A stretch of 64,000 nucleotides of DNA from Trichostrongylus colubriformis (Eukaryota; Nematoda; Chromadorea; Rhabditida; Trichostrongylidae). Below the pieces are notes generated by a model. The model made no database searches, was not told the origin of the DNA, and worked only from the letters and a program-made list of their open reading frames with translations. Below, in pieces: positions 1-64,000 of this stretch; the stretch's first letter is position 1; every line of letters begins with the position of its first letter. The stretch lies in contig OZ022261.1 of NCBI GenBank assembly GCA_963978905.1, positions 24,735,686-24,799,685 of the forward strand, written 5' to 3'. The position numbers and the translations under genes were made by a program.

Positions 1-139
1 AGTGAAGCAGCACGCAGCAACAGGCGAAGAGTGAGAAAAAAGTGTGATTGTGATTGTTCCCTTGTTCTCCCTTGTTGAAACCTCGGCATAGTTGTCGATT
101 GTTTTCCTTTTGTATGCCAACACGAGGATTGATGTGGAA

Positions 140-205
140 CCTTTTATTAGCCTAACGTTTCGACCTTCTCGTATTCCTCAGAGGCCTGAAGATGTCTCGA
201 TGCTC
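140..205 (-). other. Possible hammerhead-like / retroelement-tail motif
   Basis: On the minus strand CTGAGGAATACGAGAAGGTC is followed by GAAACGTTAGGCTAATAAAA. CTGANGA...GAAA is the hammerhead ribozyme core layout found in Penelope-like and other retroelement tails, but stem II does not pair well here. Confidence 0.25.
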
Positions 206-599
206 CTGGTTTGCAAAGTATCCGAACAAGCACCTCCTCAACTCTGGGGTTTACGGGGTCGTTTCGAGATCGCTCTCGTGCAACCCGGTAATGAGGCAAC
301 AGACTCACCCAAGATCCCACCGGCGGAGCAGCAGCTCACGCCTCAATCACATGTGTCAGTAAGGGCGAATGAGTCTTACTTGACTCGATGTTCCTTATAC
401 GGCAGAAACTACAGCCGCGCACGTCGCCTTTACTAACTATCACAGTACGTATCACAGTAACTCGCACTGTGATACGAAAGGCAAGAGTTCATTGCTAATA
501 GAAATGATTTGTTTTGTGATTTAAAAAAAAAACCCAGTGATCACACAGGACGTTTTGGTTAGGTGTCATATGTACAAAGTAACGAACTGCAGGCTGCCG

Positions 600-860
600 T
601 AACCCATACCGCAAGCAAAATTGCCCCCTCTCGGTGGAAAGGGTGTGGATATAGGTATAGGATGGGTAAGGGTATCATAGGTATGGGTTTGAATATGGGT
701 ATGGGTAAGGGTATGTGCAATTGCATGAGCATGGAAATGGATATGAGTATGTACACATAATGCGGACGATACGCTGTACTGAGTTAGCGATAGCTCCACG
801 GGCACGGGGGTAGGTGTATGCATGGGTATAGGTCTGGGCATGTATATGGGTAAGCTACGC
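600..860 (+). repeat. Degenerate GGGTAT/GGTATG simple repeat
   Basis: Runs such as GGTATGGGTTTGAATATGGG and ATGGGTAAGGGTATGTGCAA recur. It is not the nematode telomere repeat (TTAGGC). Overlapping open frames are products of the repeat. Confidence 0.7.
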
Positions 861-1282
861 GTATGGCTTGAAGGCAGTAATAGGGTGATACTCCTCGAAT
901 ATGGAAGGTCATCAAACATGAAGGTCAACGTGCTCAGTAGTACGAAAGTGAAGAAAAAAGGGAATGAAACAGTCAAAAACGCGAGAACTAAGAACCCCCC
1001 CCCCCTCTCGCCGCCGTTTATTCGCAGAAGGAACGGGTCTGGCTCAAAAAAGGGCGGGCTGGAATAAAACAGTGTGGAAACTGTTGAGGAAGACGGCTCT
1101 TATAAAGCCCTTAACACCTTTTTTCATAAAAAATTCCGCCACTTATATTCTTCTTATACCAATAGAATCTGTTTTTCTCTGCCGATTATCGCTTTTAACC
1201 TCGACCTTGGGGGCATTAGACCACTTATATAAGCTCAGCTCGAGGTACCACTCTACAGCCCCCTCCCGTCCCTCCCCACGGG

Positions 1283-1456
1283 TTATATAATATAATAATA
1301 TTACAATAATATAATAATATCGTAATAATATAACAATATAATAATAATAATTTAATATAATAATATCATAAAATGATAATAATATAGTAATATAATATAA
1401 TAATACAATAATAATATAATGATATAATAATATTAATAATATAATGTAATAGTATA
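1283..1456. repeat. AT-rich low-complexity tract (TAA/ATA)n
   Basis: Almost only A and T in TAATAATATAA-like units. The minus frame rich in Ile, Leu and Tyr across it is an artefact. Confidence 0.9.
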
Positions 1457-1460
1457 AAGG

Positions 1461-2660
1461 TAACTCATGGTACATCGCGGAGGGAAGGACTATCACCAGC
1501 CTTGATGCAATCGAGTATTACGAATAATGCCCTTGTGGTGATTAGAATGTGAATAAATGATCTTTAATCTGGTCCCTCAGTCCTCCATATCGATACCTAG
1601 GATTTATGGTCTAGTGATGGCGTTCCCACCACTGAGCAGTATTCTTTGAGCACCTCTCCGTGGGCAGCTGGCGCCAAATCTGCTTTCGAACAAGCACACA
1701 TGCCAATTTCATGTCATGTGGGGCTTTCAAATGATGTTTATCGAATCAGACCATGAGCGACGAATCTAGTTACGTCATCGAAGTCCTGGATGTGGTCAGA
1801 TAATAATACTAGCTTATGATTTAAGCCATACTTGCCTTTCATTTTAGCTCTGCCACAAAGGTGATTAGCATTCCGAACATTGCCATTGTCACATATTCAG
1901 AATGTGGAAATATCATTTTTTTCGTTGCATTTAGTAGCAGAGGTGCTATGCCGAATTGCCACATCTCGGGCCCATGACCGTCCATTTAAAAACCTAGATT
2001 GACATCATCAAGAAGATTAAGTCACTTTCTTACATTTGATTAAGTTCCGCTAATCTTTCATGGGTAACATGCACGTGCCCAGAAAGAAGACCTTTTTAAA
2101 CGTGTCCCATCCGCCCCTTCGCACATTGGGGGTGTTGCAAAATCACCCTCGGCGGCCTTCAACCAATTACGGTACGACGACACGTCAAAGAGCGTCACCA
2201 ATTCAGGCACCACAATGGTTCGTAATGCAGATCGCATGCACACTGCATTTCCAGAAGGCCTTTATGTGTGCGTACCCCACAGCGCTTCAACCCTTCAGTC
2301 AGAAGAATTCAATTTTCTACATGACACAGTTGCACGCTGCGCTTCTTTTTTTTTAAATAAGAAGATTCCAAAAAGTTCTGGTTGCTGCGGCTATTATGCA
2401 AAGCCTATTGAGGGGTATGCGGTCACTCCTAGAGGTATCCTACCAAACTGCATCGCAGTGTAGCCCCGTGGGACGCTCAGAGAATCTAAGTAAGCGAAAA
2501 TATTCTTTCGTTAAGTCATGCTGATGGTGTTCACGCTCAAATTCAGGTTTGCATGCTTTCACTGATGAATACGGCTGAACGCCTTGGATAAGAAGCACCA
2601 TACAGAATTTCTTGTACAAGACGTGAGAACTTTCCGTGATTCCTGTAGATTCATATATCA
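1461..2660. other. Intergenic, no gene recognised
   Basis: Short frames on both strands around 2058-2463 have no domain or splice support. No repeat family from elsewhere in the window was recognised here. Confidence 0.5.
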
Positions 2661-2719
2661 GCTCTATGCAGAATAAATGGCCGAAACGTAATTGGCCATA
2701 ACTTCGCTCAGACACAACT

Positions 2720-2960
2720 TTATTTGTCGAAATAAAAACCATTCGAATCTACAGAATTTTGCCAACGATCTGGTAAGGAAAATATACCATCACGATCAAG
2801 TTCTGGATTGCGAGAATCAATAAAGGCAAGAATGGCATTTTTACCGTGCATAATTTTTCTGCCGCAGGTTTCCATCGGGAACCCGGAAAACGTGGTAATC
2901 CGTAAGGAATAGGTCTGGGGAATAAGGGGGTGAGGGAGAGGCTCGATGCCTAACTGCATC
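2720..2960 (-). pseudogene. Mariner transposase C-terminal fragment (left arm)
   Basis: Minus-strand reading 'NAILAFIDSRNPELDRDGIF', 'SLPDRWQNSVDSNGFYFDK', preceded by a corrupted third-aspartate box ('HPLIPQTYS' in place of 'HPPYSPDLA'). It differs from the right arm at several residues, so the two arms have diverged since the inversion. Confidence 0.75.
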
Positions 2961-3027
2961 ATTTTTTTACTGGGTGCGCAAAACAACGCAAAACCCCACA
3001 GTTCGCAAGTCACCCGGCAGAAACTGA

Positions 3028-3265
3028 TCGAGACTCTCCCTCACCCCCTTATTCCTCAGACCTATCTCTGACGAATTACCACATTTTCCCGGTTCTCGAT
3101 GCAAACCTGGGTCAGAAGGAGTCCGCCGAAACGATGCATGTTGAAAACGCCATCGTTGACTTCACTAATTTTCGCAATCCTGAATTTGATCATGATGGCA
3201 TATTTTCTTTACCAGATCGTTGGCAAGGTTGTGTAGATTCGAATGGTTTTTATTTCGACAAATAA
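3028..3265 (+). pseudogene. Mariner transposase C-terminal fragment (right arm)
   Basis: Reads 'NAIVDFTNFRNPEFDHDGIF' then 'SLPDRWQGCVDSNGFYFDK' and TAA. Only the last 60-80 residues of a roughly 345-residue transposase are present; frame breaks lie upstream. The matching inverted copy lies on the minus strand at 2720-2960. Confidence 0.75.
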
Positions 3266-3341
3266 AGTTGTGTCTGAGCGAAGTAATGGCGTTTCGAAAA
3301 AAGTAGTCTGTTTCGGCCATTTATTCTGCATAGACCTAATA

Positions 3342-4654
3342 TTAGGTTGAGGAATAACTTCCCGTGAGTAATAAATCCGCGGTTTTTTATAAGCCCTGTT
3401 TTCACATTGTTCCCCTCATCTTTCGACAAAGCTTATTATGTTTTCGATATAACTTTTATTGCTCTACAAAATGCTACTATCTGTTTTTCGATTCCTCTGA
3501 CTACCTAATATTTATGAGGTTTGGAAATGAAATAAGCGGAAGGCAAAAACGGGCACTCTCGACACCTAATCTTCCTAGTCTACCATCGAGATCAAAAAAT
3601 CCGTGTATATGTTTTTGATAGAGCTTTTTCAGCTCTACAGAATGGTACTCCTTTTTATCCAAATCGCTCAACTTTTTGCTGTTTTAAGACTCACAAATGC
3701 AGTACACACCAAAAGTGTGCACTTCGTTATTTTCTCTTCTTCGCCTACCATCGAGATAGTAGAGGATGTGCATGTGTGCATTCAATAGAGCTTTTTTTGC
3801 TCTACAAGACGGTACCACTCTTCTTTTGTATCCACTCATATTTTAGCATGTAGGAATAAGTTTCCACCTGTTTTTCAATTCAAAGTTGCGTGAAGTAAAT
3901 GAATTTTTTGGCAAAGTGTTTGTATCATTCGATAGAGCTTTTTATTCGTTCAAAAGGAGTGTCAAGTCGAGGAAATCGAGCATTTTCGTGTCGGTCGTGC
4001 TCGATTTCGTCGACTTGACACTCCTTTTAAATTTTCTAAAAAATAGCAAACATTAATTTGGACAAAAACCATAGCACTTTCTTGCAGAGCGGAAAAAGCT
4101 CTATCGCATGATACAAAACACTCTGCCAAAAAAATTCATTTTCATCACGCAATTTTGAACTGAAAAAAGTGAACTTGTCCCAACATGCTAAAACATGACA
4201 GAAGTTAAAAGATGGATGGTATCATCTAGTAGAGCAGAAAAAGCTCTATCGAATGCGTTTATGCACATTCTCTCCAATCTCGATGGTAGGCGAGGAAGAG
4301 AAGATAACGAAAGTGCATACTTTGGCGAGTACTGCATTTGTGAGTCTTAAAAACAGCAAAAAGTTGAGCGATTTGAATAAAAAGTGGTATCGTTCTGTAA
4401 AGCTGATATGGTTTTTGATCTCGATGGTAGACTAGGAAGATGAGGTGTCGAAAGTGCCAATTTCTGCCTTAAGCTTGCTTCATTTCCAAACCTCATAAAT
4501 ATTAGGTAGTCGAAGGAGCCGAAAAGTAGATAGTAGCATTTTGTAGAGCAAATAAAAGCTCTATCGAAGACATATATAAGCTTTGTTGAAAGATGAAGGA
4601 AACAATGTGAAAAACTGGGTTAAATAAACCATGGGAGCTTATTCCTTAACCCAA
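3342..4654. mobile_element. 1.3-kb fold-back element with mariner-type ends
   Basis: Left end TTAGGTTGAGGAATAACTTC, right end (inverse) TTGGGTTAAGGAATAAGCTC, flanked by TA (3340-3341, 4655-4656); such TTAGGTTG ends are typical of mariner. The arms of about 640 bases pair along most of their length and meet at a near-perfect hairpin (3952-4028, 31-base arms, one mismatch). Each arm carries four copies of a dyad of the form TAGAGC-N-GCTCTA spaced about 147-167 bases. No transposase frame. Confidence 0.8.
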
Positions 4655-4669
4655 TATATTCGATATGAC

Positions 4670-4857
4670 GGATGGTAACTTGTGGCCTGACGCTATGCAC
4701 AACTGAGTTCGAGTGATTGCACGATAACCACATACGGCGCATCTGGCACTACCATGTGACCGCCTCAGGACCCAGCGACAACGGCGCCCCTAGCTCGCAC
4801 GCGTTGCGTCGTACGCCGCCCACCGCATCGTGGAATGTGACGAAAGGGTACACATCC
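4670..4857. mobile_element. MULE-type MITE, degraded left half
   Basis: The right half is clear: CAGGACCCAGCGACAACGGC, CCTAGCTCGCACGCGTTGCG, end GGGTACACATCC. The left half is eroded. It starts about 15 bases after the 1.3-kb fold-back element. Confidence 0.6.
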
Positions 4858-5466
4858 GTCATCATGACTTAGTATTTTGGTGAAGGAGTTCTCCATTTAC
4901 TGGTTTTGTTTCTCCATCAGACTCTCAGTGAGAATAGAAGTTTCTACATTTTCAGTAGAATTTGATGCGAGGCGCATTCTGACAGAATCGACCAACGCCA
5001 AGCTTTTCCCCCTTCGGCGTCAGTTATGATCATTGTCAATGATCACTGGACATTGACTTGATGAATAATGATAGGATACTACGGAGAAACCTGACACTCA
5101 CTAAGAACCGATAACCCGAAGCAAATCGAGGTCATTTCGCGGAAACCTGATAGTTCGACACGATAACCCAGTAACGAAAGATCAATACTTCTACGTTCGC
5201 CTAAAATGTATCCCCCGCAACCGTCTACTGTTAGAGTAATAGCTGGAGGTGAAACTCATCGTCCACCATTTACGATAGATCATCCCGTTCAAATATGCAC
5301 ACGGTCTTTTTTGTATAAAATGAGCAGCAAGCAAGGCTGTTTCAGCAACCTTGGATGACGTCGATGGTGTAATACCTTGCCCTGTAGACACTCTTTCGAT
5401 CCAGAACTTGTGCTTCTGTGGGAGTATGAGGATCCGAGCGCACCCCTTTTCGACCATGAGCAGGTG

Positions 5467-5630
5467 GGCCGCCGTCAGACTTTGCGATTTCGCGATTGTG
5501 CGGTTGTGCGACTTTGCGGCGTTGGACTTCCACACGCGAAGTTGCAGCATTGCACAATCTCATGGTCGCAGTAATGCGTGCGAAAGTGCGAATCCGCAAG
5601 ACCGCAGAATCGCAAAGTCTGACGAGGGCC
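5467..5630. mobile_element. Short palindromic MITE (GTCAGACTTTGCGATTTCGC)
   Basis: GTCAGACTTTGCGATT at the left pairs with AATCGCAAAGTCTGAC at the right; interior rich in TTGCG/CGCAA. A second copy lies at 49057-49235. All overlapping open frames are products of the inverted repeat. Confidence 0.7.
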
Positions 5631-6663
5631 TTCCTTGGATAGAATTCGGCTGAGGGTTGAGTGAGGAAGGGGGAGGGGGGCTAGGCAATGCTCCAACTCA
5701 TGCTTTCCACCACTCGAGGTGTAATTTCAGAAACCTGCTTTTCAGGCGCATGATGGAGATCATGGGTGTCCCTTCGATCATCATGTGTGTCCATTCTTTT
5801 CTCTCTGGATTCCTGCGGTTATTATGTGATAGCACGCTTGAAAATCCTTATATTAAACTGTTGATTCAGTGCACTAAGGGTTTAATGGAGGGCTTTCGCT
5901 ATATGACGTCATATTTGATAATTCCGCGCTGATTTCGACCAGTGAGATTGCTTTTCGATCCCCTAGTACATAGTTTTTTTTTTGCAGCTTTGACGCAATG
6001 CTGGCCAATTTTGAGCAGTGTGATGGGTGATGGCTAGATTTACGAACTTCAAATCAAAATTGAAGTGAAGGTCCCGGCTCGCTTGCCTTTCCCTACAGCC
6101 CTTAAGACGTCTGTGCAGGTTTGAATGGGATGAACACTAGTTGAGTGGAAACTCTAACTTTACAGCATGATAAAAGTACTACTGAACTACTAGTACAACT
6201 ACTGAACTTTTCATACCGTGAGCGATCGATAAGCGCGAAAACTCACGAAAAGGAGAGAAAAATATAACAGCTTATCACAACGCTAATCCAAATACTAATT
6301 ACATGAAAGTAGATGTGCGAAATATGAGACACAAATGAAGAAATAGTGGCTTACGGACACTGCACTCGATTAGGTGACGCGCAGATCGAGCCTATTTTCG
6401 GCTCTCGTGTGGTTCCTCTGTCAACGGTTCGCTTGAATATAATTGGATATGTATACATACAGATAAACTGAAATACTGTACCAAATACCCGTCCTTCTTG
6501 GCTTTGTCTCAAGACGGTGTTACCCCGCTCATACTTTCATAATTCGAGTTCAAAGTTCACAAATGGGATCCAAATGAAGGTTTTACAAATCGAAAGTTTT
6601 TGTTTTGTTTCATAAATTCTGTGCCATATGTGGCTTTTTTTGAATTTATTATTCCTTTATTTA

Positions 6664-6760
6664 ATACCAATTGGGCGGAGGTGGTGTAGTGACAGGTGGC
6701 GCGCATCCCACTCCCATGGTGCGGGGATCAAATCCCGCATCATCGCCCGCCCAGGCCAAC
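6664..6760 (+). repeat. tRNA-like SINE or tRNA pseudogene
   Basis: TGGTGTAGTGACAGGTGG resembles the pol III box A and GGATCAAATCC resembles box B (consensus GGTTCGANTCC); the latter sits in a small hairpin GCGGG...CCCGC. It lies between two copies of TTTATTTAATACCAATTG (about 6657 and 6931), which may be a target duplication or a longer direct repeat. No full cloverleaf, so not a working tRNA. Confidence 0.45.
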
Positions 6761-7849
6761 CAGGCCTTCCATCCCTCCGGGGTCGGTAAATTGGTACCAT
6801 CGGCTGGCCACCGCAAGTCATTGTATAGGCCACATCATATTCACCAGCCATCACGACCTGAATGGAACTAGAATGTGCGGCGCATCTAACAGAAGGTATT
6901 GATCAACGCCAAAAACTTTATCCTTTATTTAATACCAATTGAGTTCAACAGCATAATCACTGTGACTGGAGCTTCGAGAGCCTTCTACGCTGACCCGGAG
7001 CCACACTCGAAATTTCCAAAAACAAGTATGGAAAAATTTTGAAAATATTAGAAACGGGACAGAATTCATGAACAAACGAAATACATGAGTGAAAGGCGGA
7101 GTGCCTCGAAGGCAGTGTTTCGAGGCAAGAAAAGTTGTTTTTACAACGCTACAGTAACCAATAAAAGGCCAATGAATGAATATTTTTTTGGAAATTAAAC
7201 CCTATGAGTTGCAATGTTATATCACAATAATCTAGATTGCGAAATAAAATGACCGAATCTGATTGATCAATTGAAGGTCAAAGTCTAATCAATCGGTGAA
7301 ATTTTCACATATTCTATCTATCTTCTCAGGAACCAGGATGAACTCGCTTCAATGAGAGTCCACCTGCAAGTACTCAAGCAACTGGTGGAAGCGAAGTAGC
7401 GGTCAAGAATATAGGCGGTTATAGATTCTAATCCTAACTTTGGTCGACGTCTACATTTCTTTTTTTTATAAGGCAAGGTCTCTCAGCTGGGTAGGGCGCA
7501 GGGTAAAAAATGAAAAATTATTCATGTCAAAACTCTGAAAATGACCAAACCTTTCAAAAAATTTAACTAGCATTAAAAAGCTTATAAATTATCGAGGCGA
7601 GAAGGTGTGCAGGAAGTGACACGGAATAAGTCTAGGACACTGTTACGCGTTATTTGGAATCATGACAGCACTTTACAGCACAGAGGCACGATGTTGCTCA
7701 TTCTCAGAGTTTTCAGTTAGATAAATTTTCACCTTTTACCCTGCATCTAACTCTGCTGATATGGCTTGCTTCATTGAGTACCAACTGCCTTTAACACAAA
7801 AACTCCAAAACCGCATATATTGTTTACGGGTGGGGCTACTTATGCCAGA

Positions 7850-8070
7850 AAATCGCTTCCGTAGAGTCGCATTCGCGGCGCCACCATACGACTTGCGAAT
7901 TGATTGCGCTTGGGAGCTAGGCAGAACGTGGCTGCATCACCTAGCGCTTCCACCCATGCCTGCCCCCTCCACCCATGCCACACTGCCTCGCTTGAGGGCT
8001 GGCAGCCCTGCCACTGGCACTCGCACCCGCCGTGCCGCTCGCCGCGGGCGATTACGCGGGTTTCTGGCGT
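7850..8070 (+). repeat. 200-base repeat, inverted copy at 55365-55590
   Basis: Shares TGATTGCGCTTGGGAG, CACTGCCTCGCTTGA-like and CTGCCACTGGCACTCG with the reverse of 55365-55590. Non-coding. Confidence 0.65.
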
Positions 8071-8414
8071 AAGTAGCCTTACTCATTTTTGACCGCTACT
8101 GCATATCCGGTTGTTTCTTTATGACACTTCGTTAAGCTGTAAAATTTAGAACAATGAACTTGGCTGAAGCCTTTTACAGGTGTATCGAGGCACTGAAGAA
8201 GTACAAATGTGGCCGCAAAAGTTGCAAGGGTTTCGTTAAGTACCAGCTGCCTTGGTCGACGATCTAAAGGAGCTCATCCGCTAGCGCGAGCTTGAAAAGT
8301 GAAAATTTTCGGACTGGGCGGAGACGCAGAGACATACAGTCATTTTCATGGGCTTAAAATTATCTGCTGTGGATTGGCTTCATCAAGAAAAATACGATCC
8401 TGTGGCTCAAAAGG

Positions 8415-8585
8415 ATGCATTCATACTCAGCGCCGGCAGGGTGTGCTGCGTTCACAGGGAGCGAGGCAGAGTGGCACGTAGGAGGTGCAAAGACGATCCA
8501 GGGAATGAGGCAGGGTGGCATGGGCGGAGACGCAAAGACATGCAGTCACGCCCTGCTGCCGGCATCGCAGAGTTTGAACTAAATG
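8415..8585. mobile_element. Palindromic GC-rich MITE copy
   Basis: GCATTCATACTCAGCGCCGG at the left, CCCTGCTGCCGGCATCGCAG at the right, same family as 36964. Confidence 0.6.
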
Positions 8586-8929
8586 TTTCATTATGGTTTA
8601 GTAAATTTTATATGGCTTGTTGACAAAATCTGAAAAATTGCGATGGAATACATCAGACTACCTGCTAAACAACTCTATCCAGTTGGGTAAGGTGCAGACT
8701 TACTAGGGAAAACGGCTGCCACAGCATATATAACATAGCTAGATCAATGAACTTTGCACAGTAGCGATAGGAACTCGACCCATAAGCCCCTGCCAGTCGA
8801 TGCATGCAATTTGTTCGTTGCACTGGTTGCATTTTTGTGCATGGGGATATGTCCTCAAAATGACGCTTTCTTTTTTATGGAAACATAAGTCCGAGCACTG
8901 CAACTATCTAACAGATGCATTCTGCGTGA

Positions 8930-9010
8930 TATAAGCTGTCATATGTAGTTATATCTATGATATCATATGGTATGTAGCCGTATCATACAATACCGTATCA
9001 CATCAGTATG
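8930..9010. repeat. ATATCATATGATAT-type dyad-rich AT tract
   Basis: Repeated CATATGAT/ATATCATA units that are self-complementary. A longer similar tract lies at 9790-9950. Confidence 0.6.
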
Positions 9011-9211
9011 TTACATGATATGTTCATGTAACGGCTATATAAAAACTGCAAAATTCAGGAGATTTCCCATTTTCACGGGGAATTCCGTTCGAATTCATCG
9101 CATTTGAATTCCCATTCCTAATAACTTGCTTGTTCTCTCACTTAGTTTTGATTACCACGTATAAGGAATTATTAGCATTAAGGGCATGATTCCCACACTC
9201 TATACTATCGC

Positions 9212-9290
9212 AGTTCGCATAGCACAATGGTAAGAGGTGGTGCAGCTGTTCCGTACTCATGGTTGGCTGACTGGGCTCTCTAATCCAGTA
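9212..9290 (+). repeat. tRNA-like SINE fragment
   Basis: GCATAGCACAATGGTAAGAG resembles a tRNA D-arm / box A, with a poor box B (GGCTCTCTAATCC). No cloverleaf. Confidence 0.35.
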
Positions 9291-10500
9291 TATCCTTAGT
9301 CAAGCAAGCCTCACATCGTTCGTGCGCCCGTTAATTGGCACACATAGATTTGCCTGGGTGGAGAGGCCACTGCTTTCAACAGTGGCTTGTCGTGCCATCA
9401 CTCCAAGCATACGTACTCTAGTTTGGAGTGTGAGAGCAATTCTGGGCGCAATCCACATTATTCATTCATTTCTTAAGATTTCAATTTTTATCCAACATTA
9501 TTCGTTGATATGTTTCCTGTGTTCTTGAAAGCATTGTTATCATGAATCTCTTCTCGAGGTGCTTACGAATATTTGAGTAAACGCCACTTTCTGGATATCT
9601 ATTTTCCTTGAATCAAACACATAAGGGCCCTGACTGAGAGGGAGTAGTATGAAGGGAAACCCGACTTGACCCGACAGCGTCCGCTGCCGATTCAATGTGA
9701 CATCTTGCTGCTAAAAATGTTCTGATAAATCTTCGCATTCTTTATCATGTCCTCTTCTCCTGGCTGAAGCACTAACAGGCGGTAGAACTGATTTCGAACT
9801 AATTGCAATATGTGATATGATGTGATGATATGGCATCATATTATATAGTATCATATAATATTATATCATGTATTACAATGTCATACCACGTAATACCATA
9901 GCATATCATTTCACTTCATATCATAATATTTTTCAATAAAGACGTGGAGTATATATGCGAGTATTTATCATTGTGAAATGACGGAAGTCAGTGATGAGTA
10001 TGTACGTGGTGAAGTGGTGTACTGTTCAGTTGGAGGGAGTATCCGACGCATTTCAACTCAAAAACGGAAAAAGAAAGTAGTCTGGAAATTTAGAAGTTTT
10101 CTCGCTTGTTTCTCCGGGATGACAACAGTACAAGCAGAAAGAAGGGGAAGTGGTGATATATAATATCATATGTATAATACTGAAATACATAATGTCGTAT
10201 CATGTCGTAAAATTGGTTCCGAATATGTTGAAGTTCAAAAATTGAATTCAATCACCTTCAACATTTCTGTACGGTTTGGTCACAACTTTCGCTGGAATTG
10301 AAATGTCAAGCCTTCCGGATGAGTTGCAAGAGAACCCTTACTAAAATCATCAATTACTTTCCCATCACCAACCCTCGATTAGTCATTATGAAATTCCATC
10401 AGCACACTATATAACATCTGCCTGTCATTATGCGGAACCTGAATTAATTCTTTCAAGAAGTCGGAATTACTAATCAAGTCGTCGGGTCAATGTACGTTTA

Positions 10501-10519
10501 GTGGGGGGGGGGGGGGGGA
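10501..10519 (+). repeat. Poly-G run
   Basis: A run of 17 G. Comparable shorter G runs occur at 31353, 35563 and 27690, and C runs at 993, 39428, 58078 and 63301. They are typical slippage sites and potential sequencing weak points. Confidence 0.9.
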
Positions 10520-10705
10520 CAGTATGACGCAAAACTCGCGTATTGCGTACCATTGCACCTCACACACTTAGCAGCACGCAAAAGACCTACCAAACTTCAT
10601 TATCACGGCATGTATAGCAATGGAGGTTTTTTTCATGTACGAGAATGGAGAATGCAGATTTTAGCTCACGCCATATTAGGTTCCCCCGAAGCCCACATTA
10701 AATTT
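10515..10705 (+). repeat. 190-base interspersed repeat (three copies)
   Basis: AGTATGACGCAAAACTCGCG, GCATGTATAGCAATGGAGG, AGCCCACATTAAATTTC. Other copies at 15105-15280 and, split by about 320 bases of inserted sequence, at 35448-35525 plus 35845-35960. Confidence 0.6.
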
Positions 10706-10962
10706 CATATAAATCGTCTTCATTGATTCTATTTCACCTCCTAGGCCTTTTCAACTCGCTGCATTATTGCATCAGCGCTGAGAAAGGCTTCTTTGTAGTT
10801 ATTGAAATTCCCATTCATCAGGTGGCTCAAGTATCTTCGCGGAGACGAGCGTCCTTATTAGATGAAGAAATTATGGCCTCCAGGACGCCAATCTCTTTCG
10901 ATACCGCGAAGCATCCATAAGTAATCAGTGACGAATCTTGAATTCGCGTGCAGCACGGAATG

Positions 10963-11142
10963 TCAGAGGGATGTGTCGGATAAATCACGCACAAGCTGAC
11001 AATTCAAAAAGAAATGCTTGCCCAGGGGTTTCATTGATCGTGTCCGGCTATTTTTGTGTGTATCCGATTCGTTGCTGGAGGATTGGGATTCGACGATTAA
11101 CTGCTGGACGTCACATGCGTCGTCGCTCAGGAGCATTGTCAT
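10963..11142 (-). CDS. Small minus-strand open frame, function unknown
   Basis: A 59-residue frame from ATG to TGA reads 'MTMLLSDDACDVQQLIVESQ', 'SSSNESDTHKNSRT'. The frame stays open about 35 codons further upstream (to near 11245). Serine- and acid-rich composition looks more like protein than random translation. A longer plus-strand frame overlaps it (10938-11543, 201 residues, Arg/Cys/Ser-rich, no recognisable domain). No splice partner identified. Confidence 0.2.
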   Translation of the reverse strand: MTMLLSDDACDVQQLIVESQSSSNESDTHKNSRTRSMKPLGKHFFLNCQLVRDLSDTSL

Positions 11143-12997
11143 TTGAAATTCGCTTCCAACCCGGCGGGGACAGGTGCAGCTCGATGACGTTGCGTTGGCT
11201 GTTGGAAAGGTGTGCGATGCTTTTTCAAGCGAACAAATGTGTCATTAGCGCTTATGCACAAAGGTCACTAAAATTGCCCCTTAATGCACAGCGGTTTCTC
11301 TCAAGAGACACCTCAATTGACGTCAAACCCTTCTGCAGACACCCTTTAACCCTCTTGGTCCACGCAATAGGGCAGAGACGCAGTTTTTCGGATAAACTTC
11401 CCGCCTTGTTTATTGTTTATTCTTTTCATGCTTTTTCCTTCAGTTCCTCTCTGAGACTTTGCTCAACCACTGCCATCATTGAGAAGCACGTTATCAGCCA
11501 TTCAAAAAAATTAGCAGAATTTCTTGGTAATTTCTCCCTTTAAATCATATCTTCCAATGAGTATTCGCGTATTCATATGCCATAAAACCGGCATTAATGT
11601 GAGTTTTTGCTGAGATTGTCGTTTGCTGAGCTTCAAGGCCAAGGAGGAAATTCAAAAGCGGGGAGCGCTTGGACCTCCTCGTCCTCTCTCTCTCCTTCAT
11701 CGATTCTCTTTAAGTAGATTACCCCCTGCAGACCACACATTACTTTTGGCCATGCACTGCTTCTCATCGTGATCCTTCTCCATAACGAAGTGCATCTTCT
11801 ATATTCAACTCTGAAATCGAACTTTAATAACTATTATTGCCATGCTATGCCTGATAACGTTTCTTTTATAGTTCCTATGCACTCATAATGTACTCATCAA
11901 TAGGTATGCAGTGTTTGAGATTTTAATGGGATGTAGGATGATTTTTGCGACATTTTCCGCAATTTTCTAGAAAATTCCAGAAACTCTGCAGGTAGAGTTA
12001 GTGAAGGCGAACAGTCTAATTCAATGGTTTATTTGAATAATCCCTACGCCTGCAATAAAACAGGGCAATTTTGCAAGAAGGATTTCGATAGTACCTTCTT
12101 CACACATGTCCCCTGAACTCTGAAGCAAATCATGAGACCACGGTACATACACGATTAGTTGACGTTAATTACACTTTTTATTTTATTTTTTATGTTAATT
12201 TAAAAATTCGCTCTTTAACTTCCTATTATTTATTATATCTCGATATGCAATATAAATAAATAGGAATTACATGAATAAATTCTAAAAACCAAAACCTAGT
12301 TTCTTGTATGAAAGATAGATTTTAGAAAGGAAAAATGTTTTAAAAGAAGTTGCGAAAATTTCCGTACAACCTAATATAAGACTTGCTCCTCGAATCTGAC
12401 ATTTTGACAACCTTACAACCTGACAACCTGACATTCCATTTACTCAACTATTGAACTAAATACTAATCAACGCGTTTGAAAACGAATCTCGTGTTTTATC
12501 ACATAGCACAAAGGTGATCCACTTATTTTGATCCCGGCTATTCTGTCCGAGTTTACATTTGCTGGTATGGCGTGATTTATTGATGTAACTTCTGATTGCA
12601 ACTTCTGACATCTACATACATGGTAGCCTATTCTCGAAGGGATAACAAATAGAAGAAATAAATAAATAAATAGAGATAGAATAGGAGAAACGATCGCGTA
12701 CTACCATGATTGTCACGTACTGTGGATGAAATTTTTTACATCTCCAATACTTGTTATACTAGATCCATTTATTATTTGCAACTTTTAGCGATTATTTGTT
12801 AGGGCATCCTGATCAAATTTATACTGTTTCTTAAAATTATGCATCAATCAATGGAGAGAAAAGTGCGAGATTCGATGCACCCACTCACTCCTTACCTTTC
12901 GCCCCTCTGTATCACCGGGTGCTAGTGGTAAACGGCGAGGGTCTATTTCCGGCACGAACGTCGTCCCGCCCCCGCAGCAGCCTGGCTAGCGAAGCGA

Positions 12998-13223
12998 TGG
13001 GTGTGTACCCTAATGACAGGATTTCGCAACAGGACGAGTGGCGTGCGACGCTACGCATGTAAGCTATGCGCGTTACCAGAGTTGGGTCTTAGAGCGATAA
13101 GGCGCCATACACAGATGACTTGTAATCGCTTTGGGACCCAACGATACGGCACCCTGAGCTCGTCCGCATCGGTTCGCTTACGACACGCCGCGGTGCGAAA
13201 TCCCGACATAAAGGTACGCACCC
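12998..13223. mobile_element. Palindromic MULE-type MITE
   Basis: Ends GGGTGTGTACCCTAATGACA and inverse GGGTGCGTACCTTTATGTCG, core GTTGGGTCTTAGAGCGATAA with inverse ATCGCTTTGGGACCCAAC. No exact TSD visible. Confidence 0.75.
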
Positions 13224-14439
13224 AAGATGAGATCACGGAAAGACCTCTCAGCCGCGCTTTTCAACGCGAGTTTGCCCACAGATTATCTATTCATAGCTGT
13301 CCTTTTCTTTTACAATGAACGGCGTTCCCGGTTTTGTTTTTCTTCCGTGGTCTATGACTGAGCCCTTGCCGCACGTAGGCCATAAATCTTACACAATCCT
13401 TTGTCAGCTTACCGAGCTTTTTCGCTTCTCAGATGTCAACATGGGGTCCTGTTTTTTTCCCATTTTTGAACTTACACTCGGAAATGAACACCAGCAGCTG
13501 GGTCAATATCTATGCTCCGAATTCCCCATTACTGCTGTAGCGAAGTAAGTGCACGTTGTAAAATAAGATTGCCTCACTACACTTGAAATGCTTATTCAGT
13601 AACCGTTCCTATTGCTAGCACACTTATCATGATATTTATAGTACTCATTAGTTGAGTAAAAAAATGCTTGCTCGACTTTTCGAACGAAATTAAAATCTCG
13701 TTCGATTAACTCATTGCCAGCTCTTTCGTGGTATCCAGCTTATTCGCTGTGCTGTTGTATTTCAATACTAATCTTCCTGAAAACTTGAGTATATTCAATT
13801 TTGAACATCCCAGCAAACTGAGGTTTACTAAATGTTTATCTCGAAAAAAAATAAAACCTTGGTTCCAGGGGATATGTCAAGCTTGTAAACACTCAATTTC
13901 TGAAACAAAAACAGTTTTAGTAATTGTCTTCTATGTGTGTCATTCAGTTTTAGTGATGTCTTCTATGTTGACACTCAAAATAAATTATTGCATATCATCT
14001 ATGCCATTCAAAAATCAAATATCATTGGAACTGGCGGCAAGAAAACATTCACAAAAAATTATTTAGTTTATTTTGCATTTCACAATCATCGCAATATAAT
14101 CACATCGTGCGCATAAAATGCATTTACTTATTAATTAAAGTGCATTTGTAATCTACCTGGTAATTGGGCATTCCTGTATTAAAATGGGTACTGGCTCATA
14201 GAAGGTCGTTCCCATGGAACTCGTTGTCCATACTTCATTTTGAAACCCATAAGTAGCAATAGTCTGAAGGTCAAGTAGGAATGGGATTAGCAGCAGGATG
14301 TCCGAGAAGTCCCGAAGAAAGTAGGAAAAATACCCAGCAGGTAGTTCCTCATGACAGAGATTTGCACTCATACGTAAAGATTTCGCACCGCTGCGTGCTA
14401 CGTGTCCTACGCCTCAAATATCACGTTTGACGCGGAAAT

Positions 14440-14540
14440 CGCTTTCGGATATAACTACACACGGCGCTCCTAGCTCGCACGCCTCGCGCCGCATGCAATA
14501 CGCCACTGCGTGAAATCCTGACGTAGGTGTCCGCATCCCC
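14440..14540. mobile_element. MULE-type MITE, right half
   Basis: GGCGCTCCTAGCTCGCACGC and TGCGTGAAATCCTGACGTAG match the right arm of the family. Confidence 0.45.
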
Positions 14541-15306
14541 ACGAAAATTAAATGGTGCACTTCACTCGGGAACGTATAACGTATAATCCCTCAGAAGCCG
14601 TGCTCAGTTTGATCTGTGGTTCAGAGGAAAGAAATATAATATTATGCACCGGGTCTTCTAGGACTTCGTACCTGGATTGCCCTAGACCTTTATTTAAATT
14701 GCCTGCGTCGCCCTATAAGCTGAGTATGAAGCTGATAGTTTACATCAAAAGCTAATTCTGAAGCGAGCACGCTATTCCGACATTAGCTGCAAGGCAATAT
14801 TTTTTTTTTTTTGCTGGAAAAAACCGTGACTGGAGCCACATTATATGGTCTAATGCTTCGGAACTGCAAATCGCTTTGGCCACAACTGTGACCATACGCC
14901 TTCATTTTTTATCAATCATTACAGTGCCGCAGTATATTTCAAAGGATGGTGCCATAGGATTGTGATGGACCAGTCGCTTAGAATGCGGAAGAGTTGAAAA
15001 CCTTATAATACCTCTATAAGTGAAATCTGGAAGGTGCAATCATACGAAATCATTGTCGGTGCTGTCCGACGTTGACTTTGGGTCAATATAGGTTGAAGAG
15101 GAGACGTAGTATGACGCAACATTAGTGTATTGGGAGCAGTGCACCGCACACACCTAACAGCAGGCTAAGATCCTGTCACGACCTCATTTTCAAAGCATGT
15201 AATAGCAGTAGAAATTTTCATCTAAGAGAAAGCAAAAAATCTCAAATATTGGAATCCTACAAAACCCACATTAACCCTAGATTTCTTCTTGTAAGTGCAT
15301 AGTGGG

Positions 15307-16199
15307 TTGGGTCATTCTATAAGTAGTGTCATTTTTTCAAACGAAAATTTTTCCCATAAATTCACAAGTTTTTGCCAACACGTCATATATCATTTGGAAG
15401 AGATTTTTCTGCTCTCCAAAAACTGATATTCAGCTTCTGAACAAGTGAGAATGGGGCCGACATTCAGGCTGGGGGGTAGGTAGGTCCGGGAAAAATTGGC
15501 CAAACCGGTCATGTGTCCCGTACTAAGCCCCAACCTCTTCTGCAATCCAATATTTGGTTGATCAAGAAGTCTCGTCGTTCTTTTTCTGAATTCCTTTTTC
15601 TGAAAGTACTCACGTTTGTTCAGAATGAAGCTTTCCTTTCAAATCCCTTGCTCAACAGTGCTTCATGAACCATTCGGGAGGATTTTTCTGCTCTATTAAA
15701 AACATGTTTCGTACTCAAGAAAACCCGGTTTGTAATATTTCCCCGTCCCTACTCATCACCTTTACTTGACGTTTCACCACTCTTTCGATTCCAACTGATC
15801 GGTCGAAAAAATTTTCTCGCCTTGCTTTGAAGAAATTTTAAAATTCACCGAAATGTGGCGGAAAAACTAAAGGTGGGGAGCGACGTGACTGTTCGAGTAA
15901 CCAATTCGTGGAACTTGCAGAAGTTACGGGGCTAAGTACGAGACACATGATAGGCTAACTTTCCTAAAGGAAAACATAGTATTTTTATTGCCATTCATTG
16001 CCAGTTTGGTCAATTTTTTCAACCAAACCAACCACTCGCCAGCCTGAAAATCGTCCTCATCGTGATGCTCACAAAAACTTAACAAGTCATTTTGTAGAGC
16101 AGAAAAATCTCCGACTGATACATGACATTTTGCAAAAAACTTATGATTTTATAGGAAAAATTTCGTTTAAAAAAACGACATAATTGTGGAATGACCCAA
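15307..16199. mobile_element. Second mariner-type fold-back element
   Basis: Ends TTGGGTCATTCTATAAGTAG and, inverted, TTGGGTCATTCCACAATTAT; TA follows the right end, the left duplication is degraded. Inner parts pair (for example GTGTCCCGTACTAAGCCCC at about 15513 with its inverse near 15930). It shares the 'TTTTTCTGCTCT' motif of the 3342-4654 element, so the two are related subfamilies. Confidence 0.7.
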
Positions 16200-16664
16200 T
16201 ACACATGGATGCTGCGCTCAACTGCATCCATGCTGTAACGCATGAAAAAAGTTGTTCTGAAGTTTCGAGAAGCAAGAGATTCCAAGGACGTCATGGAAAT
16301 ATTCAGTGATTGTACTCTTAACGTCATGAGCTCGCGGTTGTACTTTGGAAAGTACTTCTTTTTTTGATGATAATTAAATTTGGGACTTGGATCGCTTCCA
16401 ATTTTTTATTTTGAGGGGGAAGTTGCGAAAACTTCAGAACTTGCACTTACGATGTTTGATTCACCCACCGCATAGTTAAGAATGTACTTCATGCAACTGC
16501 CCACATAAATTATCGAGCGCATATAATTTGGCCGAAACCCACCCACATTTTTGTGACACTGATATTCCTTAGAAGAGTGCAGGTGATAGCAGAGTTCTGC
16601 AAAACGTAACCTGAGCAGAGCAGGTGTGTATTGTTGTCGTAGGATTCAGCACCGTGACCTCTTT

Positions 16665-16785
16665 AATAATGCGCACGGCGCGGTGGTCGTTTCAGGACCC
16701 AACTTTGAGCGACACTTCTAGCTGGCACGCAACGCTCCGCTAGCCGCACACAGGAGTCCAAAATTCTGTTCTAACAATACTCACC
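16665..16785. mobile_element. MULE-type MITE, right half
   Basis: TTTCAGGACCCAACTTTGAG, CTTCTAGCTGGCACGCAACG, end TCTGTTCTAACAATACTCACC. Confidence 0.45.
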
Positions 16786-17968
16786 TAAGCCGATTTAGGA
16801 CTCAGTTTCTCAGTTGTGGTCTTTGTGCCATTCTAGAAATGTTCTTCTTTAAAGGCAGCTTTCGGGAAAATTCGGACGAAAAGTAGAAGAAGTAGTGAAT
16901 ATGAAAGCCAAGATGCCTAGTAACAGGAAAGTGGAGAAAAAACGAATGGAAGTGGCCAAAAACCCAAGAAATAGAACCCCTTCCCACCATTGGTTCTGGG
17001 CGCGGACGACCTTTCCGTCAAGACGCGGGTATTCCGCATAGGTTTTCCACTGGCATTACCAAGACGTAAGCATGAAGGGATGTTCGGAAATGCGACAGCA
17101 TCTATTTTCATGTGGTCAGTTTCAAGCTAAAAGTGAGAAAGCGCGCTCGATACATTCAATCCTGCCGATCTCCTTGACCAACCGCACCGTGACCAACCCC
17201 TAATCACGTCGCCTGGAGGCGGGCTGTCCTTGTCCAAGGCGGCTTGTCCTGACGAGGCCGCCTCCGCCACAGCTCAAGGGGGCGCCTTCCGCGGGGGATT
17301 TCGCCATGCATAGGCCTTCCAGACCCGTAATTTTTCACTCAATGCCTCCTTATGGGATTCCCTGTCACCCACATTATCCCGAACACTGTTTTTAAGTGAC
17401 TAGTAAAGCTGAGGGGTCCCCGTGTCTAGAACGGGATAGCTGCCTGATTTGTCCTCAGAGTCGACGACCTAGAAAATGGCTGTATTGTTGGAGGCCACGG
17501 GAGAAAGCAAGGCAGAACACGTCATATACTGTTTTTGATGTCCTGTTGGTCCCAGGAAGTCTACTTTGGGGACCATTTCTGCGGTTATCGCAGTAGTAGC
17601 AGGTATGACGCTAAAAACTATTGAAAGACTTAAAAAGATAATTTTCCTGATGGCCCTATTCTAAGGGTAACGGTTGGGACGCGGTCAGTAGGGCCAGATA
17701 TTTCAAAAAGCAAGTAGACAGTTGTGCGAACACTGAAATAAGAAGTAAGTGTGACATTTGTACTCAAAAATTTCGGTCTTCTAAAGGTGAGAAAGGCTTC
17801 ATTAAATTTTATCACATTTTGGAAATAGCATCACCCAGTCATGGATGGATCTGAATAAACTTGTGCAGAGAAAGGGAGTCACATAACAAATTGTCTGAAT
17901 AACCCCTGTCACAGGACGAAAGGCCACAAGCTGTCACAGGACCGCAGGCTGACATAGAAAGGTTTCTT

Positions 17969-18199
17969 GGATATGTACCCTAATGTCAGGATGCCGCACG
18001 ATGGCGAGCGGCGTGCGACACAGTGTGTGCGAGCTATGCGCGTCGCGGTAGTTGGGTCTCAAAACGATTACAACGTAATGCTAGGAGTGCGATACGCAGT
18101 TGACTTCTAATCGCTTCGGGACCCAACAATTTAGCTCGTCCGCATTGCTTCGCTTGCGACATTCCGCAGTGCGGCATCCTGACATTAAGGTACACATCC
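17969..18199. mobile_element. Palindromic MULE-type MITE with 9-base TSD
   Basis: Ends GGATATGTACCCTAATGTCA and inverse GGATGTGTACCTTAATGTCA. Flanked by AGGTTTCTT on both sides (17960-17968, 18200-18208). Contains the family core GTTGGGTCTCAAAACGATTA and its inverse. Confidence 0.85.
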
Positions 18200-18689
18200 A
18201 GGTTTCTTTTGAGCCAGCCTAGGACCCTTCTCGAGCACTAGAACATCCATTACCTCTGACCTTCGAGAGTCTTCTGTTTCTGAATTTATGTTCCCTTCTA
18301 CTTTGCATGATCGGTGCTCACCTGACACTTATCTTATTTTTCTCTCAGGTCGGCTCTAAGAAGCTGAGTTATAACACGTAACATGGATACATAGTAGTTT
18401 CTCTCGTTTACGATCTCGTACAACAGTAATATCTGTCGGTCCTCTTATGCGAAAAAGTCAACGCATTTCCATGCGACATGCAGCTTAACTCACCTATTCC
18501 ACCCCCACAGGGATACCACTGTTGTACTTCTGTTTTTATATCATATTCATATCTATATATTATATCTCATTTATTATATCTCATTCTTATATTCACTCTG
18601 CATCGATCAATACTGTTATATGTTTGAACTCATCCTACTCCGAATGATAACTTCAAAGGCACCGAGAGCAGTAAGGATAAAGTGAAAAT

Positions 18690-19050
18690 TAGGAACACAT
18701 GTTCTCTGAAAACAAACCTTTCGCTTCAGAATAGGTGGTGTAGCGAAACTCGCAATTAAAAGGCGTGGCTTGGGGTCCTATCACGGCGTGACGTCCTGCA
18801 GTACATCAGCCGAGCTAGTTGCTTTCGAGGGCGGGACAACGTTGATTTAGCCTTTCCATCCGTCTGCAGTCTACTCCGGCTGGTGACGCAGAGGGGAGCG
18901 AGAGGCAAGAGGGTTTTCAGGTTCCTATTTCTCCGGTTTATCGCCGCTTTATTTTGATCTTTCTTTGCTATTACACTGCTGTTCGCGCGGTCACTAATTC
19001 CATGTTTCACAATCTGCCAAATTTAATCCTCCCGTTGTCTTGGGGTAAAT
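18690..19050 (+). repeat. 400-base interspersed repeat family, reference copy
   Basis: Carries CTGAAAACAAACCTTTCGC, CGTCTGCAGTCTACTCCGGC, GGTTCCTATTTCTCCGGTTT and CACAATCTGCCAAATTTA. Related copies: 905-1240 (-), 16810-17110 (-), 26665-27080 (-), 33825-34115 (+), 40805-41190 (+), 46120-46500 (-), 47575-47815 (+), 57560-57865 (-). Non-coding; ends not clearly inverted. Class unknown. Confidence 0.65.
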
Positions 19051-19269
19051 AATGAAAATAACGCATATTTGCTAGCTAGACTGCATCACGCGAACGCTTC
19101 ATGACTGCCAAGTTGTCCAGTTAGTTGGACTTGCGCATAAGGCCGTTTGTCTTCACTGGGAATCAAACTTTGGAGAACTTCTGACATTTCTCAGGGCAGC
19201 AAGTGAAAAGGGTCGAAAGTTTTATGTTTTGCGTGCACCGATATGATGTGAATAATGATTCCAAATAGC

Positions 19270-19522
19270 GTGTCTCGGTTGTCTTCATAGGGAAAGAAAA
19301 TTCGCGCGTTCGCGCGGTCACGTGTGACGCGCGACGCGACACCTACGAGGAAGGGCCTCGTATGTAGTTGGGTCCCAAAGCGACTATAGATCCCAAACAT
19401 AAGATAAGGCGTAGATTGAGCTAATCGCTTTAGGACACACCTACGTCTGATGCCCGCACCAGCATGCATCACATCGCAATCCTCACATCGTGCCGCAAAT
19501 TTGCTGTCCTAATGACACACAG
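19270..19522. mobile_element. MULE-type MITE, diverged
   Basis: Contains GTTGGGTCCCAAAGCGACTA, left arm AGAAAATTCGCGCG, right end GTCCTAATGACACACAG. Confidence 0.55.
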
Positions 19523-20924
19523 CCAACGTTTCTCGTAAAATCAGGATCTTACCCTGATTTTGAATGGAAGCGAATGCCTGGCGCATTGCTTTTTCCCACG
19601 ACTCTGAAAATGACGAGTAAACATTTGTGAAACCACGTTCCTCTTGAACGATGGTTATTCAAAGCCCGATGAAGTACTTTCAAGTGACCGCGTTTGTTCC
19701 CGACGTGTATTCTCTCGACGTTTCTTTATAGCCTCTCGTGCCTGTCGTTATCTAAAACAAACGCCGAAGGCAAAACATAAACAAAGCACTTCATATGTTT
19801 GCATTTTTAACTCCAAGTACTCTCTTTTTTTTTGCTTTTTTTTTTGAGGAGGCTGACCGATTAGATTTCTACGCAGAATCCAATAAGTGTCAATAAATAG
19901 AGTTTTTAGACATTGCGAATCGCTTTTATCTTGCCGAAGCTTTGAAGAAATGGTCTCCATAGGGAATATTTATTTCATTGTGAAACTGTCTATGTGGACG
20001 CTGGGAAAGGGTGAAGGAAATATTTATTAGCGTTCACCATAGAGAAAGTAAGAAATGGAGAATGCTTGGCACTTGTTAGCTCCAAGGACCGACGATGTCC
20101 CCAAGATGCAATCGGATATTTTCGGCCCCGGAGAACATCCTCCTCTATCGCCCCTCTTGCTTGCCCATCTGCTTTTCTCGCCCAATCTCACCTAGTGCGA
20201 CCGACTCCACCTCAATTTACCCAGTGTATTGTTATAGTTGTTGTTTACTTGTTTACAGACTAAGTAAGCACTTGTTTTTTTTTATCAAGCGCTAGCAGAA
20301 CCTATGCAGGGACACTCTTCATTTTTAAAGTAGTAGGACTTGATAGTAGACCTCCTGGGGAAGGCTACTTTCTCATTTAGGCCGAACAAGTCAAAGATTG
20401 GATTATCCTTAATTAACAATCATAGTATTAGTCATTGGCATTGAATGAATTGGTTTTCAGTCCGATAAGACAAAAGCCTATTCAGCTGAATAAAACAGAT
20501 AGAAATTAATAAGTTGAAATAGAAATAGATTCATGGAGAAAGAAAAACGAATATGTGCGGTTCTTGTGGGCTCTGAAAATTGCACTCAAGTCGCTGAGAC
20601 TCAATCAAGTTTTTTTATTCAATCAACTAAAGTGTATGGCATCTTCGATGGAAACCATCATCTCTACCATTCTCCTCTGCGTCCCTGCTCTCAAAATCAC
20701 AAAATTGGACTTCTACTGTGGTGGCTTGATTGAGATACTGCCAGAATTCATAAGCTGCATGGGTTCATACATGCGCGGTCTACTAATTTTATCGGTGTCT
20801 ACAATGAAAGGTTTCATGAATGATTGCAAAACGCTCATTCGCTTCCTCAAGCTGCCCCGAATGACAAAAAGGTGCTGCTGAGTGATCTCCATTGCACTTA
20901 CCTTCCCGTGTATATATTAGAACA

Positions 20925-21065
20925 TTATTACGCACTGCGACGTGTGGAGAGCAGCGCCATGCATACGACGTAAGGGCGCCGTATGTAGCGCGGTCCTGAA
21001 GCGATTGCCGTGTCATGCGCCTTATTTCCGGCGTGAACGCTGTGGTGCGCATCCTGCCCTACGGT
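20925..21065. mobile_element. MULE-type MITE, partial
   Basis: Contains GGGCGCCGTATGTAGCGCGG, GTCCTGAAGCGATTGCCG and end GCGCATCCTGCCCTACGGTG. Confidence 0.45.
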
Positions 21066-23282
21066 GCACTCGTTGGCTAATTTACCCATCTTGAGTAAAA
21101 ATGTGAAAGTGTGCCCTAGGGGAAGAAGTCAGTGCGCTGAAATACATATTCGGAATGCATATGATATTCATGGGGGAATCGATGTCTGTAGGTGCCCTAA
21201 TTGGTGTTCGTTGTGTGTGTGTGTGCCTCCTCTCACAATCATTCGCACGCTCTCCATTTTGTGTTAACAATTCAACAGCTCTCTCGTCATCTCCCGACAA
21301 CTGAATTCACCTCACCTCTCCGTCGTTTTGAACACTTCTCAGCTTGCCGAAGTTGGGATTCATCGCGCAAATTGCCTTGAAATGTTCGACGATGGAGCTG
21401 TTGATATGAATGATTTATGTTCGTGACGAAATGACGTATTCATAAGGTACGGAGTTTTTGACGGGTTTTCAATAAGTTTTTTGCTTTTCGTAAGGATACT
21501 TTTGTTTGAATTTCTTTCTTTACTATTTTAATTTGCTCCATTCACTCCTTGCAAGTACCCACGTACTCAATCCTTATGTTCTTAGCAAGAAGGATTCTCA
21601 GGATTTGTCTATTTCAGTAGTAATTTGAGCATAATTTCTTCAGAATCGCTAATGTGATAAGAAACTAGGAATTATTCTGAATTGGTCAGAATTACCTAAT
21701 TCAAGCTTTTTACTTACATTTGACTGTGCTTCTACTGCATTTATCTTCATTCCTGATATGTAATCATGTGTACTTAAAGGAACCGGAAGGGGTCCGAAAC
21801 AAGAGAAAGATGCAAAGAAATGAGCATTTTGTAACGAACACAGAAGGTTAGAAGCGATAATCGGTGAAAAAACCCGGAAGCAAGAGCGCATCGCTGCGGT
21901 GTGTATTCGCATCCAATTCGCATCATTTCACAGACCTTCCGAGTTGTCCGCTGTAGGAGACGGGCCGCGGGCCAACGTTAGTTGTAGCACCTGACTCCCA
22001 GCGCAGTGGAGTGGCCATCCCCACTACATTAGCATTCATGTAAGTACATCTAGAAACAATATAAGAAAGAACAAAGTAAAAAGTAAAAAGAAAAAACAAA
22101 TTTCTAATAGAAACATATCTCATTTTGGCACCATGCGAAGGCGTCAAATTGGCGAGTTTGTGCAATGGCGGCCACTTAAACTCGTCCACACTACGTCTGC
22201 TCTACCGTAAGCCGAAATTACCCCCTTCTGGTGTCTTTAACCCATTGCGCCTGCATGAGACGCCGGGTTCTCACTCGGTATTGATCTCATTAACAAAAAT
22301 TTTCCAGTACTTCCGTGGCTCTGTGTGTTCCATAAACTCGAAAGCCAACTAATGCTTTTCCTTTGAGTTTCTGGTTCACATTACTAGTTGACATCTTCAA
22401 TTCGAAGAATGTTATGGGACTTCAAAATCACACAGTGGTTGCTCACAAGAATGAGAGTCAACCCTCAACTCAGTTAATAAGTTCTTGAAACACTTCTTTC
22501 GGCTGGCGTTTTGTATATCAGGTAACGTAATGATATTTTACGTCAACTTTGTCTGAGGAGAAGTTGCTGGGTTCCTTCTATTCACTGTTCATATTGTTAT
22601 ATGTTGTTATAAGTTGCTCCATGTGTTTGGAGGAATAGAACATCATATTTTTGTACAAGGAATAATTTTCTAGATGGATCTTCACCTACTGGTGTCGAGA
22701 AAACGCCAGTTTGCTTGAAACACATGAAATATTTGGTAACCTAAAGCTAGTTGATAGTTATTTATTATTATCTCCTTCTTTGTAGCGGAGTACGCATGCG
22801 CGCGAAACGGCGCGGGCGTCAATGGGTTAAAAGGATGACTGGACACAAGGTGCGACTGGAAATAGGCGTGGCCCTCCCATCTGCCCATTGTTCCACTTGC
22901 TGGGTCGTTCAAGCAAACCAATTGGGACTTCGAAAGCCCCGCCCACTTCCAGCGTTATTCGTCATTTAGCATGATTTGACAGTCATTTTCAGCTTAAATG
23001 CATTTCTTGTTTCCTTTCCAGTTTTTACGACATCAGTAGTTGAAAGTACGAAGAACTTTGTTTGTGAAAGGAGGGCAGCACCTTCTACTCAAATCGCTCT
23101 TGTTAACACTCCAGCTTAGTAGATGGTAGTAACCTTTCAAGTTGTGAAGGCGTTCAAATCTGTACTCGACCCATACGTTGTATTGTGTGGGGGGATAGTT
23201 ATGTCAATGTTTTCTGTTTTGAATAGGGTTCCGCCAGTCAGCCGAGTCTTCAGAAGGTTGGGATCCTCTCATGTAAATAAGA

Positions 23283-23395
23283 GATGTGTATTAGGACAGA
23301 ATTCTGGAAGGAAGCGTGCGGCGTGCGATGCGATGCGCGTGAGTCGGGAGCACCGTACGCAGTTGGGTCTTGGGACGATTACTGTGTCTCACTCA
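23283..23395. mobile_element. MULE-type MITE, left half
   Basis: ATGTGTATTAGGACAGAATT at the outer end, GTTGGGTCTTGGGACGATTA at the core. Confidence 0.5.
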
Positions 23396-24717
23396 TGAAA
23401 TAGGGCCTAGCGCTTATAGTGCAATACAGTACAGTGCGCGTACAATAAGGCAGACTTACAACACAATCCAGCACGTACAATGAAATGCAATGCAGTATGA
23501 AAAAAATCCGAATAACCTTTTCCAGCGATGTAATTTAAAACGCAAAAAAGCAAATTACGGAAGCACAATAGAAAACGTGGCAAAAAAGCCTTCTTCAACG
23601 TATGATTTCGTATTGTTCTATTGCTCTTGTCTGCTGTTGCTTTTCATTCACGATAGACGCTGCCTTCTTAATCGCGCTTTCAATGGCCGTTTGAAATCTG
23701 AAATGTACTGTTTCAGAATGAGGGAGCCGTATTAGCCATGGCGAGGCTCGACTACGCACATGCACGGTGAGAATCTCTTTTACACTGATAATTGACCACG
23801 CCTACTTTTACGATTATCGTGGAAATACTTCTGAAGTCCTCTTTCCTTCTAAATTCTCTTTCATATTTTCTGTTGCTTCTCTTTTTCGCCTAAAGAGTCT
23901 AGGGTGTGATCCAAAAGGACTTAAACTCTCAACCAGCTTATGTTCAATAATCTGCACTGGTGCTTTTTCTGTTTTTTCCTGGGAAATGCCGTGCCGTGGA
24001 ACACCGCAGTAGGGGACCGAAGAATATCGGTCGGTTGCAGCGCTTCGCCCGCGAGCGGACGCCAGCGCTTTGCCCGCAAGCGGACGCATCGCGCGCTTTT
24101 GATGACCTCCGCACACCACAGGTTTTCGCGGCTCTAAACTATCCGTTAACGATGCTCACGCCCTAAACAATTCCACCGAAGAAACTAATTTAGTCTCGTG
24201 TTTTCAGCACCATGTATCCACACTTTCTTTCTCGATAATCTCAATAATCGACCACTACTGCGCACTAGCCACAAATACTTTCGCAACACAGTAGTATCTA
24301 CATAAGCCAGCGATTTGAAACCATGCAAAATATTACCGCCGAAGCAGCCCAGGGCTACTTTTCACAAATTCGACTGTGTGAGGTTCTGATTTGCAACAAG
24401 AGGTACAGCTGACCAGATCATCAAAATTTTAACTTAAATGCTGAGCAATTTGTATAATAACACGTTCATCACGAAAACGTAATAGGAAAATTCCTACATC
24501 GGAGTGTTTCGCCCTCGTGATCAATACAATGTACAAGCCCTTCTAGTGATTCAGAATCGGTAGGAAAATGTTTTTGGGGGCCACTGCGCCCGAGCAATAA
24601 CACTGAACGTCAGCCACTATTGTACGTAGTCGATGCTTTGACCATATGCAAATACAAAAGAGGAGGACGGGATAGCATGCTACATAGATCATTCAGAACG
24701 AGGATGATTCAACTGCG

Positions 24718-24969
24718 AAGTGTGTACCTGTACGTCAAAATTCCGCATCGCGTCGCACGCTGCGGTGCGCACCGCATCGTGCAGCGTGCGACGCGTTGCG
24801 TGCGAGCTGGGGGCGCCATATGTGGTTGGGTCATGAAGCGATTACACGGCAACTACATGCGACGCCTCAGCATTTCTGTGTGATTGCTTTAGGAACCAAA
24901 TGTAGCCCTTGTTTGGGTGCATCACTTCCCTTGACGTAGTGCGAAATCCTGACGTAAGGGAACACACCA
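24718..24969. mobile_element. Palindromic MULE-type MITE
   Basis: Left end GTGTGTACCTGTACGTCA, right end TGACGTAAGGGAACACAC, core GTTGGGTCATGAAGCGATTA. Strongly GC-rich arms. Confidence 0.7.
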
Positions 24970-26412
24970 GTGATTTTTTGCACTTTGATCATTTGACTGG
25001 AACACGCAATCAAATGTGAACGAGATTACTAAGACTTTTTGTCATTTCAAATTAGCCATCTCCAGTATCTTTGTCTGAGTCTTTGTTAATTTTTTTTGAA
25101 CATCATCAACATTAACGAATCTGGCAATTTCATTTGATCACAGCGGCTGTTTTTACCATCTTTGAATTCAGCATTCAGACGGAAGTATGTAGCGTGAAGC
25201 ATATGCACATTCTTTCACCTCGGATGATCCTTACTAAAGTCAAAATCGTCCCTTGTACTCATTCAGAAATAATGGGCACATGTGATCACGCCGCGCTCAT
25301 CGAACAAGTGGAGATGAACATATTGTATATTGGTATGAGAGCGTTAGAGCGTAGGGGTGTGTCGACCCTCTCCTTTGTAGGCCTGGAGGCGGGGCAAAAA
25401 GGACTTCAATATCCTTCTTGTGTCATCCAGCTTCATCACTGCTTTGTGTGTATAATGGGACGGATCTTTTAGGGTTCAAGGCTGACTTGTGCAGACAATC
25501 TTGATCTTACTTCCACGATCTGCTCAGAATTCCGTTTTATCCAAAATATTAATTATTTATTCAGTAATAATCTTATTTTGTTCCAGAGTGCTCTACCGTG
25601 CGTTAATATTTAATATTGCTTTGTTAAAGTCTTACGCAAAGGGAGCTCATGTGGAAGTTTCGAGCGCATTCAAGCGTTTCAAAGGATTGTGTCAAAGCTT
25701 TTTCTAGAATTATATATGTATATTTGGGTGTTTGCCAATGATTCTGCTTCACTTCCAATAAATACAACGCATGCATGTTCTCAAAAAGTTGCTAAACATC
25801 ATAAATCATGAGTTAGGGTCTAGGCTGGCTACTTTCTATGCGAAAAAAAATTTTAAACGCTCTCACACTTCTACTACTTTCATATTTTTTGCTGGTCTCC
25901 CGATTCCTATGCAGAGCCAGGATCCTCGTTACCCAACATCCCTGAGAAGATTTTGTAGAGGGGATGGGGAGAGTAGGTGTCATACTTTCCATTTTCCATG
26001 ACCCTTTGAGAGGGTGTATTTTTCGAAAATTTTTCTGAACGCTAGATTTTACCCCGTTTCCCGTTTCCGACCGACGGTAATCACCGCAGCAAAGACATCC
26101 GAGAGCTCAACTGAGTGGACGGATTCTGCTGGAGCTGCTGAATGAGCTTTGTAGGATAAGATGGGGCCCACATTAATTATATTGTTGTTAATGTATAAGA
26201 TAGTCGTCCGTTCATGTTGTGGGCCACAATAGGGCCCTATAAGGGGCACTATGGTATATCCCTAAAATACGACTATTTGACAGAAGTTTGGATAATCGAC
26301 ATGCCTCGTAGAAGAAGGATTTACTAGAGTGGCATTTAATATGAATGCATCACAAAAAGGGGTGTGCGAATCCAGATGTGAACGCTTCCACGCTCTCCAC
26401 TACTACTCGGCT

Positions 26413-26647
26413 GGGTGTATATCGTTAGGACAGAAACGTCGCGTGGCCGTGTTCGGCACGCGATGGGATGGTGCGAGCTTTGCGCGCCGTATTAGTTGAG
26501 TCCTGGAGCGATTACGCGTAGAATGAGGCGTAGAGCACTGTTATCGCTTCAAGACCCATCCAATCCAGACCCGCGCGCATAGCTCGCACCATCCCGTCGC
26601 GTGCCGAACACGGCCACGCGACGTTTCTGTCCTAGCGATATACACCC
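26413..26647. mobile_element. Palindromic MULE-type MITE, near-perfect copy with 9-base TSD
   Basis: Begins GGGTGTATATCGTTAGGACA and ends with its inverse; the outer 75 bases of the two arms differ at about 3 positions. Flanked by a perfect direct duplication TACTCGGCT (26404-26412 and 26648-26656). Non-coding. The 9-base duplication and long terminal inverted repeats point to Mutator-like transposases as the mobiliser. Confidence 0.85.
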
Positions 26648-26664
26648 TACTCGGCTATGGCAAG

Positions 26665-27080
26665 CCGTTCTACCGGAAGGCATCCAAAAGAGGCCTCGAT
26701 GAAAACCTCCAGGAGCCTAAACCTCCACTTTTTACGCAGATCATCCTTCTAAATTTTTTTTTCATTTTGAGCCATCTCATTTGCAGAGAGCATGTTTTTC
26801 CAGTTCTGATTTTCCTCATTATCTTTGAGTGTGTCCTCAAAGATACCAGAGAAGGTAAATTAGAGACCGCGGGATAACTGTAGGATATGAAATTAGAAGT
26901 ACTCATGTAACAGTGGAGAACGAACGAAGTAAAACGGCAAAAACCTGAGGAATATGACCGAGAAAAAACCAAGAAAAAATCGGCTGTGAACTTTTTCTTG
27001 CCCTCGCGGCAACTCCCCAGGAATGCGTGGCAGCGCGACTCGCAGAGGAGTAGGATCGTGATAAGCCTCGAGTAGCGCTT
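26665..27080 (-). repeat. 400-base interspersed repeat family, minus copy
   Basis: Starts 18 bases after the MULE-type MITE at 26413. Inverse of the family; 'GAACTTTTTCTTGCCCTCGC' region and GTAACAGTGGAGAACGAACG. The minus frame 26670-27086 (138 residues) is the repeat, not a gene. Confidence 0.5.
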
Positions 27081-27689
27081 TCTCATTGTGAGTTCCGCTA
27101 AAGATCATCTTTTATTAACTGAAATTTTCGTTAACAGAGTCTATGACTTCGCAGAACTCATTCTCTCCCTTCGTCCTCACACAACTACAAGAACAACAGA
27201 CCACACCCCCTTCTTGAAATAGTCGTTGGCATCCCCGGCAACCACGTGGTCTGCGTCCCTGTCGCACGAGCTCCATAAATTCTACACAGGGTTGGAATCT
27301 CGGTACCCACGCATTCCTGAGATTTTGGGACGATGAGCCGATCTTTAGATAAAGGTCGTCAATCAATGATCATACTTAGCATTTGTACTCAAAAACAGCG
27401 GATAATAGCTAGGAGGGACCATATGAGGCTTTTTGACGGATCCATTTCTTCTTTTCTGATTAGCCGCTTAACATCTCATTTTTTTAGCCCACCTAAGGAT
27501 ATGCCTCTTATACGGCTCCCACGAAAGAGCTATAAACTTGAAAATATCGGTACGATATTTTTTCGAGCTGTGTCGTAAGACAAGTCATTAGAGTAGTGAG
27601 TATTGGCACGAATTTCTCGAACAGCTGGTCGGTTGATAGCTATTTCAATGACCGTTTTTCGGGGTGAACGTTGAGAATGTGCGGTACGA

Positions 27690-28480
27690 AGGGGGGGGGG
27701 TTATCGTGCCGCTATGACAGAGGGGAGTACAACTCGAACGTTTATCGCTCATCATTGCCTCGTCGTCGCCATCACCATCCCCCATCGTTATCGTTGTCGT
27801 AGACGTTGTTGAACGCGTTGACGTTCAACGTTGAGTTTCCACTCCTCCAGCTATGTTTTGGCCATCTGGCATGTGGGCGGCGGCCTGCATACTGCTGCTG
27901 CAGACTTTGCCAATTGTTCCCTCTCACACTTCCCTCACTCTCATCCGCTGTCTATTGCGCCTCTTCAACATCACCGCTTTCCTTTATTCATTCGTGTCGA
28001 CACACGTTAATCGTCACACATCTTATCAGTGGTTTCATCAAAAAAAGTTCATCGGAAATGTTTTCTTGCTTACACATTAAGACAGTAACCAGTAACACTA
28101 CACACGATAGCGATATCAATGCAAAGGTCACAAAATACATGACTTCACCCTTATAATGATGACTCCACATCAATTTTCATTTCAAAATGGGATTCTGGCT
28201 ATCGTGCCTATGATTGAGACATTCTGTCCTTTCTATTTGACATTTCGGTGTGCTCTGTCGCTATTCAGTGTGTTCCTCGTTCACCAATTGAAATCTATGC
28301 CAAAAACTCATTTCCGGCCGCTTTTCAGAGGATTACATGGCGCTACCAAGCGTTCTCAATCAGCTGCTTCCTCTAGTATACAACTAGCCTCCTGAAATTC
28401 CCAGAACTACAAATATACAAATATATAGAATTACAATTCGAAGTGCTTTATCCGCATTGACATAAAGGTCTCGTAAAAAA
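27690..28480 (+). promoter_or_regulatory. Possible promoter / 5' region of the FARP-like gene
   Basis: Lies just upstream of the first recognised exon and is free of the MITE families seen on both sides. It is rich in short CGT/ACG and CATC runs around 27740-27840 and contains the dyad GTTGAACG-CGTTGA-CGTTCAAC near 27810. No TATA box or factor site can be named. Open frames here (for example MFWPSGMWAAACILLLQ at 27853) lack splice support to exon 1. Confidence 0.2.
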
Positions 28481-28592
28481 GCATGGCCGGGGTATTAGTT
28501 CAACCAGAGGAGGGAAGCTCTAAAACTTTTCCTTCGTATCCAATCATGCACAGCGCAATATTGCTGTTGTACCTGAGATTATACGATTTCAG

Positions 28593-28722
28593 AGCGGAAA
28601 TGTCGGGTATTCCGCTCGGTGTGGGTGGTCCACCACCACCCGGTATGGATACGAAACGTGGGCGACTCGTTTGTATCAAAGTCAGAATGTTGGACGATAG
28701 TGTGGCCGTGTTTCATCTTGGG
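28593..28722 (+). CDS. FARP-like exon 1: start codon and first FERM strand
   Basis: Translation from ATG at 28600 gives MSGIPLGVGGPPPPGMD followed by 'RLVCIKVRMLDDSVAVF', the first strands of the FERM F1 lobe (vertebrate FARP has a very similar 'KVQMLDD' segment). The acceptor 'gatttcag' ends 7 bases before the ATG, the spacing expected of a nematode splice-leader trans-splice site or a short 5' UTR exon; that is why I chose this start. An in-frame ATG at 28483 would add 39 residues without domain similarity. The exon ends phase 0 at donor gtacgt. Confidence 0.85.
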
Positions 28723-31700
28723 GTACGTTTTGCTTTCTCATCATTATTTTCCATTCTCGAAAATTCCACGCCACGCTTCATCGCCAATGTTTTTGATGGC
28801 TGTGCTTATTTGGCAATCCATATTCGCATCAGTTTGTCTTTTTACGTTTTGCTTGTACAGCACGGCTTTCATACGACCACACGGAAACGAGAGTAATGGC
28901 TTTGAGCGATCAATGGGCGGCCGACACAGCAAAAGCTGTTTATACGCCACTGATCAGTCAGTCGCTACCCTGGATATCAATTTACTATAGGAAGCATCTC
29001 TAAGGGTGAACAAATGGCCTACTTGAACAGGCTCAGACGGGTTGTGAAAAGTGTGCTCATAAAAATCCCGTGTACACCGGGGTACTATGTGCACATGACA
29101 TACAAACTTTTATTCAGAAGCCTTTAAGTTCGATCATAGACCTACTATTATAGATCGATTCTAGCGCCTATGTCAAGTCTAAAATGTATAAGCATATCCC
29201 CACCTACATTTCTGCCATGAATTTTCGAGTTCTTTAGAGATTTAGAAGGTCGCTTCCGAACTCTTACATTTAGACTCGGGACCGATTTTTTTCACGTGAT
29301 ATTTTGCGTGTCTTGAATAAATGAACAAAAGAATAAATTTATCCTCAATGAACGTGCAAAGTAAGGGGTGTCAAGATGATATGCAAATATGTACGTTAAG
29401 ATGGATGGAGCCCCGCCCTGCGTCGGGCGTGGCTTGCGCTGGTAGAGGGAGTCAAAGGGCTAGTATGTTATATATTGAATCTCGCAACATTGTTTTCGCT
29501 CCCTTTATTATGCTTTTATCGAACTCTGTGGAAAGGATACTACAGCTTGCTGGATTTTGCCTGTTTTCAAGATGTAGAAACACGAAGTAAATTTCGGTGA
29601 AACCTAAGAACTTTTGCTTCTGCTTTTTTACTTCAATGAAAGATTCACTGCAGCGGGGGAGGTCTGCTAGATAAGTAACTTCTAGGCATTAAATATGTGC
29701 TAATTGCTAATTCGCCTTAAATATAGGTGCTAGATCCCCGGAATCGCAGAGGATGGACAGAGCAGGCTATTAATATTCACAATAAATGTTTGATTTTCAG
29801 TGAATTTTCAGGGTAGCTATTTGTTAGGTGTTGTGAAGTGGGAAAATCTGTTTGTACGTAAAATCATCCTCACTTTACAGCACAAAGCACTTGGTCAAAC
29901 GCTATTGGATGAAGTAGCACGACATTTGAATCTTCTTGAAAATGACTACTTCGGCTTGGAATGCATTGATAATTCAGGATGCCATGTGAGTATGACGTTT
30001 TCACATCGGTCCTTCAATACGTTCAAGCTTCTTTTTTTTTACTCTGCAGTTGATTCAATTTCGTGTAATTCTCTGAGGCTCTACGCCTTCTTTCTCAGTC
30101 TCTCCACTCCTTCTCGATTATTCCTTGTTCAGAATTCGCTAGTCAATTTCTTCCCCTACGAAATGTTGTTTATGTGAACAGTGCTTACGCGCGATTGTGT
30201 GTGTGAACATAAGTCGTCGGACGGCAATTCCATGGGATTCGTTTCCCCACATCGCTTCTGAATATATGAGCAACTACATGAATTACTGGGACCATTCATA
30301 GTTTTAAAAAACAAAAATATAATGCTACCCCAACAGCAGGTACTCATTCATAAAGGTTAGCAAGGGAGAATTTACTCCACCATTACAAAAAGAAAAGCTA
30401 AAGTATTGAGTGGGTGTTGATCAATATCTGCTTGAGAGTGCGCCATGCGTTCTACTTTCACTCAGAATCGTAGGCATTTGAATGCGATATAGCCCATGAA
30501 ACGATTTTTGGAGGTCCTTTATCAACTCTTCTACCTTACAAGTATGGGACTGGTTATCCTCAACCTCTATTGATCCAGGATTTGATCTCCCGACCATGGT
30601 AGCACCACTTGCCTCTCTTCACACCTTCATTATAGCCAGTTATAATCACAGATTGAACCTTTCTTAAGAAAACTACTTGAAGTCAGAGAGTCGTGTCTGA
30701 GAAAGTTTCTCTTGAAGTGGAAATTATCAGGTAGAACAAAACCCTTCAAAAAATGATCTACGCATTAGCGGCGGAAACACTTTTTAACGAACTGCTAAGT
30801 TCACTGCTATAATGTCATCTGTATGGAGAGGCACTGGCAAGACTAGCAAAAATGAAGATTACGATTTAATTGCTTCTGGAACAATCTAGACTTTTTTGGA
30901 CCAGCTTCATTCGAGCCACATTCTCTTGGGAGTGTAGGAGAGGAGGGCAAATCGCCCGAAACCATTACATAGAACAATTTCGGGTTTAAATCACTCTGCA
31001 ATTCTGAATAAGGGTAGTATGCTCCTTTCATCTCTGAAGGATTGAGCGGCCCGAGCGTCGTAGCCTCACAGCCTTGAAGAAGTGCATTACTAGAGGGTGA
31101 AGATTAGCGCCAAGTATGGCATAAGGAATTTGCATATTGGGGGAGTCGTATTTTTCTTCGGAAAGAAAGAGTGGACGGTTTTTTTCAATTTTTTTTCTCG
31201 AGTAATTCTCATCAATCACCACTTTTAAGTGATGTCGTGCCAATGAAAAGGTCACTCTTCCTACGAAAAAAAGGTCGTCATAACTACTTCAAACATTGTA
31301 CTGTCAATAGAGTGATTGTCGATTGAGGACCTTTTAGTTATTTTTGGGTGTGGGGGGGGGGGACCATTTTAATTCGCCACCAGCACCAGTCATGAAAATT
31401 GAGAAGGGAGTTGTATATACGTATTGGTGAACAGTGAATAGAGCCAGAAAGACCGTCTTTTTTAGTGTTGGCTGGATGCGGACAAGCCAATTCTACGACA
31501 AATCAGCTCACATAGTACAGATGCAAAATTCTATTTTATCGTAAAATTCTATACACCAAATCCGATCGATCTTGAGGAAGAATACACGCGGTACGAGTTT
31601 TATAATTTTTGCGTCAAAAATTTCAAGTAGAGTGTTTATTAGGTTAGCCCGAAATTTATTGATTTTCCTCTTGACCTACGTATATTGATTTACCTCATGA

Positions 31701-34700
31701 CTTAAGAGTATTGGTTTTCTGATGACTACTATACTGACGTGCTGATGGCATTTCAATTGTTTTTATAGGTACTTATTAACGCTTCAAATTCGACGTGACT
31801 TGTCAATGGGCGAGTTGCACTGTGCCGAGACAACAGCCGCTTTGTTAGCTGCTTACCTTGTTCAGGTGATGAGCGAAAATTCAATTAATGTCATTACTGT
31901 TAATGGATACATTAATTAAAATTCATTTTCAGTCTGAATGTGGTGATTTCTCCGCTGAAGACTATCCTGATGCCACGTATCTCTCACATTCACGTTTCAT
32001 TCCTCATCAAACTATAGAATTTCAACAAAAAGTCATGGAGAATCATAAAAACTTGGTGTGAGTCTAATAAATCTCCTCAAATTAATTAGCACTCAATAAT
32101 CGTGACAAATATCCCTTCCACACTAAATCTTTTTGAACGGTGCCGCCGAGCCTGCTTTACGCTATAATGTTTCTGTTCATGTGAATTCAAATCTTTTCGG
32201 AACGTTGTCAAAGTGCGAATGGTTGACTTGGCACCTGTCGCAGCTACGTTTGTCCCCATCGGATGTGTCATCATTTGAGAATTGACATCGTGTTTTGCTG
32301 GGGGTCAGTTGTTACAAGCGGCTCCGGACACATTGAGATTACGCCGGCTTGACGGCAACTCTTGAAAGGATTGTGATCCAGTTCAACTTTGGGGATAAGT
32401 GCTTATTGTACATTGTGGCCTTATAACACATGGGTGCAGCAGGACAGTGGCTAAATGCATTGTCATTGGAAAGAGCTGAATAAGCTCTCATTGGTCGAAA
32501 TGCCCTGTGTCTTCAGCTAGCCATCCCTTTACCACCCGACTTTCCGGAAAAAAAATCCATTTGCAACTTCTTACCCAGTCATTCCATAAACCAGCACTGA
32601 GTTGAGTATAAATGGTCAGGCTAAAAATGTTGCTTAAAATGGTCACTATGCTTCAAACCTTTGCCAAAGTACTAAAACAGCGGAATAGAAATTATTCTCG
32701 CCTTCGTTTGAAATTCAGTCACTTTCGGCCTAAAAGAGGGCCCTTTCGTTGGTCTTAAGAGCGTCCTCTGTATGTCGTTTTCGCCTCTAGTGCCATCGAG
32801 AACGAACTCAGCAGATTAAAAAATTTGACCTGTGGTAATCGATGACATGGTAACAATCAATACTGGTTTCGAAATAATACGCTTTTATGTTTGCACTGTT
32901 TAATTTTCTTCTTTGGCCTCTAGTGCCATCAAGACCGAACTCAAGATCAAAAGAATCTGACCTGTGGTAATCGATGATGTGGTAACAATCAATACTGGTT
33001 TCGAAATAATAGGCTTTATGTTTGTACTATTTAATGTTCTTCAACTTTACAAATAAGTCTTTCTAACCTTCGCGGTTTTGATCTTTGGCTTTTCGGTATT
33101 CTGCAATTTCTTTTCTCAAGTTCATCCATATATATCGATTTCCTTCCCTTCATTTATGTGAGGGACCTCTAAGTGACTTCCTTACTTTATCTTTGAAGTC
33201 ATAGATATTGAGGTACTGAACCTCGAATGTAAAGTCACGGCTGGGAATAGGTGTGGCTGGAATGTGTTCGCCGTGGCGCCATTGCAATACGGCTTGCATT
33301 GCCGAACGGAACAAAACGCGTGTGTTTCGTCGGGGAACGGGAAAGTTATATGGCCAGGACTCATTCAACATAATAGCAGTTGTTCAAGCATCGATTTTTG
33401 CGGACTTTACGCTGGACCCGATGATGATGATGTTGCATAATGAAAACATTTCAAACGGATGAATGAGAGAGGCATCCGTTCGTTAAACAATAACGGAAGG
33501 AGAAAATTGGTCCAGTTCGCCCTATTATTGCGCGGTAAGTGTCCCAATAAGAAATCGTCACGGTAATTGCCGCTGCCGAGCATATTTTGCATCAGGATTA
33601 AGCTGACACCATCGTGTTATCGAGAGAATGCAAAAGAGGTGAACCCTCTTTCCTCTGATTAACGGACATTTTGGAGTCCATTTGAAAGTCGCGCGCGAAA
33701 CGCATCGATTTTCCTGCTCTGTCTGCACCCTCTCTGAAAGACACCGCTAGGAGTAGGGAAAAAGTGAGAGCTGTGGAGACATATCCACTGTGAATGAACA
33801 TTTAGTTCAAGGGAGATGATCTGTGGATAAACTCCCACGGGAAAGCACGACTTGGGGTCTTTATCGCAATCTCGCTGCGTCGCCATTCATATCCTAGGCG
33901 AGTTGCTGCGAAGATGGGGCTGTGTGCGTCCCTCTGCCGTCTGCATCTACCCCACCGGCTAATGATGCTGAGGGGCGGAAGGGAAGAAGTGGGGAGTAGG
34001 GTATTGGAGTTTCTATTTATCGGGTTTTTGTTCGTTTTATTCCCTTCCTTACTGTTGCACTACTGAACACCTCGATCTTAATATCCCACAATCTACCGAA
34101 ATTACCACTTACAGTGCCTTCAGTACTCGCTCCCATCCCCTCCCCTTTTGTCTTCACCTTACACAGGCTCAGCAATTACCAACCTTACACACTGGGTAAG
34201 CGTTCCATGGTGCTTCACAGATGTGGTTCTCGAGATTGTGAACTCCTCGCTCATGTTGCTCTCAGCGCTGTTCCTCTGCACCTACGGAATTCCATATGTT
34301 TTCAATAGGTTGTTGTGCGATGGTCCGGAATCCACAGCCAATTTTCTTGAAAATCCAAGCACGAGCCTTTGAAACTTCTCGATATTGCCGCCTATTTGAG
34401 ATCAAAGGCTAACTCAAAAGACCTAAATTTTCATGCGGAAGCGGCAAAAAACAATCACCACAATCAGTTATCGCAAACAGCTCCTTTCCAGTGCCGATTT
34501 CTTATCGAATCTTCCGATTTTATCGGTCTTCTCACCCAGTTCTAATGCCGTTGACTTTGGTGATTTCCCTCAAGGGCGTGTGTCATGAGGGCAGAAAGTT
34601 TGCATGGCTACATGTGGCGCGGTGCGTGCGAGGAAGGGGTGCCGTATGTAGTCGGGTCCTCGAGCGATTGTCGTGCTCTACGTCTAAAATATGCTAAATC

Positions 34701-37700
34701 AATAGTAATGGCACACACTCGTACTCTTAATGCTGCTTTGGAGAAGAGGAATCCAGGGCTTGACTCTCTGTGTATGAGAGGAAGCTCCTGGTACACTTTC
34801 TGAGCAGATGGGTGAGGCCTATGAGGCCTAATTCACTTAGTGTGACAGGATGTAACCAACGATTCCTTACAACGTTCAGTTTTGAAGTCAATGACTCTGA
34901 AGGGAGGATAATTTTTGCACGTGGATCGGTGCCATCTTTTTGTGACACATTTCCACGATAACTGATGGTTACGTTCGAATTCAATCGGTAGACAATCAAT
35001 GCAATTCATCAAAGTACAGCCGCTTTGAATATATTGCGTTGAGTCATTCAAAAGTTGACTCACCCTAAAAATCTATTCAAAGGCTACCGTCTGATGACGA
35101 AAACGTTCCAAAACATGTGTTGACGCGAAAGGTGTGTTCATCTTGAAGAAAAAAAAACTAGTGGCGCTGACAATACACCAAATGGAATTCAACGGGTAAT
35201 GAAATAACGGCACATGATTAAAGGAACATCAACCAACGATTCAAACAGCCCATTGAGGCTTGTTACTTCGGGGTGAAACGGGAAACTTAACGGAAATTTG
35301 TTACAATTATGCTGAGTCATGGGCAAAAGTTTTGGTCTCATTGTAGCATACTTGTAAATCAGCAGTCATCAAAAATCAAAAAATATCAAAATCAATCAAC
35401 TGAAATGCTTTAAGATGGTAAAAATAAAGGGGTCAATGTGGGCTGAGCTTGAGACGCAGCATGACCCAATATTCGTGTATTGCGCAAAATTACACCACAC
35501 ACACCTAACATGTAAAAGAGCTGCCACCAGGGCACACCGGGAGTCGAGAATTCCTCGACAGAGGGGGGGGGGTTCGTACATATTTGACCGGACAGGATGG
35601 GGGTCGCACCTGCAGGGGCCAACGATATGCACTGAAATACTTTCAATAAGGAGATGAGAAACAAAGGTGTTTTACTGCGGCCCGTGTGAGGAAATGTGAA
35701 ATAAACATTTTCTTCTCAGGTATGAATAGCACAGCAATGAAACACATTGCAACTATACAATCTGGCAATAGTTTTTGGTATTGTAGAGGTCAAATAAGGT
35801 ACGGTCGTATGAAGCGGCAATCTTCCTCAACACCTGGCAGAGCCCTGCCTCCCGTCTTCATTCCCAAAGCATGTAATATCAATGAAGGTTTTTTCACATA
35901 CAAAGAAGGATAATGTGAGCTTCAGCTGACGCTATATTGCATCTCTCCCTGAACACACATTGACCTGGATAAACATTTGACGCTTATCAGCCCATTTTGG
36001 GATATGCCGCGATTTCCACTTTCACAGATCCACACTGTGATTTGATCGATATAATGAGTTACTTGTGCCAGCAGCTGTACAGGTCAGGGGTTTCTCGTCC
36101 GGGCCTAGTTCGGTACATGGGATAGTGGAATTACGGACTGCAGTGATCCGGGAAATGATCTCCGGACAGTGTGGAGGCGCCACTCAGAAAAGTATCAACC
36201 CTCTAATTCATTTATGACAGGAGCTGTAAAATAGTTGAAAATGAACAGTGAAAAGTAAAAAAAGAAAGCAAAAGCAAAAGGAAAAGTAAAAAAGTAAAAA
36301 ATAAATACAAAAGATTCATTATTTCATGACACTGTTTACAGAGGAATGAGTCCTGGTGAAAGCGATTTTGCAATGCTAGAAGTGGCACGACGATGTGATT
36401 TTTATGGCATCAAATTACATCCAGCGAAGGTACTACGTTACTCGATGATTCTATCTATCCATTACTTTTTCACTATTTTGTAGTTTTTTTCGTAGTCTTG
36501 GTCAAGTTTTTCACGAACTCTCGGTATCATGTAGAAATCAATTGGTTTTTTTTTCTAGACCTTAAAAGTGTACCAGTATTGCTTGCCCTTAAATACGTTG
36601 TTAATTGATTAACGTTGTTTACCAATATATCGTACACTAAAAATACCTTCTGAATTCTATTGGAATTCAAAGCTTAGTTTTATGTACCCTTTGTTTATTT
36701 TTGCAATTATTTTACTCATTTGTGTATTGTATGCTACTGCTTACCGCGACGCGGTCACAATCGATCCGTTGCCCAGCTGATGGGCGTGGTCGCGATTTCG
36801 CGCCTCGTAAGTACCAGTAGCCCCCACCTTCTTTGAAATGGAGTAGTGAAGGGGCGAGGGAACGATATGTATTGTATCGAGGATTTCTGGGGTACATTAT
36901 TCAACACTCGTTAGCACACAGTAAATTATCATACGCTACTCGGGAAAAGATAACCGCACTTGAGCCGCGTTCATACTTCGCGCCGGCAGGGCGTGGCTGC
37001 GTTCACACGTAGCGAGGCAGAGTGTCACAGGCGGAGGCGAAGAGACACGCAGTCACGTCTTGCTGTCGGCACCCCCAAGTATGAACGCGGTATTACGCCA
37101 GTGCTTTTGGAGGAGACCCTTAATTATCACATATCCGCAACAAATTTGAGCTAGTGCATTTCTAGGTGGCGCCAAAAATGGATGTCGGAATTAACAATAT
37201 CGGATCCTGTGAATCTAATAGATTCACAAAATTTACGAGCAAATTTTGTAAAGAGCAATAAACCGTTGTTTTTAAACGTCGAATAAATAGTGCGAAGAAT
37301 TAGAAATTTGTTATTTCGAATTAGTTAACCACACTGAGTTATACATATATTCCACTGCAGGGTGAGCATGTGCGAAGCTTTTTTTTCATTTCTACTTATT
37401 ATACATTCATTTTTCATTTATGCTCGGCTAGCTGAAGTTGTTGTTCGTTGTTTCTCGTTGAGCCATGTCGTAACGCGAGTTTTCTCAGATCTCACATGTG
37501 TGATGTGACGATTTGTAATAGCAGAATGATGAATGACCCCACACGCTTCCACGGCCATTACACCATCTATTAAAAAGTCTTTGAAATGACAAGCAGTTGA
37601 TGTACGGAAGAAAAGAGAGAAGCTCAGTGAAAAAATAAGTGAAAAAAGGAGAAAAAGTTTAGAGGAAGGCTTGAAAGGATTGCGACGAAACTCTGCCAGA

Positions 37701-40700
37701 AAAAAAGCATTTGCATAGCATTCAGCATTCTAAAAATCTAGTGCTCTTTCAGGACATAGAAGGTACGGAGGCTCGACTAGCTGTGCTTCATTTGGGCATC
37801 AAGGTATATCACCAACTGCAGTGTGTTTCAACGTTCTCATGGGCCAAGATCCGTAAACTCAGTTTCAAGCGTAAGAAGCTTTTGGTGAAACTTCACCCGG
37901 ACAGCTATGTGAGTTTCTCCGATTAATAATAATGATTCCTCAAGGCTTAGTAGCAGTTGCGAACTAGCGGTGTCGCATGCAGTTGGGTCCCAGGGCGATT
38001 ACCTTGTTTTATGCCATATTTTAGGTCCGCGTTATTTATGTCGCACCCACACCACTCGTTGGGAGAGTTTTCTGTCCTAATGACATACCCCAGCTGAGGT
38101 AGTAAAGCCCACCATTAGCCTAGCACAGGTGTAATCGAAATCTATCCATGTTTCACTCCGCTTTTATTTCAAGTCCACTTTGCCCGTTCATCCCTTATGC
38201 TTGCTTTTCTGGAAATAAGTTGTGCTCTGAGCCATACACGTGCCCCGTAAAGAGAGGAGGCGTGGCAAAAACGCTCCTCGTGGACCTCCATCCAATGAAG
38301 ATCCAGCAACTTACTGACCTCCAGCGAATTTGGAATGTGCCTATAATTCACCACATCTACTTCCAATTTTGCATGAAGTACATCTACAAATTGGTATTCT
38401 TTATGAGTCAGGTTACAATATCATTGCTTTCAGCAGTATTACAAAGAAACGATCCAATTCATTTTTGACTCACGAAATGAATGCAAGTCTTTCTGGAAGA
38501 AATGCGTTGAACATCACGCGTTTTTTCGCTGTTCGGCCGCTGACAATACTCGGAAGGATAGCCGACTTTTCAGCAAGGGATCCTCGTTCAGGTACAAGAC
38601 TATCAACATTCTAAAATTTCTATGTACAGTATCGCAAAAAGCCCTTTAAGGCATCTTTCACGACTATCTGATTTTTAATAAAAGATCAAAAAGTTGGTTA
38701 GATCCTCTAGAGTATACAATCTGCGGCGATTTTCAGGTGAAATAGAAACACCCAAGGGCTTTGGGTCAACTGTGGCGTCGAAGATTTCAAACATTACGAC
38801 CCACCCCATAAAAAGGGATCTCCATACGACCCTCCCCCTCTTCAGATCTCGCTATTTCTGTGGTTCCTACTCAGTCAACGTGATTCTTCGAGAAAATCAA
38901 GAGCCCAAGTTAAAAAAAAACTGAGGTCAAGTGCGTGACAAAACAAGAAAAATAAGGATCTGACAAAATGCAACTTGTGTTAAACGAACGCGTCGTCGAC
39001 CATGGGTTATGTGCTTGACTCTGATGACCGAAAAAAGGGTTAAAAGTCATGCAAGTTACGCGGCAGGATTGGAGGGCAGAGGTCCCCTTGTACGTGTTTT
39101 CGGTACCAGCAGACCAACGAAGGGGCCATTGGCGTTGGGCGGCTTGTGTGAGTCACGACATGCACGAGCTCCGGCTAAAGGGTACACTATTTGCGCGTGT
39201 GATTGCAGAAGCTTGACACACAGTCCACAATTCCAAGAGACCGAGGGGTCAGCCTAGCCTTTGACTCTGTCTCTTTTGCGTTGTCCATGCGCTCTTCTTT
39301 TTACATTGTTAAACGCACTTATAAGAAAATTTGTGTCTTGCCTTGTTTTTTATTTGTGGGGTCCCCTTTACACTTTGGGCCTCAGCCTGAGGAATTACGT
39401 TGATCACTGCATATCAACGAGAACGACCCCCCCCCCAATCCTGCTGTCCAGCGGACCAAACACGACCCCCATCCCATGTCGAATATTCCTCGACGGAAGC
39501 TGACCCTGCCCAAGGCATAGAATCGCACGACGCGATGCTGCATCGTTTCTTTTTGTACTTAGCCTGTGCCATTAGAGCAGAAAATTCGCGTGACCGCGTA
39601 GTTTGGCGCGTCGGATGGGTGCGAGCTAGTGCCACAGTATTAATTGGGTCCCAAAGTGATTACGCTCGACATGATGCGTGGGACACCATGATCGCTTCAG
39701 TACCCAACTAACACGGCGCCAATTGCTCGCATCTTTGGCGTCGCACGACTACGCCGCGACGCGAGTTTTCCGCCCCAGTTTCACATAACTTCATGCCATT
39801 CAGGTTACGTCCATTTCTCTTACCCTTGTAGTTTTTATACTTCAGATAATTATTTCATTTTAGCTATCATTATTTTTTTGTTAACAATTATGTTATCTGT
39901 GGGAGTAGCGGTTCAGATGTCTGAGTAACAATGCGACTGAGTTGGCACTTAGCCAATCATTGCTGTAACGATTTATCCACATATCTCCTGTTAACGCCTT
40001 TAGCCCGATACTCTGGCTGCAAGAGATTTTCCGAGATTTTTCAACCATTTGAAACCTTATGTTATGAGTTCCACAGCAGTGGTCCTTTGAAATTTTTCGT
40101 TGTCCCATAATTAGTTCTTCTTTCGAGAAAATGCGATGGCCACACAATGGCCATTCTTCATAATTGAGTTTTTATGACCAGTACCTAATTCTTCTTTGTT
40201 CCATGTTCTCATTCCTTCTTTGCACTGGCAAATGGTACATATAGCGGAAATCACTCAAGTTGAATTGAGGGCAACTCAACTCTCGAAAGTGTAAAATGTA
40301 TCTTTTTAAGGTATCACGGACGTACTCAAAAGCAGCTGATTGACTATGTTCGAGAGCACCACAAGCGTAGAGAGCCCTTTACAAGGTAATTTCGAATCAT
40401 AACCCGATTTTTGACCCTTTTCATTGAGAGATCCGTATAACTGTTGGAAAGCAACTTGGATCGTTATTTTGACATCCGCCAAAGGTCAGTTCAATTGTGT
40501 TCCCCGGATTCTTAATCAGGGTCTCCAAGGTTTCGTGAAACTTTCGTGTCATTCATCTATAAAACGGATATCTGTGAAAATGAACTTGAGAAAGGGGGCT
40601 TCTTCATCTCTAACACTAATGGGAGAGTGCAGTGACGCTGAGCAGCACTACTGTAGCAGCCTCAATTGCGAAGAAATATATCTGTTCAGGGGGATGAGAT

Positions 40701-43700
40701 TTTTGTTCAAGCTCGAGAGTGAGGGGTGGTTGTGTGCCAGTAAAACAGAAAATCAGCAGCGCGACGTCCGGCGTGCCACGTGATGTCTGCGACTCGAAAG
40801 TACCGGGACGGGTAAGGAAAATTAGAGAACTGTGGATACATGTTTTCTGAAAACAAACCTTTCGCATCAGAAGAGGTGACGTGTGGCGAAACACGCATTG
40901 AAAAAGCGCGGCTTGGGTTCTCATAACGATCCCACAGCACGGCGCGTCGTCGTGCACCCCTGCAGCTGGGCGATTTGCCGGCGAAATCAGGACAACGTTT
41001 CTCTCCGCCCGTCTGCAGTCTACCCCGGCCAGTGACGCATAGAACGAGAGAGAAGGGGATTTGAGGGTTCCTGTTTCTCGGGTTTTTCGCCGTTTTGTCG
41101 CGTTCTTTCTCTACTGTTGCATTGCTGGGCACCTCTACTTTCATTTTCCACAGTCTGCCGAATTTACCCCTTCCGTTGTCTTTAAGGGCGCCGAATTCAG
41201 CTCGGTCTTGAAGCGACACCGTGTGTTGCACCTTGTTTCAGACGTAGTCGCCTCAGGATCCAACTACGTAGGGGGTCCCTAGCTCGCTAACATAAGGTCG
41301 CTTGCCGTACCCTGCTTGTTGAAGTCTGTCCTAACGATACACATCCTGGGAGGAAGGACAAGCAGAATCGGCCTCCCATAATTCAAATAACAATTCTGGT
41401 CTAAGACATGGGGTTTCCCCGTATCCAAGTCCTGGGCTCTCTGGATACTTTCTTTCGAGTTTGATTTTATATTAAAGAAATCGTTCACGGGGCAACTCAA
41501 TATTGTAGTTCCTCTCAGAATCAATAAATACATTGCGTGATTAGAAACACGACAAGAACCGAAAAATTTCCTTTGTTCCATGCAGAAATCCGGAACTGGA
41601 AGAGCAGCAACTCGTTAGATTTCCCGCTAATCTTCAACCTTTGAACAGCTGTCGGCCGGAAGAGCGTGATTCAAGGCTTCGCGCCCAGTGTTGATTCGCT
41701 TCACACTCCCGCGTCTTATTACCTATTCGTCGCCGTTGCTCCTCATTCGTTTGCTCCCAGTGCCCTCGTGGCCGCTTCTCCAAAGACAGCCTCACCTCGT
41801 TGGACGTTACCTTGAGTAGCTGTATTATAGCCGGATTCTTTTTTTTTCGCGTAAAACATTATAGGTGGCCCTTTTCAGATAAGCCAGTACAACATAAATA
41901 TATGGATAATAGAAGAACTCAAGTTTTCCTTAACAATTCCTTCATATAACATGGAACCTGCTCGAAAATAACTATACTAGTTAGCTTATGAGTAGTTCAT
42001 TTCAGGCCTCTACGATCGGCCGTCTCCCCACGTTGTGGTCCACCATTTGCCCTATATTCGGTAGTGTCCGATAGGAAGAAGAATGGCGGCGCTCACGTCT
42101 CCTTACCTCATCTACCCAATCAGACGCATACAATCGATAATGCAGGTACATTAGATGCGCGAGGACATCGTCATGAAAACGAGTGTGCTGAGCGACAGAA
42201 GCATCGTGCGCGACAAAAAATTCCCGCCAAAGAATCACATGAGAAAGAGAATGTCTCGCTATCGTTACCGAATGTGCTTAGTGATGATTTACAAGTTGTT
42301 TGTAGAGAATTAGAAGTGGAAAATACCGATCCACCAAAGTCTCTGTCTGGTGATAACTTTAACACCATACGACCTGATTATGATAACATTAGTGAGGACT
42401 CGTATCGATTATCTGATCATGAACGATCGACAAAATCCGATGTTGGTGTGACGTCACGACCAGCTCATAGTACAAATTTTGCAGCTAAACGTGTAAGTAG
42501 TAATGTAGTAGTGAAACGTGTGATCTCACAATCCAAATCCACACCACATTCAACAGACGAAGAAGACTCATCAAGTAATGCACCCACGACGTCGTCTACC
42601 AGTCGACGGCATCTGAAGGAGTACCCGTTCAATTCAACGAACTTCGTTCCAATCGAAATCGACGGCCCCAACGTAGACATAACAGCTCGAAGAACAACGG
42701 GACCAATCTACACGTCCACGGGTGCATTACTACTGAAGCCGAAGGTGATTTCCATTCACGAAAGTGAATATTCCACCGTGAAAGCTGTCCCGGATCCTAC
42801 CGCCCCTGGTTCCTCCGTGATACCACCGCCACCTGTGATTCCTCCGAAAGTCGAGGTACAACCAAGGCTTGAATACGGAGCCAAACGACCACTTCCGGGA
42901 AAAATCATTACTAAGGAGAATATGATAATTACTCCCAATGGTGTCAAAGAACGTGGTCCGAAACCAGCTGTGATGCCGAAGCCTGTGAAAGCCGTGCTTC
43001 CACAACACGTCATTCATCCAACCATTACCCCTGAAGATCACCCAGTTGTGCATCTAATAGACCAACCTCCATCTACGACGTCCTCAAGGGATGAACCGGA
43101 ACCGCCGGAGCCGAAGTCCGAGCCCATCATGAAGGCTCCACCAACTCGTCCAAAGCTGATATCGGTAAAGAGTGAGGACAGCCCGAACGTGGAGAAGTGC
43201 CATCTGTTCAATAGCGAAATCCCATACACGCTCACGCTTCGGAAGGTTGACAGCGCTGAATCGCTGTCGTTCCCTACTTTCAAAGATCGGCACCGAGACT
43301 TCGATACAAGTTCGCTGAGAAGACTCTCCAAGAGTCCGGATCAATTCAAACGGCGAAAGTCGTTGGACTTGGTTCCGCGAAAGCGTTTGCCGTCACCCAG
43401 GAACTTCTCCTCGCAAGATCATTCCATTTCGCCTACCACTCCTGAAGGGAACGTCCTTGATTACGTGATGAAACATCGTTCACAAAGTCATGAACGCACA
43501 GAGAAACGCGGAAGACGTGGTGATGTTCGACGACAAACACAACCGGTGCGATTCGACCTGCCACCGAGCCCGTGTTCACCGACCGTCAGTGGAAGCACTC
43601 CGTTCATCAGTTATCTTAACGATGACGTCGTTGATGACAGCGTGTCTGAATCGCGGAGTCTGCATGATGAAATGGAGAGGCTTGAAAGTGCGCCAAGTGC

Positions 43701-46700
43701 TACCTCCGTGGACCAGAAGGACGACTCAGAAGGCAGCGATTCCTTACCTCCTCCACCTTCAGAGGTAGTGATACCGAAACCGCCTCCGCCACCACCTCCT
43801 CCAAAACCGAAGGCAGCCTCGGATCATGTAAGTGAAATGAAGACGTCAGTGATCATGACCTCTGTTGTGAAAACGCCACCCATGGAATGTTCGTCATCCG
43901 AACTGCCAAAGTCGAACGAGGCGTTACCCAAGTCGAACGAGGCGCAGCCAAAATCGGAGGACGTGGTGAAGTCAGATGAGCTTAATACGCCATTCATTGA
44001 CGAATCGCCGAAAGGCTCCGAAGAAACATTGTCAGTTTCTCGCCGAACTGAAACGGGATTACTCTGGACAGACTTCTAAAGATCTATCTATATTGAAGGT
44101 GATTTGGAGTATATTTGTACAATGTAATGAGTGTGTTCCACAGTTGCCTGAGCTACTATTTGTACATTGTATACTTGCTTCGCTTCAATAGCAGCTAATC
44201 CATAGGATATACGATGGTATGCCGCTGGAGTACCTGTTGTGGAGCTGGGTTGGCTGTGCATGGCGCGTGAAAAGGTTTGCTGTCATTGGTGACTGGCACA
44301 GTAGACCAGTCAGGATGCAATTGCGCGCCGTGCATGGAGAACTCAAAATCTTCAACAAGACTCGTGCCGGATGCGTGTATAGGAGTTAGTCGAGCCTCAC
44401 TTACGTTGCACTCCTGTAGTGTTATAGTACTGTGAAGTATTTGCTGACAAAAGAACGCCAAGGCATTCTTTCGCTTCTTGTGTGTCAAGTGACCTGTCTC
44501 AGCTTACAGTGAAATGTGACTATTCGATCAAATGCTCTAAATACTACCACCATGTACGTAGTGAACTATCTGGGCCTACAGATCATAGCTACCAAGCTGA
44601 GGCATTTCGTTTGAAGCGTGAGAGCTCTCAACAGAGCAGCTATCTTTTACAGCAGAATTTCCTTAAGTTTTGTTAGTGTTTTTTATAATAGCAGTTACTA
44701 GTACTAGTAGAAGTGAGCGTCAGGACTGTACAACATACTTAAGTCACGCGATAAGGAGGCGACCGCGCTTTCTAAAGCACGGTCTATTCACAGCGGGACC
44801 AGAGGTGGGCGTGACGACGTAACTCGCGCGGCACGGGACCTAATTGGACAGTCCTGACGAACACCCATAGTAGTCGTAGTGAAGTGGTCATAGTGGTACT
44901 GGTAGCAGTACAGCAGTATATCAAATCACAATTTCATCATCACCACCACACAAACTAGGTGCATACATCATCGATCACTCGATATGCATAGTACAGCATG
45001 CCTCACATCACTGCACTGCTTGAATCCTTGTGCCTTCCACAGTCAACAAATGTGGTGCTTATTACCCATGTAAACAAGTTCCTTAATAAATATTTTATTT
45101 ATATTTGTTTTATCGGTTGACCACACCATACACCAGAAGCGAACCAATGTCTTGTCAGTCACCGTAGATGAGTGCGACACTAGAACACACATATACACTC
45201 TCACACACACACCCCACATAAAATTCATTTTCTCCCATATGACATTGAAACGGAGTTTTTTTCGTTGGAAATCGATAAAGCCTAATAGTGCATGTCAATG
45301 GGTGAAAGTGAATGGTATGCAATGTGCATTTGATTGTCATACTTGTAATCATCGATTATTGTACTTCACGTGATCAGTCTTATGGTTTTTACTTGTGCGA
45401 TCTCTATGTATGTACATGTACTGCTGTGTTTCACATTAGCCATATTTTGTTTGTCTGGTTGTTGATACATTTTCGATAAAATGTCGATATACAAGCTGCT
45501 ACTGTAGAGCATTTCTGAATTTAACATAAGGTGAAAATAGTTTTGTTCAAATAAATTCGGTATAGAAGATTAGAAGACTGGAAAACCCGCGTGCGCGTTG
45601 TTTTTGAATATTTCCCTGACATTGTTCTGGGCCACTGACGCGAGCATGTGCGCGAAAGCTGTCTAATCTCGTCTGGGTCTGATACTGTGACAACAACTTC
45701 TGAATCATTTAGGCAGAGGATGTGCGTCTGGACTGTCTAACTGGGTCACCTCGCCAGTCGAATTGCGTTGACGTGCGCGCCATGTGTCCTGCGCATCACG
45801 TTATAAATTGGCCACACCTGGGGCCGCGGTTGCCGCCTCCTCGCGTAACCAGACCTAGTTTTACGGCCCGACGTACATTCTCTGAATAGTTATCTTGCAC
45901 ATCTGTGTGACTGCGATGAATGGTTGAAAAATCTTACGTAATTATTCTGGAACACTTTGCTCAACTGGAGTGAACAGCTTTTTCAGGCAACTTTTGCTCT
46001 GATAAACCGCCTTCAAAGGCAAAGTGGCTATAAATAAGCTGAAAATCGAGGATAATGAAACCGCTGATGCCAACCGCCTCACGATCGTACGCGCTCCATG
46101 TGATATTCGTCCCTGCACACGACTATGAGTTCAAAGACACCGAAAAAAAGTGGTGTATTCGGCAGATTGTGGAATATGCAAGTGGGGGTGTCCGCAATGT
46201 AACAGTAAAACGAAATAAGACTGCGAAAAAACTGAGAAATAGGAGCCGGAAAAGCGTCGCCTCTCGCGCCCCTTTGCATCACTAGCTGGAGGTGCACTAC
46301 GGACCGATCAGGGGCTGAATCAGGCGGCGCGAAAGGTGTCTTGCCCTCGCCCGCAACTCGGCAACTCGCCCTGCTGATGAACTGCTGCACGACACTCCGT
46401 GCTCCGGGATCGTGATAGGACCCCAAGCCGCGTTTTTCAGTACGAGTTACGCTGTACATCACTCTTCCAAAGTGGAAGGTTTGTCCTCAGAGAACAAGTA
46501 TTCCCAGTTTTAGCTTTCTTCTTACCCCTCTCGGTACCTTCAAGTCTTCAAAGGCACAGTTCACGATAATATGAGTACCTTGGTTCCATCAGCGAGTAGG
46601 TAGCCCCTTCCACAAGGGCAAAGCATGTGCCGTCATCACGGCGCGAGGGTGGCTGTTTAATGCGTAAAGAACATGTAAATAAGATGACGACCACCGTCTG

Positions 46701-49700
46701 AAGATGGCCCACACCCATCCTTGGTTCAACCAGCTGGTGAGCGGTGGCTTTTACGTGAATGAGAAGAATGATATCGACCGCCGTAAGAAATAATAGGAGA
46801 TACTCCCAATGTAAAAACAACCTTATCGGATATTATCACGTGAAAACTTGTCCAAACATTACTTGCTTATAAGCTGCAGACTCGTCGAATCCGAAGGTCA
46901 GAAACACTTCATTTTTAAGGTTCTCGAAATGTTTCCTCGTTTTTTCTCGACACTTGTGTTCTTTAGCACTCCTAGAGTGTTCATGGAGCGCGACGAGGCA
47001 CGAAAATTATCGTGAACTGTGCCTTTAAGTATATACAATTTGAGGACGAACCACACCTGAATCGTAAAGAATGTCCTTGGAATTGTTCAATATAAAAGTT
47101 GGGATCTAGGATCAGAAATCGTGTAGAATGTCAATCGCCATCATAAACAAAATGAAATTAACTGTAAAGAATAGAAGCCATCGAGTGCCAGCATGATATA
47201 TGGTGGGACAAAAAATTTTCAGCGAATCTGAGTCACAAAGCTACTGAATCGATTTACTTCAAATTCGTCTACCACGACATTTTACATAACGCCTTAGTTC
47301 TTGTAATGTAAAATGATTTACAAATGAATATGGCACTTTTTTCAGCGTAGTCCTAAATCAGAGCTTCCCAGTGAGTTTATGTTTCAGAGAACAATACATT
47401 GCTCAAAAGTACATACAGTGTAGAGTGTCTTTCTTTTTCACACTCTGAAAGTTTTATTGCGGATGAGGTGCGAGACTGCGCCGTGACCATGTTGCGATGT
47501 TCACATTAAAGGCAGTGGTGAGGTAATGTGGGAAGTCACCCTAAAAAGCTACAGTCTGGGAAGACTATAAGTTGCAAAATTCCAGGTAGAAGGAGCGTCT
47601 CTGAGCCTTGGAGGACGCGCCTTTTTCAACGGCTGCTCAAATTTTTATCCCAGCCCAACCCTTGTGAGAATTAAGTGCGGAAGGGGGGACCGTTTTTTTC
47701 AGTTTTTTTCACACGCATACTACAGAACACCTCGACTTTCATGTTCAGGGATCCATTCACATTCGGTCCAAGTTATCCCTATCACTGCCTTTAATGGTCT
47801 GAAATCCAACAGCCTGGATTGCATTTGCGGAGACGGAAGTGGAATATGCATAGAGCGCGGCCTCACCAAACGCGTGTGAGAAGGATCAAAACCCGGACAA
47901 GTACCGCTCAAGACCACCGTGCCTTCCATTCTTTCAAGATCAGTTACGTGGTAAAAAGCGACAGGAAGATAAAAAATCTGACATGTTCACAAATCGATAA
48001 CAGTAAGAAACTGAGAAAATCTGATCCGTGGTCAGGTGTTAGCCAAGGCTTCTGGGTAGCGTTCTATTTTCGTTGGGGGAAAAAGGGGGGAGGGGACAGT
48101 ATTCAGAAATCCGTGTTCATCCTCTGCAGTTTGCAACTCGTACAGAAATATTGATGGAAGGTGGTCACGGACGCGTCAAATTACGTGATAAGGAGGCGCG
48201 AATTTCTTTGTGGCGAAACGTGACAGTGGGCGGAGCGTTCTGGGGTGGAGCCCAAGTGCCAGGCTACAACATATATAGTGCTGCGCCTTCAACTTCTACT
48301 GGAAGTATGCGTTCATATGTAATTCAAATAATTCCAAGGAAATGCGCTATATGGAGAAAAGGCTTACGCTTTCGAGAGAGTATGCTATGCTTCTTGTATG
48401 TAGGTCAGTTGTGGTTGTGGTAACGGAAATGGTGTGGTGATTTGCATGTGATGCCATAGACCGATGAGCAATATCGTTTACTTTCTGAAGATCTCTGTGT
48501 TCTAAGTTCACTGCTATTTGATGCATTTCGAGAACACCGTAGTGTACTTTCAGATCTCGGTCGGTCTTCATTCAGCAAGAAAACGATTTACGGTGTGAAC
48601 TCAACATTCTCCTCGGACGGCGCCATCAAGTCGGATATTTACCAGTTGCCAAGAAAGTAAGTATTGCGAAGTCAGAAAACTGAAACCGCAAACTCAGTTT
48701 TCTAGCAGATGACCTGCCATTTTTAATCGAAATTTTCGAAAACCTTGAATGAATTAGTTATGCAATTATGCATCCGTAGACTCATGGCGTGTCGTAGAAG
48801 ATCTATTCCAACTAAGTCAGGTCACACAAGGCGGCGGTCGTGCCCCCAACACGCGGCCTTCTCAACGGAACAACCGAGGCGTTTGGCGCGCCGGTGACGC
48901 TTTCAAGGGACGGTGTTCTGGTGGTTCGACTCCGACGTGCATCCGGCACTCGCACATCCCGATACCTGATTTTTGCGAAAGCAAGCTTCTGCTCAAGTCG
49001 CATTTATACTCGTAGGCGAAGCGCTGCGATCGCAATTGTCGCTGGCTTTGCGTTTAGGCCACCTCAGACTTCGCGATTTTGCGTTTTTGTAATTCCGTGC
49101 CATTGCACTTTCGCAGACGATACCACGATCTTGAGATTGTGCAATGCCGCAACTTCGCATGAGGAGCCACGATATCGCAAAATCGCAGAATGGCAAAATC
49201 GCAAAAACGCAAAATCGCGAAGTCTGACGGCGGTCTCATCGGTGCACTGGTACATTTCCATGATCAATACAGTCACCGAAGTCGGCTGTCGCACGGCCAT
49301 TACTACATGTGTTGATCGTAGCGCCCTTACGTCGCAGCAATCGCGATGGCGACGACTGCTATGATCGGGTCGCAAAGTATGAATGCGCATGAAGTGTTAT
49401 GCTCCTCCGCATTTCAGCCATTTTCTTAGCAAGTACATATCCATTCCGGTGTTTTATTAGGTAAATATTGTTCCCAAAGATGAACATGAAATCGCGATTT
49501 TCATTTGAAGGGCTGAAACGAGTGCAAGCCTCAACTCAAGCACAGCTCAACGATTTTTCGACCGTCACGATTCGAGTGATAGTGGCAGCGAATCATTAGG
49601 GGGTACTGTGTACTCAAAAGGTAATTCCATTGCTGAGTTCAAATAATTTAGCATTCCAAAATAAATTTGAAGCTGTTTAGATACTTCCATGACTTCGCCG

Positions 49701-52700
49701 AAAATGACTATCTCCGGTTCAATCGCCGACAGTAAGCTCGACTATGAAACGTGGCCAGATTTATCCGTGATCTATCCCGATATGGAGGACACGGTCAATG
49801 GCAATAAGGAGGTTTAAACCTTTCTTCACTGAAAGTTTCCCAAGCATTACTATCATGAGACACGAGACGATGCGTGCGGACTCGGGGCGCCATATTCAGT
49901 CAGGATCCGAAGTGCCACCGTATTTTAGGCGCGGTACACGATAATCACTTAGGGTCCCGACTGGGAATGGCACCCCTAACTAGCATACATCGCCTGGCGA
50001 AATCCTGACGTATGTGTGATACGACTGGGAAGGCATTCTGATGTCGAATCCTCTCATAATGGGGGATCTGTGCAAAGACTTTTTATTTCTTTGAAACTAG
50101 TCCTTACAGAATGTGCTTTCCGACATGTGTTATCAAATACGTGAAGATCTCCTTGATCACGAGCGAAGTGCTGCCAGGGATTTCCGTTTAGTTTGCGAGG
50201 TTAGCTGCTAGTTACACACAATTTAACTATTGGATCAGCCAAATATGTACGTGATGCACCTAGTACTGTAAGAATCGAATAATCGCCCGAATAAAAAAAT
50301 TGGCGCTTTTTACGATATAGGCTAATCCACGCGCCCTTTGCCGGCCGTAATTGCGTATTTCGCCGTCTGGGGTCTCCCGGATTTGCCTGAGCCTTTTCAG
50401 GGAAGGAGCTTAGACAGCGTCGCGTACTCTGGCCTGTCTGGTGTCTGACCTCGCGGCGGGAAGCGTGTTGTCGAAAGAAGCCAGCTGTCTTCAAGCCGGT
50501 ACGCAATCACGGCCGGCAAAGGGTGCGTGGAATAGCCTATATCTAGCAGATGACCTGCCATTTTTTAATCGAAATTTTCGAAATTCTTGCATGAATTAGT
50601 TATGCAATTATGCATCCGTAGACTCATGGCGTGTCGTAGAAGAGCCCGTAGCAATAATGCATCAAAAGCCAACATTGAATCCCTCATAAGCGATTCAATG
50701 TTGGCTTTTGATGCATTATTGCTATGGTTTTTGGTTTGATTTTTTTTTGGTTTTTGGTTCTCTTCAGTTTGATAGCAAACCGCTTTTTACTTCCTGAAAG
50801 GAGAGAAAATTTCTTCGGAATCTGATAAGCTGGCGATAAAATTTTTATTCTGTCCTATTCTAACCTCATAGGGTGCGTAGGAATTTTGCTGTGAACGCAA
50901 CCACGCCCTGTTGCCGACACTACCGCTAAGTATGAAGACGGCTCATGCTTCCGAGCAAACGATAAAGCCTCAGCAACACTCCTGCTGTTTCCTCTTTTAT
51001 CGTCGCACACTTGGCGTTGACCAGGAAGGGGCGTGCGCGGCCCAGACATGTGATGTCCCCAAGTTGAATGCTGCCTTGTGAGCGATCGATCATTGTAGGC
51101 TCAATCCCGCCATGGCGTCATGAGAGGCGGGGATGGGCGGAAGACATTCAGCGACTTAATCCAGTTTGAACTTTCCAAAAGCTTCGAAGACCGCCTTGTA
51201 GAGTTTGCACAAGTGGGACTGGGGTCAGACAGCGTCACAAGAGTGGCCAAAATTGTGCGGGAACGCGTTTTTGCCGCTTCTCGCTATGTATCAATTAATT
51301 ATTGGTTTTAATCAGAGCTATGCATATTTTTGGAATCAGCTCATCGAGCTGTACAATATGGTGCTACATGTTTTTCGCTTCTTCAATTCGGTAGTAAGCC
51401 CTTTTTCACATTTCGAAAAGATTGAGGGGAAATTCTTCGGAATCTGATAAGCTGACGATCACAGATGTATAAGAATTTCGGAGTCTCCGCCGTCGGGGAT
51501 GAGCCCCTCTTTCCTGGTGTGGCTTTGAATAGCGTCTCCATGAATCTCCGTGTAACCCCCTTTGATGCTATGTAGGACCCTGCAGGTCCGGCCCACGATC
51601 ATAGTGGCAGACCTCAGGCCGCCTGACCTAACGATCACGATCGATGGCGCCTCGAAGTTCCATTGGCGTGCACGTGAATCGCACGCGGCCGATAAAGGCT
51701 TGAGATGTCGATCCGCAGCAAAGAAAGGGCCGAAAAACGTGATAAATAACAAATATCACCACGAAGAGTTTTATATATCACTCGGTAGTATTTCTCATGG
51801 TCAACTGGTGCAAATTTCCTTCAAGAGTCGGCGTCTAAAAATGGATTAAATTATAGTTTTTTGGCAATGTATGCACGGAGGTGCTATTTGGGGTAGTACT
51901 AGGAAAAAGGGGTTCATTTGAAATGATAGCGACTTCGGAATTTCTGCACATATGTGAGCTTAGACTGAGAAAGATCTTCATCGCCATCTTATCAGATTCA
52001 GGAGCAATTTTCCCTTGAACTTTTCAGAAGGTGGGAAAAATGGCTCACCACCAACCTGAAGAGAAACAAAAACGTGTATTGAGCACGACGAGCTGATTCC
52101 AAAAATATATACAGCTTTGGTAAAAAATCAGTAATTAAGTCGATTTATAGCGAAAAAACCAATAGAAATGACATTGCGAGTTTGAGCCAACAGTCAATCG
52201 ATCGCTCACCCGGCTGCATTCACACTTGGTGAGATCACCCGGCTGGGCCGCCCATACCCGTCTGGGTCACCGCTGCGTGCACAAAGTACAGGAAGCTGCC
52301 TGTGTTGACAGGAGCTCCCAAGCAAACGGGCTCCTCACACGATTCCCCCTTAGGACGTCCTCTTTCAACAATGTGGTATGGATTTCATTTGTGTTTTTAA
52401 GAATTTGAGTGCCACACCTTCTTCGGACCCCATCCCGACGATTAACAAACACGAACGATACAAATATCCCCCCCTCCATTAAGCAGCCCTCTGCACACTA
52501 GAATGGTCCGTCAGCATCATGGAACGCTTCGCAGGTGGCGCTATGATGATTGTTCGTCTTTCTGGTATCTTTTCCTTCTACTGGCCTGACATAAAATCGG
52601 TTCCAACGGTTTGCTTTGCGAATGAGCTTCATTTATTGAGTTTAGCCTTCGAGGTGGTCTAAGGAACGGGATTCCGAAAGGTGATTTTAAGACTTCACCG

Positions 52701-55700
52701 CTTGCACGAGAGTCAAGGCGCCTTCATACTCTGCGGCATGCCCGCCTGACTACCAGCGGCAGGGCGGCTACGTCCACAGGCAGCGAGGCAGGGATGTACG
52801 GCGGAGAAGTGAGAAGACGAAGCCACGCCCTGCCGCAGGCTCCGCAGACTAGGAAGGCGGCACTATGCAACATTCCGAAGCTGCTATAGACAAGGGGTAG
52901 GGTGGAAGCAGGGACACGAGTGGTTTCTAGGCTTATCCGCACCTCTGCGTCGCAGCATTTCTCCGTATCGATCGCCAGTCTTTATTGGCTTACTTTGACT
53001 GTACTGAGAGGTGAATTCAGACGCATTGGCCAGTGGCCTAAAGTGCCCCTCTCCAGATTCACATAGCATCCAACGGATTTACGACAGCTGTCGTTCTTAT
53101 TGTGAGCGCACTATTGATCAGGTGCAACAGGCATGGAGTGATGTGCCCAATGCAATGCGCTCTGCTCGTCTGTCATTTAGCCACGCTCACTTTTGATTGG
53201 TTGGAGTGACCTACAAGGAAAATGGCCGAGACAGGCTCAACGAGTACCGCTTGTGCTCTAAACTGCGGGTCGTATGAAGTAGATAGTGTTGCGTGTACTT
53301 GTGTCAGATGACCCGAAGCAACATCATGTGCTACTTCCTGAATCTGAGCCCATCAGTAGAGAAAGCAGTGCTGGATTGGAGATCACAGCGCTGACGACTG
53401 CACAGTAGATGGCGCCGAAAAAAACGGTTTTCTCGTTTGGCGGGGGATCGGCAAAAAATCTACTAGGAAGCCGATTTTCTCTTTTCTGGATTTTTGATGG
53501 TTCATCGAGATGTGGTTGAATTAACTGTGAATTTGCCTACTAGGTATGTCCTTTTCAGAGCTCAAACATCAGCAAGCAGAAATATCTGTACTCCCTTGCT
53601 TACTGACTCTTTATTGGGAAGCATCTTTTTTAAGCTGTCTACGGGATTCTTCTGACAATTAAGCCGATAGCAACGACTACAGATTTGTTCCATGATAAGT
53701 ACTGAATAAAATTAAACAAAAATTCATGGCAAGACTGCTGTCTTCAACAGTGAATAAGCTTGTCAAAGTTCATTTATATCTCCATAATTTTTCGTATATT
53801 TGTTTCAACTACTTCTTGATAAAGCCTTTCAATTACCAATCAGGCTGCCAGAACTCTTTACCCTATTCCATGAAGCGACACTTGTCGCTGGAGACGAAGA
53901 CCCTGCAGTGACTAGGGATGGACCGACTTTTCTAAGTTGGGGCTCCTATCAACGCAGCCAGCTTCAGTCGCTTTCATACTTCGCGGAGGTAGCAGCATGC
54001 CTGTCGGCGGCAGAGCGTGCATGCGTCTACGGACTGCAAGAAAGAGTGATACGGGCGCAGGCGGAGAGACGACGCAGCCACGGTGTGCCGCCGGCACCGC
54101 AAAGTATAAAGGCGACCTTTCCTCCTTTTCCCTGTTGTTTCCACTTTCGTTGTCGCGCACTCAGCTGTGAGCGGAAAGGGGTGTGCGTGGCGCAGCCGGG
54201 AGACGTCACCAAGTATGAATACAGCCACGTGAGCGATCGATTTATTGCAATGGCGTTATAGAAAGCGGGGTGAACGGAGCACAATCATGCACTCAGCAAG
54301 ATGGAGCGCGGAATCCAGTATGGAGCCTTCAAAAATTTCAAAATACCGCCTTGCAGGGCTCGATTAAGTGGGACTTTAGATATAAATAAATTCAATAGAA
54401 CCAACATAAAATCGGCTTATAAGGTGAGAGTAAACAGTGCGCCACGTATCGCGGAGCTTACCGGGTGTATCAGAAAATTTGAAGACCAGTGAATACTATC
54501 CCAACAGCTCGTCAATGTAGACTTCTCGGTCGTTAGCTCTGTGGAATAAAAAGAGTTTCAGATTTCTTCTTGAATAAATTCAAAAGTAAGCATACTTATA
54601 ACATAAATGAGAGAAATACAAAATTGCACTACTGGCGCGATTTTTCGTGCTTTCGCGACACTGTGCGTATTACCAGTTTTGGCTGTGCTACTTCAAAGTC
54701 AGAAATATTCACTCCGTGATCCTGGTATGCCGACCTATTCAGAACTTGCCGCGCTTGATTGAGCCGTTTTTGGAGAGCTCCGGAGTGGTCATGGAGTTGT
54801 CGAAGAAACTGAGAGAACTAAAGGAGTCTCAAGCTTCATTCCTAGAGCAGATTAGTAGTGCTGAGTAAGTTTACACAATTTTTTTTGCATGTGAAATGTG
54901 TATACGGTTATTCACCTGCAACTCCAGCTAAGGGTACTGCAAGGGGCAAGGGAGGAAACCGGATCCGCAAACACTGTTCCTGTAAATGAAAAGTCTGAGC
55001 ATCGCGAGTTTATGTTTAGCGAAAGTTACGATGAAATGCGCTTCTGAAGCGCTATTGGAATTCTGGTGCGCTTCATCTCAAGCTACAGTGCATCAGCGGC
55101 CGAGTTGCCTACTGGCGGCGGGCTTAGGAGATTCTCGGGCTGTGCCATTGTCATCTGGCGTCGGGTGGAGCGATTTTGATTTCATCAGTGATGATGTGAA
55201 ACAGGTAAAACAACAAACCGCGAACGAGAGAAGCAATCCGAGTAAGGGAAGGTCATTCCGCTTTCTGATTCTCGTCGCGTACGTGTTTTCTCACCTACCC
55301 ATCCAAACCAAGCCGTGACCGTTGCCCAACCCTTTCGCGGGGGTGTGTCAGATATGACGGAAAATCGCGTGGCCACCCGCGGCGGGTACGAGTGCCAGTG
55401 GCAGGGCATGGCAGCCTTCAAGCGAGACAGTGTGGCACGTGTGGAAGCGTAGAGGTGACGCAGCTACTCTCTGCCGGGCTCCCAAGCGCAATCGATTTGC
55501 AAGTCGTACTGGTGACGCCGCGAGTGGAATGCCGCGGAGCGATTCTCCATCATATCTGCACACACCCGAAGTTCGCAGCGTGCCTTTCAATAGGACTTGT
55601 GCCGGTCTCCATAGACCTTGTAACGTACTTTCCTAGTGAACATGGTTTTCTAGTTTCCCTACTTGCGAATACCCAGATCACTTGTCGTGAAGCTTTCGAG

Positions 55701-58700
55701 AGTAACCTTTAGAGGGCGAATAATAGCTGTGTGAGAATCCGAACTAAAAGGGACTTTTGTTTTTCAAAGGTCCTTGGACTATTTTGATAACTTTGTCGGC
55801 TCAGGCCAACCAGTATCAAAGCGTTTTTTTCAGGGATATATCGCAGCTGTCCCAAAGAGTTCTATGTATGACTCATAACGTGTTACCAGTCTATACAACG
55901 CTTCTGGAGCAATACCCCATCTACATCGCCGCACTTGATCAGCTCACCAAGAGTAACACCGAGTTCCGAACTGAAATCAGGTATTTTGATGCTCTTTACT
56001 TATCCACCCCATTGTCATTAATTAGAAAATTCGCGTCGTGGCCTGCGACGCGGTACGTGCGTGCTGGGGGCACCGTGTGTAGTTGGGTCCTACAACATGC
56101 TAGGCTTAAAATATGGTGTAGGATATGGTAACAGCGTGAGGACCCAGTTACATAAGGCGCTTCTAGCTCAAACACATGGCATCTCATGCCACGATGCGAA
56201 TTTTTTGTCCCAATGATGCAACCCCTGAATCATTCAATGTTGTTCAGGAATTTCGAAGAAGCAAGTGAATGCTATATACCTCTGAACTGGATTTTACTGA
56301 AAATTCTTCATAGAATTGTGGCTTGGCGACCGGTAATTTCCATGAGTTTATAATAATTTCTTCACACCTTATACTGGAATCGCCTCAGATCCTTACCCGA
56401 CTAGTTGAATGGCAACTTTCCGAAGGAATCAACGACGCCGATTTCGGTCCAATCCGTGTCGCTTTAGAGAAGATTGCTCGATTTGCTGATTCAACACGAA
56501 AGCAGCGCGAAGCCATCACGGAATTCGTGGCATTGCTTCAGCTAGAGTTCGATACTGCCACACAGGGTCTTCTGACACAGCCAAATAGGGTACCTTTATT
56601 AATCCTTTGAAGATGATAGCTGAATTAGTTTCAATTAATGGGAGCCTCCACGATGTGCTATAGATTCAGGCTCCAGTCCAAGTACCTGTGAATTCACACT
56701 GAACAAGTATAATGCAAGTAGACCACAAAGTGTTTCCCCCAAACCGCATTTACGCTCGAAGACCGATTGCTCAATCGCTTCCCGCCACACGCACCCAAAA
56801 ATCGATGGCTTGGTGCTGGTGTCTGCCGACCAATAGTGCTGCGCTGTGATAGTGTTCGTGGTCTATTTAAGAGAGTGGGAGTTGCATTTGAAATATTCCC
56901 TCATCCTCGACACAACCCACACTCGAAGAGATACATCTATGAGCCGATGTCATAAAGGGGCGTCAATCGATAATTATACCTAGTGCCAGGTAACGATGCT
57001 ACGATGCTGCCATGATTATCGATTGACCGCTTGAGGCTTGAGTATGGGCACAGACACCCCTCGAATGCAGTGGACCGCGGGGAGATCGTACTTTTCTCGA
57101 CGCCAGGCTCAATTCTTCCGCAGTGAGCCTCAGTTAAGCACCGGCGAACATTTGGAGCATTGATCGTTCAGTCTAAGTTCGGCCAACTGGTCGCCGAGGG
57201 TTTGTACCCTTCCGTCAGGATGCCGCACTGCGGCATGTCGCAAGCGAATCAATGCGGACTAGTTGAAGGCGCCATGTTGTTGGGTCCCGAAGCGATTAGA
57301 AGTCAACTGCATATCGCACCCCTAGCAATACGTTGTAATCGCTCCGAGACCCAACAACCGCGACGCGCATAGCTCGCACACACTGTGTCGCACGCCGCTC
57401 GTCGTCGTGCGGCATCCTGATGTAAGGGTACACACCCGGCCGCTGAGTATGGACGCAAGCGTACACACTTTTGGCTACGAGCTGCGGAGAGGAACTCAGT
57501 TGTCTGACAGGATTCATGCGCGATCGTACTAAAGAGACGTGTGGGTGGTAAAAGCCGTGGCATGGGTAACTGTAGTCGAATATCGAAAAATTATTGAATA
57601 CCAACGTTCAGGTGCTCTCTAATACGAAAGTGAACAGAAACCGGAATGGTGTGGTCAAAAGCCCGCGAAATTAGACTGCTTTCCCACCGTTGACTGCCAA
57701 AGGAGGCGGGCTCTGTTAGCGAAAGGGTTGGGCCTTGTCAAAACAAGCAGCTGATGGAGAAAACGGCTTTTGCAGGGCCCGGGAGCACTCTTTTTCACCG
57801 AAAATTTGGTTACACATCGTCTTCTCAGATTTGGGACGAGTAGCTCAAAGAGTTCCTTCTTACTCCCACTACCTCTTTCGTGTCTAATAAAGTCGGGAGA
57901 GGGGGTGGGGACGCAAAATTTTCACCGATATTGAAGCTCCATTCCCTTCCTAGCCTTGGGCTAAAGCAAATGGGCCCAATGATTCGCCAGATGCTTTTTC
58001 ATTCAGGAGGAGTGTATAATTTTAGCCCAAACCTAGGGAGGAAAAGGAGCTTCGACCTCGGCGAAAAACTGCGTCTCCCCCCCCCCCCCTCCGACTTTAT
58101 TTGGACCCCCTTCCACTGTCCTTTACCACTTTGTCTCTTCATCATTCAAATACATCGCCGGTCACAGTTCTCTTCTCCCACTGCTTCATTCGTTGAATTC
58201 GTTAATGTTTAGCGACTACTGCGGTTTGGATGGGTGCAGCGTTGGTCTCAGCGCGGTCTATCGCCACGAATGTTGCTTCTGTTTAGTGACGAAGTACTGC
58301 TGGCTCATCGTTCACAGGATACACCGTTTGCAATCGGCGTCGAGCTTAAATTGAAAGGGCTTCTGGTTTGTGATCTGTTCTCTGTTCAGCCAGTCATCTC
58401 ATGTGTAACTCTACTACCACAGTTTTTTGACGTGGTCCATATTCCATAGATTACGTGCAGGTCGAAGACGGCGACTCGTACCACGTTATTGGAGAGCGTG
58501 ACGATGCCTTCACTCTTCATCTGGGCAAAAAATCGATCGTTCTCGCAAGCCCTTCCAAAGATCAATGGATAGAGGTTGGTGAAACTAATTGTGATCAAGC
58601 TAGTAATTCATTTGTGCATTAAATATCGAAGTTGTTATCACGAGCCCATTATCTGATACTTAGCTGAAATGCAACACTAAATTGAACCTTCATGGTAATT

Positions 58701-61700
58701 GAAAAGAAAGGCCTTCATATATTCACTTCAACCTTGTGCCCTCATCCGAAGAAGAAGTATCCTCGTCTCTGCTTTAACAGCTCACGCACTGGTATGTGTC
58801 AATGGGTGAAAAATTCGCAAACCTGGCCTTCGCCGAGTAACGTAGTGGGTGCGAGCTAGAGGCGCCGTGTTGGGTCCTAGAGGGATAATGGTGTCCTAGG
58901 CCTTTTTTGAGTTGCAGTTTCTTGAAGATCCAACCAATACTGCGCCCCCCCTCACACCCATCGTGCCGCACGCCACACGCGACATTCTCAGTTTTCTATC
59001 CAAACGACATGCACCCACAAACCGCGCACGTGCTTGTAGAAATACGTTCGCAGAGCGCAATCATAGAAGAAACTCTTCTACAACGTTTGTGAATGTACGT
59101 GGAGACGTGACTGGTGCGTAATTGGCGTGTCGCCTGTGAGACCAATCAGAAGCATGCCCTGCACTTTCCGCGAACTTGTCAACCAATGCACGTTACCAAC
59201 AACACAGTATACGAATTTTAAAAGATTGCATCAACGAATCGTTTCGTAACAATGTTACTTTCCAGGATATCAGCTCGGCCGTCAAACATGACGTGAAAAA
59301 TCGATTGGATCTTCCGCCAATTCTATCGGAGAATGAACAACGGATTTCCATGAGTGGATGCGGTAAGTGGGTGTCATAGTAAATCTTTAAATATTTTTTA
59401 AAAAACGCGCGATCGTCGGCACAACCAGGGTCAAGCGTTACGTCGAAGAAAATTTTGGAAAAACCAACGTACTGATTACTGACGACACTACATGTGCCAT
59501 TGGTATATTGCTAAAAAGTGGTGTCTAAATAGGTCACCGATTGATGACTATGTTTTATACCATTTTCTAATACCGTGCTATCAACAAGTACAAAACATGA
59601 TTATCGAACGGTAAACTATAATTACTCAACAAAGTAGATGCGATAAGCATGTAATGGATGATTGAGCAGTGTTCACTGACCGCCGCCACTAAGGAAGGCC
59701 CTGCTGAAACGATGATGATCTGCAGATCCGACGAAGATTAAAAAAACTTTGTACTTTTCCTATTTCATCAACATATTCATATTAGCTGAGCGCTACTGCA
59801 GTACATGAATACGCCCATGATGTCCAACGAGACTGCTTAAAGCTCTGGTCCAAAAAAGGACCCCCACTGCAAGTCCTTGACTTCGACGTTGCAGACCACT
59901 CAACAGACTGATCATTGAGCCGAAAAAACCAGATTTTCAAGTATCCGAGGGGTCGGCAAAAAATGAGAGATTTCTTAGAATCAAGTGAAAGTGAGCAAAA
60001 TGCGCTAGGGGATAACAATTCTAGTCAAAATGTGACACACACAAAAAAGACAGGAAAATCGCAGTTGTTCCAGTGAGAAATTCAAATTTCGTCATCCGTA
60101 GGTCCTCCTAGCAGTTCTGTAGCATTTTGCTCACATTCAGCTGAGCTTGAGCATGGTTTCGTAGGAAAAGCTTTTCATAAAGCTTCTTTAGCTTCTCGAG
60201 ACCTGACTCTACATCTCTGCATTCACTCATAAACTACGTTGAGTAGCAGAAAAATTCGGAGCACCCCTGAAGAGTGTCACTCGTAATAATAGCCAGCAAC
60301 AAGTGTATAATCTGTCACGTAGCTCTGCACATTCGAAGGAATACTGGGTTCAACCTCACTAACATCGGAACTGACGAAAATCCGCGTGAAAATCGGCAGT
60401 ATTGATTGATGACACTGCAGTCACATTCATATAGTCGATCCACGCTCAAGCAGAGGTACAGCGAGGAAGCCGACATTGCCTGAAGGCCAGTGTTGGCCAG
60501 CATTCATACAGGCGACGCGATCTGTGTGCGGCCCTATGGATTGCTCTCGATGCGCTGATTGGCGCTCAGCTAACACCGAGTGTATTGCTCGTTATGGCTG
60601 GGGTTGCGACGATTGCAACGCGGAGTATGAATGGAGCGTTAGGGCAGAGGTTGTTCCTCGTAATCGAGGTAAATTCTAGAGCATCATCAGTTCACCAATC
60701 GATTGCATGCTAACACGTCTTCGAAGGAAGAGACACATGTATTCGAGCGAAACCTAACCGAGTATTCAACACAACATTTCCAGAAGTAGCCGTTGATGAG
60801 ATACAATCGAAAGAACGCCGGAAACTGAGTCCATTGCAAGTATGCTGGTATCGTAAGACGTCGCTTAGCATCCAGCAAGTTTATGACGTCAGTGGATTTT
60901 CCTCAAAAGAGTCGTGCAGGAAAAAATCAGTTTGTATTTTACCCATATATTTATGTTGTATTTGCTTGATAAGGGCCGCATGCAAGATTTCACAAGTAGG
61001 AGTGGGAATAAGGCTAAGATATAGCTACTCAAAGTGGTGACCGAGGGGGTGGGATCTCAGAGCAGATGCTCGCTGCTTCGTCGGCTGCGATCGGAGGCGA
61101 AGAGTGGTACTGTTGGCGTAACCTTCTGTTCCCAATATGCACCTCCGACCACCGCGGAGAACAGGGCGGGATACTTACTCGGAGCCCGGAGCTGTATCTT
61201 AGCCGGATTCTTACTTTTTCGCGTGAGTCTTTGCATGCGACCCTTATTGAGCAAATGCAACATAAAAGTATGGCTAACAGAGAATCTCATTTCTCCGTGC
61301 GCGATTCCTTCAATCTTTAACGTTTACCTCTGTAATCAGAGATGACACTAGATTGCGTACCACTAATAAGCAGCATTATGAGTTTGTTCTTCACAAACCG
61401 GTTTTAATCTTCATAAGAACTCTCATGTTTAGATTGTGGATGTATGCCAATCCGGTTATTTGCTACGTAAATTGCGCAATTCAGATGGTTGGCAAAGGCT
61501 GTGGACAGAGCTTACCTCCCATACTCTATTCTTTTACAAAACTCACAAGGTCGGTCTCAGTCAATATCCTTTCCTCATATTTCATTCATGAGCAATCCAT
61601 GTGAAATCATGGATGGCTTTGGAGGTACATACAGTAGCGCTCAAAAGTATCCGGCCAAACACTTTTGCCATGACTTTTTTTTCTATCTGACCAAATTTGA

Positions 61701-63591
61701 CAAAATTTTGATAGGTGGTGCCTGAATCTGTTGTGAACATTTCTTTCTAGCCGCTGGCTGTCAGACCGGCATGCCGCAGAGAATGAGGGCGTTTGACTTT
61801 CGTGTAAACGGTGAAGCCCTAGAATCACCTTTCGAGTCTGTTCCTTGGACCAGATCGAGAGCTTCGGCAAAGCAAACCGTTGGAACCGAAATGTCAGACC
61901 AATAGAAGGAGAAGACATCAGAAAAAGGATCTCATCATAGCGCCAGTGTGAAGCGTTCCATGATGCTGACGGTTCATTGCTAGTGTGCAGAGGTCTGCTT
62001 GATGGGGGGAGAGGTATTTGTATTGTTCGTAGTCGACACTTGTGTGGATGGGGTCGGGAGAAGGTGTGGCACTCAAATTCATGATTACCGCACCGCATTG
62101 TTGAATAAAGACCTTCTAAGGTAGAATCGTGTTAGGACCCGTTTGAGTTTGAAGATCCTATCAACACAAGCAACTTCCTGAACTCTGCGCCCTCAGCGGT
62201 GACCCAAGGGGTGTGGGCGGCCCAGCCGGATGACGTCACCAAGTATAAACGCAGCCGGTTGAGCGATTGATCGACAGTTGGCTCAAACTCGCGATGTCAT
62301 TTTTATCGTTTCTCCGCTATAAATCCACTTAATTACCGTTTTTTTTACTAAAGCTGTATACATTTTTAGAAACAGCTTTATAAAATGGTTCTACACGTTT
62401 TTGTATCTCTTCAGTTCGGTAGTGAGCCATTTCTTCACTTTCTGGAAAGTTTAAGGGAAATTTTTTTTTTGAAACCTGATCAGCTGACAACTTTTTCTTT
62501 CCCACGCCTAGTCTGAGCTCATAGGTGTGTAGGAACTTCGAAGTTCCCGTTATTTCAGATGAGCCCCTCCTCTTTGGTATAGCCCTAAATAGCACAACCG
62601 TGTACATATACATGGTCGAAAAACCATCGTTCGGTCTATTGCCAGACGCAGACTCCTGAAGGAAATTTACACCATTCAATTTTCCAAGAAAAATAAAAAT
62701 TCTATCGAATGCATAAGAAATTTCGTCATGGTGGCGAATTTGTTATTTTCCATATTCTCGGCCTTTTCTTTGCTGCCGATCGACATCTCAAGCGTTTGTC
62801 GGCCGCGTGCGATACGTGCACACCCATGGGAAGTCGAAGCGCCATCGATCGTGATCGCGAGGTCCTGACCTAAGTTCTGCTACTTGTTCGTGGTCCGAAC
62901 CTGCAGGGTCCGTCATATCATCAAAAGGCTGCACGGAAATCCACGGAGGCACTATAGAAAGCCACATTAAGGAATAGGAGCTTATCCCAAATGGCGGGGA
63001 CTCCGGAGTTTCCACAAATCTTCAAAGTTAGACTAGAACTGAGAAAGAATTCACCTTTAGCTTGTCAGATCCCGAAGAAATTTCTCCTCAAACTTTTCAA
63101 AATGCGAAAAAATTTACTACCGAATTGAAAGAAGCGAAAAAAATGTAGCACCATATTGTAGAGCTCGATGAGCTGATTACAAAAATATGTATGTACACTT
63201 TGACAGACAAAAAGTTAATAATCAATGGATTTGTAGCAAAAACGTTAAAGGTATTTTCGCTCGGTTTTAACACTCTTACGGCACGAACGATGAGTGAAGC
63301 TCCCCCCCCCCCCTTTTTTTTTCTCTCCTCCAGAATTACGCCAAAACAATGTCGAAGAATTGTCCCGCTTCGATGAATTTGCTGTAGCTTTCAGTCCCCT
63401 ATTTCTGATCATGTTGCACCTCAACCTGCAATATTTAAGGATATTTCGCCATTAGCAAATCTTCCACTACTCGAGTACAAATTATGCATGCCATCTGTTG
63501 TCGATCGCGTGCATCATTCCAATTGTTTCAAGCTGGTGTACTCAACGCACGAATACTTCTTCCGCACTAGTGGTTCATATTCATTCCATAG
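28600..63591 (+). CDS. FARP1/FARP2-like FERM-RhoGEF-PH-PH protein, 26 exons assembled, 3' end not reached
   Basis: This is the whole-gene entry; exons are listed separately. FARP proteins are membrane-associated scaffolds: FERM binds membrane and receptor tails, DH acts on Rho-family GTPases, and two PH domains flank and regulate it, mainly in neurons. Seen in the sequence: FERM F1 (residues about 20-100), F2 (about 105-210), F3 (about 215-330) with 'WAKIRKLSFKRKKLLVKL' and 'FWKKCVEHHAFFR', the FERM-adjacent motif 'YHGRTQKQLIDYV', a 600-residue disordered tail, a DH domain (about 1080-1340), PH1 ('RMLLLFSDEVLL') and PH2 ('SGYLLRKLRNSDGWQRLW', 'LPLLEYKL'). The 'VCWYRKTS' linker before PH2 is specific to FARP. 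Coding bases sum to 4769 in the long form (at least 1589 residues), near 1041 residues in the short form. All junction phases agree. Family is near certain; the exact C. elegans orthologue (perhaps frm-3) is not. Confidence 0.9.
29881..29985 (+). CDS. FARP-like exon 2: FERM F1 lobe
   Basis: Begins after 'ctttacag' and ends before 'gtgagt', phase 0 to 0, 35 codons. Reads HKALGQTLLDEVARHLNLLE then 'DYFGLECIDNSG'. The 'L-DEV--HLNL-E-DYFGLE' pattern is diagnostic of the FERM F1 ubiquitin-like lobe. Confidence 0.93.
30560..30625 (-). repeat. tRNA-like SINE fragment
   Basis: On the minus strand GGTCGGGAGATCAAATCCTG matches the box B region of the 6664 element (both share GATCAAATCC). Intronic. Confidence 0.4.
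31466..31590 (+). CDS. FARP-like exon 3: FERM F1/F2 junction
   Basis: This exon has no methionine, so it is easily missed in ORF scans. Acceptor 'tttttag', donor gtacga, phase 0 to 2. Reads 'CWLDADKPILRQI' then 'FYFIVKFYTPNPIDLEEEYT', matching the conserved 'WLD--KPI-KQ' and 'KF-PP---L-EE-TR' pieces of FARP F1/F2. Confidence 0.92.
31769..31865 (+). CDS. FARP-like exon 4: FERM F2 lobe
   Basis: Acceptor 'ttttatag', donor gtgatg, phase 2 to 0. Reads 'YLLTLQIRRDLSMGELHC' then 'TAALLAAYLVQ', the first F2 helices ('YL--LQ-K-DL--G-L-C----AALL---VQ'). Confidence 0.93.
31933..32057 (+). CDS. FARP-like exon 5: FERM F2 lobe
   Basis: Intron of only 67 bases before it. Acceptor 'attttcag', donor gtgagt, phase 0 to 2. 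Reads 'SECGDFSAEDYPDATYLS', then 'RFIPHQ' and 'FQQKVMENHKNLV', the F2 segment 'SE-GDF...YIP-Q......I-E-H'. Confidence 0.93.
32783..33045 (+). repeat. Tandem duplication, unit about 132 bases, two copies
   Basis: Both copies run from GCCTCTAGTGCCATC through GGTAACAATCAATACTGGTT to TTTCGAAATAATA. Differences are mostly single bases. Intronic, no coding frame. Confidence 0.8.
33186..33371 (-). CDS. Weak exon candidate on the opposite strand inside a FARP intron
   Basis: From an ATG at 33371 the minus strand reads 'NESWPYNFPVPRRNTRVLFR' and later 'VQYLNIYDFKDK', ending phase 0 at a good donor GTAAGG (33185-33181). The peptide is not low complexity, but I do not recognise it and find no partner exon. 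It could be part of a nested gene, a decayed copy or chance. Confidence 0.22.
34574..34693. mobile_element. MULE-type MITE, left half only
   Basis: GCGTGTGTCATGAGGGCAGA at the outer end, GTCGGGTCCTCGAGCGATTG at the core; the opposite arm is missing. Confidence 0.5.
35448..35960 (+). repeat. 190-base interspersed repeat, interrupted copy
   Basis: The left part (CAGCATGACCCAATATTCG) ends near 35525 and the right part (AAGCATGTAATATCAATGAA) resumes near 35845. The intervening block contains a G-run and TCGAGAATTCCTCGACAG, resembling inverted sequence near 39420-39510. Confidence 0.5.
36342..36429 (+). CDS. FARP-like exon 6: end of FERM F2
   Basis: Acceptor 'gtttacag', donor gtacta, phase 2 to 0. 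Reads 'GMSPGESDFAMLEVARRCDF' then 'YGIKLHPAK', the highly conserved 'G--P-E-D---LE-AR-LE-YGI-LHPAKD' element joining F2 to F3. The preceding intron (4.28 kb) is repeat-filled. Confidence 0.95.
36964..37091. mobile_element. Palindromic GC-rich MITE (CCGCGTTCATACTT ends)
   Basis: CCGCGTTCATACTTCGCGCC pairs with the inverse end AAGTATGAACGCGG. Other copies with GGCAGGGCGTGGCTGCG-like cores at 8415-8585, 52718-52862 and 53966-54116. Confidence 0.7.
37753..37908 (+). CDS. FARP-like exon 7: FERM F3 (PTB/PH-like) lobe
   Basis: Acceptor 'gctctttcag', donor gtgagt, phase 0 to 0, 52 codons. Reads 'DIEGTEARLAVLHLGIKVY', then 'FSWAKIRKLSFKRKKLLVKL'. 'F-WAK-RKLSFKRK--L-KL-P' is typical of FERM F3 in FARP and FRMD7. 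Confidence 0.95.
37945..38092. mobile_element. MULE-type MITE, partial
   Basis: Core GTTGGGTCCCAGGGCGATTA and outer end TTCTGTCCTAATGACATACC. Left arm truncated. Confidence 0.5.
38434..38591 (+). CDS. FARP-like exon 8: FERM F3 C-terminal helix and start of FERM-adjacent segment
   Basis: Acceptor 'gctttcag', donor gtacaa, phase 0 to 2. Reads 'QYYKETIQFIFDSRNECKSF', 'WKKCVEHHAFFR', then 'DSRLFSKGSSFR'. 'CK-FWK-CVEHHAFFR' is the F3 C-terminal helix; 'FS-GSSFR' opens the FERM-adjacent (FA) region, a known phosphoregulatory segment in this family. Confidence 0.95.
39565..39785. mobile_element. MULE-type MITE (subfamily with AAATTCGCG ends)
   Basis: Contains ATTGGGTCCCAAAGTGATTA and its inverse ATCGCTTCAGTACCCAAC, arms GAAAATTCGCGTGACCGCG and inverse. 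Located in the intron before the FERM-adjacent exon. Confidence 0.65.
40311..40385 (+). CDS. FARP-like exon 9: FERM-adjacent (FA) motif
   Basis: Acceptor 'ttttaag' (non-consensus but phase-perfect), donor gtaatt, phase 2 to 2. Reads 'YHGRTQKQLIDYVREHHKRR' then 'EPFTR', matching the vertebrate FARP 'F-GRTQKQ--DYV' motif. A serine common at the second position of the motif in vertebrates is histidine here. Confidence 0.93.
40805..41190 (+). repeat. 400-base interspersed repeat family, second good copy
   Basis: Closest relative of the 18690 copy; shares CTGAAAACAAACCTTTCGC and CGTCTGCAGTCTACCCCGGC. Located in the intron before the large tail exon. Confidence 0.65.
41215..41347. mobile_element. 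MULE-type MITE, right half
   Basis: CAGGATCCAACTACGTAGGG, CCCTAGCTCGC, end GTCCTAACGATACACATCC. Follows directly on a copy of the 400-base repeat family. Confidence 0.5.
42006..44079 (+). CDS. FARP-like exon 10: large disordered tail exon with in-frame stop (short isoform end)
   Basis: Acceptor 'ttcatttcag' fits phase 2 of exon 9, giving 'TRPLRSAVSP'; the frame stays open to TAA at 44077-44079 (690 codons). Residues are mostly S, P, T, E, K, with 'VIPPPPVIPPK', an eight-proline run near 43790 and a short tandem repeat (PKSNEALPKSNEAQPKSED). Read to the stop it makes a protein of about 1041 residues: FERM, FA and tail, without DH-PH. An internal donor GTAAGT at 43828 lets the exon end at 43827 in phase 0 and join the GEF exons. 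Confidence is high for coding, moderate that both ends are used. Confidence 0.9.
43828..43833 (+). promoter_or_regulatory. Internal alternative 5' splice donor (GTAAGT)
   Basis: A perfect nematode donor lies inside the open tail exon, exactly on a codon boundary (the codons GTA AGT read V S). Its phase 0 matches the phase-0 start of the microexon at 47346. Using it replaces the last 83 codons and stop with the DH-PH-PH half. Inference from sequence only. Confidence 0.6.
44080..45600 (+). other. Probable 3' UTR of the short isoform, then intron of the long isoform
   Basis: After the stop codon no convincing exon is seen until 47346. AATAAA occurs at 45085-45090 and again near 45550; either could serve polyadenylation of the short transcript. 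The first 600 bases are free of the repeat families found elsewhere, as expected of transcribed UTR. A partial GC-rich repeat lies near 44740-44870. Confidence 0.4.
46120..46500 (-). repeat. 400-base interspersed repeat family, minus copy
   Basis: Inverse of the family consensus: GAGAAATAGGAGCCGGAAAA, CTTGTTCTCTGAGGAC-like end. Lies in the intron between the tail exon and the microexon. Confidence 0.55.
47346..47370 (+). CDS. FARP-like 25-base microexon (long isoform)
   Basis: Acceptor 'cttttttcag', donor gtgagt. Phase 0 to 1, exactly what is needed between the internal donor at 43828 and the exon at 48554. Encodes RSPKSELP plus one base. Found by phase logic, so it should be confirmed by transcript reads. 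Confidence 0.6.
48554..48656 (+). CDS. FARP-like exon: tail/DH linker
   Basis: Acceptor 'gtactttcag', donor gtaagt, phase 1 to 2. Reads 'LGRSSFSKKTIYGVNSTFSS' then 'DGAIKSDIYQLPR'. Disordered, with no recognised domain; supported by strong splice sites and phase agreement on both sides. Confidence 0.75.
48702..48801 (+). repeat. Direct repeat copy A (100 bases)
   Basis: CTAGCAGATGACCTGCCATT ... CATGGCGTGTCGTAGAAGA, nearly identical to 50543-50643. Begins 45 bases after the donor of the exon ending at 48656. Confidence 0.85.
49057..49235. mobile_element. Short palindromic MITE, second copy
   Basis: TCAGACTTCGCGATTTTGCG at the left, CGCAAAATCGCGAAGTCTGA at the right; related to 5467-5630. Intronic. 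Confidence 0.7.
49541..49620 (+). CDS. FARP-like exon: acidic/serine linker
   Basis: Donor gtaatt; phase 2 to 1. Reads 'TAQRFFDRHDSSDSGSESLG' then 'GTVYSK'. The acceptor is uncertain: 'aactcaag' at 49540 and 'gtgcaag' at 49528 are both in frame (the second adds four residues); 'agcacag' at 49545 would break the frame. Confidence 0.7.
49681..49811 (+). CDS. FARP-like exon: linker just before DH
   Basis: Acceptor 'gctgtttag', donor gtttaa, phase 1 to 0. Reads 'DTSMTSPKMTISGSIADSKL' then 'DYETWPDLSVIYPDMEDTVN'. Rich in potential phosphosites and acidic residues; no domain recognised. Confidence 0.75.
49858..50020. mobile_element. MULE-type MITE, partial
   Basis: Contains GTCAGGATCCGAAGTGCCAC, its inverse TCACTTAGGGTCCCGACTGG and end GAAATCCTGACGTATGTGT; arms shortened. 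Confidence 0.5.
50110..50199 (+). CDS. FARP-like exon: DH domain helix 1 (CR1)
   Basis: Acceptor 'ccttacag', donor gttagc, phase 0 to 0. Reads 'NVLSDMCYQIREDLLDHERS' then 'AARDFRLVCE', the amphipathic first DH helix ('--EL---E--Y--DL--V'). The glutamate that contacts Rho switch I in CR1 is kept (HERS); the usual Tyr after it is replaced by Ala. Confidence 0.8.
50319..50540. mobile_element. Hairpin MITE with 39-base inverted ends
   Basis: ATAGGCTAATCCACGCGCCC...TTGCCGGCC at the left is inverted at the right (GGCCGGCAAAGGGTGCGTGG). About 220 bases, non-coding. Target duplication ambiguous because the ends extend into an ATAT dyad. Confidence 0.65.
50543..50643 (+). repeat. Direct repeat copy B (100 bases)
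   Basis: About 95 percent identical to 48702-48801 with the same orientation. Sits between the hairpin MITE and the perfect hairpin at 50649. Confidence 0.85.
50649..50724. repeat. Perfect 33-base-pair hairpin
   Basis: TAGCAATAATGCATCAAAAG (50649 on) through 50681 pairs without mismatch with 50692-50724; loop of 10 bases CCTCATAAGC. Could be the tip of a young MITE or a small-RNA precursor. It lies in the intron after the first DH exon. Confidence 0.8.
51056..52240. mobile_element. 1.2-kb fold-back element, copy 1
   Basis: Left arm (CCCAAGTTGAATGCTGCC, GAGCGATCGATCATTG, GGAATCAGCTCATCGAGCTG, GGAATCTGATAAGCTGACGA) is matched inverted in the right arm (TCGTCATCTTATCAG-like segment near 51985, GACGAGCTGATTCCAAAAAT at 52087, CAATCGATCGCTCACCCGGC at 52195). 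The middle (51550-51760) is shared with copy 2 at about 62 kb. No intact coding frame. It lies in the intron after the first DH exon. Confidence 0.65.
52255..52760 (+). repeat. Inverted counterpart of 61740-62180
   Basis: Shares GAATTTGAGTGCCACACCTT, CATCATGGAACGCTTC and GGTTCCAACGGTTTGCTTTG with the reverse of the 62-kb copy, ending at CTCTGCGGCATGCC. Abuts fold-back copy 1. Confidence 0.6.
52718..52862. mobile_element. Palindromic GC-rich MITE copy
   Basis: GCGCCTTCATACTCTGCGGC at the left and GCCGCAGGCTCCGCAGACTA at the right. Directly follows the inverted segment shared with 62 kb. Confidence 0.6.
53057..53121 (+). CDS. Tentative FARP-like exon within DH helix 1/2
   Basis: An exon of phase 0 to 2 is required between 50199 and 53844. 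This segment (acceptor 'cctctccag', donor gtgcaa, 65 bases) fits and reads 'IHIASNGFTTAVVLIVSALL'; 'F-TAVV----A' loosely resembles the vertebrate 'FRSAVVKEDA' stretch. A rival is a 29-base segment 53559-53587 (acceptor 'ccttttcag', weaker donor gtactc). Only transcripts can decide. Confidence 0.3.
53844..53907 (+). CDS. FARP-like exon: DH domain helix 2 region
   Basis: Acceptor 'taccaatcag', donor gtgact (weak), phase 2 to 0. Reads 'LPELFTLFHEATLVAGDEDP'. The frame, the helix-like pattern and the match to the following exon's phase support it. Confidence 0.55.
53966..54116. mobile_element. Palindromic GC-rich MITE copy
   Basis: TCGCTTTCATACTTCGCGGA at the left, CCGGCACCGCAAAGTATAAA at the right. 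Followed by an arm of the fold-back family (GACGTCACCAAGTATGAATA at 54204). Open frames here belong to the repeat. Confidence 0.6.
54743..54864 (+). CDS. FARP-like exon: DH helices 2-3
   Basis: Acceptor 'cctattcag', donor gtaagt, phase 0 to 2. Reads 'NLPRLIEPFLESSGVVMELS' then 'KKLRELKESQASFLEQI', a long amphipathic helix corresponding to the DH 'LF-NI--I---H--FL--LE' element. Confidence 0.8.
55365..55590 (-). repeat. 200-base repeat, copy in DH intron
   Basis: Inverse of the 7850-8070 repeat (CGAGTGCCAGTGGCAGGGCA, CTCCCAAGCGCAATCGAT). It explains the overlapping open frames, which are not exons. Confidence 0.65.
55834..55980 (+). CDS. FARP-like exon: DH helices 3-5 (CR2)
   Basis: Acceptor 'gtttttttcag', donor gtattt, phase 2 to 2. 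Reads 'DISQLSQRVLCMTHNVLPVY' then 'TTLLEQYPIYIAALDQLTKS'. This is the CR2 pattern 'IGD-LL-----L--Y--Y---------L------N--F'. Confidence 0.88.
56025..56226. mobile_element. MULE-type MITE in DH intron
   Basis: Contains GTTGGGTCCTACAACATGCT, arm AGAAAATTCGCGTCGTGGCC and inverse near the right end. It fills almost the whole intron between two DH exons. Confidence 0.65.
56248..56332 (+). CDS. FARP-like exon: DH signature helix (CR3)
   Basis: Acceptor 'tgttcag', donor gtaatt, phase 2 to 0. Reads 'NFEEASECYIPLNWILLKIL' then 'HRIVAWRP'. Corresponds to the DH segment 'CY-PLNTFLLKPIQRLLHY'. The Lys and Arg are kept, but Pro-Ile-Gln is replaced by Ile-Leu-His and the terminal Tyr by Trp. Confidence 0.9.
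56389..56589 (+). CDS. FARP-like exon: DH last helices, DH-PH linker
   Basis: Follows an intron of 56 bases. Acceptor 'cgcctcag', donor gtacct, phase 0, 67 codons. Reads 'ILTRLVEWQLSEGINDADFG', 'IRVALEKIARFADSTRKQRE'. 'ALEKI-----' is the last DH helix; the remainder leads into PH1. Confidence 0.9.
57198..57437. mobile_element. Palindromic MULE-type MITE with decayed TSD
   Basis: Same subfamily as the 17969 copy but in the opposite orientation. Flanks GGTCGCCGA and GGCCGCTGA agree at 7 of 9 bases. Sits in the intron before the PH1 exon. Confidence 0.8.
58213..58365 (+). CDS. FARP-like exon: PH1 N-terminal half
   Basis: Acceptor 'aatgtttag', donor gtttgt, phase 0, 51 codons. Reads 'RFGWVQRWSQRGLSPRMLLL' then 'FSDEVLLAHRSQD', matching vertebrate 'EG-L-KL--KGLQQRMFFLF-D-LL'. 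PH domains bind phosphoinositides or act as autoinhibitory flaps on DH. Confidence 0.93.
58461..58574 (+). CDS. FARP-like exon: PH1 C-terminal half
   Basis: Acceptor 'ttacgtgcag', donor gttggt, phase 0. Reads 'VEDGDSYHVIGERDDAFTLH' then 'KKSIVLASPSKDQWIE'. The late PH strands and the invariant Trp of the C-terminal helix (DQWIE) are present. Confidence 0.92.
58790..59013. mobile_element. MULE-type MITE, diverged
   Basis: Contains GTGTTGGGTCCTAGAGGGAT, left GAAAAATTCGC and right CTATCCAAACGACATGCACCC. Arms pair imperfectly. Confidence 0.55.
59266..59362 (+). CDS. FARP-like exon: end of PH1 and inter-PH linker
   Basis: Acceptor 'ctttccag', donor gtaagt, phase 0 to 1. Reads 'DISSAVKHDVKNRLDLPPIL' then 'SENEQRISMSGC'. 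'DI-SAV' continues the PH1 helix, as in vertebrate FARP. Confidence 0.87.
60784..60887 (+). CDS. FARP-like exon: FARP-specific linker before PH2
   Basis: Acceptor 'atttccag', donor gtcagt, phase 1 to 0. Reads 'VAVDEIQSKERRKLSPLQVC' then 'WYRKTSLSIQQVYD'. 'VCWYR-TS-S' is a signature of vertebrate FARP1/2 directly upstream of PH2 and is the strongest single argument for FARP over other FERM families. Confidence 0.9.
61433..61549 (+). CDS. FARP-like exon: PH2 N-terminal half
   Basis: Acceptor 'catgtttag', donor gtcggt, phase 0 to 0, 39 codons, no methionine. Reads 'IVDVCQSGYLLRKLRNSDGW' then 'QRLWTELTSHTLFFYKTHK', almost residue for residue the vertebrate 'LSGYLLRKFKNS-GWQKLW-----LFFYKTHQ'. Confidence 0.95.
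61627..62180 (-). mobile_element. Tc1-type end plus 400-base segment repeated inverted at 52255-52755
   Basis: CAGTAGCGCTCAAAAGTATC at 61632, preceded by TA, is a Tc1/mariner-type terminal repeat; I found no matching second end. The segment 61740-62180 matches 52255-52755 in reverse (for example CAAAGCAAACCGTTGGAACC). Minus-strand open frame 61607-62098 (163 residues) crosses it, but I see no transposase motif. Confidence 0.45.
62180..63245. mobile_element. 1.2-kb fold-back element, copy 2 (one arm shortened)
   Basis: Same family as 51056-52240: GATGACGTCACCAAGTATAA at the left end, GAAACCTGATCAGCTGACAA, middle segment GCCGATCGACATCTCAAGCG shared inverted with copy 1. The right arm stops near 63245. 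Confidence 0.6.
63395..63591 (+). CDS. FARP-like exon: PH2 C-terminal half (last exon seen)
   Basis: Acceptor 'gtagctttcag', donor gtacgt, phase 0 to 2. Reads 'SPISDHVAPQPAIFKDISPL', 'ANLPLLEYKLCMPSV', 'FKLVYSTHEYFFRTSGSY'. Matches 'PLASLPLLGY...FKL-FKSH-Y-FRAES-YTF'. The terminal PH helix with its Trp is not in this exon. A good acceptor at 63972-63980 just before the window edge gives SLPGIKN in phase, which does not resemble the PH helix, so the next exon is probably outside. Confidence 0.93.
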
Positions 63592-64000
63592 GTACGTTTA
63601 TTAGAAATTCCATAATTATATCGATGCTATAGAGAAGGAGGTGTTCCAATAATTTCACAGAGCAACCTAGCGTAAGTGATGCATTGACAGCATGAGGTTT
63701 CATAAGCATTGCAGTGTAGCTCTAGAGCATCGTCACCTGTATTGCCTATCAATACAATTAAGACGTGGTGCAGGAGGAACCAACGCGGCGTATCGCCTTT
63801 CGATTCTCTGCTTCAATTCTTCACCGCGCCCCAGTTAGAATAGCGCGTGCGTCGCGCTGCGATGCCGCAACGGATCGTCGAACTACACCAATGGAACTAC
63901 TGTGCCTAAAAGACAGGAACATACTTGCGTTCGCAGGAACCCTTTTCTTAATACCACAGCTAGAGAATACTTTTTCGCAGTTTGCCCGGTATCAAAAACA

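What the first reader, a model, noticed from the sequence alone, without database searches (positions are those of the whole stretch)
42006..47370. One gene, two architectures: a GTAAGT inside the tail exon may switch between FERM-only and FERM-RhoGEF proteins
The large tail exon has its own stop (44079), giving a FERM+FA+disordered protein of about 1041 residues like FRMD7. A perfect donor at 43828, on a codon boundary, allows phase-0 joining to the DH-PH-PH half. Vertebrates have separate FRMD7 and FARP genes; here one locus could make both outputs.
Basis: partly seen in the sequence, partly recalled or inferred. Interest (0 to 1): 0.75.

Follow-up and report, generated by a model that had tools for sequence, protein, structure and literature searches.

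The report
Nematode FARP gene with two endings
This worm gene can probably make either a short membrane-scaffold protein or a longer one with a signalling half, as its relative frm-3 in C. elegans is already known to do, but the switch point is probably not the one first proposed.

Summary
The window holds the frm-3 (FARP1/2) orthologue of a trichostrongylid nematode: the 1041-aa FERM-FA-tail protein is 99% identical to a Trichostrongylus colubriformis record. The tail exon 42006-44079 with its own stop is real; RhoGEF-PH-PH exons follow on the same strand (48554 to beyond 64000).

Two outputs from one locus are already published for C. [quoted passage not shown] Haemonchus contortus has both forms under one locus tag (P0002, P0021).

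The proposed switch is not supported. GTAAGT stands at 43828, but the exon holds two, and 44% of synonymous shuffles hold at least one. Of 22 aligned rows (window included) 2 read Val-Ser there and 16 Val-Ala, which cannot spell GTAAGT. Its 25-bp bridge exon is chance-like.

The H. contortus fusion instead implies donor 42146 (CAG|GTACAT) joined to 48554. Gly-Thr-Leu-Asp-Ala-Arg at that point is kept in all 22 rows (one with an extra Leu). The predicted fusion is 94% identical to P0021. Four other fused records join later. Ordinary in kind; no RNA of this species was seen.

The parts
23738..23766 (+). 5' exon coding MARLDYAHA + CG, fits in phase to 28593 (N-terminal extension of 12 residues)
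   Evidence: peptide followed by a GTGAGA donor found; the same 12 residues in P0002 and P0021; C. elegans FRM-3B is numbered 12 residues ahead of FRM-3A (PMC9632837, V36/V48)
28593..28722 (+). exon, FERM start; internal ATG at 28600
29881..29985 (+). FERM exon
   Evidence: 99% identity of the spliced product to P0001
31466..31590 (+). FERM exon
31769..31865 (+). FERM exon
31933..32057 (+). FERM exon
36342..36429 (+). FERM exon
37753..37908 (+). FERM exon
38434..38591 (+). FERM_C/FA exon
40311..40385 (+). FA exon
42006..44079 (+). tail exon of isoform A (FERM-FA-disordered tail), stop 44077-44079; C-terminus LLWTDF
42006..42145 (+). short form of the same exon, ending at donor CAG|GTACAT 42146; proposed isoform B
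   Evidence: junction of H. contortus P0021; GTLDAR kept in 22 of 22 rows, one with an extra Leu; frame open into 48554
43828..43833 (+).
47346..47370 (+).
   Evidence: a string SPKSEL or RSPKS in 1 of 128 proteins, a snail protein, no nematode
45085..45090 (+). AATAAA, possible poly(A) signal of isoform A (a second at 45550)
48554..48656 (+). first RhoGEF-half exon (linker, DLGRSSFSKKTIYGVNSTFSS)
   Evidence: tblastn with P0021 and P0001
49511..49811 (+). two linker exons 49511-49620 and 49681-49811
50110..50199 (+). exon, start of DH domain
54743..56589 (+). DH exons 54743-54864, 55834-55980, 56248-56332, 56389-56589
58213..59362 (+). first PH domain exons 58213-58365, 58461-58574, 59266-59362
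60784..63591 (+). linker and second PH exons 60784-60887, 61433-61549, 63440-63591; the last exon (WTEALRKAAIS...) was not found in the window by tblastn and probably lies beyond 64000

Best explanation
This is the frm-3/FARP gene of a Trichostrongylus-like nematode. One pre-mRNA has two endings. If the tail exon (42006-44079) is read through and cut at a poly(A) site near 45085 or 45550, isoform A results: FERM-FA plus a disordered tail of about 690 residues ending in WTDF. If the donor at 42146 inside that exon is used and joined to the acceptor at 48554, isoform B results: FERM-FA, a short piece (47 residues) of the tail exon, then DH-PH-PH, the layout of mammalian FARP. Shown here: both reading frames, the splice-site phases, the domain content, and both protein forms in H. 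contortus records. Known from C. [quoted passage not shown] both forms reach synapses and rescue GABA-A receptor content, for which FERM-FA is enough. Inferred: that this species uses 42146, that the choice depends on competition between splicing and polyadenylation, and that it plays the same synaptic scaffold role.
Against: No RNA data for this species were available. The T. colubriformis record P0001 is a fusion that keeps nearly the whole tail and joins 44030 to 48576, not 42145 to 48554; three Caenorhabditis models (P0012, P0016, P0017) likewise join near the tail's end. The Mesorhabditis spiculigera fusion P0044 leaves the tail about 19 residues in, before GTLDAR. So of six fused models looked at in this group, four join late, one earlier, and only P0021 at 42146. 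How any of these models was made was not seen. N. brasiliensis, A. ceylanicum and N. americanus records split the locus into two neighbouring locus tags. The conserved GTLDAR could be kept for a peptide function rather than for splicing. Codons of relatives were not seen, only their amino acids.
Confidence: 0.72

Rival explanations
1. One reading: donor 43828 with a 25-bp bridge exon 47346-47370 makes a FERM-tail-RhoGEF protein.
For: CAT|GTAAGT scores 9.4, above 19 of the gene's 23 other donors, and the bridge has good flanks (9.8 and 7.7) and fixes the frame.
Against: Val-Ser in 2 of 22 rows (the window and H. bacteriophora), Val-Ala in 16, other pairs in 4 (the near-identical P0001, also Val-Ser, was left out as a duplicate); Val-Ala codons cannot spell GTAAGT. 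Such sites and bridges are expected by chance. No nematode protein among 128 holds SPKSEL or RSPKS. P0001, 99% identical, uses neither.
Confidence: 0.05
2. A long fusion: a donor close to the end of the tail exon (44031, GTCAGT) joins nearly the whole tail to the RhoGEF half, as in the T. colubriformis record P0001 (1619 aa).
For: P0001 itself, and similar late joins in C. auriculariae, C. bovis and C. angaria models.
Against: At the codons that carry this donor the window has Leu-Ser; of the 24 other rows 12 have Leu-Pro, which cannot carry GTCAGT there, none has Leu-Ser, 10 have other pairs (P0001's own Phe-Lys among them, past its junction) and 2 are gaps. Automatic models may choose the last in-frame donor before a stop (my inference).
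Confidence: 0.15
3. Two separate adjacent genes: a FERM-FA gene ending at 44079 and a DH-PH-PH gene starting near 48.5 kb, perhaps with its own promoter or trans-splicing.
For: Neighbouring locus tags in N. brasiliensis, A. ceylanicum and N. americanus; the two hookworm models start with similar residues. C. elegans frm-3 is said to have three isoforms, two with a FERM domain (PMC9632837), which leaves room for a FERM-less product.
Against: FRM-3B in C. elegans and P0021 in H. contortus link the halves; apart from the two hookworms and the two Toxocara records the split models' starts differ. A FERM-less product may exist in addition.
Confidence: 0.08

Closest known systems
C. elegans frm-3 (FRM-3A / FRM-3B)
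   Same: Same two outputs from one locus; [quoted passage not shown] a 12-residue N-terminal difference as with the 23738 exon
   Different: Different species; the exact C. elegans donor position was not in the passages I saw, and the C. elegans sequence itself was not among the hits named
Haemonchus contortus V3C99_017253 (P0002, P0021)
   Same: Isoform A 91% identical; isoform B 94.4% identical to the predicted window fusion
   Different: Deposited records; how the isoforms were supported was not seen
Mammalian FARP1 / FARP2
   Same: FERM-FA-DH-PH-PH layout; best PDB match by sequence and by fold (of the relative P0121)
   Different: DH domain of strongylid proteins scores below the Pfam RhoGEF cut-off; the nematode gene also makes a FERM-only form
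Vertebrate FRMD7
   Same: FERM-FA without DH-PH (recalled domain layout)
   Different: Not compared here; separate gene in vertebrates (recalled)

Membership tests
FARP (FERM, ARHGEF and pleckstrin) | FERM (N, M, C) followed by FA | tested here: met
   PF09379, PF00373, PF09380, PF08736 above cut-offs
FARP (FERM, ARHGEF and pleckstrin) | DH domain | tested here: met
   Sequence and fold match of the relative P0121 to FARP1/2 DH-PH-PH; but Pfam RhoGEF scores 20.4-26.0 in 4 of 4 strongylid proteins tested, cut-off 27.6
FARP (FERM, ARHGEF and pleckstrin) | Two PH domains after DH | tested here: met
   Two PH stretches by Pfam in P0021 and P0122, one in P0121 and P0123; P0121 model aligned over 402 and 405 residues to 4h6y and 4gzu
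FARP (FERM, ARHGEF and pleckstrin) | Guanine-nucleotide exchange on Rac/Rho proteins | not testable with these tools
   Needs an assay
frm-3 type locus with FERM-only and FERM-RhoGEF isoforms | Both reading frames present at one locus, same strand | tested here: met
frm-3 type locus with FERM-only and FERM-RhoGEF isoforms | Splice donor inside the last isoform-A exon conserved with relatives | tested here: inconclusive
   For 42146 the residues that spell it are kept in 22 of 22 rows, but the relatives' DNA was not seen; for 43828 and 44031 the residues are not kept
frm-3 type locus with FERM-only and FERM-RhoGEF isoforms | Both mRNAs made in this species | not testable with these tools
   No RNA reads available
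FRMD7 | Closer to vertebrate FRMD7 than to FARP | not tested
   No vertebrate FRMD7 among the best 120 of 1021 hits listed

The most novel reading that the evidence does not exclude
The GTLDAR hexamer at 42146 is a doubly used stretch: coding in isoform A and a splice donor for isoform B, held from Pristionchus, Mesorhabditis and Caenorhabditis to Strongylida inside an otherwise fast-changing disordered tail, so the FERM-only/FERM-RhoGEF choice would be an ancient, selected switch in these nematodes with a fixed position.
Probability: 0.48. Interest if true: 0.35.

Novelty: already known. Interest (0 to 1): 0.2.

Why it matters
If the switch point is right, it tells workers on C. elegans and parasitic nematodes where to cut to remove one FRM-3 form without the other. 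[quoted passage not shown] It also suggests that the neighbouring-gene splits and the long fusions in several nematode records of this locus may be model errors.

Tried and rejected
Donor 43828 with the 25-bp bridge: rejected as above. A second GTAAGT at 42493: gives a stop when joined to 48554; not pursued. In one search I tested the late donor at a wrong base (44032), so those rows say nothing; P0001's junction was read from its sequence instead and the residues counted. The idea that the DH domain is dead: not claimed; E112 is invariant and K232 nearly so in the 12-row alignment, though which residues are catalytic is recalled. Support for the H. contortus records: paper searches for Haecon-5 and V3C99 gave nothing of use. 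Rows: the alignment held the window and 24 of the 128 fetched proteins; P0021, P0013 and P0001 were dropped before the counts of 22 (the first two lack the stretch, the third is a near copy of the window); 104 of 128 proteins were not aligned. Of these, four more hold GTLDA (P0027, P0049, P0055, P0058). P0013, P0021 and P0044, from the same group of nematodes, do not hold it, nor do the 32 other proteins among P0001-P0061 that one search lists, filarial, Steinernema and Trichinella ones included; that the motif is limited to one nematode clade is my reading of the names, and some records that hold it (P0014, P0055, P0058) are unnamed. Ten of the 25 open frames gave no Pfam hit at E 0.1. In the Z list families other than FARP were not tested further. 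The splice matrices used are crude and recalled.

Full report
What is there. The + strand from 23738 to beyond 64000 carries one gene-like chain of exons. Nine exons from 28600 to 40385 plus the exon 42006-44079 splice in phase to a 1041-residue protein with FERM_N, FERM_M, FERM_C and FA domains. It is 99% identical to a Trichostrongylus colubriformis record and 91% to H. contortus P0002. A 5' exon at 23738-23766 adds the 12 residues seen in P0002 and P0021. Downstream, fourteen exons from 48554 to 63591 match the RhoGEF-PH-PH half of P0001 and P0021; the last exon was not found and probably lies outside the window.

GTAAGT at 43828 is in the sequence as described. A donor-like hexamer in a 2-kb exon is not rare: the exon has two GTAAGT, and 44% of 2000 synonymous-codon shuffles have at least one. 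In 22 aligned rows (the window and 21 relatives) the two codons read Val-Ser in 2, Val-Ala in 16, Val-Val in 2, Val-His in 1 and Ala-Thr in 1; Val-Ala cannot be spelled GTAAGT. Direct splicing to 48554 breaks the frame; the 25-bp bridge that restores it is one of four such candidates in the intron, against a mean of 2.5 in random sequence, and its peptide is in no nematode protein of the 128 returned. In its favour, 43828 has a better donor score (9.4) than most donors of the gene.

The better-supported switch. H. contortus P0021 bears the same locus tag as the FERM-only P0002 but runs ...NQTHTIDNA-DLGRSSFSKKTIYGVNST... into DH-PH-PH. In the window this fits exon 42006-42145, donor CAG|GTACAT, to acceptor 48554; phases match and 972 residues are open, 94.4% identical to P0021. 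The residues read through this donor in isoform A, GTLDAR, are kept in all 22 rows, one with an extra Leu, and form one of two unchanged hexamers in the tail. The C. japonica model P0013 leaves out sequence from this same point. Against this, P0001 and three Caenorhabditis models join near the end of the tail and the Mesorhabditis spiculigera fusion P0044 leaves the tail before GTLDAR. For P0001 the late donor needs a codon that 12 of 24 other rows, with Leu-Pro, cannot supply; none of the 24 has the window's Leu-Ser.

Function. From the passages I saw: in C. elegans FRM-3A and FRM-3B share FERM-FA, both rescue synaptic GABA-A receptor content in frm-3 mutants, FERM-FA alone suffices, and the RhoGEF-PH-PH half alone does not (PMC7260190). 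In yeast two-hybrid tests LIN-2/CASK binds the FERM domain (PMC9632837). The same role here is inference.

What else bears on isoform A. Its C-terminus is conserved: 17 of 22 rows end in TDF, one in SDF, one in PDY, and three are fusions ending elsewhere. P0014, from a contig of 3563 bases coding 1035 residues, is short enough that it is probably a spliced transcript of isoform A in another nematode (inference from length; its source is unnamed). Three insect FARP records marked as isoforms also list no DH-PH domain (P0068, P0078, P0101), so FERM-only outputs of FARP loci may be wider than nematodes; this was not pursued.

Verdict. Literature seen: passages of PMC7260190, PMC9632837 and PMC6920096; listings. 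I make no claim that the GTLDAR point is absent from print.

Noticed in passing
44050-44079: Isoform A ends in a conserved WTDF (TDF in 17 of 22 rows), which looks like a PDZ-binding C-terminus (recalled motif).
   Followed up: partly
50110-56589: Strongylid DH domains score below the Pfam RhoGEF cut-off (4 of 4 tested) though the FARP fold is kept in the model of one; exchange activity may be weak.
   Followed up: partly
48720-48801 and 50562-50643: 96% identical 82-nt direct repeat within introns, perhaps a dispersed element.
   Followed up: no
26413-26647: 75-nt inverted repeat, 96% complementary, 85 nt between arms, in the first intron.
   Followed up: no
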